A program made the position numbers and the translations under genes. 64,000 bases of DNA, from positions 38,908,035 through 38,972,034 of the forward strand of contig OZ025256.1 of assembly GCA_964019135.1 (NCBI GenBank). The letters are read 5' to 3'. This stretch comes from Arenicola marina. Lineage: Eukaryota; Annelida; Polychaeta; Arenicolidae. Numbering within the stretch: the stretch's first letter is position 1; every line of letters begins with the position of its first letter. Shown here one piece after another: positions 1-64,000 of the stretch. The notes beneath the pieces were generated by a model, which saw only the letters and a list, made by a program, of their open reading frames with translations, did no database searches and was not told the origin of the DNA.

Positions 1-90
1 CTACGGCATACCAAGGTGGTACAACGGTTTGTCCCGGTTAGCCAAGGTAATGCTACGGCATACCAAGGTGGTACTACGGTCCTGCCCGTT
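1..90 (+). repeat. Phased GGT degenerate array, left part
   Basis: The trinucleotide GGT (or GG) recurs every 10 or 11 bases, with words such as CTACGGCATACCAAGG appearing at 1 and again at 52. The same pattern in the same orientation returns at 1570-1900 on the other side of a transposase remnant, so both probably belong to one old DNA transposon whose left end lies outside the window. Assignment as a subterminal transposon array is inference. Confidence 0.45.
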
Positions 91-380
91 CGTGCCATGG
101 TTTCCCTACGCTCTCACTAGGGGGACGCTACAGTAACCGTGTCAGGGCGTTGCCGTATGGTTGTCAGCAGGCACTGGAACCTGTGTGCTAGGATGCCGAA
201 AGCGTTCTCAACTATCCTTCGAGCCCTGGACAGCCGATAATTGAATCTCTCATCATCAGGGGGTTGCCTTTTGGAGAATGCGTTTTATGAGCCAGGTCCT
301 CAGGGCAAAGGCGTCATCAGCAGTCAGGGGCGGACCCGAGGGGGCGGGGGGCGCCGGGGGCAGGAACGAGCCAAGCACTG

Positions 381-1310
381 TTAAAGTCGGATTTGTGAGG
401 ACAAATTGAGTTGTTTATGTAAAATATTCTCACACGGCAGTGCATTGGGAGGGGGGAGTCCTATGGTTCCTTCCTCAATGGCCTCCTTCATGTCAGAGTT
501 GTTGAATACCTGGGCATCTCCGGAAGATCCATTAGCACGAACGTCCACCCAGGTGAATTTGTAATCTGGGTCCACCAGAGCCATGAGGATGATCGCATGG
601 AAGCCCTTGTAGGGGGGGGGGGTCAAGGGCGGGTCATGTTCCTAGATGACGAAAAAGATACAAAAGAAGGGCGGATAGATAATAAAAATTTCTCGATTTC
701 CCGATTCACGGTTATCTGATATTTAAATTCCCAGTTCACGATTAATAAAAATCCTTGATCACGACTGTCGGCTAATACCTCATTCCCAGTTCACGGTGAA
801 AGGAAAAGCCTATTCTCGAGGAACGGAAATACGCCCCCCCCCCCCTTGTATTCGTAGTAGATTGATCCCCCTTTGTTAGGACACCTAATGGCTAAGTGTT
901 TGCCAACCAGAGCACCGATACAATTATGGAACTGCCATCTCTGCCCGAATATCTCAGCTATAGATGTCCATTCTTGTGGGGTGATTGGAATTCTATAACT
1001 TCTTTAGCATATTCAGCTATGATTGCTTCGCACACTTCACGAATTAACAGCGAAATAGTGTTGTCAGGTACCCGGAAGTCATACATGAGTGAGTGGTAGT
1101 TATCTCCTTAGGCTTGGTACCACGGTGTTATAGCCAACTTCAACCCAGGATCTAGAGCCCTGCGAAATCATGTGTCTTGCTTCGTGATTCTGTTTTCCAG
1201 TCGCAGGAGTAATTCTTTAAACATTTCTGGATCCACACGTAGGAAGTCCTTGAAGGATCTCAATTCTTCAACACGCAATTCGTTCACCAGACGTGTGTAC
1301 TGCCCTAGTA
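381..1310 (-). pseudogene. PIF/Harbinger-like transposase remnant (DDE_Tnp_4 type)
   Basis: Read on the minus strand, several segments resemble PIF/Harbinger-type DDE transposases in the expected order: LRSFKDFLRVDPEMFKELL and RITKQDT near 1160-1300, YHSLMYDFRVPDNTISLLIR near 1020-1095, EWTSIAEIFGQRWQFHNCIG then GALVGKHLAIRC near 870-960, and KGFHAIILMALVDPDYKF followed by WVDV near 530-610. The coding frame contains stop codons and at least one frameshift. The Asp of the usual GALDGKH motif is Val here, so a catalytic residue is lost. A 231-bp insertion (612-842) further splits it. It is a dead plain DNA transposon. The segment at 1311-1541 (KKKRAKKPR on the minus strand) may be the upstream part but is not recognisable. 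Family assignment is from remembered motifs. Confidence 0.8.
612..842. mobile_element. Short insertion (MITE-like) inside the transposase, 8-bp target duplication
   Basis: The transposase frame reads GGSIYYEYKG up to about 843 and resumes at YKGFHAIIL at about 611 (minus strand). The 231 bp between has G10 at one end and a C-run at the other, and is flanked by CCCTTGTA at 604-611 and 843-850. An 8-bp duplication suits a hAT-like non-autonomous element. It contains repeated TTCCCAGTTCACGG words. No coding capacity is seen. Confidence 0.6.
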
Positions 1311-1569
1311 TCACTCGCCTCTCGACCCAAGGGTCACCAACACAGTTCTCGGTTTTTTGGCCCTTTTTTTTTTATTCTTCTGTTTTGCTGGATAACTGGG
1401 AGCATCGTCATGTCGTTTGTAGCCTGCTGTCTGTTCAACTGCAGTTGCCAGCTCATCAGCTGAAGTCTGTTCCAGTAACGTTAGTTGTTGACGACAAGAT
1501 GTGTCTCCTTCCAGGGAGCACCAATAAGTGATTTGAAACAAATGTTATCCCATTTGTATACTACCCTAG

Positions 1570-1910
1570 TGCTGCCGCGACTCACCGTGGCCCCGAACGC
1601 CACGGTTACCCCCGGTTGCCTACGGATGGCCCCGGGGTAGCTTGCACGGTGGTACTACGGTGAAGCCCGGTTGTACTGCGGTGGCACTAAGGTTTCACAA
1701 GGTTTGACAATACCGGGGCTCGGTCCCGGTTCATGCCGGTAGTTTTGAACAGTTCAAAACCACCGGGGCAACCTACGGTTCACCACGGTACACCCCGGAT
1801 CACCCCGAATTGACTACGGACTCGCTACGATTGCCCAGCGTTGTCCAAGATTGTCCAAGGTTTTCAGAACCGGGGTAAACCGGGATTATGAACCGGCACA
1901 GCACAGCTAC
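1570..1910 (+). repeat. Phased GGT/CGG degenerate array with central palindrome
   Basis: GGT or CGG words repeat every 10-11 bases over about 330 bp, without a conserved longer unit. The array has a perfect palindrome, GTTTTGAAC-A-GTTCAAAAC, near 1741-1759. The left half has GGT on the plus strand and the right half CGG. It flanks the transposase remnant and could be a cluster of protein-binding sites at a transposon end (inference). Confidence 0.5.
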
Positions 1911-2091
1911 CCTGCTCCAGGTTTGACGTATAATGCCAGATATGTCATAATTATGTATAACAAAACTCGCTGCTCATATGAATGGAGTGAGTCACGTGAT
2001 GCAACTTTGTTGGATTATTGATTCCCAGAGAGTTAATAGTGGAAGTTTAAAATAGGCATCGATCTGGTAGAAAACACGAATATTATGAAAT

Positions 2092-5000
2092 ATCATGCCA
2101 CTGCCGACAGCCCATGGTTGATGCCACTGCCGGCAGCCCATGGTTGATGCCACTGCCGACAGCCCATGGTTGATGCCACTGCCGGCAGCCCATGGTTGAT
2201 GCCACTGCCGACAGCCCATGTTTGATGCCACTGCCGGCAGCCCATGGTTGATGCCACTGCCGACAGCCCATGGTTGATGCCACTGCCGACAGCCCATGGT
2301 TGATGCCACTGCCGACAGCCCATGGTTGATGCCACTGCCGGCAGCCCATGGTTGATGCCACTGCCGACAGCCCATGGTTGATGCCACTGCCGACAGCCCA
2401 TGGTTGATGCCACTGCCGACAGCCCATGGTTGATGCCACTGCCGACAGCCATGGTTGATGCCACTGCCGGCAGCCCATGGTTGATGCCACTGCCGACAGC
2501 CCATGGTTGATGCCACTGCCGACAGCCATGGTTGATGCCACTGCCGGCAGCCCATGGTTGATGCCACTGCCGACAGCCCATGGTTGATGCCACTGCCGAC
2601 AGCCCATGGTTGATGCCACTGCCGACAGCCCATGGTTGATGCCACTGCCGACAGCCATGGTTGATGCCACTGCCGGCAGCCCATGGTTGATGCCACTGCC
2701 GACAGCTCATGGTTGATGCCACTGCCGACAGCCCATGGTTGATGCCACTGCCGACAGCCCATGGTTGATGCCACTGCCGACAGCCATGGTTGATGCCACT
2801 GCCGGCAGCCCATGGTTGATGCCACTGCCGACAGCCATGGTTGATGCCACTGCCGGCAGCCCATGGTTGATGCCACTGCCGACAGCCCATGGTTGATGCC
2901 ACTGCCGACAGCCATGGTTGATGCCACTGCCGGCAGCCCATGGTTGATGCCACTGCCGACAGCCCATGGTTGATGCCACTGCCGACAGCCCATGGTTGAT
3001 GCCACTGCCGACAGCCCATGGTTGATGCCACTGCCGACAGCCATGGTTGATGCCACTGCCGGCAGCCCATGGTTGATGCCACTGCCGGCAGCCCATGGTT
3101 GATGCCACTGCCGACAGCCCATGGTTGATGCCACTGCCGGCAGCCCATGGTTGATGCCACTGCCGACAGCCCATGGTTGATGCCACTGCCGACAGCCCAT
3201 GGTTGATGCCACTGCCGGCAGCCCATGGTTGATGCCACTGCCGGCAGCCCATGGTTGATGCCACTGCCGGCAGCCCATGGTTGATGCCACTGCCGACAGC
3301 CCATGGTTGATGCCACTGCCGGCAGCCCATGGTTGATGCCACTGCCGACAGCCCATGGTTGATGCCACTGCCGACAGCCCATGGTTGATGCCACTGCCGA
3401 CAGCCCATGGTTGATGCCACTGCCGACAGCCATGGTTGATGCCACTGCCGGCAGCCCATGGTTGATGCCACTGCCGACAGCCCATGGTTGATGCCACTGC
3501 CGACAGCCATGGTTGATGCCACTGCCGGCAGCCCATGGTTGATGCCACTGCCGACAGCCCATGGTTGATGCCACTGCCGACAGCCCATGGTTGATGCCAC
3601 TGCCGACAGCCCATGGTTGATGTCACTGCCGACAGCCATGGTTGATGCCACTGCCGGCAGCCCATGGTTGATGCCACTGCCGCCAGCTCATGGTTGATGC
3701 CACTGCCGACAGCCCATGGTTGATGCCACTGCCGACAGCCCATGGTTGATGCCACTGCCGACAGCCATGGTTGATGCCACTGCCGGCAGCCCATGGTTGA
3801 TGCCACTGCCGACAGCCCATGGTTGATGCCACTGCCGGCAGCCCATGGTTGATGCCACTGCCGACAGCCCATGGTTGATGCCACTGCCGACAGCCATGGT
3901 TGATGCCACTGCCGGCAGCCCATGGTTGATGCCACTGCCGACAGCCCATGGTTGATGCCACTGCCGACAGCCCATGGTTGATGCCACTGCCGACAGCCCA
4001 TGGTTGATGCCACTGCCGACAGCCATGGTTGATGCCACTGCCGGCAGCCCATGGTTGATGCCACTGCCGGCAGCCCATGGTTGATGCCACTGCCGACAGC
4101 CCATGGTTGATGCCACTGCCGGCAGCCCATGGTTGATGCCACTGCCGACAGCCCATGGTTGATGCCACTGCCGACAGCCCATGGTTGATGCCACTGCCGG
4201 CAGCCCATGGTTGATGCCACTGCCGGCAGCCCATGGTTGATGCCACTGCCGGCAGCCCATGGTTGATGCTACTGCCGACAGCCCATGGTTGATGCCACTG
4301 CCGGCAGCCCATGGTTGATGCCACTGCCGACAGCCCATGGTTGATGCCACTGCCGACAGCCCATGGTTGATGCCACTGCCGGCAGCCCATGGTTGATGCC
4401 ACTGCCGGCAGCCCATGGTTGATGCCACTGCCGACAGCCCATGGTTGATGCCACTGCCGGCAGCCCATGGTTGATGCCACTGCCGACAGCTCATGGTTGA
4501 TGCCACTGCCGACAGCCCATGGTTGATGCCACTGCCGACAGCCCATGGTTGATGCCACTGCCGACAGCCCATGGTTGATGCCACTGCCGACAGCCCATGG
4601 TTAATGCCACTGCCGACAGCCCATGGTTGATGCCACTGCCGACAGCCCATGGTTGATGCCACTGCCGACAGCCCATGGTTGATGCCACTGCCGACAGCCC
4701 ATGGTTAATGCCACTGCCGACAGCCCATGGTTGATGCCACTGCCGACAGCCCATGGTTGATGCCACTGCCGACAGCCCATGGTTGATGCCACTGCCGACA
4801 GCCCATGGTTGATGCCACTGCCGACAGCCCATGGTTGATGCCACTGCCGACAGCCCATGGTTGATGCCACTGCCGACAGCCCATGGTTGATGCCACTGCC
4901 GGCAGCCCATGGTTGATGCCACTGCCGACAGCCCATGGTTGATGCCACTGCCGACAGCCCATGGTTGATGCCACTGCCGGCAGCCCATGGTTGATGCCAC

Positions 5001-5208
5001 TGCCGACAGCCCATGGTTGATGCCACTGCCGACAGCCCATGGTTGATGCCACTGCCGGCAGCCCATGGTTGATGCCACTGCCGACAGCCCATGGTTGATG
5101 CCACTGCCGGCAGCCCATGGTTGATGCCACTGCCGACAGCCCATGGTTGATGCCACTGCCGGCAGCCCATGGTTGATGCCACTGCCGACAGCCCATGGTT
5201 GATGCCAA
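2092..5208. repeat. 26-bp minisatellite, about 120 units
   Basis: The unit is TGCCACTGCCGACAGCCCAT followed by GGTTGA. Two main variants occur (GACAG and GGCAG), and many units are 25 bp through loss of one C in the CCC. The variants recur in larger blocks, suggesting higher-order duplication. The minus strand of the unit has no stop in any frame, so long open frames (such as repeats of GCRQWHQPW and SGINHGL) arise automatically. I read it as non-coding. Confidence 0.97.
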
Positions 5209-5394
5209 ATAGACAGAAGGTGGGGTGACCCCCACACCCGTATATAGGTCGCATGTTGTGTGGTGTTATATTGCATACACATGCACATTGTGCTTCATGA
5301 CGTAAATGAAGCATCTATAACGTAACGCCGTTATCGTGTTAGAGGGAACATACGCTCAAGTCTTCACTGGCAAATTCGATTTTGTGCATCCGCC
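5209..5394. other. Spacer between arrays
   Basis: A short unique segment with a TATATAGG-like motif near 5241. No gene can be supported. Confidence 0.4.
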
Positions 5395-5660
5395 TGCATA
5401 CGGGCTGGCTGGCGGGCTGGCTAGCTGGCTGTCTGGCTGGCTAGGGGGGCTAGGGGGCTGGCTGGCTGGTTGGCTGGCTATCTGGCTGTCTGGCTGGCTA
5501 GGGGGGCTAGGGGGCTGGCTGGCTGGTTGGCTGGCTAGCTGGCTGTCTGGCGGGTTAGGGGGGCTAGCAGGCTGATGGGCTAGCGGGCTGGTTGGCCTCG
5601 CTGACTGGTTGGCTGGCGGGCTGGCGGGCGGGAGGGCTGGCTGGCTGTCCCCAGAGTGGG
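5395..5660. repeat. GGCT/GGGGGGCTA simple-repeat tract
   Basis: Imperfect GGCTGGCT repeats with intercalated G6 runs (CTAGGGGGGCTAGGGGGCTG) and an internal direct repeat of about 80 bp. It is strongly G-rich on the plus strand. Confidence 0.9.
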
Positions 5661-6782
5661 TCACCAGTGTGTCCTGTACCCAGCACCCGTCAGTACATGC
5701 CCCACTTTTTGTCACATGACTCACGCCAGGACAACTGCCATCCATGGTGTCACCGTCTCGTGCTGGGTCGTAACCACCCGCTTGTAAACAACTCAGCGCG
5801 TGCAGCGGGGGTATAGACTCGAGTGGCTGAAGATTAAAGTGGGGGTCGCCATGGACATTGCCTTGGGGGACACTGCCTTGGATGATACTGCCTGGGGGGG
5901 GGGGGGGGGGTGGGCGCCACACACACCAAGGTCCTAATCGGCGCGGTTTACGACTGTGGGAACCCCATTGATTAGTTTTCAAGAGGGTGGGTTGGCAATC
6001 CTCGGATCCTTGCCTCAGCAGGGTCTCAGCACCACGCAACGCAAGATATCATGGCCGTTAACCACCACTCAAGGCTGCTCCTTGTTGTAATACTGACCTT
6101 AGAGCTATTTACACAGCAATCTTCTCCACGATAAACTCAATGACATACTTAATGAAGAACACATACGTTGAATGAAATATATCACGAGCGGGCGACGTCA
6201 CCGGTTATGTATCGATAATAAAGGCAAGTAGTAAAGTGGCACTGGCTTGCATGCAGGGTATTAGCCAGAACGTTTTGTTTACCAGCCAACATTTACCAAA
6301 ACAACTGTTCGGTGTACACAGGGCACATTTCTTTGGTAGCCCGATATTTCTTTCACCCGGGTATCGGTGCGGGCGCATCCATTCGGTATGCCGATGTGCC
6401 CCGTTTAAAACAACACGGGACATTCGGGAGAAGATGGCGGCTGATTGAAAGGTGACGAGAGTAGGGTGGTTCCAGTGCCCCTACGTGCACCGGATGTGAA
6501 CGGTGTATGAATTTTATTGGAATAGGCATATCCCTATCGGCACACCCGGAAGTTCCCTGTCACGTGTTGCGGGTCCCGGGCGGGATATCGAACCTGGCCC
6601 AAAGAAATGCGCCCACAAACAACATGGCGTCAGCCGACCAGGCTGTCGCATTGCGAGCTCGCAATTAATAAATAGCAGCGGTTCTCATCGAGTTATCAAA
6701 TTGTGAGCGCTATGATTTTCTTCCAGACATCGTGACCCATCGTGACATTGTTTTGGCGGGTAAATAGCTGCCTGGCTGCATA
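5661..6782. other. Gene-poor segment, possible promoter-like ATGs
   Basis: It contains a G18 run at about 5890. Two short ATG contexts occur at 6434 (ATGGCGGCTGATTGA) and 6624 (an open frame reading MASADQAVALRARN then stop). Such ATGGCG sites occur at promoters, but no donor, domain or repeat copy supports a gene here. A minus-strand open frame over 5660-6039 has spaced cysteines but no recognisable domain. Confidence 0.3.
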
Positions 6783-7078
6783 GTGGCTGGCGGACCCGCG
6801 GGCGGACCCGCGGGCTGGCTGGCGGCTGGCTGGCGGGCGGGTTGGCTGGCTCGCTGGCTGGCTGGCTGGCGGGCTGGCTGGCGGTCTGGCTGGCGGCTGG
6901 CTGGCGGGCTGACTGGCTGCCTGGCTGGCAGTCTGACTGGCGGTCTGGCTGGCGGGCAGTCTGGCTGGCGGTCTGGCTGGCGGGCTGGCTGGTGGTCTGG
7001 CTGGCGATCTGGCTGGTGGGCTTGCTGGCTGGTGGGCTGGCTGGCGGGCTGGCTGGTGGTCTGGCTGGCGGCTGGCTG

Positions 7079-7124
<46 letters not shown>

Positions 7125-7558
7125 GGGATGGCTGGTGGTCTGGCTGGCGGCTGGCTGGCGGGCGGGATGGCTGGTGGTCTGGCTGGCGGCTGGCTGGCTG
7201 GCTGGCTGGCTGGCGGGCTGGCTGGTGGTCTGGCTGGCGGCTGGCTGGCGGGCGGGATGGCTGGTGGTCTGGCTGGCGGCTGGCTGGCTGGCTGGCTGGC
7301 TGGCGGGCTGGCTGGTGGTCTGGCTGGCTAGCGGGCTGGCTGGCGGTCTGGCTGGCGGCTGGCTGGCTGGCGGTCTGAATGGATGGCTGGCTGGCTGGCT
7401 GGCTGGCTAGCTGGCGGTCTGGCTGGTGGTCTGGCTGGCGGCTGGCTGGCTGGCGGGATGGCTGGTGGTCTGGCTGGCGGCTGGCTGGCTTGCTGGCTGG
7501 CTGGCTGGCTGGCTTGCTGGCTGGCGGGCTGGCTGGTGGTTTGGCTGGCGGCTGGCTG

Positions 7559-7596
<38 letters not shown>

Positions 7597-7756
7597 GGGA
7601 TGGCTGGTGGTCTGGCTGGCGGCTGGCTGGCGGGCAGTCTGGCTGGCGGTCTGGCTGGCGGGGTGGCTGGTGGTCTGGCTGGCGATCTGGCTGGTGGGCT
7701 TGCTGGCTGGCTTGCTGGCTGGCGGGCTGGCTGGTGGTCTGGCTGGCGGCTGGCTG

Positions 7757-7798
<42 letters not shown>

Positions 7799-8262
7799 GG
7801 GATGGCTGGTGGTCTGGCTGGTGGCTGGCTGGCGGGCGGGATGGCTGGTGGTCTGGCTGGCGGCTGGCTGGCTGGCTGGCTGGCTGGCGGGCTGGCTGGT
7901 GGTCTGGCTGGCGGCTGGCTGGCGGGCGGGATTGCTGGTGGTCTGGCTGGCGGCTGGCCGGCTGGCTGGCTGGCTGGCTGGCGGGCTGGCTGGTGGTCTG
8001 GCTGGCGGCTGGCTGGCGGGCTGACAGGTGGTCTGGCTGGCGGCTGGCTGGCGTCTGGCTGGCTAGCGGGCTGGCTGGCGGTCTGGCTGGCGGCTGGCTG
8101 GCTGGCTGGCTGACTGGCTGGCGGTCTGAATGGATGGCTGGCTGGCTGGCTGGCTGGCTAGCTGGCGGTCTGGCTGGTGGTCTTGCTGGCGGCTGGCTGG
8201 CTGGCGGGATGCCTGGTGGTCTGGCTGGCGGCTGGCTGGCTGGCTGGCTGGCTGGCTAGCGG
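6783..8262. repeat. 1.5-kb GGCT/CTGG compound array
   Basis: An almost pure run of GGCTGGCT tetranucleotides, punctuated by GGCGG, GGTGGTCT and GGATGG. Longer blocks recur: the word around CAGTCTGGCTGGCGGTCTGG appears near 6958 and again near 7636, and a block starting ATGGATGGCTGG appears near 7380 and 8131. There are therefore kilobase-scale internal duplications. Trp/Ala/Gly-rich frames through it are by-products of the repeat. Confidence 0.95.
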
Positions 8263-9216
8263 TCTATGTAAGCACAAAGCGCCTACAGATCTAGGTTTAT
8301 TCATTCTGACCCGCTAAACCGGTCACGCTGGGTTTTGCCAGACCTTTGACTATTGACACTTTGCTATCAATCGGATCTTCTTTAAGCACAACGAGTATAA
8401 CAAGAAAGAAAATTCGGTCACAGACATTTGCAACCTTTGATTCTCGACTTATAGTAATGTCGCGGAATCGGTTTTTGACAGTTGTTGGAGGTCAGTGACC
8501 GCGGTGGCGCCTCAACTTGGCTCAAGAGTTGTTTCTTGTTTATATTCCGTTTGACGTTAATTCGCTGATTGTACGCGCCGATCAACTTTATAATCAGGTT
8601 CTTTATGTGGAAACTTACCTATTGTACTTGTTTGATTGAAGTATCCTTGCATTTAAATTCCTTTTTATCGTGAATTTAGAAGTCTGTTGAACTTAGTGCG
8701 GTTTCTTTGAAACAAGGCGACTAAGCGACCTTGACCTTAACGTCTCTTGTTTAGAATTTTTTAATAATACTTTGCATGCAACTTCTCGTGTCTGGCTGTT
8801 ATTTCATGTGCCATCTTGAACAAGAATCCCGGCTACACGTTTTTGACCCCTTTGATAACGAATCAGCGTAAGACTAAATATTTTGGATGAATAGGTTCTT
8901 GCAAAAACTATCATGAATGAGAGCTGTAGGAATGTAATGTATTGCCAGATAAACATGATAGTAGATTAATATAATATTTGTTGTTGTTACAGAGGACATT
9001 GTCGGAATAAATAATGATGTGAATAAATAACGGTCCAGTAATTGATTTTATAATCTCATACTATATGAGAACGAAATACGCGGACTTTGTCTGAACCCCG
9101 CGATTACAGTATATGAATGCTATGACCTGTCAACCGGCCACTCCACCAAATTTTTGACGACTGGGGGGGGGGGGGATCCCTGAAACTTGCGACCAGGTGG
9201 GTGTCCACGCCGCCCA
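8263..9216. other. Unique segment, no gene seen
   Basis: Mixed-composition DNA without a long open frame or recognisable exon. A G14 run lies near 9165. Confidence 0.4.
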
Positions 9217-9365
9217 GATAGCGTTCTTCCTAAAAAAAAAGGGGGGATGGCGGGTCCACGCCTCAAATGCCATAAATTTAGCATTTAAAAACGGCATTTA
9301 TCCTTAAAAGGAGGGGAGGTCCGGACCCCCTGGACTCCCCCCCCCCCCGGCTCCGCCCTTACGTA
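9217..9365. repeat. Dispersed repeat R1, copy 1
   Basis: Shares with 11128-11283 the ordered words CAGATAGCGTTCTT, CACGCCTCAAATG, GCATT followed by an A-rich stretch, and a terminal CTCCGCCCTT. The two copies lie in the same orientation. It resembles the end of an old transposable element; the family is not identified. Confidence 0.7.
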
Positions 9366-10185
9366 TTGGTTGTATCTGGCTGTGCCCCCCAATTGTAAAA
9401 ATCTTCCTACTCCTATGCGGTACTGTATGATGTCCGTGGATGGCCATGCTAGCCCACCTCACCCACTCTTACCCTCCGTGAAGTATGATGCAAACATTAG
9501 TGTCACTGTCTGAATTGAATCCCCCCCCCCTCCCACAGCCCCTCGGTATCTTCTTCAACCAGAAATCAACAACAAATCAAACCCTTGACGCCTTTTATGA
9601 AGACAAGCACGAGTCTCACAATGGGTCGAAGTTCAATTGGGGACAGGCCATTTGGTTCCCCGAGGAGGGGCTATGGTTTTTGGCGGACATTTCTGGGGTT
9701 CAACTGGCAATAATAATCTGGCATTGAAATTGTCGGGAAAAAAATGGCGTTGAAGTTTCCTAAAGACACTCTTGGCCGTACACAAAAAACACATAGTAAA
9801 CAACAATTTCTTGCGGCCATATCTGCGTAAAAATATCCAGACTCAAGCACAAAACCAGCCCCCCCCCCCACCCCCCACCCCTGGTAGTCAAATGATGCGT
9901 CCCCTGCAGACAGGTGGCTGACCCCGCGTGCAGAGGACCTCTCCTAATGAGAACTTGACGCGTGTTAAGATTTGAAGAGATGCGCAGAACACAGACATCC
10001 ACAGCTCATCCACTCTCATGTTTTATTGCGCTACATACGTGATTTTGGCTTAACGATATCTAACCTTAAAACATCCTGGTGACACATCCACACATGGGTC
10101 CCGGAATGAGACGGAATATGCCCCCTACCGGTGTCTCAATAACTACCATTGTCTTAGCTCAGTAGCTGTCGATCTAAACCATGCA
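9366..10185. other. No gene seen
   Basis: Contains C-runs near 9525 and 9865 and no recognisable coding exon or repeat copy. Confidence 0.35.
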
Positions 10186-10345
10186 TGAAGCTAAACCGGT
10201 CAAGTGTCTGTCCCGGTTGTCTGTCTGAACCGCTTGTCTGTCCAAACCGGCCACTTGTCTGAACAGGTTGTCTGTCTAAACCGGCCAATTGTCTAAACCA
10301 GTTGTCTGTTTAAACGGTTATTTGTCTAAACCGGCCAAGCCGCAC
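10186..10345. repeat. Degenerate AACCGG/TTGTCTGT tandem repeat
   Basis: Words such as CTAAACCGGCCA and TTGTCTGTCT alternate every 18-22 bp in about eight degenerate copies. Confidence 0.75.
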
Positions 10346-10504
10346 TGGCAAATCCAACGTCACTGTGTGAAAGGTACGCTAAGGGCCTTAATATATGTAG
10401 CATACTTCATATAGAGCATATATTTTGGCGTTATACTATCGTTGTAGGTTTTTCACGTTGATTCAATGTGGCCTATAGATTTAATAATATAGATGTTTTA
10501 CCCG

Positions 10505-10735
10505 CACAAAATCCTGGATCCGGCCTCTTGATATATACATGCGATGTGCAAAGGTCTTGGGGTCCAGCAGCAAGGGAACAGTATTGTGAGGTAACAACAT
10601 ATGACGTAGCCTGTAGTCTAGCCATAATCATGATAATAGGCTGTGAATGTGCGGTAAAACGCAAATCGTAGACCAAACACATTGTCTTGAAGATTGTTGC
10701 TTACTCATACAAGATGTCCACACTTGGCGATTATC
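10505..10735 (+). repeat. Inverted-repeat arm A (dispersed repeat R2)
   Basis: Matches the reverse complement of 11560-11790: shared words include AAATCCTGGA, GCGATGTGC, GCCATAATCATGATAATAGG, CGTAGACCAAACACA and GAAGATTGTTGCTTACT. The arms differ by substitutions and a few indels, so they are diverged copies about 830 bp apart. Confidence 0.85.
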
Positions 10736-11127
10736 AGCCCCCCTGGTGTTACCAAAGTGACCCAGTGCAGCAGCCTCCCTGGTTAGTCTCTCCCACAGCC
10801 CCCCGCCGCGTAGCCCGCTCACTCAGATTGGGCGAGTGGAGGTGGGGCTGAGGAAGAGCCTACCTCCTTGGTGTGACACCCTCGCTAAGGTGACCCAGTG
10901 ACCCAGGTTACTTCACAGGTTCACAGAGCGACACCACTTCAAGTTCAATGGCCGTGACTATCAGGTCAGTGAGTCCCTCGTGTGGTAAAGGTCTCTTCCG
11001 ACACAATCACATCCAGGGTAGACCTTGCCCTGCACGCGTCCTGGACCCACAACATTGTCTCTGACCCGTCTTCCTTCCTACGTCACATGGTTACCTCGAT
11101 GAGGGCTGGTTGGATGGCCCTATCTAG

Positions 11128-11283
11128 CCTCAGATAGCGTTCTTTCTCCAAAAAAGGGGGTTGGGGGGGGGGGGGGTTGGTTCACGCCTCAAATGGCATT
11201 AATTTTGCATTGAAAGACGGCTTTTTTCCTCAAAAAGGGGGAAAGGGGACCCCTTGAACTCCCCTCCTGTATCCGCCCTTGTA
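11128..11283. repeat. Dispersed repeat R1, copy 2
   Basis: Second copy of the element at 9217-9365, in the same orientation, with a G16 run near 11160. It lies between the two R2 arms. Confidence 0.7.
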
Positions 11284-11559
11284 TCCCCTTCTGCTCTAAG
11301 TTCACTGGGTCACAACTGTGATCTGGTGGTACATAAAGGTCGGGGTTCATTGTGAGACAGTGGCTCCCTATAAAGTGACACTTTTACTACATCACCACAG
11401 CAGTGGGCTAAATAGTCTTGAAAATGACTCACTTTGATAACAGATAACAAAGGACGCTTCGTTGTTATTGTCCTCTTCTTTGTTTGACTTGACTTGTTAT
11501 GTCGGGGCGTCGAGTCGAGTGTTTTGCTGACGTCAAACACATCGAGACATTGGAATACG

Positions 11560-11790
11560 GGTCGCCAAGTGTGTACATCTTGTATAGTAAGCAACAATCT
11601 TCAAGACAGTGTGTTTGGTCTACGATCTGCGTTTTACCGAACATTTTTTTTATTGAATCCTTCAAAGCCTATTATCATGATTATGGCTACAGGCCTTACA
11701 ATTCTGTTTCCATGTTGTTGAACCCGAAAAACTTCGCACATCGCATATATATATATCAACAGGGGGGTCCAGGATTTTGAAAATGATGGG
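11560..11790 (-). repeat. Inverted-repeat arm B (dispersed repeat R2)
   Basis: Reverse-complement partner of 10505-10735. Its end carries GGGGGGTCCAGGATTTTG, resembling the GGGGCGGATCCAG ends of MITEs elsewhere in the window. Confidence 0.85.
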
Positions 11791-13000
11791 GGGGGGGAGG
11801 GGGGGGGGTTAGGTAGGTTAGAAAAACTTACGACGGGGTGAGGGGGTCCAACAATAAATCTTGCGGGAAGGGGAGGGAGGCGCCCCCCCCCCCGTCCCCC
11901 TCAGACCCCACCCCCCATTGATCCATCATTGGACTTAAACATTCTCTTGCTTGAGTGTATATGTGTGTGGGGGGGGGGTGGTTAAACTCCCTACCCCTAC
12001 CCCTCCCATGTCCGCCCCTCGTCAAAATGTTGTTGGAACGTCAACTTATAGGGGTCTGGAAGAGATAAATGGCGACATGCGACACAGGCATATTTAAAAA
12101 ATCGACATTCGACATTAATCCCCAAATTCCGACACCGAGGATCTGAGAAGTGACATCGACACATATTAAAAAAAACGACACTGAACGTCGTGAATAATCG
12201 ACATTCGAAATTAAGATTTTTGAAAAATCGACACCCTCTCCCCCCACCTCTGTCTTGCTACGTTGCTGGATGGGACTTTATGCTATTTAAAAGGATAAAT
12301 GGCTATCGAAACCCATTACCACATCTCTCGAAAAGAACGTCATCGCCGCACCCAGGGTTGGAGGGGGCTCAAATGATTTGAATTTTGGGGCCGTTTTGGT
12401 TTTCATGAGAGGAGATTTTATTCACTCGATACGCGAGAGTTACGCTTGGCGGCCTTATAAGGTGTACTGTGACATCTCGTAAATAGCGATGAGTAAAGTA
12501 CCTGGTGGTGGGGGGGGGGGGGCATAGTAGGCCTATGTGGGTTGGTGGGGAGGGCAGAAGGGGGATTCAGAGGCGGGGGTGGGGGGGTTCTGGGGGACAC
12601 CGGAGTGTACTCCGTCACTAGAGAGACTTGTTTGGTTCTTCGCCTTAACGGTAACGGGTCACGGCCTCGAACCTCGATATTTCCGGTGGAGGTTACCGGC
12701 CACTTGAAGAGTCGTCTGCTCGAGACTCGTAGCGACACACAGACAGATAACATGGCAACCAAGGGGAACAGTTTGTGGGCAGACGACATTCTTGTGAATT
12801 TTAATAATATCTTTCCTGTCATATAAAGAGGTTGCATAATACATTGTATCGGTAAAAGTACACGATATTATTTTGATAGTACGATTGTCAACCATTGGCG
12901 GATGTTACACAAAATTATCCAATTTTTGCTTGATTGGTTATGCCAAAAAATAGATGGTTGTATACTTGGAATGCTTTAATCACTATTGGTCATATCGAGT
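11791..13000. other. Repeat-rich spacer, no gene seen
   Basis: Holds several G/C homopolymer runs, and at 12060-12240 a cluster of ATCGACATTCGA-type words repeated four or five times with A-runs. A short open frame at 12752-12826 (MATKGNSLWADDILVNFNNI and four more residues, then stop) has no recognisable domain. Confidence 0.35.
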
Positions 13001-13004
13001 CAAA

Positions 13005-13205
13005 GGGAGAATGAAGGGAGCGTGGAGCCATGTCCCCAGGGTGACACCCTGATCTTTGCGAAGAAGGACATGGAATCTTTACCATGCGACCACACAGACA
13101 TCGCCACAGCGGGGCGCGAACCATCGATCCACGTGCCGTTAAACTATCGGGTGGGCAGAGCGCTGGATGCCAGCGCTCTAACCCACCGAGCTATCGGAGC
13201 GGCCC
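13005..13205 (-). mobile_element. tRNA-derived SINE (family S1), minus strand
   Basis: On the minus strand it begins GGCCGCTCCGATAGCTCGGT (A-box region) and has a B-box-like GATGGTTCGCGCCCCGC, followed by a tail with GTGTCACCCTGGGGACATGG. It aligns with copies at 43620-43818 and at 45428-45548 plus 49241-49289. The head is longer than a normal tRNA between A and B boxes, so it is SINE, not a tRNA gene. Confidence 0.8.
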
Positions 13206-13476
13206 CCCACACAATAGAGGCTGGCGTCGAAGAAAAACACCTTTTTTTCACCCCAAAAATTCGCTATTTGCCATTGACCCTTGCCACGTCGCATTTGCAT
13301 GTCCGCTCTACGGATACCGTTGTGTGCTCCCAGGATAACACCAGAACTTCCCAGTCGTCCTCTACAAATATAGTGTTAACTTATAAGTGGGGCAACTTAT
13401 GAAATTATAATTCCTATATTGTTTATATCTGCTCTATAAATATGTATATGGGTAATATTTTGCATTAGTGATGTCC

Positions 13477-14085
13477 GGCCTTCCAGTCATTGCCCGACGT
13501 CTAGGGAACCCCCGGCCTCCCAGTCATTGTCCGACGTCTAGGGAACCCCCGGCCTCCCAGTCATTGCCCGACGTCTAGGGAACCCCCGGCCTCCCAGTCA
13601 TTGCCCGACGTCTAGGGAACCCCCGGCCTCCCAGTCATTGTCCGACGTCTAGGGAACCCCCGGCCTCCCAGTCATTGTTCGACGTCTAGGGAACCCCCGG
13701 CCTCCCAGTCATTGCCCGACGTCTAGGGAACCCCCGGCCTCCCAGTCATTGTCCGACGTCTAGGGAACCCCCGGCCTCCCAGTCATTGTCCGACGTCTAG
13801 GGAACCCCCGGCCTCCCAGTCATTGTCCGACGTCTAGGGAACCCCCGGCCTCCCAGTCATTGTCCGACGTCTAGGGAGCCCCCGGCCTCCCAGTCATTGC
13901 CCGACGTCTAGGAAACCCCCGGCCTCCCAGTCATTGTCCGACGTCTAGGGAACCCCCGGCCTCCCAGTCATTGCCCGACGTCTAGGGAACCCCCGGCCTC
14001 CCAGTCATTGCCCGACGTCTAGGGAACCCCCGGCCTCCCAGTCATTGTCCGACGTCTAGGGAACCCCCGGCCTCCCAGTCGGGCA
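13477..14085. repeat. 37-bp minisatellite, about 16 units
   Basis: The unit contains GGCCTCCCAGTCATTGYCCG followed by ACGTCTAGGGAACCCCC. Variation is almost confined to one C/T position (TTGCCCG versus TTGTCCG). Unit length is constant at 37 bp. Confidence 0.97.
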
Positions 14086-14344
14086 TTTCTCAAGGTCTCG
14101 TGGTCGTAATCGCAATTTCGCCGTCGCAAAATCTGGTCACACCGGGGAGGCTGGGTCACTACTGGACACCTCATATTCTATATGTCCATTGCAGGTTCTT
14201 TGGCCCGGTTATTGGTCATAGTGACAAAAACAACATGGTATCACCATCCTTTATATCTTCGCCCTCGAACACCGCCCCCTCCCCTCCCCCTGCCCCCCCC
14301 CCCCTCCCCCTGCACCTGTACTCTTACGCTTATCAAAACAAGTA

Positions 14345-14745
14345 AGCTAATCCAAAGAAGCATAAGAGTGTCTTGTTGATGGCAACTTTCGACCAATCAA
14401 ATGCCTGTAACATCAAAGTGTTTCGACCAATGCGCTTTGACCAAGATTGCGCTCAGTAAAAGTCGTGTTCTTCGCGGGAGTTGTCACTTTACAGAATCCG
14501 CTTCTCCTACAAGAAGGAATCGAGATAATCGTTTACCCGGAATTATAATGTCTAAGCAGGTTAGTGATGCGCCAAGCTGGTTTTGTTGCTGCGTGGAGAC
14601 GCAAAGATAATAATCTTTGGCCTAGGTGAATACATAATACTACGTGCCTGAGTCTCTCACGTATTGGTGAGTCATATCAGCGTTAGATCTGCAAGCACAC
14701 ACAGCGTAAGTGGTAAATTTTCATTCGTCAACTCAATGCCAGATA
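14345..14745 (+). repeat. Local duplicon module, copy C (diverged)
   Basis: Shares with 16800-17190 and 22720-22970 a block containing AGTGTCTTGTTGATGG, TTTACRGAATCC, CACCCGGAA-like words, ATGTCTAAGCAGGTTAGTGA and CAAAGATAATAATCTTTG. The block holds a conserved mini open frame, Met-Ser-Lys-Gln, followed by a splice-donor-like GTTAGT (14548-14559). It may be a promoter plus first exon of a duplicated gene or of a transposable element; no downstream exon is recognised. Confidence 0.7.
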
Positions 14746-14904
14746 TGTACCGCTTGACGACTTGATGAGGCGCCGTAGTGGACAAATGTCATATGAGTGT
14801 TGGCCTGCATGCGTTGAGATTTAGTCTGCATGGGTTGAGTTGTTGTAGTAGCAACCGGCATCGTGTCGGTAGTCGGCGATGGAGGGCGCTGTTACTCAAA
14901 ACCA

Positions 14905-15140
14905 CGTTCATTCCGTTTATTCCTTTTTCCTGTTGCTTCTGAACTCCAAAAACCAAAAGGTAATAGTCATTAGAAACCGTTTGCCCTTTTTGAAAAGAGC
15001 AAAACGAAAGTAGGTAACACGCGCGCAATACCGTTTTGACCTTTTCGCGTACTTCCAAACAAAAATGGGTAAAACTCGAGCGAATCCGTTTGCCTTGCGT
15101 GCATTCCATAACACCAAAAAAAGATTATCCCGATCTCTCT
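14905..15140. repeat. Degenerate ~55-65-bp repeat, four copies
   Basis: CCGTTT words begin near 14912, 14977, 15033 and 15087, each followed by a similar TTCC...AAAA...GGTAA pattern. Copies are strongly diverged. Confidence 0.55.
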
Positions 15141-15141
15141 G

Positions 15142-15200
15142 CAGAGGGCGCTCGCTCAACTCAGCTCAAGTTAGTAAATGCTAGGCGAGCGCCCTCTGTC
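15142..15200. repeat. Inverted repeat (CAGAGGGCGCTCGC stem)
   Basis: CAGAGGGCGCTCGC at about 15142 is mirrored by GCGAGCGCCCTCTG about 34 bases later. A 14-bp perfect stem like this may mark a transposon end or a folded insertion site. Confidence 0.75.
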
Positions 15201-15439
15201 CGCGAGTGAGATCACCGGATCCCTATCTCGCATTTTCACTCCATTTCATGAGGCTCGAGAAGCAAGAACGCGCGAAGCAAAATGCGCGAGGCGCAAAACG
15301 AACGAGGACGCCAGATGGCACAGGAGAACGCGCGATTGATTAATTGACGAAGGACACTTTTACCTTATGTAGGTAATGTCGCGAGCATGGGAAGGCGCGA
15401 GGAAGAGCGACACCATGTCTGACACCCCTACTCTTGGCG

Positions 15440-15930
15440 CGATATATATAGCACATACAGGCCCAAACTGAGCATATGCAGGCCTAAACTCGACCCATGC
15501 AGGCCCAAACTCAACACATGCAGGCCCAAACTCAACACATGCAGGCCCAAACGCAACACATGCAGGCCCAAACGCAACACATGCAGGCTAAAACTCAAAT
15601 GTAGGCTAAAAATCAACCCCTGCAGGCCCAAACTCAACACATGCAGGCTAAAACTCAACCCATGCAGGCTAAAACTCAACACATGCAGGCTAAAACTCAA
15701 CCCATGCAGGCTAAAACTCAACACATGCAGGCTAAAACTCAACCCATGCAGGCTAAAACTCAACACATGCAGGCTAAAACTCAACCCATGCAGGCTAAAA
15801 CTCAAACCATGTAGGCTAAAAATCAACCTATGCAGGCCCAAACTCAACCCATGCAGGGCAAAACTCAACCCATGCAGGTCTAAACTCAACCCATGCAGGG
15901 CAAAACTCAACCCATGCAGGTCCCTACTCA
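15440..15930. repeat. 21-bp minisatellite, about 23 units
   Basis: The unit is CATGCAGGCTAAAACTCAAC plus one base, with a GCCCAAAC variant toward the ends and the CTAAAAC variant in the centre. The 21-bp period keeps a minus-strand heptapeptide frame (LHGLSFS) open; this is a by-product. Confidence 0.95.
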
Positions 15931-16309
15931 TGGGGCTTTTGTCCACTGTGGCGCCTCATAGACATCACCTATATATCGTAGACCCGAAATGTGATGTGTG
16001 AAACGGTAGGTCCTGCCTTGACGACGAAGCGCGCAGCCTCCCACTCGACCACGCGGTGCGTCGTCACATTGCCAACAGATACACGTCATAGATGCTGCAG
16101 TGTTTTAGGGGCATTGGTGTTCATGGTTCTGCAAAACCGTTCGCTCTAGATCGTGGACGAACGGCGCATGTTAGACACGAGGCACATAGGAAACGGATGA
16201 CACATCTGAAAACTGCACACTAATCGTCCCTGTGACGACATATTAAACATTACATGGGTTGGCTGTCCAGTTCTTCAGCTAAAGCGCTTCAAGGAAAAGT
16301 TATATGTGC
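15931..16309. other. Spacer, no gene seen
   Basis: Unique mixed-composition DNA without recognisable features. Confidence 0.35.
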
Positions 16310-17190
16310 CCTCCTCCCACGGTCGTTTTGTCGGTTTTGGTGTTTTTGTATTCGTAATTACTATTATAATGGGGTCTCATTACTTACCTCGTTTCGTGGG
16401 TTTGGGTGTTTTTTTTTATTCGCATCCCGCAGCCATAATTACTATTATAATGAGGTCTCACTACTTACCTCATGGGTGCAGTGGCGGATCTCATAACCAC
16501 CCCCCCCCCCCCCTTGGGCACCAGAACATACAACATACATGTTAACATACATGTTAAAGTTCCATGTCTTCAGAGACTTTCCCCTTGGGAAAATGAACAT
16601 ACACTGTTAAAGTCGGGTTCTCCAAGCCCAAGCCCCCCACATGTTAGTGTAAACCTACCCTTAGCAGCCCCCCGCCCTCCCCTCCACTCCCCATCATCCT
16701 CCTGCGTCTACCCTCCACCATTGATCAGCTTTATTTACTGGGAGGCACGACCGGTTAGAACCAGAAACTGTCGCTTTTTTCCGCTTGTCAAAGCAAGCAG
16801 CGAATGAGGTATAATAGTGTCTTGTTGATGGTATATTTCGAACACTCAGATGCCATATAACATCAAACAATGAACGTTCATTGCAAGAATTGTTTACTTT
16901 ACGGAATCCACTTCTCCTATTATAAGGACTCGAGACCATCGTTCACCCGGAAATACTATGTCTAAGCAGGTTAGTGATTTTACGTCAAACTTGATTTGTT
17001 CTTACGCGGAGGCGCAAAGATAATAATCTTTGGCGGAGGTGAATAGATACTACATACCTGGGGCTCAGTGTTATATCCTATTGGTGAGTCATGTCAGTGT
17101 CAGTGTAAGATCTGTAAGCTCGGACAGCGTAAGCGGTAAATTCTCATTCATCAACCCAATAGCAATGCCACAGTGTCTAACGCTTGTAAC
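16310..17190 (+). repeat. Local duplicon module, copy A
   Basis: Contains a tandemly doubled segment (16320-16470, words TTTTGGTGTTTTT and ATTACTATTATAATGRGGTC), a C-rich stretch with CTGCGTCTACCCTCCACCAT near 16700, and the conserved block with ATGTCTAAGCAG|GTTAGT at 16958-16975. It runs directly into the 30-bp minisatellite. Copy B (22485-22970) has the same order without the array. Confidence 0.8.
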
Positions 17191-20100
17191 TGACATGGTG
17201 CATGGTAGACCCGATGTAACTGACATGGTGCATGGTAGACCCGATGTAACTGACATGGTGCATGGTAGACCCGATGTAACTGACACGGTGTATGGTAGAC
17301 CCGATGTAACTGACATGGTATATGGTAGACCCGATGTAACTGACATGGTGTATGGTAGACCCGATGTAACTGACATGGTATATGGTAGACCCGATGTAAC
17401 TGACATGGTGTATGGTAGGCCCGATGTAACTGACATGGTGTATGGTAGACCCAATGTAACTGACATGGTGTATGGTAGACCCGATGTAACTGACATGGTG
17501 TATGGTAGACCCGATGTAACTGACATGGTGTATGGTAGACCTGATGTAACTGACATGGTGCATGGTAGACCCGATGTAACTGACATGGTGTATGGTAGAC
17601 CCGATGTAACTGACATGGTATATGGTAGACCCGATGTAACTGACATGGTGTATGGTAGACCCGATGTAACTGACATGGTGTATGGTAGACCCGATGTAAC
17701 TGACATGGTATATGGTAGACCCGATGTAACTGACATGGTGTATGGTAGACCCGATGTAACTGACATGGTATATGGTAGACCCGATGTAACTGACATGGTG
17801 TATGGTAGACCCGATGTAACTGACATGGTATATGGTAGATCCGATGTAACTGACATGGTGTATGGTAGGCCCGATGTAACTGACATGGTGTATGGTAGAC
17901 CCGATGTAACTGACATGGTGTATGGTAGACCCGATGTAACTGACATGGTGTATGGTAGACCCGATGTAACTGACATGGTGCATGGTAGACCTGATGTAAC
18001 TGACATGGTGTATGGTAGACCCGATGTAACTGACATGGTATATGGTAGACCCGATGTAACTGACATGGTGCATGGTAGACCCGATGTAACTGACATGGTG
18101 TATGGTAGACCCGATGTAACTGACATGGTGTATGGTAGACCCGATGTAACTGACATGGTATATGGTAGACCCGATGTAACTGACATGGTGTATGGTAGAC
18201 CCGATGTAACTGACATGGTGTATGGTAGACCCGATGTAACTGACATGGTGTATGGTAGACCCGATGTAACTGACATGGTGTATGGTAGACCCGATGTAAC
18301 TGACATGGTGTATGGTAGACCCGATGTAACTGACATGGTGTATGGTAGACCCGATGTAACTGACATGGTGTATGGTAGACCCGATGTATCTGACATGGTA
18401 TATGGTAGACCCGATGTAACTGACATGGTGTATGGTAGACCCGATGTAACTGACATGGTGTATGGTAGACCCGATGTAACTGACACGGTGTATGGCAGAC
18501 CCGATGTAACTGACATGGTAAATGGCAGACCCGATGTAACTGACATGGTGTATGGTAGACCCGATGTAACTGACATGGTGTATGGTAGACCCGATGTAAC
18601 TGACATGGTGTATGGTAGACCCGATGTAACTGACATGGTGTATGGTAGACCCGATGTAACTGACATGGTGTATGGTAGACCCGATGTAACTGACATGGTA
18701 TATGGTAGACTCGATGTAACTGACATGGTATATGGTAGACCCGATGTAACTGACATGATGTATGGTAGACCCGATGTAACTGACATGGTGCATGGTAGAC
18801 CCGATGTAACTGACATGGTGCATGGTAGACCCGATGTAACTGACATGGTGTATGGTAGACCCGATGTAACTGACATGGTATATGATAGACCCGATGTAAC
18901 TGACATGGTGTATGGTAGGCCCGATGTAACTGACATGGTGTATGGTAGACCCGATGTAACTGACATGGTGTATGGTAGACCCGATGTAACTGATATGGTG
19001 TATGGTAGACCCGATGTAACTGACATGGTGTATGGTAGACCCGATGTAACTGACATGGTATATGGTAGACCCGATGTAACTGACATGGTGTATGGTAGAT
19101 CCGATGTAACTGACATGGTATATGGTAGACCCGATGTAACTGACATGGTGCATGGTAGACCCGATGTAACTGACATGGTGTATGGTAGACCCGATGTAAC
19201 TGACATGGTGTATGGTAGACCCGATGTAACTGACATGGTGTATGGTAGACCCGATGTAACTGACATGGTGTATGGTAGACCCGATGTAACTGACATGGTG
19301 TATGGTAGACCCGATGTAACTGACATGGTATATGGTAGACCCGATGTAACTGACATGGTGCATGGTAGACCCGATGTAACTGACATGGTATATGGTAGAC
19401 CCGATGTAACTGACATGGTATATGGTAGACCCGATGTAACTGACATGGTGTATGGTAGACCCGATGTAACTGACATGGTATATGGTAGACCCGATGTAAC
19501 TGACATGGTATATGGTAGACCCGATGTAACTGACATGGTGTATGGTAGACCCGATGTAACTGACATGGTGTATGGTAGACCCGATGTAACTGACATGGTG
19601 TATGGTAGACCCGATGTAACTGACATGGTATATGGTAGACCCGATGTAACTGACATGGTACATGGTAGACCCGATGTAACTGACATGGTATATGGTAGAC
19701 CCGATGTAACTGACATGGTATATGGTAGACCCGATGTAACTGACATGGTGCATGGTAGACCCGATGTAACTGACATGGTATATGGTAGACCCGATGTAAC
19801 TGACATGGTGCATGGTAGACCCGATGTAACTGACATGGTATATGGTAGACCCGATGTAACTGACATGGTGCATGGTAGACCCGATGTAACTGACATGGTG
19901 TATGGTAGACCCGATGTAACTGACATGGTGTATGGTAGACCCGATGTAACTGACATGGTGTATGGTAGACCCGATGTAACTGACATGGTGTATGGTAAAC
20001 CCGACGTAACTGACATGGTATATGGTAGACCCGATGTAACTGACATGGTGTATGGTAGACCCGATGTAACTGACATGGTGTATTGTAGACCAGATGTAAC

Positions 20101-22046
20101 TGACATGGTGTATGGTAGACCCGATGTAACTGACATGGTATATGGTAGACCCGATGTAACTGACATGGTGTATGGTAGACCCGATGTAACTGACATGGTG
20201 TATGGTAGACCCGATGTAACTGACATGGTACATGGTAGACCCGATGTAACTGACATGGTATATGGTAGACCCGATGTAACTGACATGGTATATGGTAGAC
20301 CCGATGTAACTGACATGGTGCATGGTAGACCCGATGTAACTGACATGGTATATGGTAGACCCGATGTAACTGACATGGTGCATGGTAGACCCGATGTAAC
20401 TGACATGGTGTATGGTAGACCCGATGTAACTGACATGGTGTATGGTAGACCCGATGTAACTGACATGGTGTATGGTAGACCCGATGTAACTGACATGGTA
20501 TATGGTAGACCCGATGTAACTGACATGGTATATGGTAGACCCGATGTAACTGACATGGTGTATGGTAGACCCGATGTAACTGACATGGTATATGGTAGAC
20601 CCGATGTAACTGACATGGTGTATGGTAGACCCGATGTAACTGACATGGTGTATGGTAGACCCGATGTAACTGACATGGTGTATGGTAGACCCGATGTAAC
20701 TGACATGGTGTATGGTAGACCCGATGTAACTGACATGGTGTATGGTAGACCCGATGTAACTGACATGGTGTATGGTAGACCCGATGTAACTGACATGGTG
20801 TATGGTAGACCCGATGTAACTGACATGGTGTATGGTAGACCCGATGTAACTGACATGGTATATGGTAGACCCGATGTAACTGACATGGTATATGGTAGAC
20901 CCGATGTAACTGACATGGTGTATGGTAGACCCGATGTAACTGACATGGTGTATGGTAGACCCGATGTAACTGACATGGTGTATGGTAGACCCGATGTAAC
21001 TGACATGGTGCATGGTAGACCCGATGTAACTGACATGGTGTATGGTAGACCCGATGTAACTGACATGGTGCATGGTAGACCCGATGTAACTGACATGGTG
21101 TATGGTAGACCCGATGTAACTGACATGGTGTATGGTAGACCCGATGTAACTGACATGGTGTATGGTAGACCCGATGTAACTGACATGGTGTATGGTAGAC
21201 CCGATGTAACTGACATGGTGTATGGTAGACCCGATGTAACTGACATGGTGCATGGTAGACCCGATGTAACTGACATGGTGTATGGTAGACCCGATGCAAC
21301 TGACATGGTGCATGGTAGACCCGATGTAACTGACATGGTGTATGGTAGACCCGATGTAACTGACATGGTGCATGGTAGACCCGATGTAACTGACATGGTA
21401 TATGGTAGACCCGATGTAACTGACATGGTGTATGGTAGACCCGATGTAACTGACATGGTGTATGGTAGACCCGATGTAACTGACATGGTGCATGGTAGAC
21501 CCGATGTAACTGACATGGTGCATGGTAGACCCGATGTAACTGACATGGTGTATGGTAGACCCGATGTAACTGACATGGTGTATGGTAGACCCGATGTAAC
21601 TGACATGGTGTATGGTAGACCCGATGTAACTGACATGGTATATGGTAGACCCGATGTAACTGACATGGTGTATGGTAGACCCGATGTAACTGACATGGTG
21701 CATGGTAGACCCGATGTAACTGACATGGTGCATGGTAGACCCGACGTAACTGACATGGTATATGGTAGACCCGATGTAACTGACATGGTGTATGGTAGAC
21801 CCGATGTAACTGACATGGTGCATGGTAGACCCGATGTAACTGACATGGTGCATGGTAGACCCAATGTAACTGACATGGTGTATGGTAGACCCGATGTAAC
21901 TGACATGGTGTATGGTAGACCCGATGTAACTGACATGGTGTATGGTAGACCCGATGTAACTGACATGGTGTATGGTAGACCCGATGTAACTGACATGGTG
22001 TATGGTAGACCCGATGTAACTGACATGGTGTATGGTAGACCCGATG
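17191..22046. repeat. 30-bp minisatellite, about 162 units with no length change
   Basis: The unit is TGACATGGTGTATGGTAGAC followed by CCGATGTAAC. Every unit over 4.86 kb is exactly 30 bp. Most variation sits at two adjacent positions (GTG/GTA and TAT/CAT). A plus-strand frame (17030-22051) reads TDMVYGRPDV repeats, and minus-strand frames are open too, as expected for a stop-free unit whose length is a multiple of three. The putative start at 17030 is not conserved in module copies B and C, and rare variants change amino acids freely, so I do not call it coding. Confidence 0.97.
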
Positions 22047-22109
22047 TGTGATCTGTAAAACATACTTTTATGACGGCGTACAACTTACCTCCTGATGAGT
22101 CGGTCATTT

Positions 22110-22255
22110 TAAGGTGGAGTAAACCTATCCTCAGCTCAGCCCCCCCACCTCCCCCACGCCCCTATGCGTCCACCCACCGTCAATAATATTTAGAACCGGA
22201 ATGCGGCGGTCTGTGTGGGCGGTGTGTGAAGGGCTTACTGTCTCGGCTCGGTGCA
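22110..22255 (+). repeat. Duplicon post-array segment, copy 1
   Basis: Begins with GTAAACCTATCCTCAG, has a C-rich run and CCCCTATGCGTCCACCCACC, then AGAACCGGAATGCGGCGGTC. It is nearly identical to 22972-23092. Confidence 0.85.
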
Positions 22256-22484
22256 TCAGTGGCCTATTTCACGTACATAAGATTAGCCGACTATTCGTGG
22301 CTTAGACGGCTAAACTCGCCCATCATTTACATGGTAACTTTAATCGACTAAGCCCCGTAGTCAGCTAAACTGCTTTCAGTGAAATCGCCAAGGGCTCCCC
22401 TCAACGAACAACAATAAAACTGTCTACGCATAATTACGCAGACTGCTGAATGAAGTTACGACGTTTATTTTCCTTTTTTATCGC

Positions 22485-22970
22485 CTCCCACGGTTGTTTT
22501 GTGGGTTTTGGTGTTTTTTATTCGCATCCCGCAGCCATAATTACTATTATAATGGGGTTTCATTACTTACCTCATGGGTGGGTCATTTTATGTTAGTGTA
22601 AACTTACCCTTAGCAGACCCCCCCCCCCCCCCCCATCCTCCTGCGTCTACCCTCCACCATTAATAAGCTCTATTTACTGGGAGGCGCGACCGGGTAGAAC
22701 CAGACACAGTCGCTTTACTCGAATGAGGTATAAGAGTGTCTTGTTGATGGTATATTTCGACCACTCAGATGCCATATAACATCGACCAATGAACGTTCAT
22801 TGCAAGAGTTGTTTACTTTACGGAATCCACTTCCCCTATAATAAGGAATCGAGACAATCGTTCACCCGGAATTACTATGTCTAAGCAGGTTAGTGATCTT
22901 ACGTCAAACTTGATTTGTTCTCACGCGGAGGCGCAAAGATAATAATCTTTGGCGCAGGTGAATAGATTCT
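22485..22970 (+). repeat. Local duplicon module, copy B (no array)
   Basis: Repeats copy A in order: TTTTGGTGTTTTT/ATTATAATGGGG segment, CCTGCGTCTACCCTCCACCA, then the block with ATGTCTAAGCAG|GTTAGT (22877-22894) and CAAAGATAATAATCTTTG. It passes directly to the post-array segment through the junction GAATAGATTCTTCAG, without the 30-bp minisatellite. Confidence 0.85.
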
Positions 22971-22971
22971 T

Positions 22972-23092
22972 CAGCCCCCCCCCCCCTCCCCCACGCCCCT
23001 ATGCGTCCACCCACCGCGAATGATATTTAGAACCGGAATGCGGCGGTCTGTGTGGGCGGTGTGTGAAGGGCTCACTGTCTCGGCTCAAAAGC
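22972..23092 (+). repeat. Duplicon post-array segment, copy 2
   Basis: Second copy of 22110-22255. Identity is high from the C-rich run to ACTGTCTCGGCTC, after which the copies diverge. Confidence 0.85.
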
Positions 23093-23369
23093 ATATTTCT
23101 GCCTTGTATGTAGCTAGACGCATACATTTTATTATTGGGAGACGTGCGGGATGCCGCATAGCGTTTCCTTACATGGACAGACATAAACTTTTGATGTTGC
23201 ATGTCCTGTCGGGCACGTTGAGATTGACATGCCCCCCTGAATATTTATGTGTCATCAAATTGAGAAAGATTAATGTCGATCTGTCTCCAAGAGACCCCAC
23301 TAGGTGGCAGCACTTTACTCATCGATGACCCCAGATTGGGTCTCCTAGAATTGGGCTGGCTGGTTCCAA

Positions 23370-23735
23370 GCTTAAAGCAGTCTACTTACATGCGCCATCT
23401 AAGATTTTTTTTTTTACATTTTCGAATCAAGGCTAAAAGTATCTTGAAATTATGATGCATATGTTTTATATCTCTTTGAGTCTGTAATCAACAATTTCAA
23501 CATAAAACTGCGCGGTTTATTTATATCGCGCGGACGTCCTAGCGAGCCGCGGTCAACATCACACAGAATACCGAACAGGGAACATACGCGCAGGGATATA
23601 AAGCCGGCCACCGACTTCTGCTCCGGTGAGCAAATTGGCTTCCCTCCGGATAGCCCACAGGCTTTCCGGATTTAAATTCAAGACAGAATATACTAATTTA
23701 ACATGGAGAAAAGGTTGGTAATACAACATAATACA
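23370..23735 (+). repeat. Dispersed repeat R3, copy 1 (promoter-like, CpG-rich)
   Basis: Aligns over about 370 bp with 54200-54570 in the same orientation. Both contain TACATGCGCCATCT, ATTATGATGCATAT, CAGGGATATAAAGC, GATAGCCCA, GGATTTAAATTCAAGACAGA and then ATGGAGAAGAGATTG (here ATGGAGAAAAGGTTG) followed by GGTAA. TATAAAG, an ATG about 120 bases later and a donor-like GTAA suggest a copied promoter plus first exon, perhaps of a transposable element. Many CG dinucleotides here are TG or CA in the other copy. Confidence 0.75.
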
Positions 23736-24803
23736 GAATATATTACTTTTAATGTTACGAATGTCTATACGGTAGTATATAAGTATGTTTTTGTTTACAA
23801 GCAGGCAAAATATAGGCATTGCCAGATAATTTCATCGTCCGTTACGGCGAAGTTAAACATAAAATTCAAATAGACTTCCGCCGCTTCCTACGAGCCCTCC
23901 CGAACTACTTAACTGTTGATTAACGACCTCATAATCCAAGCTCCCCGCACGGTGGCGCTACGCAAGCTGGCTTTTACCGCTGCTGTCGGCCGGGGGCAAA
24001 TTTCAAGATTCTTGAAAAACGGTCAAATCAGCTGTAATTTCTTGCAACAATATAGTTTTCAAGAATAAAACATCAAAATAACGAGCTTTGTGTATTTAAT
24101 ACACCCAAAACATCTTGTACCCTTTCGAAAAAGTCATAATTGTGACAGAACTCTTTTCTTTTCATCGCCTGATTTCATGTATTATTAGGCTTAGGCTGGG
24201 TCCCAGCACTAATTTGTAGAAATGCGCGATGCATTTTTCCTATCAATTTGCGCAGCGCGGCCCTGGCGAGTGTGAAAATGCATTGCAAGACGTAGACGAT
24301 AACAGAGATATAATGGAGCCCTAGCGGAGTGAGTCGAAGGCAGAGAGTGGTCATAATCACCGGCTAACGTATCCGCTGAGATAAATAGTTCTCACTAGCG
24401 GCACTAAATAATTCTGTTTAAGAACACATTCGACGAAATAAAGGTCAGATTGTTTTAATCAAACGTTAATATTTCTGATTTAGACAATCGGGTCGCTTGC
24501 TAATATAGCCGGTCGCTTGCTCACCAGTCGGTCTGTTACTCGTCTTCAATTCTACAAGCCCCAATCTCAGACCCTCTGGGTGAGCGGTGGCTTATTCGAA
24601 TGCTTCTGATCAGTTTGGGGTTGAACAAGCCAGAACGTTTATACAACTAAGAACCAATTTATTCACAACGATGGGACGATTCTGCAACGTTATGTTCCGA
24701 AAAGTGAACGCCTATTACTGAGCGCACAGTTTTCCGTTGTTATAGTGTTGGGGCCAAACAGCGAAATTTGAGCTACCATGCAGTTATTGTTCGCACTGTG
24801 CAG
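23736..24803. other. No gene seen upstream of the transporter
   Basis: Mixed DNA without recognisable exon. It may contain distal upstream sequence of the SLC6 gene. Confidence 0.35.
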
Positions 24804-24914
24804 TGCCTGCAGGTTGTTTGCTTAGTGTAACTGCTGAACAATGCTGAATAGCGAGAGGTCGGGGTCTAAATCTTCACTTGCTCAATCGGGCATACAGCCA
24901 GTAGTCTGCCCTGT
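24804..24914 (+). repeat. 110-bp direct repeat R4, copy 1
   Basis: Shares CTGCAGGTTGTTTG, TGTAACTGCTGAACA, TGCTGAATAGCGAGAG and GGGCATACAGCCAGTAGTCT with 25752-25862, in the same orientation and about 950 bp apart. Confidence 0.85.
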
Positions 24915-25751
24915 CCGACCATGTAATTCAACTGTCCCGGGCAGTGGGTTATGTCTTGTCTGTCCTTTCTATGTCTGTCCTTTCTATTGCATTTGGTCGT
25001 TCCGCATTCACTGACAGGAAATAAAAAAATATGACTTCATTTAAGCTTAATAAAGAAAAGTGTTTATCAATTCTCAATTGTCGATGAAAAAAAGAAAATA
25101 ATTTAAATTGTCTTACTTTTTATTAAGGAAAATCTGTGCGATACATTAACTGGTTAAGACTGGTTTAAAATCGTCATCTGTCAGGCAACTGACAGGCAAC
25201 AATAGGTCTAAATGACCTCGTTTTTATTAGTGCGGAGAATTGTTAAGCGTTGTAGCCGATCGCAAGCGTCAGTGCGACTTCTAATGACCTGTCAGTCAGC
25301 CAAAACTGCCTGTCTCACCCCAAACCGTTCACGTTCCTGCACCTTGCCCCAATTGCTCGCGCTTCGGTCATTGGCTGTTGCAGTCCAGTGACCGATGCAT
25401 TCAGTTTTACTAGCCATGCAGGGCGTTGAACTAGCTATATTCGGGCGTTTTCCTTATAAACTCTCTCCAGTCTCTAATTGACCATGTGTCATGAATGGCA
25501 ATAATATGAAAATTTATATGCCGCTTTTGTGCACATTGGCAAGGAGCCCTCCCGGGACATTGAAAAGGGGTTGGATGAAACTAGCCCCAAAATTGGGTTC
25601 CAGGGTTCCAACTCGTTGATCTGCAGCTCGGCCTGCGCGTTCCCGTCATAATGGGGTATAAATATAATATCATCCACGAATGGATGTCGCATGCCAACTG
25701 TTCGCCACATATGCGAATCCGCTGCAACTCCTCTTGAGTTGAAAAAGTTAG
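24915..25751. other. Segment between direct repeats, possible promoter region
   Basis: Contains a CCAAT-type ATTGGCTG near 25370 and TTATAAACTC near 25456, which could serve transcription of the SLC6 gene beginning downstream. This is weak evidence; the true first exon is not identified. Confidence 0.25.
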
Positions 25752-25862
25752 TGCCTGCAGGTTGTTTGTTCAGTGTAACTGCTGAACATTGCTGAATAGC
25801 GAGAGATCGCAGTCTAAATCTTCACCTGTCCCGTCGGGCATACAGCCAGTAGTCTGACCTGT
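25752..25862 (+). repeat. 110-bp direct repeat R4, copy 2
   Basis: Second copy of R4, ending only about 70 bp before the acceptor of the first recognised SLC6 exon. Confidence 0.85.
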
Positions 25863-25931
25863 CTTTATTTAAAATTAAGATTTTTTTTGTTGAAACTGAA
25901 TTCTGATAATATATGTAATATATTATTGCAG

Positions 25932-26196
25932 GACTCGCTCGGAAAAGAGAAAGAGGCGATGATTCCAGACCTGAATGACCCCCACCCCTCCCCCGTGACT
26001 CCCACAGAGGAGGCCGTGGGGCTGGTGGTGGAAAAGGGATGGGACGGGGAGTCGCGGGAGACCAACTCCTCAAGCGTCGGGGAGGAGAGGGAGGCGTGGT
26101 CGGGGAAACTAGACTTCGTAATGTCAGCCCTCAGTTTGTCGGTTGGCATGGGCAACCTTTGGCGCTTCCCCTACCTCTGCTACAGCAACGGGGGAG
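25932..26196 (+). CDS. SLC6 gene exon 1 (N-terminus, TM1)
   Basis: Acceptor TTATTGCAG at 25931 and donor GTGAGA at 26197. The frame is open through the acceptor (DSLGKEKEA before the ATG at 25959), so the protein may begin in an upstream exon. It encodes residues 1-80, including [20 protein letters not shown]. Confidence 0.93.
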
Positions 26197-29100
26197 GTGA
26201 GAGTGCGCTCGGTCCGGCTAGCTTGATATAATTAACGTTTTATACTTCTCTACATTACAATCCTCACTTGAAATCATTGTTTAATACATAATTTGCATAG
26301 ATAATGGAATAATTACTTAATTAGATATTTACGATTTGGTGTAGCCTGGTATAAGCCTCTGATGTTATAAGCATATGAAAGAGTTTCGTGTTCGTAATAT
26401 TTAATATCCATGTAATTTTTCTATAACCATACATGTTATAATTAAGTATTAAATCGTATGATTTGCCATGCTACGGTAGTATATGTGTTCCTAACAGTTT
26501 CATTATTCCTAACATTGTCCTTATTCTTAACATGTTCCTTATTCCAACCATTGTCCTTATTCTTAACATGTTCCTTATTCTTAACATTTGCCTTATTCTT
26601 AGCATTGTCCTTATTCTTAACATTGTCCTTATTTTAACATTGTCCTTATTCTTAACATTGTCCTTATTCTTAACATTGTCCTTAACATTGTTCTTATTCT
26701 TAACATTGTCCTTATTCTTAACATTGTTCTTATTCTAAACATTGTCCTTATTCTTAACATGTTCCTTATTCTTAACATGTTCCTTATTCTTAACATTGTC
26801 CTTATTCTTAGCATTGTCCATATTCTTAACATGTTCCTTATTCTTAACATTGTCCTTATTCTTAACATGTTCCTTATTCTTAACATGTTCCTTATTCTTA
26901 ACCAGTATGAAAGTTAATGTTCCACTTTCCTGACTCACCAGCAAATGGAGGAATAAAGTACATTTATTCATTCATTCATTAATATCGACGTCTATTGCCC
27001 ATGGATGTATCGTTCTTAACATGAATTGTGCTGCGAGGAGATTTTGAGGCATGTTTTGACAAGATGACGCATGAAGTAACCCCCCCCCCCCTCCCTTCTC
27101 TCGCCTCCCACCAGGTGCCTTCCTCATCCCGTACGCCCTTCTGAACGCCTTCATTGGCTTTCCGTTGATCTTCCTGGAGTATTCCTTCGGCCAGTATGGC
27201 GGCCAGGGACCCATCTCTATTTGGAAGGCATGTCCTATCTTCGAAGGTGGGTGGGCACTCTAATCCTATGCCTTGAGGACAGGCAAAAATCGGACAGTGC
27301 CCATCTGCAGAGCGGGCCCGAGTTTTGCCCGCTCTTGAGCCATAGGATTAGCTAAGGCTTGTTGATGTATCAGCCCTCATCTGTTTTTTCCAAGCAAACT
27401 CTCAAATGTAAATGATGTATTTACTTGTGATTTATAACAATGAAAGTAAACTGCGAATGTGGACTAGATATCCAGGAATTAAAATTTACCGATATTTTAC
27501 TCTTCAGAAACGTCTAAATGTTTAAACTGTTTGATGGTTTTTCTTTGTGACTTTTGATCTTGACATTGACCTTGAACCTGACCGTGACCTTTGACCCCGG
27601 CAGGCATCGGCTGGATCATGTTCACTGTGTCATTCTTCGTGTCCATCTACTACATCGTCATCATCTCCTGGTGCTTCTTCTACATCTTCGCCTCCTTCTC
27701 CAGCCACGTGCCCTGGGCCACGTGCGGCAATTGGTGGAACACGGCCAGTAAGTACCGACACTTTCAGTAAGTACCGACCCCGTCAGTAAGTACCGACCCC
27801 GTCAGTGAATACTGGGAGCTGTCGGTAAGTAATGAGCGCTGTCAGTAAGTACCGACCCCGTCAGTAAGTATCGACCCCGTCAGTAAGTACTGACCCCGTC
27901 AGTAAGTATCGGCCCCTTCAGTACGTACTGGGAGCTGTCAGTAAGTAATGGGCGCTGTCAGTTAGTACCGACAACGTCTGACCGTGTCAGTAAGTACAGG
28001 ACGCGTCAGTAAGTATACATAGCTGTCAGTAAGTACAGGACGCGTCAGTAAGTACACAGAGCTGTCAGTAAGTACTGAACCGTGTGAGTTAGTACCGATC
28101 CTGTCAGTAAGTACCAATCCCGTCAGTAAGTACCTGCCCCGTCAGTAAGAACTGAGCGCTGTCAGTTAGCACTGAGCGCTGTCAGCAAGTACTGAGCGCT
28201 GTCAGTAATTCAGGACGCTGTTAGTAATGACACAGAGCTGTCAATAAATACTGGGTGCTTTCAGTAAGTACTGGTTGCTTTCAATAAGTACAGGGTGCTG
28301 TCAGTTAGTACTGAGTTCCGTCCGTAAGTGCACGGAGCTGTCAGTAAATACCCTTACCGACCTTGTCAGTAAGTACAGGACGCTGTCAGTAAGTGCCCAG
28401 AGCTGTTTGTAAGTGCCTAGACCTGTCAGTGAGCACCCAGAGCTGTCAGTAAGTGCCGATAACTGTCAGCAATTTTTGAACCCTGTCAGTAAGTGTGAAA
28501 CATCTCCAGTTAGAGAAGAACTGTCAAAAAGCTTGTCAGGCACTGTCAGCAAGTACGCACCACGACCAGTAACCGTGAGGCAGTTCACGGTTTAATATCG
28601 TGCTACATGCATGTCATCTTTGCTTATGGCTTTCATATGACGGTTCACGTGTTCTATCTCTGTCCTCCACAGACTGCAGTGTGTCATTTGCGACCACCAA
28701 CAGCAGCCTGGGACTCAATGAAACCTTGCTTGGCACTGCAGCGCCATCTACGGACATGGCGAATGGAACCATGACCTTTGCACCCGTATCACCCAGCGAC
28801 GAATACTTCCAGTGAGTCTGAACCACTGTTTACCAATATAAGAGTTACCTTTCCATAAGTTTAGTGAAACACACCTGTTTATGAAAATGAGTCCTATCTG
28901 TATGGACGCTGAGTTGAATCTCGGTTGAATTGAGTTGAAAGTTCAGGAGGATTTGCACGTGGTCACTCAATATGGCGAATGTGGCTTTCTATAGTCACTG
29001 CTGTCATTATCAGTGATTATTGGTTGGTCTTGTCCAGAGGGTTTTGTTCTGTTTGATGAATTTCGTCATTCATGTATTACAGGTACTGTATTACATATTG

Positions 29101-32100
29101 CAATATACCAGATACGTTTATGTCACCAGTCACTCATTACATTATTAATCCGCGTGAACGGGTGCGGCGATATGGGACGGTGGCACGCCGCACTGTATGG
29201 CAAGCCAAAGTGGACTTTCATGAAGTATTTGCACATATGTCGGAATATTTGAAAATATCAGTAATTCATTCAGACATATGTTTGAATGAATTACTGATAT
29301 CTTTAACTTACTTAGAGATATCTGTAATTCAACGTCATTATACATATCTATCATTGATTTGAACATATCTATCATTGATTTGAACATATCTATCATTGAT
29401 TTGAACCTATCTATCATTGATTTGAACATATCTATCATTGATTCGAACCTATCCATCATTGATTTGAACATATCTGAAAATGATTTAGAGAAATCTCTAA
29501 ATGAATTAAAGGGCTATCAGTATTTCATTTGAATATACCCCTAAATGAATCACAGATAACAATAATTCGAATTCAAGGTATCTCTAATTGGAATTACTGT
29601 TATCTTTAATTCATTTGAAGATATCTGTAATTCGAATTATAGATAACAATAATTAGAATTAAATCGGGCACGTGGAGTCGAACAGAACCCGTGCACAAAT
29701 GCGTATATGCGAAGATACACAGTATCTAGCATCGAGGACACCATCACCATATATGTCGAGTGAGGCAGTGTACAATAGGTTTGTATATGGATACAAAATA
29801 ATTCCAAGCAGGTAAAAAATCCTTAAACCGGAACTAAATATTCGAACCCGGTTAACATCCTTTACAGCACCTGAAACCCATACCGCGACTCTTCGATCAC
29901 ATCACCTCGACTCCCCCCCCCCACCCGTCCCAATTCCCCACGTCGACCCCCACACCCCACCGAAATTCACCATCACGAACCACCACCTCGAAACCCCACC
30001 TAGACTCACCACCTCGACTCCCTAACTCGAACCCAAGCTCGATTACCCCACCTTGACTACCCTCCTCGAACCCCTACATGGAACCCCCACATAGAAGCCA
30101 ACCTCGACTCCCCAGCCCAATTTCCCGCATCGAACCCCCACCTAGGTAATAATTTTTCTATCGGGAGTACGGGTAAGTAGTATTTCAACTTTGTTTGAAT
30201 ATTTATTTCCCGGTGGGGGCATTTAAAACAGTGTACGTGTTTATGAATGTGGTGGTACAAGCATCCATACATCCATGAATTCAATTTAGACATATCAGTA
30301 ATTCATTTAAAGATATCTTAATTGATTTACTGTTATCTACAATTGAAGAATATTGAATTGAAGATAACTAATATATTTAAGGATATCTCTTAAAGAAGTA
30401 AAGATGATTTAGAGATATCTTTAAATGATTTAGAGATATCTTTAAATGATTTAGAGATATCTTTAAATGATTTAGAGATATCTTGAAATGATTTAAAGAT
30501 ATGTGCAAATACTGAGCATAAGCACGGCCATTTTTAGAGATATCTCTAAATCATTTAGATTATTTAAAGATATGTGCAAATATTTAGACATATGTGCAAA
30601 TACTGCATTAAAGTCCACTTTGGCTTGCCATAGCACTCCCTCAACACCATGTGACATCCTATAGCGATCCATACCGCGGTCGGCCATCTCCTTGTGCCAT
30701 GGGCGGCTCTAGCCACACGCCACTCGTCTTGTCAGGGATTCCGCGACAAATATTTCACACGCCTCGTGTTTTCCCATGGATCTCAGCCCTCCGCGCAGCC
30801 AGTCACGTGACCCATTCTTCCCTGCAGTCGCTTCGTCTTGGACCTGTCTGACAGTATGGAGCCTGGCCACATGGGGGCGCCTCGGTGGCAGCTGGTGCTC
30901 TGCCTCCTGCTCTGCTGGGTCCTCGTCACCGTCTGCCTCAGCCGCGGGATCCAGTCGTCTGGCAAGGTAGCTCTCTCAGCGTCTCCCTCATATTAAACAT
31001 TACAGGGGCGGATCCAGAGGGGGGCCGACCCGACCGCCCCCCCCCCCTTTTAGGGCCGACATTTATACCATTTAACATATGAAAACCGAAAAGCTAGGCT
31101 CTTACTCGAAATCGGCCCCCCTTTTTTCCAGCATATCTGGATCTGACCCTGTCCTTATCAGTTCCGATCCCGGAGGGGGGGTACTTAATACATTGCTGTG
31201 GGCGGGGGGTTCCGCGGTATAGCTTCCCCTTTTTCGCCACCAAATCTGCTTGATATGTTATTGTTGTCTCCGTGCCCCCTGATGCCACGCCCTGTCTCTC
31301 GCCAGGTAACCTACGTCACGGCTCTGTCACCCTACGTCATCCTGGTCATTCTCTTTGTCCGAGGCATCACCCTAGAGGGCGCTGCAGACGGTATTGTGTA
31401 CTATTTCACGCCCGACTGGGAGAAGCTACTTTCAGCCAAGGTAATACACACCACAACTGTTGCAGTAACGTTATGTCGTGCTTATATTGTCGCACTTACA
31501 TTGTCGTCATTAATTGTCTTAATTTTATTGTTTTACATTGTTGTCTTAATTTTATTGTCTTTTAGTGCTGTCTTAATCTTAGTGCTGTCTTATTTTTATT
31601 GCTGTCTTCATTTTATTGTCTTAATTTCATTGTCTTAATTTTATTGTCTTAATTTTATTGTCTTAATTTTATTGTCTTAATTTTATTGTCTTACTTTTAT
31701 TGTCTTAATTATCGTCATTGTAGTGTCGTATTTTTACCCATTCTTGGTTCCTTTTAGCAAATTGGTCATTAAATGTTTTTTTTTCTGAATATTTAATATT
31801 TGATTATTTAATATTGTTCGATTAGATTGAAACTATCTGTGCAACTATGAGTGGTGCCCCATTGCTGTTCAATAATCTAAAAAGGAACTTGATGTTGCTA
31901 TGGTTACAGGTGTGGGGAGATGCGGCTGTACAGGTCTTCTTCTCGCTCAGCATCTGTTGGGGAGGCCAACTGACCCTGGCCAGCTACAACCCCTTCCACA
32001 ACAACTGTCTCCGGTGAGGAGGGTACATTAAATGTACTTTTCATGTTGCAATGCGTGAGGCCGAAATCCATTGCATAGACAAGGGTCTAAGAGCGTGCAT

Positions 32101-35100
32101 ACAAGTACACCCATAACTAAGTGAAGGATCAGAAACAGTTGTCGATGACATTTGATCGTACGCGGTTTCTACAATTTTGTGATATATTTGTTGTTTTTGT
32201 CCCTTAATGAATTACGAACTACCCCAAGGCTCCTGGAGCGGAAATATATTATTTGTATTGATCTCCGTATTTTTCAGTGGTTAGCGCAGTAGAAAGTAGA
32301 GTGATAGGTCCTGGGGGCCTCCCTTGTGTAGTGTGAGCCCAATAGACCGCAGTTCAACGGGTCTAGGGTTCGATCCCGAGCCTGGGAACCTAATCTGGGG
32401 TATGTTTCACCCATTCCTCATCGTCCCGGGAGGTTGCTTGACCTGATTTAGCCCTTGCTGTGCACAACAGCTACTCAATCAGGGGCGTAGACAGGGACAT
32501 GAGCAAGTGTACGCACCTGGTGCATATAGAATGGAACAGGATTGCACGAACCGGCACAGCCCAATGTGTACGCTCGCGCGCACGTGCGTACGGCTGGATA
32601 CGCCCCTGTCAATGGATTTCACTTCGTGCACTAAGCCTCGCTTCCATTCACCATTCCAGGGATGCCGTTGTCGTTGTGCTAGGCGACTCACTCACCAGTG
32701 TCTTCGGCGGAGTCGTCGTGTTTTCCTTCATCGGATACTTCGCCAACCTGCTGCAAGTCGACATCGACAAGGTCGCCACCCAAGGTCAGTCTCAAGCTCA
32801 CGCGATATCTTCATCAGGCGTATATTCTTTCTGCCACTTCGCTTTTCCCACTTCTTCCTCACTTGAACGACGCCTGTGGAATGCCAATGAGTAGTTTTAA
32901 TATGGTGGATAGAGCCTGGCAAAGTGACGAGAATATTAGAGCCATCTAAAAAAAAATTCATATATATTTGGGGCTCAAAATTAAAACTCAATTGGTATTG
33001 CAGTGCATGGGTACAATAGGTACATATGTAAGGAAAAATAATTAACTCACGCTACTTCACCAGGTTTGCATGTTGGAGAAAGTGAAGGCCTCCATTTTCA
33101 GAAATGAGCGTTGCTTTGGTCAAAGTTGAGTGTCAAAGGAAAAGGATATACCCTGCATGACACACAGACTGTTATATCAAATGAAAAGGCTATACCCTGC
33201 ATGACACACAGACTGTTATATCAAAGGAAAAGGCTATACCCTGCATGACACACAGACTGTTTTATCAAAGGAAAAGGATATACCCTGCATGACACACAGC
33301 TTGTTATATCAAAGGAAAAGGATATACCCTGCATGACACACAGACTGTTATATCAAAGGAAAAGGCTATACCCTGCATGACACACAGACTGTTATATCAA
33401 AGGAAAAGGATATACCCTGCATGACACACAGACTGTTATATCAATTTAATTCGATCTTTGTAGTCTGGCATATGATTGCGGACATAAATGTATAATTCAG
33501 GACTGAATCATACAATTGTCGGACAATTTTGCGTTCATCTGCACCTTATTGGATGCCTTTTCACTGTATGTACCGCTTAGCATCAACTCTCCCTCTCCCC
33601 CACCCTCTCCACATCGCTCCCACTCTCTCACAAAAACATGTCTGACTGACTGACTGACACCTGCAGGTCCCGGGCTGGCCTTCATCATCTACCCCCAGGC
33701 CACCACCACCCTGCCCCTGCCACAGCTGTGGACAGTCCTCTTCATGCTGGTCCTCATCAGCGTTGGCATGGGAACACAGGTAGGACGATATCCTCAGGCA
33801 AATTATTATGTTTTTTTGGAAGCGAAATGTGTATATGACTCTACCAGGCAGCTACCCCGTAACTAAGAGCTCTTTTTTGTCATTAATGTTCCTTTCCATG
33901 ACGTATGTCGACGCAATGATTTTGTTATAAGCGGCATGAAATAGTATTGTCCTTTTTTTCTTATTTACATCAGGAGGGTCGCGTGTCATACTTGTATTTT
34001 GCATCATTTTGCATGTATCTGTGCGAAGAACATGACGCCAATGCGCATTTTAACAATAGTAAAACCTAAATTGTGCGCTGCCTATGATAGATAGTTCTTC
34101 CACCCACCGCTGGCGTCAGCTATTTTGCATTTGCAAAATGGCTGCCTGGAGTTCTATCGCACCAGACGATATGAACGTACACTGATCTTAAGCTATGAAG
34201 TTATTATGTAACGACGGATGCAGGAGGGATGTTTGAAGTGAAATATTTTGGACATATTTTGTTATCAATCGCATTATTGTCTTTGGTTGTCTTGGTTTTA
34301 GCTGGGTCTCGTGCAGACCATATTGACGACTATCTGTGACAAGTTCCCGGCTGTGTTCCGGCTCCAGCGGCCTCGCTTCCTCCTGCTCCTGTGTATCTCA
34401 GTCGCCCTCTTCCTCCTGGGGCTGCCCTGCACCACACGGGTGAGAACCCCTCACTGCATGTACAGCAGGACGCCTGTCAGAACCCAAAACGTCATGGTGA
34501 CGAAAACGTCATGCCTTGATAGAATTAAATATACAGTATTAAGCTTTACTTAAACCATCCTGGTTATCGCTCATACAATCCTGCGTGACGTTTTTGAAGG
34601 GGACGGGGCGGGGCCACCCGGGGCTAAAGAAGTCATTGCTTGACAATTAGTGACATCTTGGAGGCCGTAATTCGCGCCTTAAGGCCCCAAAAATTAATGA
34701 AGTCTAAGGTGTCTTGGAGTAGAAGGTTCCAAGGGCTGAACCCGGGAGGGAGGGGGGGGGGTGGCGAGATACCCCTTATTCATTTATGAAAGCACTGATA
34801 AATTGTTCTGAAACTGAAAAGTTACTGCGTCATATATTAATTGCCCCCGTCAACATACACGGCGATCGAGGCACAGTGTGAAACTGTACATTTGCTCCTA
34901 GATGGCGCAGGCCGTGTGGTCTGACGTTTTCGACACTGTGACGTTTTGTGTCCTAACAGACGTCTGGCTCTAACAGCGGTCAATTGCGGCGTCCTGTATT
35001 ACTTGCATTGTCTGCGTCTGTCCCTAGGCGAGCCTGTTCAGGTCATGGCCTCGTGCGCTGAGGCCATATTCATAATCGCCACTTAGGCTACGCCAATAGG

Positions 35101-38100
35101 GCTATAAGGTCTCGTTGGTCTAGACTTCCGGTTTACTCATTTTGTGGGACAAACAAACGAAGCACGTGTTCGGAACGAGTTTAGAATCTCTGCGCACACT
35201 GGTATCCTGACTATCTGTGACGTAGGCGTGACGTGCATGTTACGCAAAGAGTGAGACTGGGAACCAGACTACCTGCGCAAGAGCCAGGCGCCGAGGGGTG
35301 GGTCCATTGCGGAAGGCCTGGCGATATAATTAAGAATATTTAAGAAATATAGCTGCCCAAAACGGATAGACGACATATTTTTCATTTATTTGTGCCACCA
35401 CTATGACTAATATTTGTTACGACGGGACAACACGGCTGAGAAACTAACGTTTTTGTGCATTTCCTATGAAAACGAGACATTATGACGTCACATGGATTCT
35501 CCCCAAGTGACAACATTGGCGCAACGCCTCAAACAGAAAACTTAAAAAGAATGAAGAACTTTGTCTTTTCGTGATCCAAAAGTGATACGAAAACATCCTA
35601 CTGGTCCTAATTTACCTTTACCATGTGGTTTAATGACGCGTCCGTGTGTTGTTACTCCATGCACTGCACATTTTGACAGCGGAATGGCAAGTCGATCACT
35701 TGCTCTCGCCATTTTTGTCACCGCGGAGGCACGTGAAACTCTGTGACGTCACTCGCAGTCTGTAAAACTCGCGAAAGGCCGGGTGCAGGGCTAAATTTAG
35801 AACGCTATTTTTAGCTTTTGAGTGTTGTGAAGACGGATTTTACCTTGTATATTCCCAAAGTCTATTCCCATCGCCTCCAAATATTTTAACGTCTATCTCC
35901 CATAGCCATGTTTAGTGAAATGGTACTCATAGTCTTTAGAGTAAACCTGGAAAGAAATTGACTTAAAGCTGCCTATAGTTCAACATGGAGCACGTGTGTT
36001 TGTTTGTCCCCAAAATTAAAGTCTCGCGGCCCGATCGCGAGAACTGTATAGCCCTATAGACTTGGCGCTAAGTGGAAGATTTTTCGAGCGATTATCGGGT
36101 TCAAAATGCATAAGTAGTCACCTAAGAAGTGGATTTGCTGAATTAAGAAAGTGCTAAAATTATGTTGAAGAGGATTTCTTAAACATGAGCACCACCACAA
36201 CGAGCTGGTGAAACTAAGACCAACATGCAATTCTCGTGCGTAACTTATGAGGGGATTATGAATACGGCCCCTGGCCTCGACATCTGTATGGCAAAGGCGT
36301 GTGTCATTCAAACTAATTTTATTATCCAACTTTGGCCTTGGCGTGCACGTCAGTGTCCTGGGACACCAATATTCCATATTGTCTGCCCCATTGGATGACC
36401 GTAGCACTGGTATCGTAGGCCTACTTAGAACTTGGTGCCAAAAGACGACCTTTCTGCCGCTGTACACTCTGTGTCACTGCATGCCCCGTTTCCTGCAAAC
36501 GTTAAGTTAACATAGCGGAAACGTTGTTGGTTAACCGGCAACCATATATCAACCATGCAAAACACACTCTAACGTTAACTTAACGTTAGCATGCTATCTG
36601 GGATGTTATGTGCAGCTTTCTGACTCCACATCCGGCGTGTTGTTTTCCAGGGCGGCATGTACGTGATCCAGCTGTTTGATACCTACGTGGCCTCATTTGG
36701 GACACTCTTCTGCAGTATTTTGCTGCTCGTCGCCATTCCCTGGGTGTATGGTGAGTGGATAAGCCCAGGAATACTTATCACAATGCGTAGCTCAGTGTAC
36801 ACGTGCAAAGCTTAGGCACCGTACGTGGGACAGACAAAATATTTCCGTTATGCTTATATATGTATCAATTAGTTGTAAATGTCTTAATGGCCAAACAGAT
36901 ATGACTACATGACGCAAAATGGCGACTTGGTCGTTGGAACGTGGGAAAATATATTATTCCACATAAGATTGTACGGTTCAACATTAGTATATATTTAATG
37001 TGTATAATTATATATGGCTGCAAAGTCTGTGATTAATTTTAGTTTTAAGCATATTAATATAAATATATAAATTAAAATATCTAAATATATAGTAATAGCT
37101 ATGTATATTAATATCTATGTATATTAATATATAGATATATTAATATATATATAAATATTAATATACATATAAATATTATTGATGTCAGCTTCATTATTAT
37201 TTAATGAATGTCTCGTTCTTTGGCCAGCTTACTGCATCCCTTGTGGGAATGTGTGACTGTCTTGTGTGTTAATGATACATTACGTCACCAAACTTTGCAG
37301 TTAGTTACCTTTTAACATATGATGACATCTATTTTGTATCGAGTTAGCAGGGGCGGATCCGGGGGGGGGGGGTTACGGGGGTTAAAGTCAGCTTCTACGA
37401 GCATCCGCCCCCCCCCCCCCCCCCGCGTTGGCAAATTCCTAGATCCGCCCCTGAGTTTGCATTTACACAGTCAGACAATGTGTCAGAACGGTTTTCCAAA
37501 TATTTCAAGAATCATAATGTAAGTGAAAAATTGCTGTATGAGCAGCTTAGATGAAAGGTGATTATTTTTATATCGATAAAAGTGCTTAGAATGACAATGT
37601 ATGTATTGGTAGGCATGGACCGTCTGTTCACCGACATAGAGGCCATGATGAGCAGGAGGCTGAGTCGTGTATGGATCTTCGTCTGGAAGTTCTTCGCCCC
37701 CCTCGCCGTCGCCGTAAGTAGACATACATATACACAACCTTATATAAACCGCATTAACCATATATTAACTATACGTATATATGTAGCAGTGAGGGCTGTT
37801 TGATATTGTGTCGCAACCTGGAAGAACAACCTGTGTCGTTTAACGATCGGTGGTAAACTTTCAACAATAATATGTACAATATTACAAGTATTAAGGCAAT
37901 ATGTAGGTATACAATTGTGTATATAGAGTTTTAGTGCAGACATCTTTGATCATTATTAATAAATAACAACGAACTGCGTTATCTAAGTTAATAACTATCA
38001 TTAGATGTAGATCACCTGGAAGCACAACCGGTGTCGTTAAACGATTGTTGGCAAATTCACAGATTTGCCACTTGAACTATTGGCGCCATTATTATTAACC

Positions 38101-39346
38101 AATCAGCGGGTCGTAAAGTCTGAGTTAATCATAGAAATCAAGCTAGGTGAGGGGACATATGGAAACGTCACAAACGTCATGGACGTCACATTTCATATTA
38201 TAGGTTTCTTCCAGTAAGAATTAAAGTACATAAATTCAATATAACTGCCAGCTTCAAGAACTGATCATGCGATATAGACCTGCAAGTGTCCTTAGACCAA
38301 AATGAAATGAAATAAAATAGGTAAAATTTAGCAATAAAAATTATACGTGGTTGTTTTCTGTAATTGTTCAGTCAGTATGCTTGTTCATAATGTGCACGTA
38401 CAGGATTTTATGTATGACCATTTAAGACAAATGGAGTTTCATTTTTTATTCATGTATTAATTCAGTTCCATGTATCTATTATGGGTTTATCGTTACTTTC
38501 AGGTCATTTTGGTGTTTATGTGTATCGACAAAGGCGTGACGTCATACGCCGGCTATAGGTTCCCGCTGTACGTGGAGTTCATTGGCTGGTGCTTTGTCGT
38601 CATAGAACTCGTCTGCGTCCCCGCTGTCGCCGTCTTCAAGATCGCAAGGGAGGACAAAAAACTTTCACTTGCAGGGGTAAGCCGCAAGCCCTTCATGAAG
38701 TAACATTACTAGTTTCTTGAGCCATTTCCAAAAAGACGTCTGCTTCGTGAAGGGTGAAGTATTTTGGTCTAACGAGATTGTCAGACGAACTTTTTAAAGA
38801 TAGATCTATGTATATTTAGTGCCATCAAATTTACTATTTCAACCAAATGTAACCATTGAACGAGCTCACATTTGGTATCAGTATTTCAGAAGCAGGCGCA
38901 TTCCAACACCACTAGTCTCTATATGACTAGGGGCGGATCCAGGGGGGGGGGGCGACCCGGCCCCGCCCCCCCCCCTTTTAGGGCCGAAATGTATGTTATT
39001 TAGTATAGGAAAACCAAAACCGCCCCCCCACTATCCAGCATATCTGGATCCGACCCTGAAACCGGTCCCCCCCCCCATATCCAGATTTTCCATAATTGTA
39101 AAAGGGGGGAGCACAGATATATCCTTGGGTCTGAAAGGGGGGGGGGCGTGTCCCCTGTACCCCCTCCACCTCCCCTGAACACGCCCATGTGTACTAATAA
39201 AGCCACGTGTTCTGTCCCTGCTACAGATCATCAAGAAACTGAGTCGACCCGAGAGCTCCTGGGGTCCACGCAAAGGCGGACGACCTTCAGAGTGCAAGGA
39301 CACCGAGACGCCACTCAAAGGTCAATTGTCAGAGGAGCAGTGTTAA
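25959..39346 (+). CDS. SLC6-family Na+/Cl--dependent neurotransmitter/amino-acid transporter, glycine-transporter-like (14 exons, spliced)
   Basis: A plasma-membrane symporter of the SLC6 (NSS) family. Fourteen exons with consistent phases and GT-AG junctions give 633 aa, normal for the family. TM1 carries the signature [20 protein letters not shown] (66-85). EL2 has the conserved Cys pair (C164, C173) and three N-glycosylation sequons (N181, N187, N202). TM6 reads [17 protein letters not shown] (326-342), like glycine transporters. G63 stands where monoamine transporters have Asp, so an amino-acid substrate is likely. The Cl- site residues Y107, Q317, S321 and S357 are kept. D353 replaces the usual Asn of TM7, and G421 replaces the usual Asp of TM8. 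The tail ends EEQC. The start is the first ATG in exon 1; that exon has an acceptor, so an upstream exon exists. Glycine as substrate is inference. Confidence 0.95.
27115..27246 (+). CDS. SLC6 gene exon 2 (TM1 end, TM2)
   Basis: Acceptor CCACCAG, donor GTGGGT. Encodes residues 80-124, including AFLIPY and [13 protein letters not shown]107 is the chloride-site Tyr. Confidence 0.95.
27604..27747 (+). CDS. SLC6 gene exon 3 (TM3)
   Basis: Acceptor CCGGCAG, donor GTAAGT. Encodes residues 124-172, including [17 protein letters not shown] and the first EL2 cysteine (C164). Its donor is the first unit of a 19-bp tandem array. Confidence 0.95.
27742..28582 (+). repeat. 19-bp array built on the exon 3 splice donor (intron 3)
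   Basis: The unit is GTCAGTAAGTACCGACCCC with degeneration (ACTGAGCGCT, ACAGGACGC variants), about 44 copies. The true junction CCA|GTAAGTACCGAC is unit one. Many copies retain CAGTAAGT, a good 5' splice-site match, so the intron starts with dozens of decoy donors. The 19-bp step shifts frame, except every third unit. Confidence 0.9.
28673..28811 (+). CDS. SLC6 gene exon 4 (extracellular loop 2)
   Basis: Acceptor CTCCACAG, donor GTGAGT. Encodes residues 172-218: NCS (C173), the sequons NSS, NET and NGT, and SPSDEYF leading to TM4. Confidence 0.93.
29190..30640. mobile_element. 1.4-kb non-autonomous element with terminal inverted repeats in intron 4
   Basis: TATGGCAAGCCAAAGTGGAC at about 29197 is mirrored by GTCCACTTTGGCTTGCCATA near 30612. 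Inside each arm follow TATTTGCACATATGTC words and arrays of GATATCTNTAAATGATT. Just inside, 29340-29475 carries a ~21-bp repeat (TATCTATCATTGATTTGAAC), and the centre (29870-30150) a C-rich CCTCGACTCCCC array. No coding capacity. Exact ends and target duplication were not fixed. Confidence 0.75.
30828..30966 (+). CDS. SLC6 gene exon 5 (TM4)
   Basis: Acceptor CCCTGCAG, donor GTAGCT. Encodes residues 218-264: [13 protein letters not shown], then [19 protein letters not shown], ending SSGK as in glycine transporters. Confidence 0.93.
31002..31155 (+). mobile_element. MITE M1 in intron 5
   Basis: The ends are CAGGGGCGGATCCAG and CTGGATCTGACCCTG, inverted copies of each other about 150 bp apart. 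It is closely related in sequence to 38929-39057. Confidence 0.75.
31306..31440 (+). CDS. SLC6 gene exon 6 (TM5)
   Basis: Acceptor TCGCCAG, donor GTAATA. Encodes residues 265-309: [20 protein letters not shown], then [20 protein letters not shown], highly typical of SLC6. Confidence 0.95.
31495..31722. repeat. 14-bp TTTTATTGTCTTAA array in intron 6
   Basis: AT-rich tandem repeat with about 15 copies, degenerate at the 5' side and regular at the 3' side. Confidence 0.9.
31910..32013 (+). CDS. SLC6 gene exon 7 (TM6)
   Basis: Acceptor GGTTACAG, donor GTGAGG. Encodes residues 310-344, including the Na+/Cl- ligands Q317 and S321 (AAVQVFFS) and the unwound TM6 segment SLSICWGGQ. Confidence 0.95.
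32276..32455 (+). mobile_element. tRNA-derived SINE (family S2) in intron 7
   Basis: An A-box-like AGTGGTTAGCGCAGTAGA at 32276 and a B-box-like AGGGTTCGATCCCGAGCC at about 32370 are followed by a tail with TGTTTCACCCATTCCTCATC. The gap between the boxes is longer than in a real tRNA. Confidence 0.65.
32482..32612. mobile_element. MITE M2 in intron 7
   Basis: Ends CAGGGGCGTAGACAGG and GCTGGATACGCCCCTG are inverted. The flanks share TCAAT on both sides, a possible short target duplication. Confidence 0.7.
32660..32784 (+). CDS. SLC6 gene exon 8 (TM7)
   Basis: Acceptor CATTCCAG, donor GTCAGT. Encodes residues 344-386: [18 protein letters not shown] and [16 protein letters not shown]353 occupies the position of the near-invariant Asn of TM7. 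Confidence 0.93.
33138..33443. repeat. 44-bp minisatellite in intron 8, about 7 units
   Basis: The unit contains TATCAAAGGAAAAGGATATA then CCCTGCATGACACACAGACT. The main variant is GGATATA/GGCTATA. Confidence 0.95.
33667..33779 (+). CDS. SLC6 gene exon 9 (EL4, TM8 start)
   Basis: Acceptor CCTGCAG, donor GTAGGA. Encodes residues 386-423: [20 protein letters not shown], then [19 protein letters not shown]421 stands where animal SLC6 proteins usually have the Na2-site Asp. Confidence 0.94.
34302..34439 (+). CDS. SLC6 gene exon 10 (TM8 end, TM9)
   Basis: Acceptor GGTTTTAG, donor GTGAGA. Encodes residues 424-469: [20 protein letters not shown], then the hydrophobic [17 protein letters not shown]428 replaces a usually conserved Glu. 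Confidence 0.93.
34440..36650 (+). other. Intron 10 (2.2 kb)
   Basis: The largest intron. It has a G-run near 34750, otherwise mixed unique DNA. No exon or clear mobile element is recognised. Confidence 0.5.
36651..36750 (+). CDS. SLC6 gene exon 11 (TM10)
   Basis: Acceptor GTTTTCCAG, donor GTGAGT. Encodes residues 470-503: [20 protein letters not shown] to IPWVYG, the standard TM10 signature. Confidence 0.95.
37349..37456. mobile_element. MITE M3 in intron 11
   Basis: Ends CAGGGGCGGATCCGG and CTAGATCCGCCCCTG are inverted, with long G and C runs inside that could pair. An AT-rich TATTAATATATA tract precedes it at 37010-37190. Confidence 0.75.
37613..37713 (+). CDS. SLC6 gene exon 12 (TM11 start)
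   Basis: Acceptor ATTGGTAG, donor GTAAGT. Encodes residues 503-536: [20 protein letters not shown], then [10 protein letters not shown]. Confidence 0.93.
38503..38676 (+). CDS. SLC6 gene exon 13 (TM11 end, TM12)
   Basis: Acceptor TACTTTCAG, donor GTAAGC. Encodes residues 537-594: [20 protein letters not shown] and a basic FKIAREDKK after TM12. Confidence 0.93.
38929..39057 (+). mobile_element. MITE M1 copy in intron 13
   Basis: Ends TAGGGGCGGATCCAGG and CTGGATCCGACCCTGA. The interior TTTTAGGGCCGA...AAAACC matches the element at 31002-31155. A further G/C-rich fragment follows to about 39180. Confidence 0.75.
39227..39346 (+). CDS. SLC6 gene exon 14 (C-terminal tail, stop)
   Basis: Acceptor GCTACAG; TAA stop at 39344. 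Encodes residues 595-633: [20 protein letters not shown] to QLSEEQC. The W-G-P and the terminal Q-C resemble the GlyT2 tail. No polyadenylation signal could be fixed. Confidence 0.88.
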   Translation: MIKKLSRPESSWGPRKGGRPSECKDTETPLKGQLSEEQC

Positions 39347-40192
39347 GCAAGGTCAAGAACAAGGAACGCGAAACTCGCATAATTTGGTTTAAGGCTATTT
39401 GCATATCGTCTTGTTGGAATTGTCAGTGGTCGGGGTGTCCATTCCCTCCTGGGGTGGGGACGGTATCACAAGGTAATTGACTGTTGGGGACGTGCCGTTG
39501 GAAAGGGTCTCTTTTTCGTGCATATTGAAACCTGCGTTACCCCAATGAATCCTACGTTGTGCACTTTTGGTACCTGCATGGGTGCATCTGGGGGGCAGTT
39601 GATAAGCCGGCCAATGTGTTCCTGAGGGGCCGATAAGTCCATTTTGTCAGCGTCGTCAGCGTTGTACGTGGGTGGGACCTAATTTTACACAGGGATGGGT
39701 GAGATTTTGGGGCTCCCAGCGGCACCTCCCTATGCATTTGTGTGTCTTTGCATCCCCCCCCCGCCCCCGCCCCCCTCCCCCCTCACAGGGGGCATACACC
39801 TGAAGAATGGAACCTGGTATGCTTACCTGGTAATTCTTTGGCCAAGACCGACTGTAAACATCTTAGAACAACCCAATGTGAAGGTAGATGTATATTTTAT
39901 ATAATATGTTGCCGCTAAATATAGGTGGACGCCACATACAATTAGTCGTTATGAACATCCATATCAAATTTTTATATTCACCTCCTTTAATCTGGTCGGT
40001 GTTGCCGACAGTCATTTTTATGAGTTATATAGGGGTGTGTGGCATTCACAGGTGTTCCTGATTTACAAATGATCGTTATTGGTTTAAGCTTATTTTTATT
40101 ACATACAATGTACAGACAATGTCTATTACATGTTCATGCGTGTTGGCATCCATCCGTCTACGAAAGACGATGGATTTGCTGCTTTGTTTTGG
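39347..40192. other. 3' flank of the transporter gene
   Basis: Probably contains the 3' UTR, but no clear AATAAA is seen close to the stop. A C-rich run lies at 39760-39785. Confidence 0.35.
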
Positions 40193-40589
40193 TTTAAAGT
40201 TGCATGTGGAGTTGTTTCGCTGTTTTTGAATGCCAAATTTGCGTATCAGAACACAAACCTAAGGCCTTAAGGTTCATAACAGACAATAAACACCTACCAT
40301 ATCGCTCACCAATTATCTGCCAATGAGCAAAACATTTCAAATTCATGAATTGTCCGCCACAAAGATGAAAACTTGTGCTGATTTGAAACGTCATAAACGT
40401 GTGTACACAAGTCGTTTACCGGTGCCACCGACAGGGGGCCCAAGCGCTAAATTATATGAGACAATAGAAGCGTCCGGAGCGCCACTTTGTCTTTGGCCGT
40501 TGACACTGCTTGTGGTCAAAGGTAACATTTCCTGTTTACGTTTATTTTGGTACAGCCGTTGCAACGGTCAGCTCCACATGTAACTTTAA
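40193..40589. mobile_element. MITE M4 (395 bp)
   Basis: TTTAAAGTTGCATGTGGAG at 40193 is mirrored by CTCCACATGTAACTTTAAG at 40572. No coding capacity. Confidence 0.75.
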
Positions 40590-41180
40590 GTCATACGATT
40601 TGCGTCGCAGCATTTGCGCTTATGACTGAATAAGCCTATCTGTGACCGACAGAGCTTCCCGCGGTCATCGCATCGATGACCTGTCGATAGGGCTTGGTTT
40701 ACATGTTCATATTGCTCTTGCCATTGACAGATGAAAGTTTATATTCATGTGAATATTTTGTGGAAGTGTTGGTTGTGATAACCGCATTATTCAATCGGAT
40801 TGTCATTCTAAGCAATTGATAATTAACGCTGACTTATTAGTTAAGAAAACTCATTGTGATCGGTGTTCATATATGCCCCATAAATGCAATTGCTGCTCAA
40901 ACACTGCAGGTGGAGTGAACTTAGGGGTGTACATTTTTGGGTATACATGCTTTATTTATTTTGATCAGAGATATATGCTTGCTATGCTCTCTGGTTGTAC
41001 GGTTTGGGCGGTCGGTCGGTATCTTAACTATACTAGTATTTGTAATAAGTTATAATTTGTGTTTGAAAGAATCTCTTTATGCACGTGAGAATCTCAGGGA
41101 TATATCATTGCTTACAATGATCACGTCGAGATTGTGTTCCGCATGTTGTTAAGCCAAGATGAAGTTGTGAGATGCAGGTA
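40590..41180. other. Intergenic, nothing recognised
   Basis: No exon, repeat copy or regulatory motif that I can support. Confidence 0.35.
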
Positions 41181-41184
41181 GACC

Positions 41185-41390
41185 GTTTTTGACGTCATAT
41201 GGTAGACGTCACATTGTAGACGTCAAATTGTAAACGTCACATTGTAAACGTCACATTGTAAACGTCTCATTGTAAACGTCACATTGTAAACGTCACATTG
41301 TAGACGTCACATTGTAAACATCACATTGTAAACGTCACATTGTAAACGTCACATTATACAAGTCACATTGTAGACGTCATAAATGTAGAA
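41185..41390. repeat. 14-bp ACATTGTAAACGTC array
   Basis: About 14 copies with GTAGACGTC and GTAAACGTC variants; degenerate related words continue to about 41500. Confidence 0.93.
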
Positions 41391-41644
41391 ATTGTGAACT
41401 CTTTCTTCAGACGTCAGAGCTCGCGTTGGTGATTGTTGCATTGTGAACGTTCGAGTGTCGATGACAGATTGTAGACGTCACTTCGCGAACGTCTGATGGT
41501 AAAATGACAAATTGTAGAAACTTTGTAAAGGTCTGATTGTAATGATGATGGTAAACGAGAGCAAACGTCTGGTAATTGAGATCCTTGATGCATTTAAGAG
41601 ATCGCGTCATCACGATCTTCTTGACAAACAGCAGAGGCGACTGC

Positions 41645-42612
41645 GGTGTAATTATCGCCAATTATGTATAGTCGCAGCTGCGGTGTAATTATCGCCAATG
41701 CTGTATAGTCGCAGCTGCGGTGTAATTATCACCAATGCTGTATAGTCGCAGCTGCGGTGTAATTATCGCCCATGCTGCATAGTCGCAGCTGCGGTGTAAT
41801 TATCCTCAATGCTATAGTCACAGCTGCAGTGTAATTATCGCCAATGCTGTATAGTCGCAGCTGCGGTGTAATTATCGCCAATGCTGTATAGTCGCAGCTG
41901 CGGTGTAATTATTACCAATGCTGCATAGTCGCAGTTGCGGTGTAATTATCACCAATGCTGTATATTCGCAGCTGCGGTGTAAATATCCTCAATGCTATAT
42001 AGTCACGGCTGCGGTGTAATTATCGCCAATGCTGTATAGTCGCAGCTGCGGTGTAATTATCGCCAATGCTGTATAGTCGCAGCTGCGGTGTAATTATCAC
42101 CAATGCTGTATAGTCGCAGCTGCGGTGTAATTATCGCCCATGCTGCATAGTCGCAGCTGCGGTGTAATTATCCTCAATGCTATAGTCACAGCTGCGGTGT
42201 AATTATCCTCAATGCTATAGTCACAGCTGCAGTGTAATTATCGCCAATGCTGTATAGTCGCAGCTGCGGTGTAATTATTACCAATGCTGTATAGTCGCAG
42301 CTGCGGTGTAATTATCACCAATGCTGTATAGTCGTAGCTGCGGTGTAAATATCCTCAATGCTATATAGTCACGGCTGCGGTGTAATTATCGCCAATGCTG
42401 TATAGTCGCAGCTGCGGTGTAATTATCGCCAAAGCTATAGTCGCAGCTGCGGTGTAATTATCCTCAATGCTATATAGTCGCAGCTGCGGTGTAATTATCG
42501 CCCATGCTGTATAGTCGCAGCTGCGGTGTAATTATCCTCAATGCTATATAGTCGCAGCTGCGGTGTAATTATCCTCAATACTGTATAGTCGCAGCTGCGG
42601 TGTAATTATCGA
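41645..42612. repeat. 37-bp minisatellite, about 26 units
   Basis: The unit contains GTATAGTCGCAGCTGCGGTG then TAATTATCGCCAATGCT. It includes a CGCAGCTGCG palindrome. Variants TATCCTC and TATCACC recur in the same order in two consecutive ~360-bp blocks, showing higher-order duplication. Confidence 0.96.
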
Positions 42613-43615
42613 ATAGTACATTCACAGTTGCGCGCAGTGAGTGATAATAGGCGAATTGTACATATTGTCACATGTATATAATATAGTCTATATCATCTAT
42701 CTCACTGGGGCGATCAGTCGAGATCCATCAGAGCAGAGCCGCTCCGCTTGCAAGAACAGATTTTTGTTATCATTACAAACTTTGTGAGTAAAGTCACTAG
42801 GCGGCAGCAGCCTCGATCATTGTGGAAACGGACACATTGGATTAAAACATTTGTGTATCGAACATATTGCTTTAATAAATTTACAAATATAAATGTCATG
42901 AACAAATTGTCACTCTGAACGAATTCATGTACAAAAGTCACCAGGTCTGATATATAATAAATAGTTTAAATAACAATTTTAACACGGAGAGATTCAAGCT
43001 ATCAATATCATAGACTAGCCAAAATATACAGGATCAGTACAAAATAATTTGAAAGTGATAAAGAATAATAGATAATTAGCAATCACAGGCTGGTATTCTT
43101 ATGCATAAATGTTCACACGAGTACGAAGGCTCACACAAAATAACTGTTCGCAAGTATACACCACAGGTTTCGTGGACGCTTTGCCAAAAAACAACATCGA
43201 CACGAATTTATCAAAAACGCTCAACATTTTAAACAACGATAGTATGTATGCGTCTGTTCTTATCACAGTTAAAACAACAAAAACAATTAAAAGCTAACAA
43301 GTTCAGGAAACACAAGTATCGTATAATAATACAGATATAGCACAGTGGTATTCATACAAACTCACCCCACAACCGTGTCGCCACCGTTTGTGTCAAGGTA
43401 CCGGCTTCACAACAATATCTGATTAAAAAGTTTAGGCTTCGTGGAGAGTGGCTTGCGCATGTAACATTGTTCCGAGTTGATGGTCATGTTAACTGGTACT
43501 ATAGCGTTAGATCTGAAGGCGGCCAAAATCGTGTAACCTGACCCAAACCTGTCCATAAACAATCGTTACCATAGTGACGTCGGCGGATGTCCGGATTAAT
43601 GGCGGTCATATCGCG
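42613..43615. other. Intergenic, nothing recognised
   Basis: AT-rich DNA with no recognisable exon. Confidence 0.35.
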
Positions 43616-43619
43616 TCAA

Positions 43620-43818
43620 TGGAAGAAAAAAGGGAGAGTGGAGCCATGTCCCCGGGGGTAACCCCCTACTCTTTGCGAAGGACTTGGGATTTTTATCCTG
43701 CGACCACACAGACATGGCCACAGCGGGGCTCGAACTACCGATCCACGTGCCGTTAGGCTCTCAGGCGGCCAGAGCATTCAAAGCGAGCGTTCTAACCCAC
43801 TGAGCTATCGAGGCGGCC
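43620..43818 (-). mobile_element. tRNA-derived SINE (family S1), best-preserved copy
   Basis: On the minus strand it starts GGCCGCCTCGATAGCTCAGT (A box), has GGTAGTTCGAGCCCCGCTG (B box) and a tail with ACCCCCGGGGACATGGCTCC. The extra arm between the boxes makes the head about 105 bases, suggesting origin from a tRNA with a long variable arm or an inserted stem. Confidence 0.88.
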
Positions 43819-44552
43819 GGACGCATCGTGGCCCTGCCTACCCTTGAGACGGAAATTGTCTTTATACGTAACAATAAACGTCAATGCGAAACAATACAAC
43901 GGGAATAACAGGAGGAATATTCAAATAAAGTAGAGATAGAAAGTAAAACAAAGAGGTAACCTGGGCTGAAAAGCACAAAGGGTTTTTAACAAGAATAATT
44001 CTTTAAATAATAACTTTAAATCGGTGGAACGAATTCATCAACAAAAATAATACAATGAGACATTATGCGCGGAAACATTTGCGTCAAGATTATAGCAAAT
44101 ACCAGAATAGATTTAGTTTAACCTTCGATAGGAGAGACACAATATAAAATGCAACCATATGTTGGACCTTGTAGTCCTATCCATCGATAGATCATTGACG
44201 CTTTAGCGAGCCACATTACCATAATAATGACCATATATACTGCCCAAGTTGGTGGTGGTTAGCGCACTAGACCGAAGCGTTGCAAAGGGCGCAAAAGGGT
44301 GTTAAAGTCACCACGATGTATTTACACCTTGGCCCTGACTTTGGCCCTGACCTTGGCCCAGATTTTGGCACAGATCTTGGCCCTGACCTTGGCCCAGATC
44401 TTAGTGCTGACAAATGACCTTGGACCTGACACACCCTATAGCGTGTCCAGGGACCCTACGTTCGGGTCTCAGCCCTCACCCCTCCTCCCGCCCCGGCCCT
44501 AACCCCCCGCCCTACACCCCAGTCTCCGTGTCCGCCCGGGGCACGAGGCGCG
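43819..44552. other. 3' flank of the ankyrin gene
   Basis: Contains GGTGGTTAGCGCACTAGACC at about 44257 (SINE head-like) and a short CTTGGCCCTGAC/CAGATCTTGG repeat at 44325-44430. No polyadenylation signal was fixed on the minus strand. Confidence 0.4.
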
Positions 44553-45359
44553 TCAGTCGCAGCCGGAGTCGAGCAGCAAGTACTCCAGAACCTTCCCTGG
44601 GAGCGGCAATCTCTGGATCCGGCTTCGCGGTCTCGGGCTGATCCGGTGCCGAATGGACATCCGGCAGAGGTCGTGCAGGGGAGCGGGATTCTCGAACCGC
44701 GCCACGATCCAGGCGGCCAGGTCCGGATCCTGCTCCAACCTCGGCGACCACACCGACCTGTCCAGGATCCCATCCCTAACCGGAAGCGGAAGTCGACATC
44801 CGGCGTGAATCAGCATTTTGGCGACCATGGGGTCGTGGGAGAGGGCGGCCACAAGGGCGGTCAGGCCGGTGTTACCGGCCAGGTCACAGTCGCACCCCGC
44901 CTGGACGAGCGCCGTCGCCACCTGGCGGTCGCCTTTGAAGGCTGCGGTGATGAGCGGGGTCAGGCCCCACACGTCCCGCGTGTTTAGGTCGGCTCCAGCA
45001 GCGATGAGCCGCTCCACCATGGCAAGATGGCCGCCGTCCACCGCCTTGAACAGCGGTGTCTTGTGCTCCTCATTCTCCACGCTGATGGGGTCGATGGCGC
45101 AGCCGTTGCTTAGCAACACGTCGGCCACGCGGCGCGCGTTACGCATGGCGCACACGTGCAGCGTCGTCCTCCCATTAGCCATCGCCGCGTCCACGTCAGC
45201 GCCAGCCTCCAACAGCGCATGCGCCACGTGCGGGTGACCTCCGTTTGGCCCGAAGGCCGCTAGGTGGAGCGGTCGGATGCCCGAGCTGGAGACAATTCTC
45301 TTTCGTCCTCTGTCCGAGCGCTTTAGAGCGTCGGGCTTGACACCGGCCCCGAGGAACAT
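44553..45359 (-). CDS. ASB-like gene exon 4 (ankyrin repeats 5-10, SOCS box)
   Basis: Acceptor TGTTGCAG on the minus strand, phase 0. It starts MFLGAGVKPDALKRS, completing the repeat begun in exon 3. Open frame further upstream (to 45455) is intron and SINE sequence and is not part of the gene. Confidence 0.95.
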   Translation of the reverse strand: MFLGAGVKPDALKRSDRGRKRIVSSSGIRPLHLAAFGPNGGHPHVAHALLEAGADVDAAMANGRTTLHVCAMRNARRVADVLLSNGCAIDPISVENEEHKTPLFKAVDGGHLAMVERLIAAGADLNTRDVWGLTPLITAAFKGDRQVATALVQAGCDCDLAGNTGLTALVAALSHDPMVAKMLIHAGCRLPLPVRDGILDRSVWSPRLEQDPDLAAWIVARFENPAPLHDLCRMSIRHRISPRPRSRIQRLPLPGKVLEYLLLDSGCD

Positions 45360-48300
45360 CTGCAACAGACAGACAGGTACAATATATTCAGGACGCTTTA
45401 ACCACTTTTGATCATATCGCGTCAATGGGAGGAGGAAGAGGGAGAGTGGAGCCATGTCCCCGGGGGTAACCCCCTACTCTTTGCGAAAAACATGGCCACA
45501 GCGGGGCTCGAACCATCGATCAACGTGCCGTAAGGCTCTCAGGTGGCCTTGGCCCGGTTCCACGAACGGACTTAACTTAAGTCTGTTTTCCGACTTAAGT
45601 TTTGAGGTGTCTGACTTAACTAAGACTTTTGAAAAGACGCGTTCCACGAAGCGACTTAAGTCCGGACTTAAGTAAGTCCAACTTACAAAGTGGGTTTCAC
45701 CCACAGGGTTCTGAGTTTGCATTTTAGAAGTGTTGCGCCGGAAACGCTCTTCACAATGTGCGGGTCAAATGAGGTAGAAATGTGGTATTATATGTAAATA
45801 TTCAACACCGAACGTCTTCTCACTTCCGTTACTATGGAAACATGCCAATGAACATTTGGCGCGGTATTTCACGCATTTAGCAGTTGAACATTAATTGTTG
45901 AAGTGTCTTCAAGTTCAAGTGATGGAAACAATAACGGTAAGTTTTCTCAGTTTGAAAGTGTATCTTAGCTTGAACACAGGCGCCGTAAATCAGCGGGGGG
46001 GGGGGGGTGGTGGGGGGGGGGGCGCTTCACCTAGGAGGTAGGCCTTCACCATGTTCACTGGGGCTGGGCTACATATATTCACCAGCCCCCACTCCCCTGT
46101 CACAAATTTCTCACATAACAGATTCTGCACTTGGATAGTACCTCACACGTACCCCCCACCCCCCCACCAGGTCAACATTTCTCACTGGATATTACCAAAT
46201 AGTACTTGACTGGATAAACAAATTGTGCCCCCCCCCCCGCCTTTTCATAAATTTCTGGATCCACCACAGATATATATATATATATATATATAGGTCTATA
46301 AATAAAATAACATTCATTAATGCTTGAACTGTTCAATGAACACTTAGTATTTGTTTAATAAATAAGCTTAGTTTATATGTTTCCTCATTTTAAAATAGAA
46401 AATATGGGGATGATCGAGTTATTAGATAGAATCTTTATTGTCATGGATAGTTATATTTTGACAGTTATCTGCCTTTTCCTTCCAAGGCCATTATGGAAAA
46501 CAAATTTGTGTTTACTCAATTAACCTTCTTTGAGGCAGAACAAAAATATTTAAACTAAGCTTACTACAAAAGTGATCCCCCCACTTCATTCTGCTGTCTA
46601 TAACTATAGGCGATTTAAGTAAGCTTATCTCTTAAACTAAAGGTTCACATTCATCTGAATATGCTGAATACATCACGGTGCATGAATTTGAAAACCAGAA
46701 AGATCAGCAAGTTTACTCCTCATTCAATGGGGTAAGATAAAGTAATTTACATGGAAGATGGTCTTTTAAATTGCACATTTCTATTTGCAGACTTTTGTGA
46801 ATAACAGTAAAGATGGCCAACTGGACGCCACAGGAGTTGAAAGTTCTGTTTTGGAATGTTGACAAGCATCTCCCCATTATTGATGTTCCTCAATAATTTT
46901 AAACACATGCATATTCCAGTCCTGTATAGACAAGACTATTGTAAAAAATATCCTTTAAGCTTACCACAATGACATTCTTTCATAAATTTACTTAGATATA
47001 TATTTACTTGCTATAGCTAGGCCCCTGGGCGAATGGGCGCTGATGGTGATGGTAATGATATTATATTAATTTACTCCTGTCATTATTATTCAATCCAGGG
47101 CTTTTCTTTTCTTGTTATAATTATCTTAATGTAATGTAAAAGATGTACCATAGAAACATCATTGTGCATAAATATTATTGACCTTTAATTGCAATGTAGA
47201 TTTTTTTTTTTTTAAGTGGGTGACTCATTGGTCTTATGTGTTTTGACTTTTGTGAATTTTGTGTATTACTTGCACTTACCTCAATCGTAATAGGCACCTT
47301 CAGCTGAAGCTGGGTCAGAATAAGGGGTTTACATTTGTTTATATTTGTTATTTAGTTGTATGGCAGAATTTATGTACATATATAAACAGTAAAATAAATA
47401 ACACAAACTGGACATATGGGTGTTGTTCAATTTCAAGGAGAAAACTGACAGCGCATGCCAGGCGAAAGAATCCTTACAGTACAGTTGTTCTCAATTAGAC
47501 TTGTGTTACATGTTTGCAAAGGATTTTTTGCTGGATTTGTTTTAAAACTAATTTTTATTTATGGCAAGGGTGCATTATGACATGAAATCATTTATTTATC
47601 TTGTTGTTCCGAGAGTCTGCAGGTTATTGCGCTCAAACACATACCAAACCTAACACCATTAATGGGAGAACACTGGCCAAATTTAATAAACGGTGGGCCA
47701 CGGTGTCTTATTGACTACCAAGGCCTGCATATAAAGTAAACTTGCACCAGGTGGGGGAATTAGCAACCGGTCAACATGGAATACATATATATATATTCAT
47801 ATCTACCAGTACCTGTATGTTTAAGAAGTAAACAAATGACATACTGTCATATACAGAATTTGTCAACAGATTTGCGCGTAAGATATCTTAATCAGGTACA
47901 AAAAGAGCTTTTAACAACATGCCATTATAATTATTGTTCCATAGATGTTTTATTTAAATAAAAAGGACCTAAATACATTGGTCCATTCAATATTAATCAT
48001 GGGTATCAAATAATAACAATATTATATTTTTGACAATGTACCATTTAGTATCAGAATTACAGAGGAACCCTAAAAAAAATACTCAATCATGTCATAGGCT
48101 AATATATATCTGTAGATCTACATTTAATAAACATATAAATGAATTATTTGGGTGCATTGAAAACACCATTAAATATTTTTTAGGGAAATATGCTGCATGT
48201 AAAGTTTAAATCTTGGAGGTCTAGCTGACTTCGTTTGCCATTTAGGTGACACCTATCCATATTAATATTGGTAATGAAATGGTATTACTTACTTATAGAT

Positions 48301-51300
48301 AAATAAAAAATTTACATTAAAAAAGAGAGGGTGATCAATTGGCCAATTTAGTGTCACCTGGTGTTACAAAGTGAATGAATCTTTATAGAGGCTGTTCATG
48401 TGTCTGACTGTGACTCTCGCTGTGATCGTGAGTCGACAGAGGTCACAGTGTCAGTTTGTACGACAGTAGCAGTGTGCAGCCTGCACTATATTGACTACTA
48501 GTGTAGGTGTCAGTGACTGTCACTGTCAGTGACACTGACGAGTGAAGACTGAAGTGTAGACGGTGATCTGTCAGTGTCAGTGAGGCTGTCATGCATGCAG
48601 ACAGTGTCAGTGAGGCTGTCATGCATGCAGACAGTGTCATCACGATTTATTGTTAACAATAGACGCTTATCACAACCACATACTCTCACTGACTGTCCTC
48701 ACTGACCCAATGGCAATAAACCAGTCGCAGTGCCCCTTTCATAGCCTGCTGCAACACTGACACTGTCGGTCTGTTTAGCGTTGTCTGTCAGTGGGTGCGT
48801 GAGCGATAATGCAAGAGTCATGGCGCATCGAGTCAAATTTGTATTGTGACTCACCCAGTTTTCAAGGGTCAGTGGGCATAATCATGACACTTAATTTGCT
48901 ATGTGCGCATTTAAAATATTACATTAATGCCAGCGTTTCATTGGAAAAAACCAAGAAAATCGTAGATTGTTGGTCCCGAAGCGCGAAACTCAAATACCAC
49001 ACATTGACTGTCGGGTGGCGCTGCGGTCGGCTTGGTGCGTTACAACGGCTGAGCGGGCCCTTTGCCAACTTAACTGCTTAAGTCACCTACCAAGCAGACT
49101 TAGAAAGTTAAGTCAGTCGTCAGCGGCATCAGACTTAAGTTCTATCGTGGAACGCATTTGAAGGGGCATGGACTTAACTTAAGTCAAAACTTAGGATTTA
49201 AGTCAGAAAACGGACTTAAGTTCGTTCGTGGAACCGGGCCCAGAGCACTCAATGCGAGCGCTCTAACCCACTGAGCTACCGGGCCGGCCCCGGGGTAACT
49301 ACAAGAGTCCCTGCTGCAATGTACAGTAACTGTAGCTGTACAAACAGGAGCGCCTTATGCAATATGCACAGGCATATGGCATTTCACCACAGGCGTTTTT
49401 GTGGACTTTTTCAATAGTTTCAATTCATTCTTGAGTCACGCCATGTCTTATTGCGGTATTTATAAAACACAACATTTAATATTCCCAGTTGAAATTCATG
49501 TAACTCATGGGCATCCGATACCTGTCCGTCCCATCTGAACAGAAATAGATTTAACATAACTGGGGCCAAAACGAGACAGATTTCATCCGGGAGAGCGCAG
49601 ATACTACACATTATATCCCTGTCAACAGGGAGTCACATGCACCCCAACGATAGGCTGACGACAGATGTCAGAGAAAAACATGTGAGGGCGGGTTTTCATG
49701 ATCGTTTATGCTGTTAAAGTGGTTCATTTTTATAATGATTTTGGCCACAGTTAAAGGAAGCCGCCAGCCTGGCTTCTAACGCTGCTTTACCGATTCATAA
49801 AATACCTAAGTGACTATCCTTCAAATTACAGAATTTTCCGTCCTGTCTGTAGCTAACAATAAAGTTAGAAGTGACCACCATCCACGATTTCGTCGTTTAA
49901 ACAGGCGGCAGCCCTTTTTTGGGGGGTGTCCGCGATTGACCAATCACAAGGCGATACTCTAATTATATGCAAACCGGAAATAACGCCAACTGTGTGAGCA
50001 AAACAAGAGCGCATGATCATGGCTCATATAAATAACTCTAATCATGTTTTTTTTACGGAGACAATCGTTGCAAGATATATATCAATATTTTTAGATGCTA
50101 TTTTTCCATGAAACACTAAAATCAGGGTCTACAGCGCGGCTTGGAACTGCCACAATTCGTCTGTAAATCGCGATAACTTCCAGTTACATCGTAAGGCGGC
50201 GGCATCTGAAAGCTCACAATATACGTCGCTTGCTCCGGCACAATGGCGCGCGGCTCGACGTCAATGGGGGCGGGTTGCCTTAATTTATTTCTTTTTACCA
50301 GTCGGCCTAAACAAAGCGTTAACAATAGCCAATTTAATTTTAAGATGTCAACTTTCGGTGCAGATCGCGATTATACTAGTTTGGACACCCGCTTTAACAT
50401 TGAAAGCATGATGAGTACGCCACCTTGAGAAGCTTCATGTTGCCCTTGGCAGCAGCCATGTGGAGGGCTGAATCGCCGCCGTTGTTGGTGAGATGGACGT
50501 CACTTCCTGCCCCGATTAGCTCCAGAACTTTCTGTCCCTCCCCTGTCTTGGCGTGGTAGACTGCCTCCAGCAGGGCAGAGTTACCTGAAGGCAGCACCGT
50601 CAGGGGTTTTACCTTTAGACGAGGCTCTACAATGGTGTCTGGAGCGGTCCGTAATATTTATTATAGTGCATATTGCGCCGTTCACAAAGAGATATGGCTT
50701 ATGATTGGTAAAGCCAACGTATTAATGCTCGGCATGCATCCGGCTACTCGTTAACCTTAACAGAAACAGTAAGTTTACCATTGACACCAGTAGAGCTTAC
50801 TATTGGCACCAGTAGAGGTTACCACTGACACCAGTAGAACTTACCATTGGCACCAGTAGAGTTCACCATTGACACCAGTAGAGCTTACCATTGGCACCAG
50901 TACAGCTTACCATTGACACCAGTACAGCTTACCATTGGCACCAATACAGCTTACCATTGACACCAGTAGAGCTTACCATTGGCACCAGTAGAGGTTTCCA
51001 CTGACACCAGTAGAACTTACCATTGGCACCAGTAGAGTTCACCATTGACACCAGTAGAGCTTACCATTGGCACCAGTACAGCTTACCATTGACACCAGTA
51101 CAGCTTACCATTGGCACTAATACAGCTTACCATTGACACCAGTAGAGCTTACCATTGGCACCAGTAGAGGTTACCACTGACACCAGTAGAACTTACCATT
51201 GGCACCAGTAAAGCTTACCATTGGCACCAATAGGGGTTATCATTGACAACAGTACAGCTTACCATTGACACCAGTAGAGCTTACCATTGGCACCAGTAGA

Positions 51301-54015
51301 GCTTACCATTGGCACCAGCAGAGGTTACTATTGACACCAGTACAGCTTACCATTGACAACAGTACAGCTTACCATTGGCACCAGTAGAGGTTACCACTGA
51401 CACCAGTAGAACTTACCATTGGCACCAGCAGAGCTGGCCACTGGCACCAGTGGAGTTTACCATTGACAACAGTACAGCTTACCATTGACACCAGTACTGC
51501 TTACCATTGAAAACAGTACAGCCTATTACTGCCACCTGTACAGCTTACCACTGACACCATGGTGTAGATTGAGCTTACCCTTCCCACCAGTACAGCTTAC
51601 CATTGACATATATGAGGTTGACGTCCGCCCCCCTTGCCAGGAGCAGTCTCGGCACGTCTAGCTTATCATTGACACCGTACAGCCCACCACTGACACCAAT
51701 ACAGCTTACCATTGACACCAGTACAGCTGACCATTGACAACAGTACAGCGTATTACTGCCACCTGTACAGCTTACCACTGACACCATGGTGTAGATTGAG
51801 CTTACCCTTCCCACCAGTACAGCTTACCATTGACATATATGAGGTTGACGTCCGCCCCCCTTGCCAGGAGCAGTCTCGGCACGTCCAGCTTATCATTGAC
51901 ACCGTACAGCCCACCACTGACACCAATACAGCTTACCATTCAAACCACTTAAGCTCACATTGACACCAGTAGACCTTACCACTCCCACCAGTACAGCTTA
52001 CCATTGACACCAGTACAGCTTACCATTGACATATATGAGGTTGACGTCGGCCCCCCTCGCCAGCAGCAGTCTCAGCACGTCCAGGTTGTCGTCGCCGCGC
52101 TCCCTGGCGGCCACGCAGAGCGGGAAGGCGCCGCTGCGGCCCCCGACATTCACATCGGCTCCTCGGTCGAGCAGCAGCTCACACGCCTCAAGGTGCCCCA
52201 GCCCTACGGCCATGGCTGCGGGGAAAACAAGACGGAGGTATTGTCTCCATTGCAGGCATGGCGTGATTACATTGTAAATGTAATCGATTACGATTACTTG
52301 GAAATTTCATGATTACGATTACGATTACAAGAAATATGAAAGTAATCGATTACGATTACAGCAAATATGAAAGTAATCGATTACGATTACATTGAAAGTA
52401 ATCTTGATTACAATCATGATTACTTTCCATGTTTTTAATAAATGAGCTCTTAACTAGACCTTTAAGTAGCTATTTCAACACGCAGTAAACATTGGAAGAG
52501 CGGGGCCACACAGATTTGGCGATAACGAGTTCAGAAGCAGGCGATTCAAATACTAGCGGTTTGTATGAAGACTGGGCAGCTTGGTTGGGAGAGCGTCAGA
52601 TTTCTGATAATAGGGCTGTGCCTTCAATTCCCGACGGGAGCATTTTTTTATGGCATTTAATGAGGGTTACAACCCACGGTAATCACTTTGTGAAGAACAA
52701 CCCCCGATCGTCATAAGTTATTCTAAATATTTTAAGTTATTGAAAGCATAAGTGGAAAAGTTATATTAAATATTAACTCTAATGTAAAAGACACAAATTA
52801 TATATATTTGATACAAATTCGCTGCATTTATTCTTATCTTCCTTAGAAGGAGGTGTGGTGGGTAACAGAACTTATGTCTTCTATGTAAAGTGGCAGGTAA
52901 TAAAGGAAACCACGACGCTATAGGACTCAGGGATATCTATAGCATACATTGTCGCCCCCAGTACTGAACCCAGTCAAGTTTGTTTTATAACAACACCTTC
53001 AAATTCATCTATGCAGAGAACAATAACACAAGCATTTAACCTCATTCCATCAGGCCCCCGCCCACCCACTCCCAATAACACAGGTGGCTCTGGACCATCC
53101 CTAGTTATCCAATGCAAACAAGATTAGCATGGGATTAAGAGGTAGTCCACTTTCGGTTACCCAGCCAGCTTAATTGTTATGTCTGGTTTTGTCTCGGGTG
53201 GGACAGGAAGGACCAGAAGGGTAGGAGGGGGGGGGGGTGGTTGGGAGGGGGGCGTCTCTACAGTAGGACTGCAATGGCCAGTTTTCATTTATTATACTGG
53301 CGACATGGAAGGTGTGAAGCGCAGTTCTGAGACTGAAACAGCCCGAGTAAAAATTGTAAAGTAATCATCCAAAGTAATCATGATTACGATTACATTAGCA
53401 ATGTAATCGATTACGATTACATTGCCTTTAAAACCAATGTAATCGCTTACGATTACGATTACTTGGAAAATATAATCCATTACAATCTATTACGATTACT
53501 GATTATAATTACCCCATGCCTGCTCCATTGGTAGGATACTTGACCCTTTGTAGGTCATTTCACAACCATGGAAAGGGCCAGAGAAGAGAGGAGCCATGAC
53601 TCCAGGGGCATAATCCCTTACTCTTTGCATGGGAGCTTTATCCTAGCCAAGATTCGAACCATCAACCAGCCACTTGGGGAGGAATATCAGAGTACACTTG
53701 ACACTACACGCCAAGGCAGGAGTAATATGTGGGCTGTTCAGAAATTATGGCTCCATATGTTTACATTGAACAACCTGAGACTAAAGTTATGCATAAGACT
53801 AGAGTTATGCATCTTGCATTCCATTAGCAATAGAAGCTCAAGGGTATAAGGTACCAGATCAACAGATTCACACCTAGGGGAGAGTGCATAGAGAGCCTCA
53901 GATTTGGATCCAAGCCTTCGTCAAGCATGGACTTAATCTTGTCAATGTCATCATTCTGCAAAGCATGGTAGATTGTCTTCCCTGCCAGTATGACCGAAGC
54001 AACAACCTCTGCCAT
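44553..54015 (-). CDS. Ankyrin-repeat and SOCS-box protein (ASB-like), 4 exons, spliced
   Basis: Four minus-strand exons join in phase to 433 aa with stop TGA at 44553-44555. About ten ankyrin repeats span residues 16-370 (examples: SPLAMAVGLGHLEACELLLD, IRPLHLAAFG, KTPLFKAVDGGHLAMVERLI). A C-terminal SOCS box at about 390-429 contains a BC-box, PLHDLCRMSI, matching the Elongin B/C binding pattern, and a Cul5-box, LPLPGKVLEYL, matching the LPxP...YL pattern. By family knowledge, such proteins are substrate receptors of Cullin5-RING E3 ligases, with ankyrin repeats binding the target. The start ATG at 54015 follows a 15-nt 5' UTR piece after an acceptor, so an upstream non-coding exon is expected. 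The target and the vertebrate ASB counterpart are unknown. Confidence 0.94.
45428..45548 (-). mobile_element. SINE S1 copy, tail part (split by transposon)
   Basis: Matches 43620-43770 up to CTCTCAGGTGGCC, with a short internal deletion, and resumes at 49241 with CAGAGCACTCAATGCGAGCG. A 3.7-kb element lies between. Confidence 0.88.
45551..49240. mobile_element. 3.7-kb DNA transposon with ~100-bp terminal inverted repeats, inside a SINE
   Basis: The left end GGCCCGGTTCCACGAACGGA and the right end GTTCGTGGAACCGGGCC are inverted copies. The match continues inward for about 100 bp through ACTTAAGT-rich sequence, including CGCGTTCCACGA on the left and TCGTGGAACGC on the right. It is inserted in SINE S1 in intron 3 of the ankyrin gene. 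The interior is AT-rich, with a TA repeat at 46271-46291 and a GTCAGTGAC/CACTGTCAGTG-rich tract at 48500-48640. No transposase is recognised, so it is probably non-autonomous or decayed. The target duplication is unclear (at most 1-2 bp). Confidence 0.82.
46813..46896 (+). CDS. Short open frame in the transposon, possible Myb/SANT-like start
   Basis: Reads MANWTPQELKVLFWNVDKHL then PIIDVPQ and a stop. WTPQELKVLF resembles the first helix of Myb/SANT-like domains carried by PIF/Harbinger elements. It follows an acceptor-like TTTGCAG at 46795. Only 27 residues are open, so it may be an exon fragment or chance. Confidence 0.25.
   Translation: MANWTPQELKVLFWNVDKHLPIIDVPQ
49241..49289 (-). mobile_element. 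SINE S1 copy, head part (split by transposon)
   Basis: On the minus strand reads GGCCGGCCCGGTAGCTCAGT then GGGTTAGAGCGCTCGC, the tRNA-like 5' head that completes 45428-45548. Confidence 0.88.
49290..50423 (-). other. Remainder of ankyrin-gene intron 3
   Basis: Mixed DNA with no recognisable exon or repeat copy. Confidence 0.4.
50424..50584 (-). CDS. ASB-like gene exon 3 (ankyrin repeats 4-5)
   Basis: Minus-strand acceptor GCCTTCAG and donor GTGGCG. Encodes residues 112-165: NSALLEAVYHAKTGEGQKVL to DSALHMAAAKGNMKLLK. Phases fit exons 2 and 4. Confidence 0.94.
50769..52023 (-). repeat. 22-bp array built on the exon 2 splice donor, with duplicated exon ends
   Basis: On the minus strand the unit is GGTAAGCTGTACTGGTGTCA plus AT. 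The true junction GTCAATG|GTAAGC of exon 2 is the first unit; roughly 50 further copies follow, many keeping AATG|GTAAGC. Two partial copies of the last ~60 bp of exon 2 (51601-51660 and 51828-51887) sit inside the array with their own donor, as part of a ~227-bp duplication. They lack a clear acceptor. Confidence 0.93.
52024..52215 (-). CDS. ASB-like gene exon 2 (ankyrin repeats 2-3)
   Basis: Minus-strand acceptor CCCCGCAG and donor GTAAGC. Encodes residues 48-112: AMAVGLGHLEACELLLDRGA to LLLARGADVNLIYVNG. Joins exon 1 in phase (SPL|AMAVG). Confidence 0.95.
52253..53522. mobile_element. hAT-like non-autonomous element in intron 1 (perfect 8-bp target duplication)
   Basis: Ends CAGGCATGG and CCATGCCTG are inverted and flanked by CTCCATTG on both sides (52245-52252 and 53523-53530). 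Inside both ends are arrays of TAATCGATTACGATTACA (52255-52430, 53345-53515) that extend the inverted symmetry. A tRNA-like stretch GCAGCTTGGTTGGGAGAGCG near 52577 suggests a nested SINE head. No transposase. Confidence 0.88.
53565..53705 (-). mobile_element. Diverged SINE S1-like fragment
   Basis: On the minus strand it has GATGGTTCGAATCTTGGC (B box), GCAAAGAGTAAGGGATTATG and GGAGTCATGGCTCC, matching the S1 tail order with many changes. Confidence 0.65.
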
Positions 54016-54030
54016 AACTCTTGATTAAAT
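53874..54030 (-). CDS. ASB-like gene exon 1 (start, first ankyrin repeat)
   Basis: Minus-strand acceptor TTTATTGCAG at 54031, ATG at 54015, donor GTGTGA at 53873. Encodes residues 1-48: MAEVVASVILAGKTIYHALQ and SMLDEGLDPNLRLSMHSPL. The acceptor implies an upstream 5' UTR exon that I could not locate. Confidence 0.88.
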
Positions 54031-54199
54031 CTGCAATAAAATTATATATACAATCAAATACAGTTCATAATCACTGCTCTTCTCTTTCAATAAAATGTAT
54101 ACAGGTGTATATGTTGACTATAATGGAGGATCTATTGCAATTTTAAAAAAAAGTAAGGGAATAATGCAATATATCAGTATTCTTAGAGGTACTCTTACA

Positions 54200-54570
54200 G
54201 TTAAAGCAGCCTGCTTACATGCGCCATCTTAGATCTGTTACATTTTAGAATTAAGACTAAAAATATCTCAAAATTATGATGCATATATGTTTTATAGCTA
54301 GTTGAGTCAGTAAAACAACAATTTCAACATAACACTGTGCTGACTAGTTTATCACTCGTGGACACCCTAGTGAGCAGCAGTCGACCTCACACAAAATATC
54401 GAATGGCGTACAGGGATATAAAGCTGGCCACCAACTTTTGCTCCAGTGAATAAAGTTGCTTCTCTGTGGATAGCCCATAGGCTTTCAGCATGTTCAGGAT
54501 TTAAATTCAAGACAGAATATACTTATTTGACATGGAGAAGAGATTGGTAAGATAAAAATTACAGAACTTG
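54200..54570 (+). repeat. Dispersed repeat R3, copy 2 (CpG-depleted)
   Basis: Copy of 23370-23735 in the same orientation, ending ATGGAGAAGAGATTG|GTAAG. CG sites of the first copy are mostly TG or CA here, for example GCGCGG versus GTGCTG. Confidence 0.78.
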
Positions 54571-57160
54571 TTACTTTAAAGTAAATTACAAACAAAGTCA
54601 TTCAATGGTGATACTATTATATATATACATCAATAGGAGTATACTATCATTTATTTATATATGGAAAATTCTGGCAATTCTAATTATAACATTAAATAAC
54701 TTATTACAGTCTACCAGTGACAAAGTTGTGCAGCATTTGCCCATCAAGTCATTGAAGAAAAGGAGTAAGCACTTGTTTTGACATCTTCTATTTCAATGAT
54801 CTCAATTTCTTCTAATGGCAACCAATTAAGTTTGCATTGATTAAGTCACCCTATCTATGAGTTTCTGAATAATCACACCTAACTGCACTTATCTGAGTGG
54901 ATAGGTAAAGTTACATATATGAAACTAAAATGCTGCAACCTCAATATATGTATGAATGCTAGCATCCAATTTACAGGTGCTCAGATCAGTTGATACAATA
55001 TATTTACCTACTACACTTAAATAAAGAAGTGTAAGAGGTGGGCTAGCCTGAAAGCAAGACATCATTGTCATAAGACAGTTGGGAAAGGGACAACATGTTA
55101 TTCCTTTTCCAATGGTATGGGTAAACCACAAAACAGACTCTGAATAGGCGAAATGGAGTGGTTGGTGGCCGTATTGGTAGTGTGACGCTTCACAGGTGGC
55201 GGCTGACAGATACAATGTTGCTAACATCCCTATGAAAACAAAAAATGTTTTCCCGCTAACAGAAGCAACCAATTGCATTCGTTTGAAAACATCACCCCAA
55301 TGACCAATAACCAATTATCAACATCGCAGTGAATCCACTACATCCGCGACAGAGAACGTTGACTCTGCACACCATTGAAATCAATCCTTGATTCAATGAA
55401 TCCAGGTTCACAGTTACCGAATGCACACATGTCCCAATTGCAGCTTAACAGATGTGTGAACGCACACATCAAGGCCTCAAAGCTCTGAAGCCAGTCAAAC
55501 ACCTTTCGCAAATAAAACTGCATCATAATTGCACCCAAACTGAACAGCCCATAACCTTGAAGCCAGTTTTACAGCATCATAATCACAACATGAAAGTGTT
55601 GAAGCCATCTGCACATTTAATAATATAACGAAACTTTCCCATGGCAGCGAATATAATGAAACGGCTTGCTATGGCGATGCGATCGGCAAATGTTCCCGCA
55701 ACAAACTACATTTCTTTGAACATCAATTGATACTAACAAGAGTGCTATAAATGTTAATTGTAAGGGCTTTAGATATGAGAAATGACCTTTCGATCCATCA
55801 AGACAGTGATTAGCAAAGGTGTTATTTGCACCCCTTGTTGCATTTAACCCTTTAATCCACGTAACCCCCACCCCCCCGGCCTCTCTCACTCCACTCCCAC
55901 CCTACTCGGCTTCTGCAAGCTCGAGATTTCAGGGCGCAAACGAGACTGAAGAGACTGGCGGCTGACTCAGGGGTATTACAGGTCCAAAATGTTCAAGTTT
56001 CCTTCTCTCTAATTGACATACCTTATTGAATAAAAGGTATTACTTTGTAGTACTTCGTATTAGTTTGTATTCACTACTAATATATGGCTACCAACTACTC
56101 TGTTTCGCCTATTCTTGCTCCATTTCATGGTTTACCCATACCCCTTTCCCAACAGACTTAACATAACAGTAAGGTCAGGTTTTCAGACTAAAGCCTAGTG
56201 GAGGCTGGTACAGCTTCAACGACAGCTTAAACTAATGACTGAGACGAGTACTCATGCAACTACCCATAAATGGCCTTGCCGCCTCCATGAGCACTGAGCA
56301 CTGAATTAAGTAGCCCCCCTCCCTCCCAGGGCCCAGCGGCGCATGCATGCAGCATGCAGCATGCATTGGGTGCAGTGGAGCATGCATGGGCCAGCGGTAG
56401 TGTGGAGGAGGAGAATTTTCAAATTTCTGCGAATATCATACTGGAAATTCTATTATGGACTTATTTGTTATAGACATATTATGGATCGTTATCAGGCTAG
56501 TTGTTTGAGCAATTCTTGATTCAACGCGAGGAGTATTTTCAGCATCCGCCGTATGCGGATGTTACACTTGTCAGGCCCACCCCCCCCACCCCCTTTCCCC
56601 ACCTCCCGAACTTGATACCAACAAAGTAGGGGATCCAGTACAAACAGGAGAGGGGGGACCACGTTCATGGTTTCTTAGGGACGTTAAAGAAAAGGGGGTG
56701 GTGGAGGACTCCTGCCCCTGTGTCAGCCCCTGCTCTTGTTACACCCAGTGTTACACGGCTCAGCGAGGCCATGCAGGGCCTGGTCCACCCGCAGGGGCGG
56801 ACACGCATGGTGGCCGATTAGCGGCCTAAGCAGCCAATCACCAGCTCGGGGGCCTCGGGCGGACTGACCAATGAGGGGTATCGCCAACACCCATACTGGT
56901 CAGTCTGAATGGGTACAAAAAGGGCAAAGGCCAGCAACTCGAGGTTCCACGTACCGAGGACCTGAAGACGACAAGACTCTCCCTCCCCCGATGACTCCAA
57001 GACCCACAACAGACTGTAAGGTATAGCCCATTCTTGTATCATTAATCTACATCTACGTTTTTATCTTACGAAAAATATTATATCTAAACTTACTACTGTG
57101 TTGATTTTGTATATCCGTTGGCAGTTTACCAGGCTAGCTGTGCCCCGACCGCTCTACCCC
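54571..57160. other. No convincing gene
   Basis: Short minus-strand open frames (54925-55314, 55617-55889) have hydrophobic stretches but no recognisable domain. Words TTTCGCCTATTC, TGGTTTACCCATACC and CCTTTCCCAAC occur at 56104-56155 and, inverted, at 55078-55160, so part of the region is repeat-derived. GCATGC-rich sequence lies at 56340-56390. Two CCAAT-type motifs and a TACAAAAAGG at 56850-56925 could be a promoter, direction uncertain. Confidence 0.35.
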
Positions 57161-57164
57161 CAGT

Positions 57165-57335
57165 AGCTAATTCCCCAGGTTACGTAACTTCCCCGAGTGG
57201 CTAATTCCCCAGGTTACGTAACTTCCCCTAGTGGCTAATTCCCCAGGCTGCTTAACTCCCCTAGTAGCTAATTCCCCAGGCTATGTAACTTCCCCTAGTG
57301 GCTAGTTCCCCAGGCTGCTAAACATCCCCTAGCCT
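57165..57335. repeat. 34-bp tandem repeat, 5 units
   Basis: The unit contains CTAATTCCCCAGGTTACGTA then ACTTCCCCTAGTGG; later units have CAGGCTGCT. Confidence 0.9.
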
Positions 57336-57975
57336 AATCCCCAATCCCTGAATCATTGTGAATAGCAAAGTTAACACTCTCACTAATTTGTGGGTATTTG
57401 CGACATCAGGTGTATTCCCCTCCCTGGGAAAGGGATTAGGAATTCACGGTTAAGACGAGCATCCACCTTTGGAAACAGCTGGAAATGTAGCAATTGATCC
57501 TGCTTCAATCGTCAGCTACCTTTATCCCTGCTGGAGGGGGGGTGGGAGGGATATATTTCATCAAAATACACCTTCAGAAATAAAATATTCCTAAAAAAAA
57601 TTAAACTCACAAAACCTACATTTCATATGTAAACCAACATTAGTAGAGAATGTCTGGGAAAATTGGTTACATTCGGGGGCTGGTACCCTATCATCTCCCC
57701 CTCCATACCATTTATCACGTCGAGGGACACCGTGGCACGAAGCCAGCGAAGTCTGCTGCAGTTACGGCGAGTACACAATTTGTACGCTAGTGGGCACTAT
57801 TTCACGGCAGGAAGTACAACTACAAACATGGCAGAGCTTGAATTGTTTTCGGTTGTTACTGGTGCAAAGTTGTTGTTTCTCACGCTTTACAACGCCTGAC
57901 AACGATCCTACTATGTAAAAAAAAAATGCTGTTGGCGGTAGCCACAGCGGCTTGCTTGCAGGAGTAGAGTGGGGG
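57336..57975. other. Nothing recognised
   Basis: No exon or repeat family is recognisable. Confidence 0.3.
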
Positions 57976-58076
57976 TTAGCCTGAATGTTCAGATGGTACA
58001 GTCTTGACACTTGTTCTTGTGACTGTTACAGTAAGCATCAGACTGTCAAACTGTAACGTCTGAACATTCAGGCTAA
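57976..58076. repeat. 18-bp perfect inverted repeat (hairpin/MITE remnant)
   Basis: TTAGCCTGAATGTTCAGA at 57976-57993 and its reverse complement at 58059-58076, both flanked outside by G5 runs. Inner CAGTCTTGAC/GACTGT words extend the symmetry loosely. Confidence 0.85.
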
Positions 58077-59050
58077 GTGGGGGTCTGCATAGCTCTGTTT
58101 GATGGCGTTAATGGTTACGGCAGACTGATAGGCTATCCATAACAAGTCATCTGATGGGGCTAGTGGTCTGCACTGCCTACATACTAACATAGAACAAGTT
58201 CTATATCAATTACAGCGCCTAAGGCTTTGGTGTCAGGGTTTCAACCGATCTGAGCACCTGTAATCCAATTACAGGCTTACCTTGGCTTTGTTATAATCAT
58301 TAAAGAAATGCTACCATTGCAAGCACTGGTACTGTCACTAAGTCGAAGTGACACTGACAGACACTGAAACTGTCACCAATTCAATTGGGCGATAATGGAA
58401 GGGCGATAATGGAAGACTTGGGAAGTTTGTTCACACCGCGTAACACCTCTAAACGAGCCCATGATTTTGTGACCTCGAGATTCGCATTCCATTTGTAACG
58501 CTGGGAGTATTGATGCTGTTACCGGTAAAACAAAATCCACACCTTTTTCGCTGAATCGGACTCTCTGAAAGTGAAAGTTTACATGACAACTTCGCTCGCG
58601 ATCTCGCTAAGCTGGTACCAGCGCGATCTGGATTCGAGTGATTCGCCAGGCGGCGCTTCATGTACTCCGAGAGTCGCCCCATTCGCTAGGTGGCGTGTGA
58701 TTGGCACTCCAGGGTTATCACCGTGCGCTGTTGCAGCCGTTTGGCTTAGCTTCTGATCCATGCAACGGAATGGCAACTGGCTTGAGTAAACAGTGTGGTG
58801 GTTGTGTGTGTGTGATCGCAAACGGTCGCAATTTCGACTAAATTCTTAAATTTACCCCACAGAAATGAAATTTGGTGTCATCCTGGGGCACACATCAGTG
58901 TCCGTAGAGCGGGTTTGCCTTGAGAAAAAAAAAGAATAAACGAAGCGGGCCTGCATAGAAATGCGACAGAGCGGATCAATTGCAAAAAGATACCCCCTCA
59001 GTGAGGTGGTGAAAAGAGGGAGGCCCAGCAAACAGGTTAACGCCATGACA
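58077..59050. other. Nothing recognised
   Basis: Mixed DNA; no supportable gene. Confidence 0.3.
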
Positions 59051-59097
59051 ACTTCGACACAACGTTATTTTTTGTTGCGATAACGTTGTGACGAAGT
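59051..59097. repeat. Short inverted repeat
   Basis: ACTTCGACACAACGTTAT and ATAACGTTGTGACGAAGT pair at 17 of 18 positions around an 11-base loop. Confidence 0.8.
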
Positions 59098-59364
59098 GAA
59101 AATGTATGGTTGACGTTGCAAGAACAAATTTTGTATTTATAACTGCCACACGCAGCCAATTTTTATTAGTCACTATGTATGGCAAAGGTTTCATTTTTTA
59201 TGAAATTTGGGCTAGAAAATATTAAGTTCAGTGTCTGCGACAAACGTTTTAACAACGCTTTCCTAATGTTAACGTTAACTTAACCACCCCCACCAGTCTC
59301 TTTTCAAAACCCTGGATCATAATCAAGGAATCATCGCCCTGAAATCGCGCTTTTAGGTCAGTGT

Positions 59365-60390
59365 GACTAGCCCTGTGTGTGTCACCCTGAGTCTGTCACC
59401 CTGAGTGTCTGTCACCCTGAGTCTGTCACCCTGAGTAAATGTCATCCTGAGTATCTGCGTGACCCCGCGTGTCTGTGTCACCCTGAGTGTCTGTGTCACT
59501 CTGAGTGTCTGTGTCACCCTGAGTGTCTGTGTCACCCTTAGTGTTTGTGTCACCCTGAGTGCCTGTGTCACCCTGAGTGTCTGTGTCACCCTGAGTGTCT
59601 GTGTCACCCTGAGTGTCTGTGTCACCCTGAGTGTCTGTGTCACCCTGAGTGTCTGTGTCACCCTGGGTGCCTGTGTCACCCTGAATGTCTGTGTGACCCT
59701 GAGTGTCTGTGTCACCCTGAGTGTCTGTGTCACCCTTAGTGTTTGTGTCACCCTGAGTGCCTGTTTCACCCTGAGTGTCTGTGTCACCCTGAGTGTCTGT
59801 GTCACCCTGAGTGTCTGTGTCACCCTGAGTGTCTGTGTCACCCTGAGTGCCTGTGTCACCCTGAGTGTCTGTGTGACCCTGAGTGTCTGTGTCACCCTGA
59901 GTGCCTGTGTCACCCTGAGTGTCTGTGTCACCCTGAGTGTCTGTGTCACCCTGATTGTCTGTGTCACCCCGAGTATCTGTGTCACCCTGAGTGTCTGTGT
60001 CACCTGAATGTCTTGTCACCCTGAGTGTCTGTGTCACCCTTAGTGTCTGTGTCACCCTGAGTGTCTGTGTCACTCTGAGTGTCTGTGTCACCCTGATTGT
60101 TTGTGTCACCCTGAGTGTCTGTGTCAACCTGAGTGTCTGTGTCACCCTGAGTGTCTGTGTCACCCTGATTGTCTGTGTCACCCCGAGTGTCTGTGTCACC
60201 CTGAGTGTCTGTGTCATCTGAGTGTCTTGTCACCCTTAGTGTCTGTGTCACCCTGAGTGTCTGTGTCACCCTGAGTGTCTGTGTCACCCTGAGTGTCTGT
60301 CACCCTGAGTGTCTGTGTCACCCTGAGTGTCTGTGTCCCCCTGAGTGTCTGTGTTACCCTGTGTGTCTGGTTCATCTTGGGTGTCTGTGC
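59365..60390. repeat. 18-bp minisatellite, about 56 units
   Basis: The unit is GTGTCTGTGTCACCCTGA, with GTGCCTG, TTAGTGTTTG and CTGATTG variants. Several units lack the six-base GTGTCT/TGTGTC part near 59380-59450, 60010 and 60225. The period keeps three frames open on each strand by chance. Confidence 0.97.
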
Positions 60391-60955
60391 TTCTCTCGCA
60401 CCCTCACAATGTCACACCCTGTCACCCTGTATCTAAAACAGCTTGTGTCCCACCCTCTCGGCAGTGAATTCACTGTATGTCACCCTGTGCAAGACGATGA
60501 CTGGTCATGAATGCACTTTATTACACTCAAAATGTATACACACTAACAGTCTTAAAAATACGGAAAAACATTTCCATTTACATTATCTTTTTCAAATTGT
60601 GCGCTCTCGACATCAGTTTTGCCGGCGTGGCCTCCTAGCTGTCCGCTGTTAGTAAACAGACTGCCTAGTGTGAGTGGTGCTGGGGGTCCTGGGGGTTCCT
60701 GGCCCTTGCAGCTAGGTGGTGATTGACTGAATGCTCTTACCTGATTACCAGTGAGACACAGATTGCCTGACAGAACTAAAGTTTGGATCACCAACGTGTA
60801 TTTGGGCCATATAACGGTGCCTTTTATTGATACATATTAATTGGTGTCAGTCTATTCCATGATGATAACATTGTCTGACTCACGAAATCAACAATCCGAC
60901 AGTTCATGATATTCGCATATCAGCGCAAGATTTTAGTTCATGCTCCAGTGTGCCA
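60391..60955. other. Nothing recognised
   Basis: A minus-strand open frame at 60552-60794 contains GQEPPGPPAPLTLGSLFTN; no known domain. Confidence 0.3.
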
Positions 60956-60956
60956 A

Positions 60957-61780
60957 GATAGTTAGAATATAATGCGTTAGAGACCCTACATGTGCTTCCA
61001 ATATAGTTGGACTATAATGCGTAAGAGATCTTACATATACTTCCAATACAGTTGGACTAGAATGCGTTAGAGATCCAACATGTACTTCCAATACAGTTGG
61101 ACTAGAATGCGTTAGAGATCCAACATGTGCTTCCAATATAGTTGGACTATAATGCGTCAGAGATCTTACATATACTTCCAATACAGTTGGACTAGAATGC
61201 GTTAGAGATCCAACATGTACTTCCAATACAGTTGGACTAGAATGCGTTAGAGATCCAACATGTACTTCCAATACAGTTGGACTAGAATGCGTTAGAGATC
61301 CAACATGTACTTCCAATACAGTTGGACTATAATGCGTTAGAGATCTTACATGTACTTCCAATACAGTTGGACTATAATGCGTTAGAGATCTTACATATAC
61401 TTCCAATACAGTTGGACTATAATGCGTTAGAGATCCAACATGTACTTCCAATACAGTTGGACTAGAATGCGTTAGAGATCTTACATGTACTTCCAATACA
61501 GTTGGACTATAATGCGTTAGAGATCTTACATGTACTTCCAATACAGTTGGACTATAATGCGTTAGAGATCCTACATGTACTTCCAATACAGTTGGACTAT
61601 AATGCGTTAGAGATCTTACATGTACTTCCAATACAGTTGGACTATAATGCGTTAGAGATCCTACATGTACTTCCAATACAGTTGGACTATAATGTGTTAG
61701 AGATCCTACATGTACTTCCAATACAGTTGGATTATAACGCGTTAGAGATCCAACATGTTCTTCCAATATAGTAAGACTAT
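60957..61780. repeat. 45-bp minisatellite, about 18 units
   Basis: The unit contains TTGGACTATAATGCGTTAGA then GATCCAACATGTACTTCCAA and TACAG. Main variants are TAGAATG/TATAATG, CCAACATG/CTTACATG and GTACTT/ATACTT. Confidence 0.97.
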
Positions 61781-62640
61781 TATGTACGTGTGGGGATTTA
61801 TTTCCGTATGTTTATTTCTTTGAAACAATATGACCTAAACCGTACAACATAATTACATGTACCATAAAATGATGTTCAGTGAAGTTGTGGAGAGATGCAA
61901 GTGCTTAAAAGTGCTAAAAGAACTCCGTATTTGTGATTATTTTATGAAAGTATACCCAATTACACACCTTCTGGTGAATTTTTAGAATACTTTACCGTCC
62001 TGTTAAAAAAATATTCTTCATTTTCCAAGTATACCCCCATTTCACAAAATGACCAAAACTTGACACCTACCACGAATATGTAATTTTGCTACATTTCAGC
62101 TCAATATTAAGTCATTATCATCAGTAAAAGCTCTTTGGAAAGCTTAAATCTAGTGCAATACAAGAATGATATTCCAAAATATAAATAGTAGCCAAAACAA
62201 ATTACAGAATGGTAATAATAAATTCAATTATGCAAAATCAGGACAGTTTTTGACAAAGTTCAAAATCACCACCTTCACAAAATCGACTATAATTTCACCA
62301 AAAATGAAAATCTTGCCACCAAATCCCTTTTAAAAACTTTTAAAAACATCGTTCTTTTAATAAAAATAAAGAAAAATATAGGTAGCCGTGCAAATTGCTG
62401 AAGAAACACGTCCTGAAGCTTGAAAATGTTATTGCACAAATATTTTTTGGCGCAGCTTATGTCACACAAATTATCAGTTATTTACGCCTTGTGTTCACAT
62501 TTTAATAAATACGGTTATATATAATGGGCTCCAATATAATTATGATCTACACGAATGTTTTCTGAACTATTTACAAGTTTTTTCTATGCCTTTTTTTTTA
62601 AATTTTCCGAATTTATTACGAAGAGCCATTCTCGGGGAAA
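61781..62640. other. AT-rich spacer, no gene seen
   Basis: AT-rich unique DNA without exon or recognised repeat. Confidence 0.4.
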
Positions 62641-62689
62641 TACCCTGTGAATGACGTCACGAATTGGGAATTCCCCTGTGACTGACGTA

Positions 62690-64000
62690 ACGAGTTCCCA
62701 TTGACTGTATTAAACACCACGTGGAAGGAAGAATGACACGTGGTAAGGTGTCCCACTGACTGTATTAAACGCTACGTGGAAGGAGGAATGACACGTGGTA
62801 AGGTGTCCTATTGACTGTATTAAACACTACGTGGAAGGAGGAAGGACACGTGGTAAGGTGTCCCATTGACAGTATTAAACACTACGTAGAAGGAGGAATG
62901 ACACGTGGTAAGGTGTCCCATTGACTGTATTAAACACGACGTGGAAGGAGGAATGACACGTGGTAAGGTGCCCCATTGACTGTATTAAACACCGCGTGGA
63001 AGGATCAATGACATGTGGTAAGGTGTCCCATTGACTGTATTAAGCACCACGTGGAAAGAGGAATGACACGTGGTAAGGTGTCCTATTGACTGTATTAAAC
63101 ACTACGTGGAAAGAGGAATGACACGTGGTTAGGTGTCCCATTGACTGTATTAAACACTACGTGGAAGGAGGAATGACACGTGATAAGGTGTCCCATTGAC
63201 TGTATTAAACACTACGTGGAAGGAGGAATGACACGTGATAAGGTGTCCCATTGACTGTATTAAACACTACGTGGAAGGAGGCATGACACGTGGTAAGGTG
63301 TCCCATTGACTGTATTAAACACTACGTGGAAGGAGGAATGACACGTGGTAAGGTGTCCCATTGATTGTATTAAGCACCACGTGGAAAGAGGAATGACACG
63401 TGGTCAGGTGTCCTATTGACTTTATTAAACACTACGTGGAAAGAGGAATGACACGTGGTAAGGTGTCCCATTGACTGTATTAAACACTACGTGGAAGGAG
63501 GAATGACACGTGGTAAGGTGCCCCATTGACTGTATTAAACACTACGTGGAAGGATCAATGACACGTGGTAAGGTGTCCCATTGACTGTATTAAGCACCAC
63601 GTGGAAAGAGGAATGACACGTGGTAAGGTGTCCTATTGACTTTATTAAACACTACGTGGAAAGAGGAATGACACGTGATAAGGTGTCCATTGACTGTATT
63701 AAACACTACGTGGAAGGAGGAATGACACGTGGTAAGGTGCCCCACTGACTGTATTAATCACCGCGTGGAAGGATCAATGACACGTGGTAAGGTGTCCCAT
63801 TGACTGTATTAAACACTACATAGAAGGAGGAATGAAACGTGGTAAGGTGTCCCATTGACTGTATTAAACACTACATGGAAGGAAGAATGACACGTGGTAA
63901 GGTGTCCCATTGACTGTATTAAACACTACGTGGAAGGAGGAATGACACGTGGTAAGGTGCCCCATTGACTGTATTAAACACCGCGTGGAAGGATCAATGA
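62690..64000. repeat. 55-bp minisatellite, about 24 units, open at window end
   Basis: The unit contains CCATTGACTGTATTAAACAC, TACGTGGAAGGAGGAATGAC and ACGTGGTAAGGTGTC. Two ACGTG words per unit form G-box-like sites (ACACGTGG). Variants (AGAGG, GGATCAATG, GCCCC) recur in order, indicating higher-order duplication. TGACGTCA and TGACGTAA lie just before the array. Confidence 0.96.

Follow-up and report, generated by a model that had tools for sequence, protein, structure and literature searches.

Minisatellite arrays at 5' splice sites in sampled genes of the annelid Arenicola marina

Introduction

The third intron of an SLC6 gene in the genome of Arenicola marina begins inside a tandem repeat whose first unit contains the very donor (5' splice site) at which the intron is spliced. 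Is this an accident of one intron in a repeat-rich genome, or do minisatellites prefer donors, and if so, by what route do they come to lie there? The first-pass annotation of the window (the whole 64,000-nucleotide stretch of DNA analysed here) had favoured a general process, since an ankyrin gene in the same stretch seemed to show the same arrangement. An array with an edge lying across a junction necessarily contains copies of it, and for this reason our test was placed on the positions of array edges.

Materials and methods

The genome assembly comprises 867 Mb in 762 contigs. Contig 762 (15,942 bp) is mitochondrial, with a cox1 match at 5.9e-127; in the 4 kb examined there were also matches to Proton_antipo_M (1.3e-18), which by recognition we take to be nad2, to cox2 (4.3e-63) and to cox3 (3.9e-97), together with an atp8 match (0.0046) below the cut-off of its family. 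The order is nad2-cox1-(trnN)-cox2-(trnD)-atp8-trnY-trnG-cox3, with trnN and trnD read by eye; the interval between atp8 and cox3 holds two model-found tRNAs, whose anticodons were read as GUA (Tyr) and UCC (Gly), and is devoid of atp6. This is presumably the common annelid order, and on its strength a lancelet origin was rejected.

The survey covered 30 of 98 SNF matches, 30 of 77 myosin head matches, all 13 Aldedh matches, four 10-kb stretches and the window, the three families being a non-random sample of genes. Exons were extended by homology within the survey set (264 homology clusters, 185 of them at 40 bits or more) and junctions were called by score, without RNA, using a donor matrix of human frequencies. 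The window peptides of exons 3, 7 and 8 were misframed in the homology set, and those exon ends were checked by eye. We counted 110 unique donors (score of at least 4 and 400 bp downstream) and 104 unique acceptors (score of at least 1 and 400 bp upstream). Three false donors, each covered by an array, were dropped (L010:2554, L066:1862 and L055:188), and the SLC6 paralogs L023 and L025 were merged with L022, with which they have one 36-37-bp array in common, counted once; array-covered donors thereby went from 21 of 110 to 18 of 107 and finally 16 of 105. An extra sample consisted of 20 short stretches (11 myosin, 8 SNF and one P450), so that 19 of its 20 donors come from the two larger families; four of the stretches (L082, L084, L089 and L090) overlap DNA already sampled, and none of the 20 donors had been counted before.

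Some features of the surveyed families were recorded on the way. About 45 of 97 P450 matches extend over nearly their full length within a single frame, and these genes therefore have few introns. Eleven P450 matches fall in G000:C18:9343845-10297406, ten of which have similar scores and cover profile positions 2-436 within a single open frame, apparently a cluster of intronless P450 genes. On C4 of the same genome, at 367768-371306 and 380231-383133, myosin-head matches are repeated at profile positions ~590-640 and 110-154, four each, perhaps representing alternative exons within one gene region.

Results and discussion

Two arrays in the window

The first three exons of the SLC6 gene match Pfam SNF (3e-15, 1.1e-11 and 8.3e-13, respectively). 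Its relevant features are as follows, with a slash marking the exon-intron boundary here and below.

26197-26202, plus strand: donor of SLC6 exon 1 (G/GTGAGA), without array
27115-27246, plus strand: SLC6 exon 2 (Pfam SNF), its donor at 27247 without array
27604-27747, plus strand: SLC6 exon 3 (Pfam SNF), ending TGG TGG AAC ACG GCC A/
27748-27753, plus strand: authentic 5' splice site of SLC6 intron 3 (GTAAGT), within array unit one
27746-28585 (end approximate), plus strand: putatively donor-founded minisatellite of SLC6 intron 3, 43-44 degenerate units of 19-20 bp, CA/GTAAGTACCGACCCCGT
28673-28811, plus strand: SLC6 exon 4, after CTCCACAG, placed by eye; joins to W-N-T-A-N-C-S

The donor of exon 3 had been described as unit one of a 19-bp array with about 44 copies, and so it proved, with 43-44 units of 19-20 bp running from 27746 to about 28585. 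Unit one, CA/GTAAGTACCGACACTTT, includes the real donor with its GT at 27748, and the sequence directly 3' of the exon is GTAAGTACCGAC. TRF reports period 19 for 27746-28149 and period 20 for 27985-28454. The unit had been given as starting with CCA/; its place at the donor stands, but the exonic share of the array is just CA, with copies reading (T)GTCA/GTAAGTA and the exon reading GGCCA/GTAAGTA. The array makes up ~91% of intron 3 (27748-28672), ~87 bp separate it from the exon 4 acceptor, and the GT is intact in 35 of the 41 later copies scored. Translation continued past the real donor reaches a stop codon seven residues on (SKYRHFQ stop), and use of a later copy would thus mostly yield transcripts subject to decay.

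The same arrangement, claimed for the ankyrin gene on the opposite strand, is real, as seen in the following features.

52024-52215, minus strand: ankyrin-repeat exon (Ank 1.7e-11), ending ATATATGTCAATG/
50767-52031, minus strand: putatively donor-founded 22-bp array, TGTCAATG/GTAAGCTGTACTGG, with its 5' edge 8 bp into the exon
51828-51885, minus strand: first copy, within the intron, of the terminal 58 bp of the ankyrin exon (4 mismatches), with a donor copy after it
51601-51658, minus strand: second intronic copy of the same 58 bp, likewise with 4 mismatches and a donor copy after it
44553-45473, minus strand: second ankyrin/SOCS-box exon, taken as part of the same gene

Here the exon, read from 52215 to 52024, ends at the donor ATG/GTAAGC, and 22-bp units follow it down to 50767; a 227-bp period is also listed in this array, corresponding to the two copies of the exon tail. 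Both arrays exist, therefore, although the phrase "two of two genes" overstated the case, since of the six SLC6 donors that were scored in the window just one has an array.

Minisatellites are a large part of the window. One of them (17185-22047) is a 30-bp minisatellite with 162 copies, crossed on the plus strand by a stop-free frame of 1674 aa and on the minus strand by three, of 1635-1690 aa, which all owe their length to the 30-bp period. Further arrays lie at 2095-5207 (26-bp x120), 6813-8257 (GGCT-like x367), 59374-60389 (18-bp x57), 60953-61784 (45-bp x18) and 62696-64000 (55-bp x24).

Array edges at donors and acceptors

In the sampled genes arrays favour donors, both over acceptors and over the interior of introns. 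TRF arrays lie over 16 of the 105 donors but over 4 of the 104 acceptors (Fisher p 0.008; SNF, myosin and Aldedh loci); the 16 include two weak cases of 2-3 copies (L021:582 and L049) and also the SLC6 exon 3 donor that prompted the study, and leaving aside the six donors of the window gives 15 of 99. By family, covered donors number 9 of 55 in SNF, 6 of 37 in myosin and 1 of 13 in Aldedh. Among the further donors 5 of 20 were covered; four of these extra donors scored below 4 and one was at threshold, so that the original threshold gives 4 of 16. Edges tell the same story, as 24 array 5' edges fall between -60 and +30 of donors where uniform placement in introns predicts 6.2 (0 of 5000 simulations), while acceptors have 7 edges for 6.9 expected, or 7 for 4.4 at the strictest array score (P 0.14). 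The claim that arrays at donors are frequent beyond chance thus holds for the sampled genes. GC content was considered as a cause of the enrichment and rejected, as it predicts a 1.13-fold effect at donors. Two acceptor-spanning arrays, rare in the sample, were seen in the SLC6 gene L017, at 344-915 (44-bp x13) and 1366-1535 (45-bp x3.8).

The pattern might also be an artefact or coincidence, arising from misplaced exon ends, from faults of assembly or from random overlap where repeats abound. Donors were indeed called by score and homology, and minisatellites occupy roughly one quarter of the sequence surveyed, yet SNF and myosin agree in their proportions (Aldedh having its single case), the further donors repeat the result and the edge count has a P below 1/5000, all of which makes this explanation very improbable.

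A whole-genome count of words gave a result in the opposite direction. Pairs of GTAAGT 12-29 bp apart occur at 21262 places against 26698 for the reversed word, and pairs of AGGTAAGT 12-27 bp apart at 804 places against 1203, with no excess in either case, for counts that reach periods of up to 27-29 bp, when the period exceeds 29 bp in 15 of the 18 aligned arrays. Many places in such counts come from large arrays; a single array on C2 gives most of the listed AGGTAAGT places, and places are consequently not counts of arrays.

Shape of the effect and the founding unit

Minisatellite arrays make up 26% of the sampled bases. Going from the donor into the intron, coverage is 0.20 at 0-10 bp and reaches a plateau of ~0.27 by 30-60 bp, and beyond 60 bp past donors arrays occupy ~27-37% of intron sequence. 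Going into the exon it declines across ~60-100 bp, the scale of one unit. Toward acceptors it drops from ~0.28 at 400-700 bp to 0.03-0.05 at the AG and stays low for ~250 bp.

One explanation for this profile is passive tolerance, namely that duplications arise at a uniform rate and are purged over exons and acceptors but are harmless over donors, without any seeding or selection. It predicts exactly the asymmetry between donors and acceptors, and the genesis of arrays in the intron background is certainly very high, as the coverage beyond 60 bp attests. However, tolerance cannot lift the density of 5' edges above that of the interior, and this density is about four times the expectation at donors, with GC accounting for very little of it; nor does it foresee that the donor copies diverge less than the remainder of the unit (see below). 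We regard it as rather unlikely as a full account.

The units themselves point to the junction. The donor is present in the unit consensus of all 18 aligned arrays, with the exon tail in most of them, as in the 62-bp x25 array of a myosin gene, the 100-bp x15 array of another myosin gene and a 37-bp array of SLC6; in the SLC6 exon 3 and L088 arrays, just 2-4 exon bases match beside the donor. This makes the junction itself the probable founder, and the arrays would then not have crept toward the exon from inside the intron. The GT is intact in 0.57 to 1.00 of the copies across the 18 arrays. Array edges are also crowded at 0-30 bp into the intron (9 in 3.3 kb), in most cases without a whole donor, from which it appears that position at an exon end, rather than copying of the donor, may drive the founding.

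Conservation of donor copies

We compared the donor 9-mer (-3 to +6) with the remainder of the unit across copies. Arrays with few copies were omitted (L034:4355, L021:582, L049, L066, L087, L093 and later also L073), as were L022 (rank 0.08, in favour) and L023 (rank 0.76, against), being paralogs of L025. The first-pass annotation had proposed this comparison as a check, and the donor bases are better conserved, as predicted, in 13 of 16 arrays with paralogs omitted. For complete units, counting substitutions alone and in homopolymer-free windows, the mean mid-rank of the donor 9-mer is 0.255 where 0.5 is expected (15 arrays, P 0.0001). With correction for base composition and CpG it is 0.247 (P 0.0002), donor substitutions being 0.53 of expectation. 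Once identical copies are collapsed, the donor is less divergent than its flanks in 12 of 15 arrays (p 0.007), the exceptions being those of the ankyrin gene, L034 and L081. CpG and base composition were rejected as causes, given that the effect persists after correction, and so were homopolymers, given that it persists in windows free of them.

The SLC6 and ankyrin arrays dominate the pooled per-position profile. With arrays weighted equally, divergence is low at positions -3, -1, +2, +3 and +6 but not at +4 or +5, and at two positions outside the donor, -9 and +10, it is about as low as in the donor. In arrays of the intron interior the ranks are 0.53 for a random 9-mer (n=40), 0.48 for sense donor-like 9-mers (n=9) and 0.63 for antisense ones (n=2). 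Donor-like 9-mers were found in sense in nine interior arrays and in antisense in two, and some of these control arrays may be donor arrays that went unrecognised, with the exon beyond the locus.

The reduced divergence of the donor 9-mer suggests, without proving it, that copies have retained function as U1 sites. Selection for donor redundancy might then be the main cause of the arrays, with extra U1 sites securing exon definition or suppressing premature cleavage and polyadenylation, and the footprint, absent from the few donor-like 9-mers of interior arrays, is what such selection would leave. Against this, edges are likewise crowded at 0-30 bp into the intron, ~85% of donors manage without an array, and in L022 (GTTAGT) and SLC6 exon 3 the copies have a weaker consensus donor than the authentic site. 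We consider selection unlikely as the principal cause. Of the two processes that the first-pass annotation had offered, the dense intronic edges speak for seeding by position and the conservation footprint for selection.

Age of the arrays and of their introns

The SLC6 paralogs permit the ages of arrays and introns to be compared. At the exon 3 donor the window, L014 and L030 carry arrays of unrelated periods (19, 41 and 38 bp), which indicates that arrays arose repeatedly at the same positions. At the donors of exons 1, 2 and 5 an array is present in some paralogs and absent from others that have the same introns, so that in SLC6 the introns are older and the arrays younger. These observations bear on intron gain by tandem duplication of an AGGT-bearing stretch of exon (Rogers model), in which the array would be the new intron itself. 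The units do contain AG/GT and exon copies, and such gain has been proposed for amphioxus globins and reported in a potato case. Nevertheless, the introns stand at the same positions in paralogs without arrays, the three exon 3 arrays have unrelated periods, and in SLC6, the only family to which this applies, the intron-absent parental state was not encountered. Intron gain is therefore largely refuted for the SLC6 arrays, and as an explanation of the phenomenon we hold it to be highly improbable.

A proposed origin

We consider it probable, with some reserve, that these are donor-founded minisatellites ("mirages") produced by duplication straddling the junction, to which a bias in seeding and weak selection would both contribute. 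A short tandem duplication with breakpoints on either side of the exon-intron boundary, taking in exon tail, donor and intron head (19-133 bp), would found the array, which would then grow into the intron by ordinary minisatellite expansion. Near exon ends, founding would be some four times as dense as in the intron interior. Splicing could survive because the upstream-most donor, the first to be transcribed, would be used and later copies would be plain intron; copies of an acceptor, on the other hand, would lie upstream of the true acceptor and compete with it, and arrays would be purged there. The copies may still act as U1 sites, as back-up or reinforcing donors, which would preserve the donor 9-mer in part, and the conservation reported above lends support to this step.

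The wider claim, that minisatellites are continually founded at 5' splice sites by a general process and that purifying selection maintains the donor copies they accumulate as U1 binding sites, is more doubtful, and we advance it as a tentative possibility drawn from sequence comparison. If it were true, tens of thousands of introns would have a renewable reserve of donors, an extrapolation from the roughly one donor in six observed in the sample.

Comparison with known systems

The mirage minisatellite was reportedly defined in Canestro 2002, as described in Ebner 2010, with undisturbed normal splicing and with array lengths that are unstable between haplotypes or somatic cells among its traits. 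In amphioxus, mirages have been described in Adh3, in the globins BflGb6 and BflGb9, in troponin C and in PGBD5, at both intron boundaries and, in the portions of the reports available, as single cases offered as a source of new introns (PMC3087553, PMC3902484). The arrays described here resemble them in spanning the exon-intron boundary, with units in the same range of 10-160 bp (PMC3087553, PMC3902484), and in bearing splice signals in many units, though not in all, according to the same portions. The host differs, being an annelid and not a cephalochordate, but this is a difference of taxon and does not bar the comparison. Also unlike those reports, in their available portions, we give here a rate for sampled genes (roughly one donor in six, and few acceptors) and a conservation footprint of the donor 9-mer.

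In potato RdRp, an intron is reported to have been gained by tandem duplication (PMC4974935), and the likeness is a tandem duplication across a splice boundary; unlike that case, paralogs here have introns without arrays and no new intron was seen. Earthworm metallothionein genes carry minisatellites in intron 1 (PMC12783039), and thus also represent large intronic minisatellites in annelid genes, although the available part of that source does not link them to the donor, unlike the arrays described here.

Among the matches listed in the literature searched there was no donor-founded array outside amphioxus. The phenomenon is thus already named, as mirages, in amphioxus, and its frequency and donor preference are measured here in sampled annelid genes. 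What was a curiosity of amphioxus becomes a countable and polarised phenomenon in another phylum, and natural series of arrays within one genome make it testable how one donor is chosen among dozens of near-identical copies, why tandem copies are better tolerated at donors than at acceptors, and whether duplication is targeted to the ends of exons.
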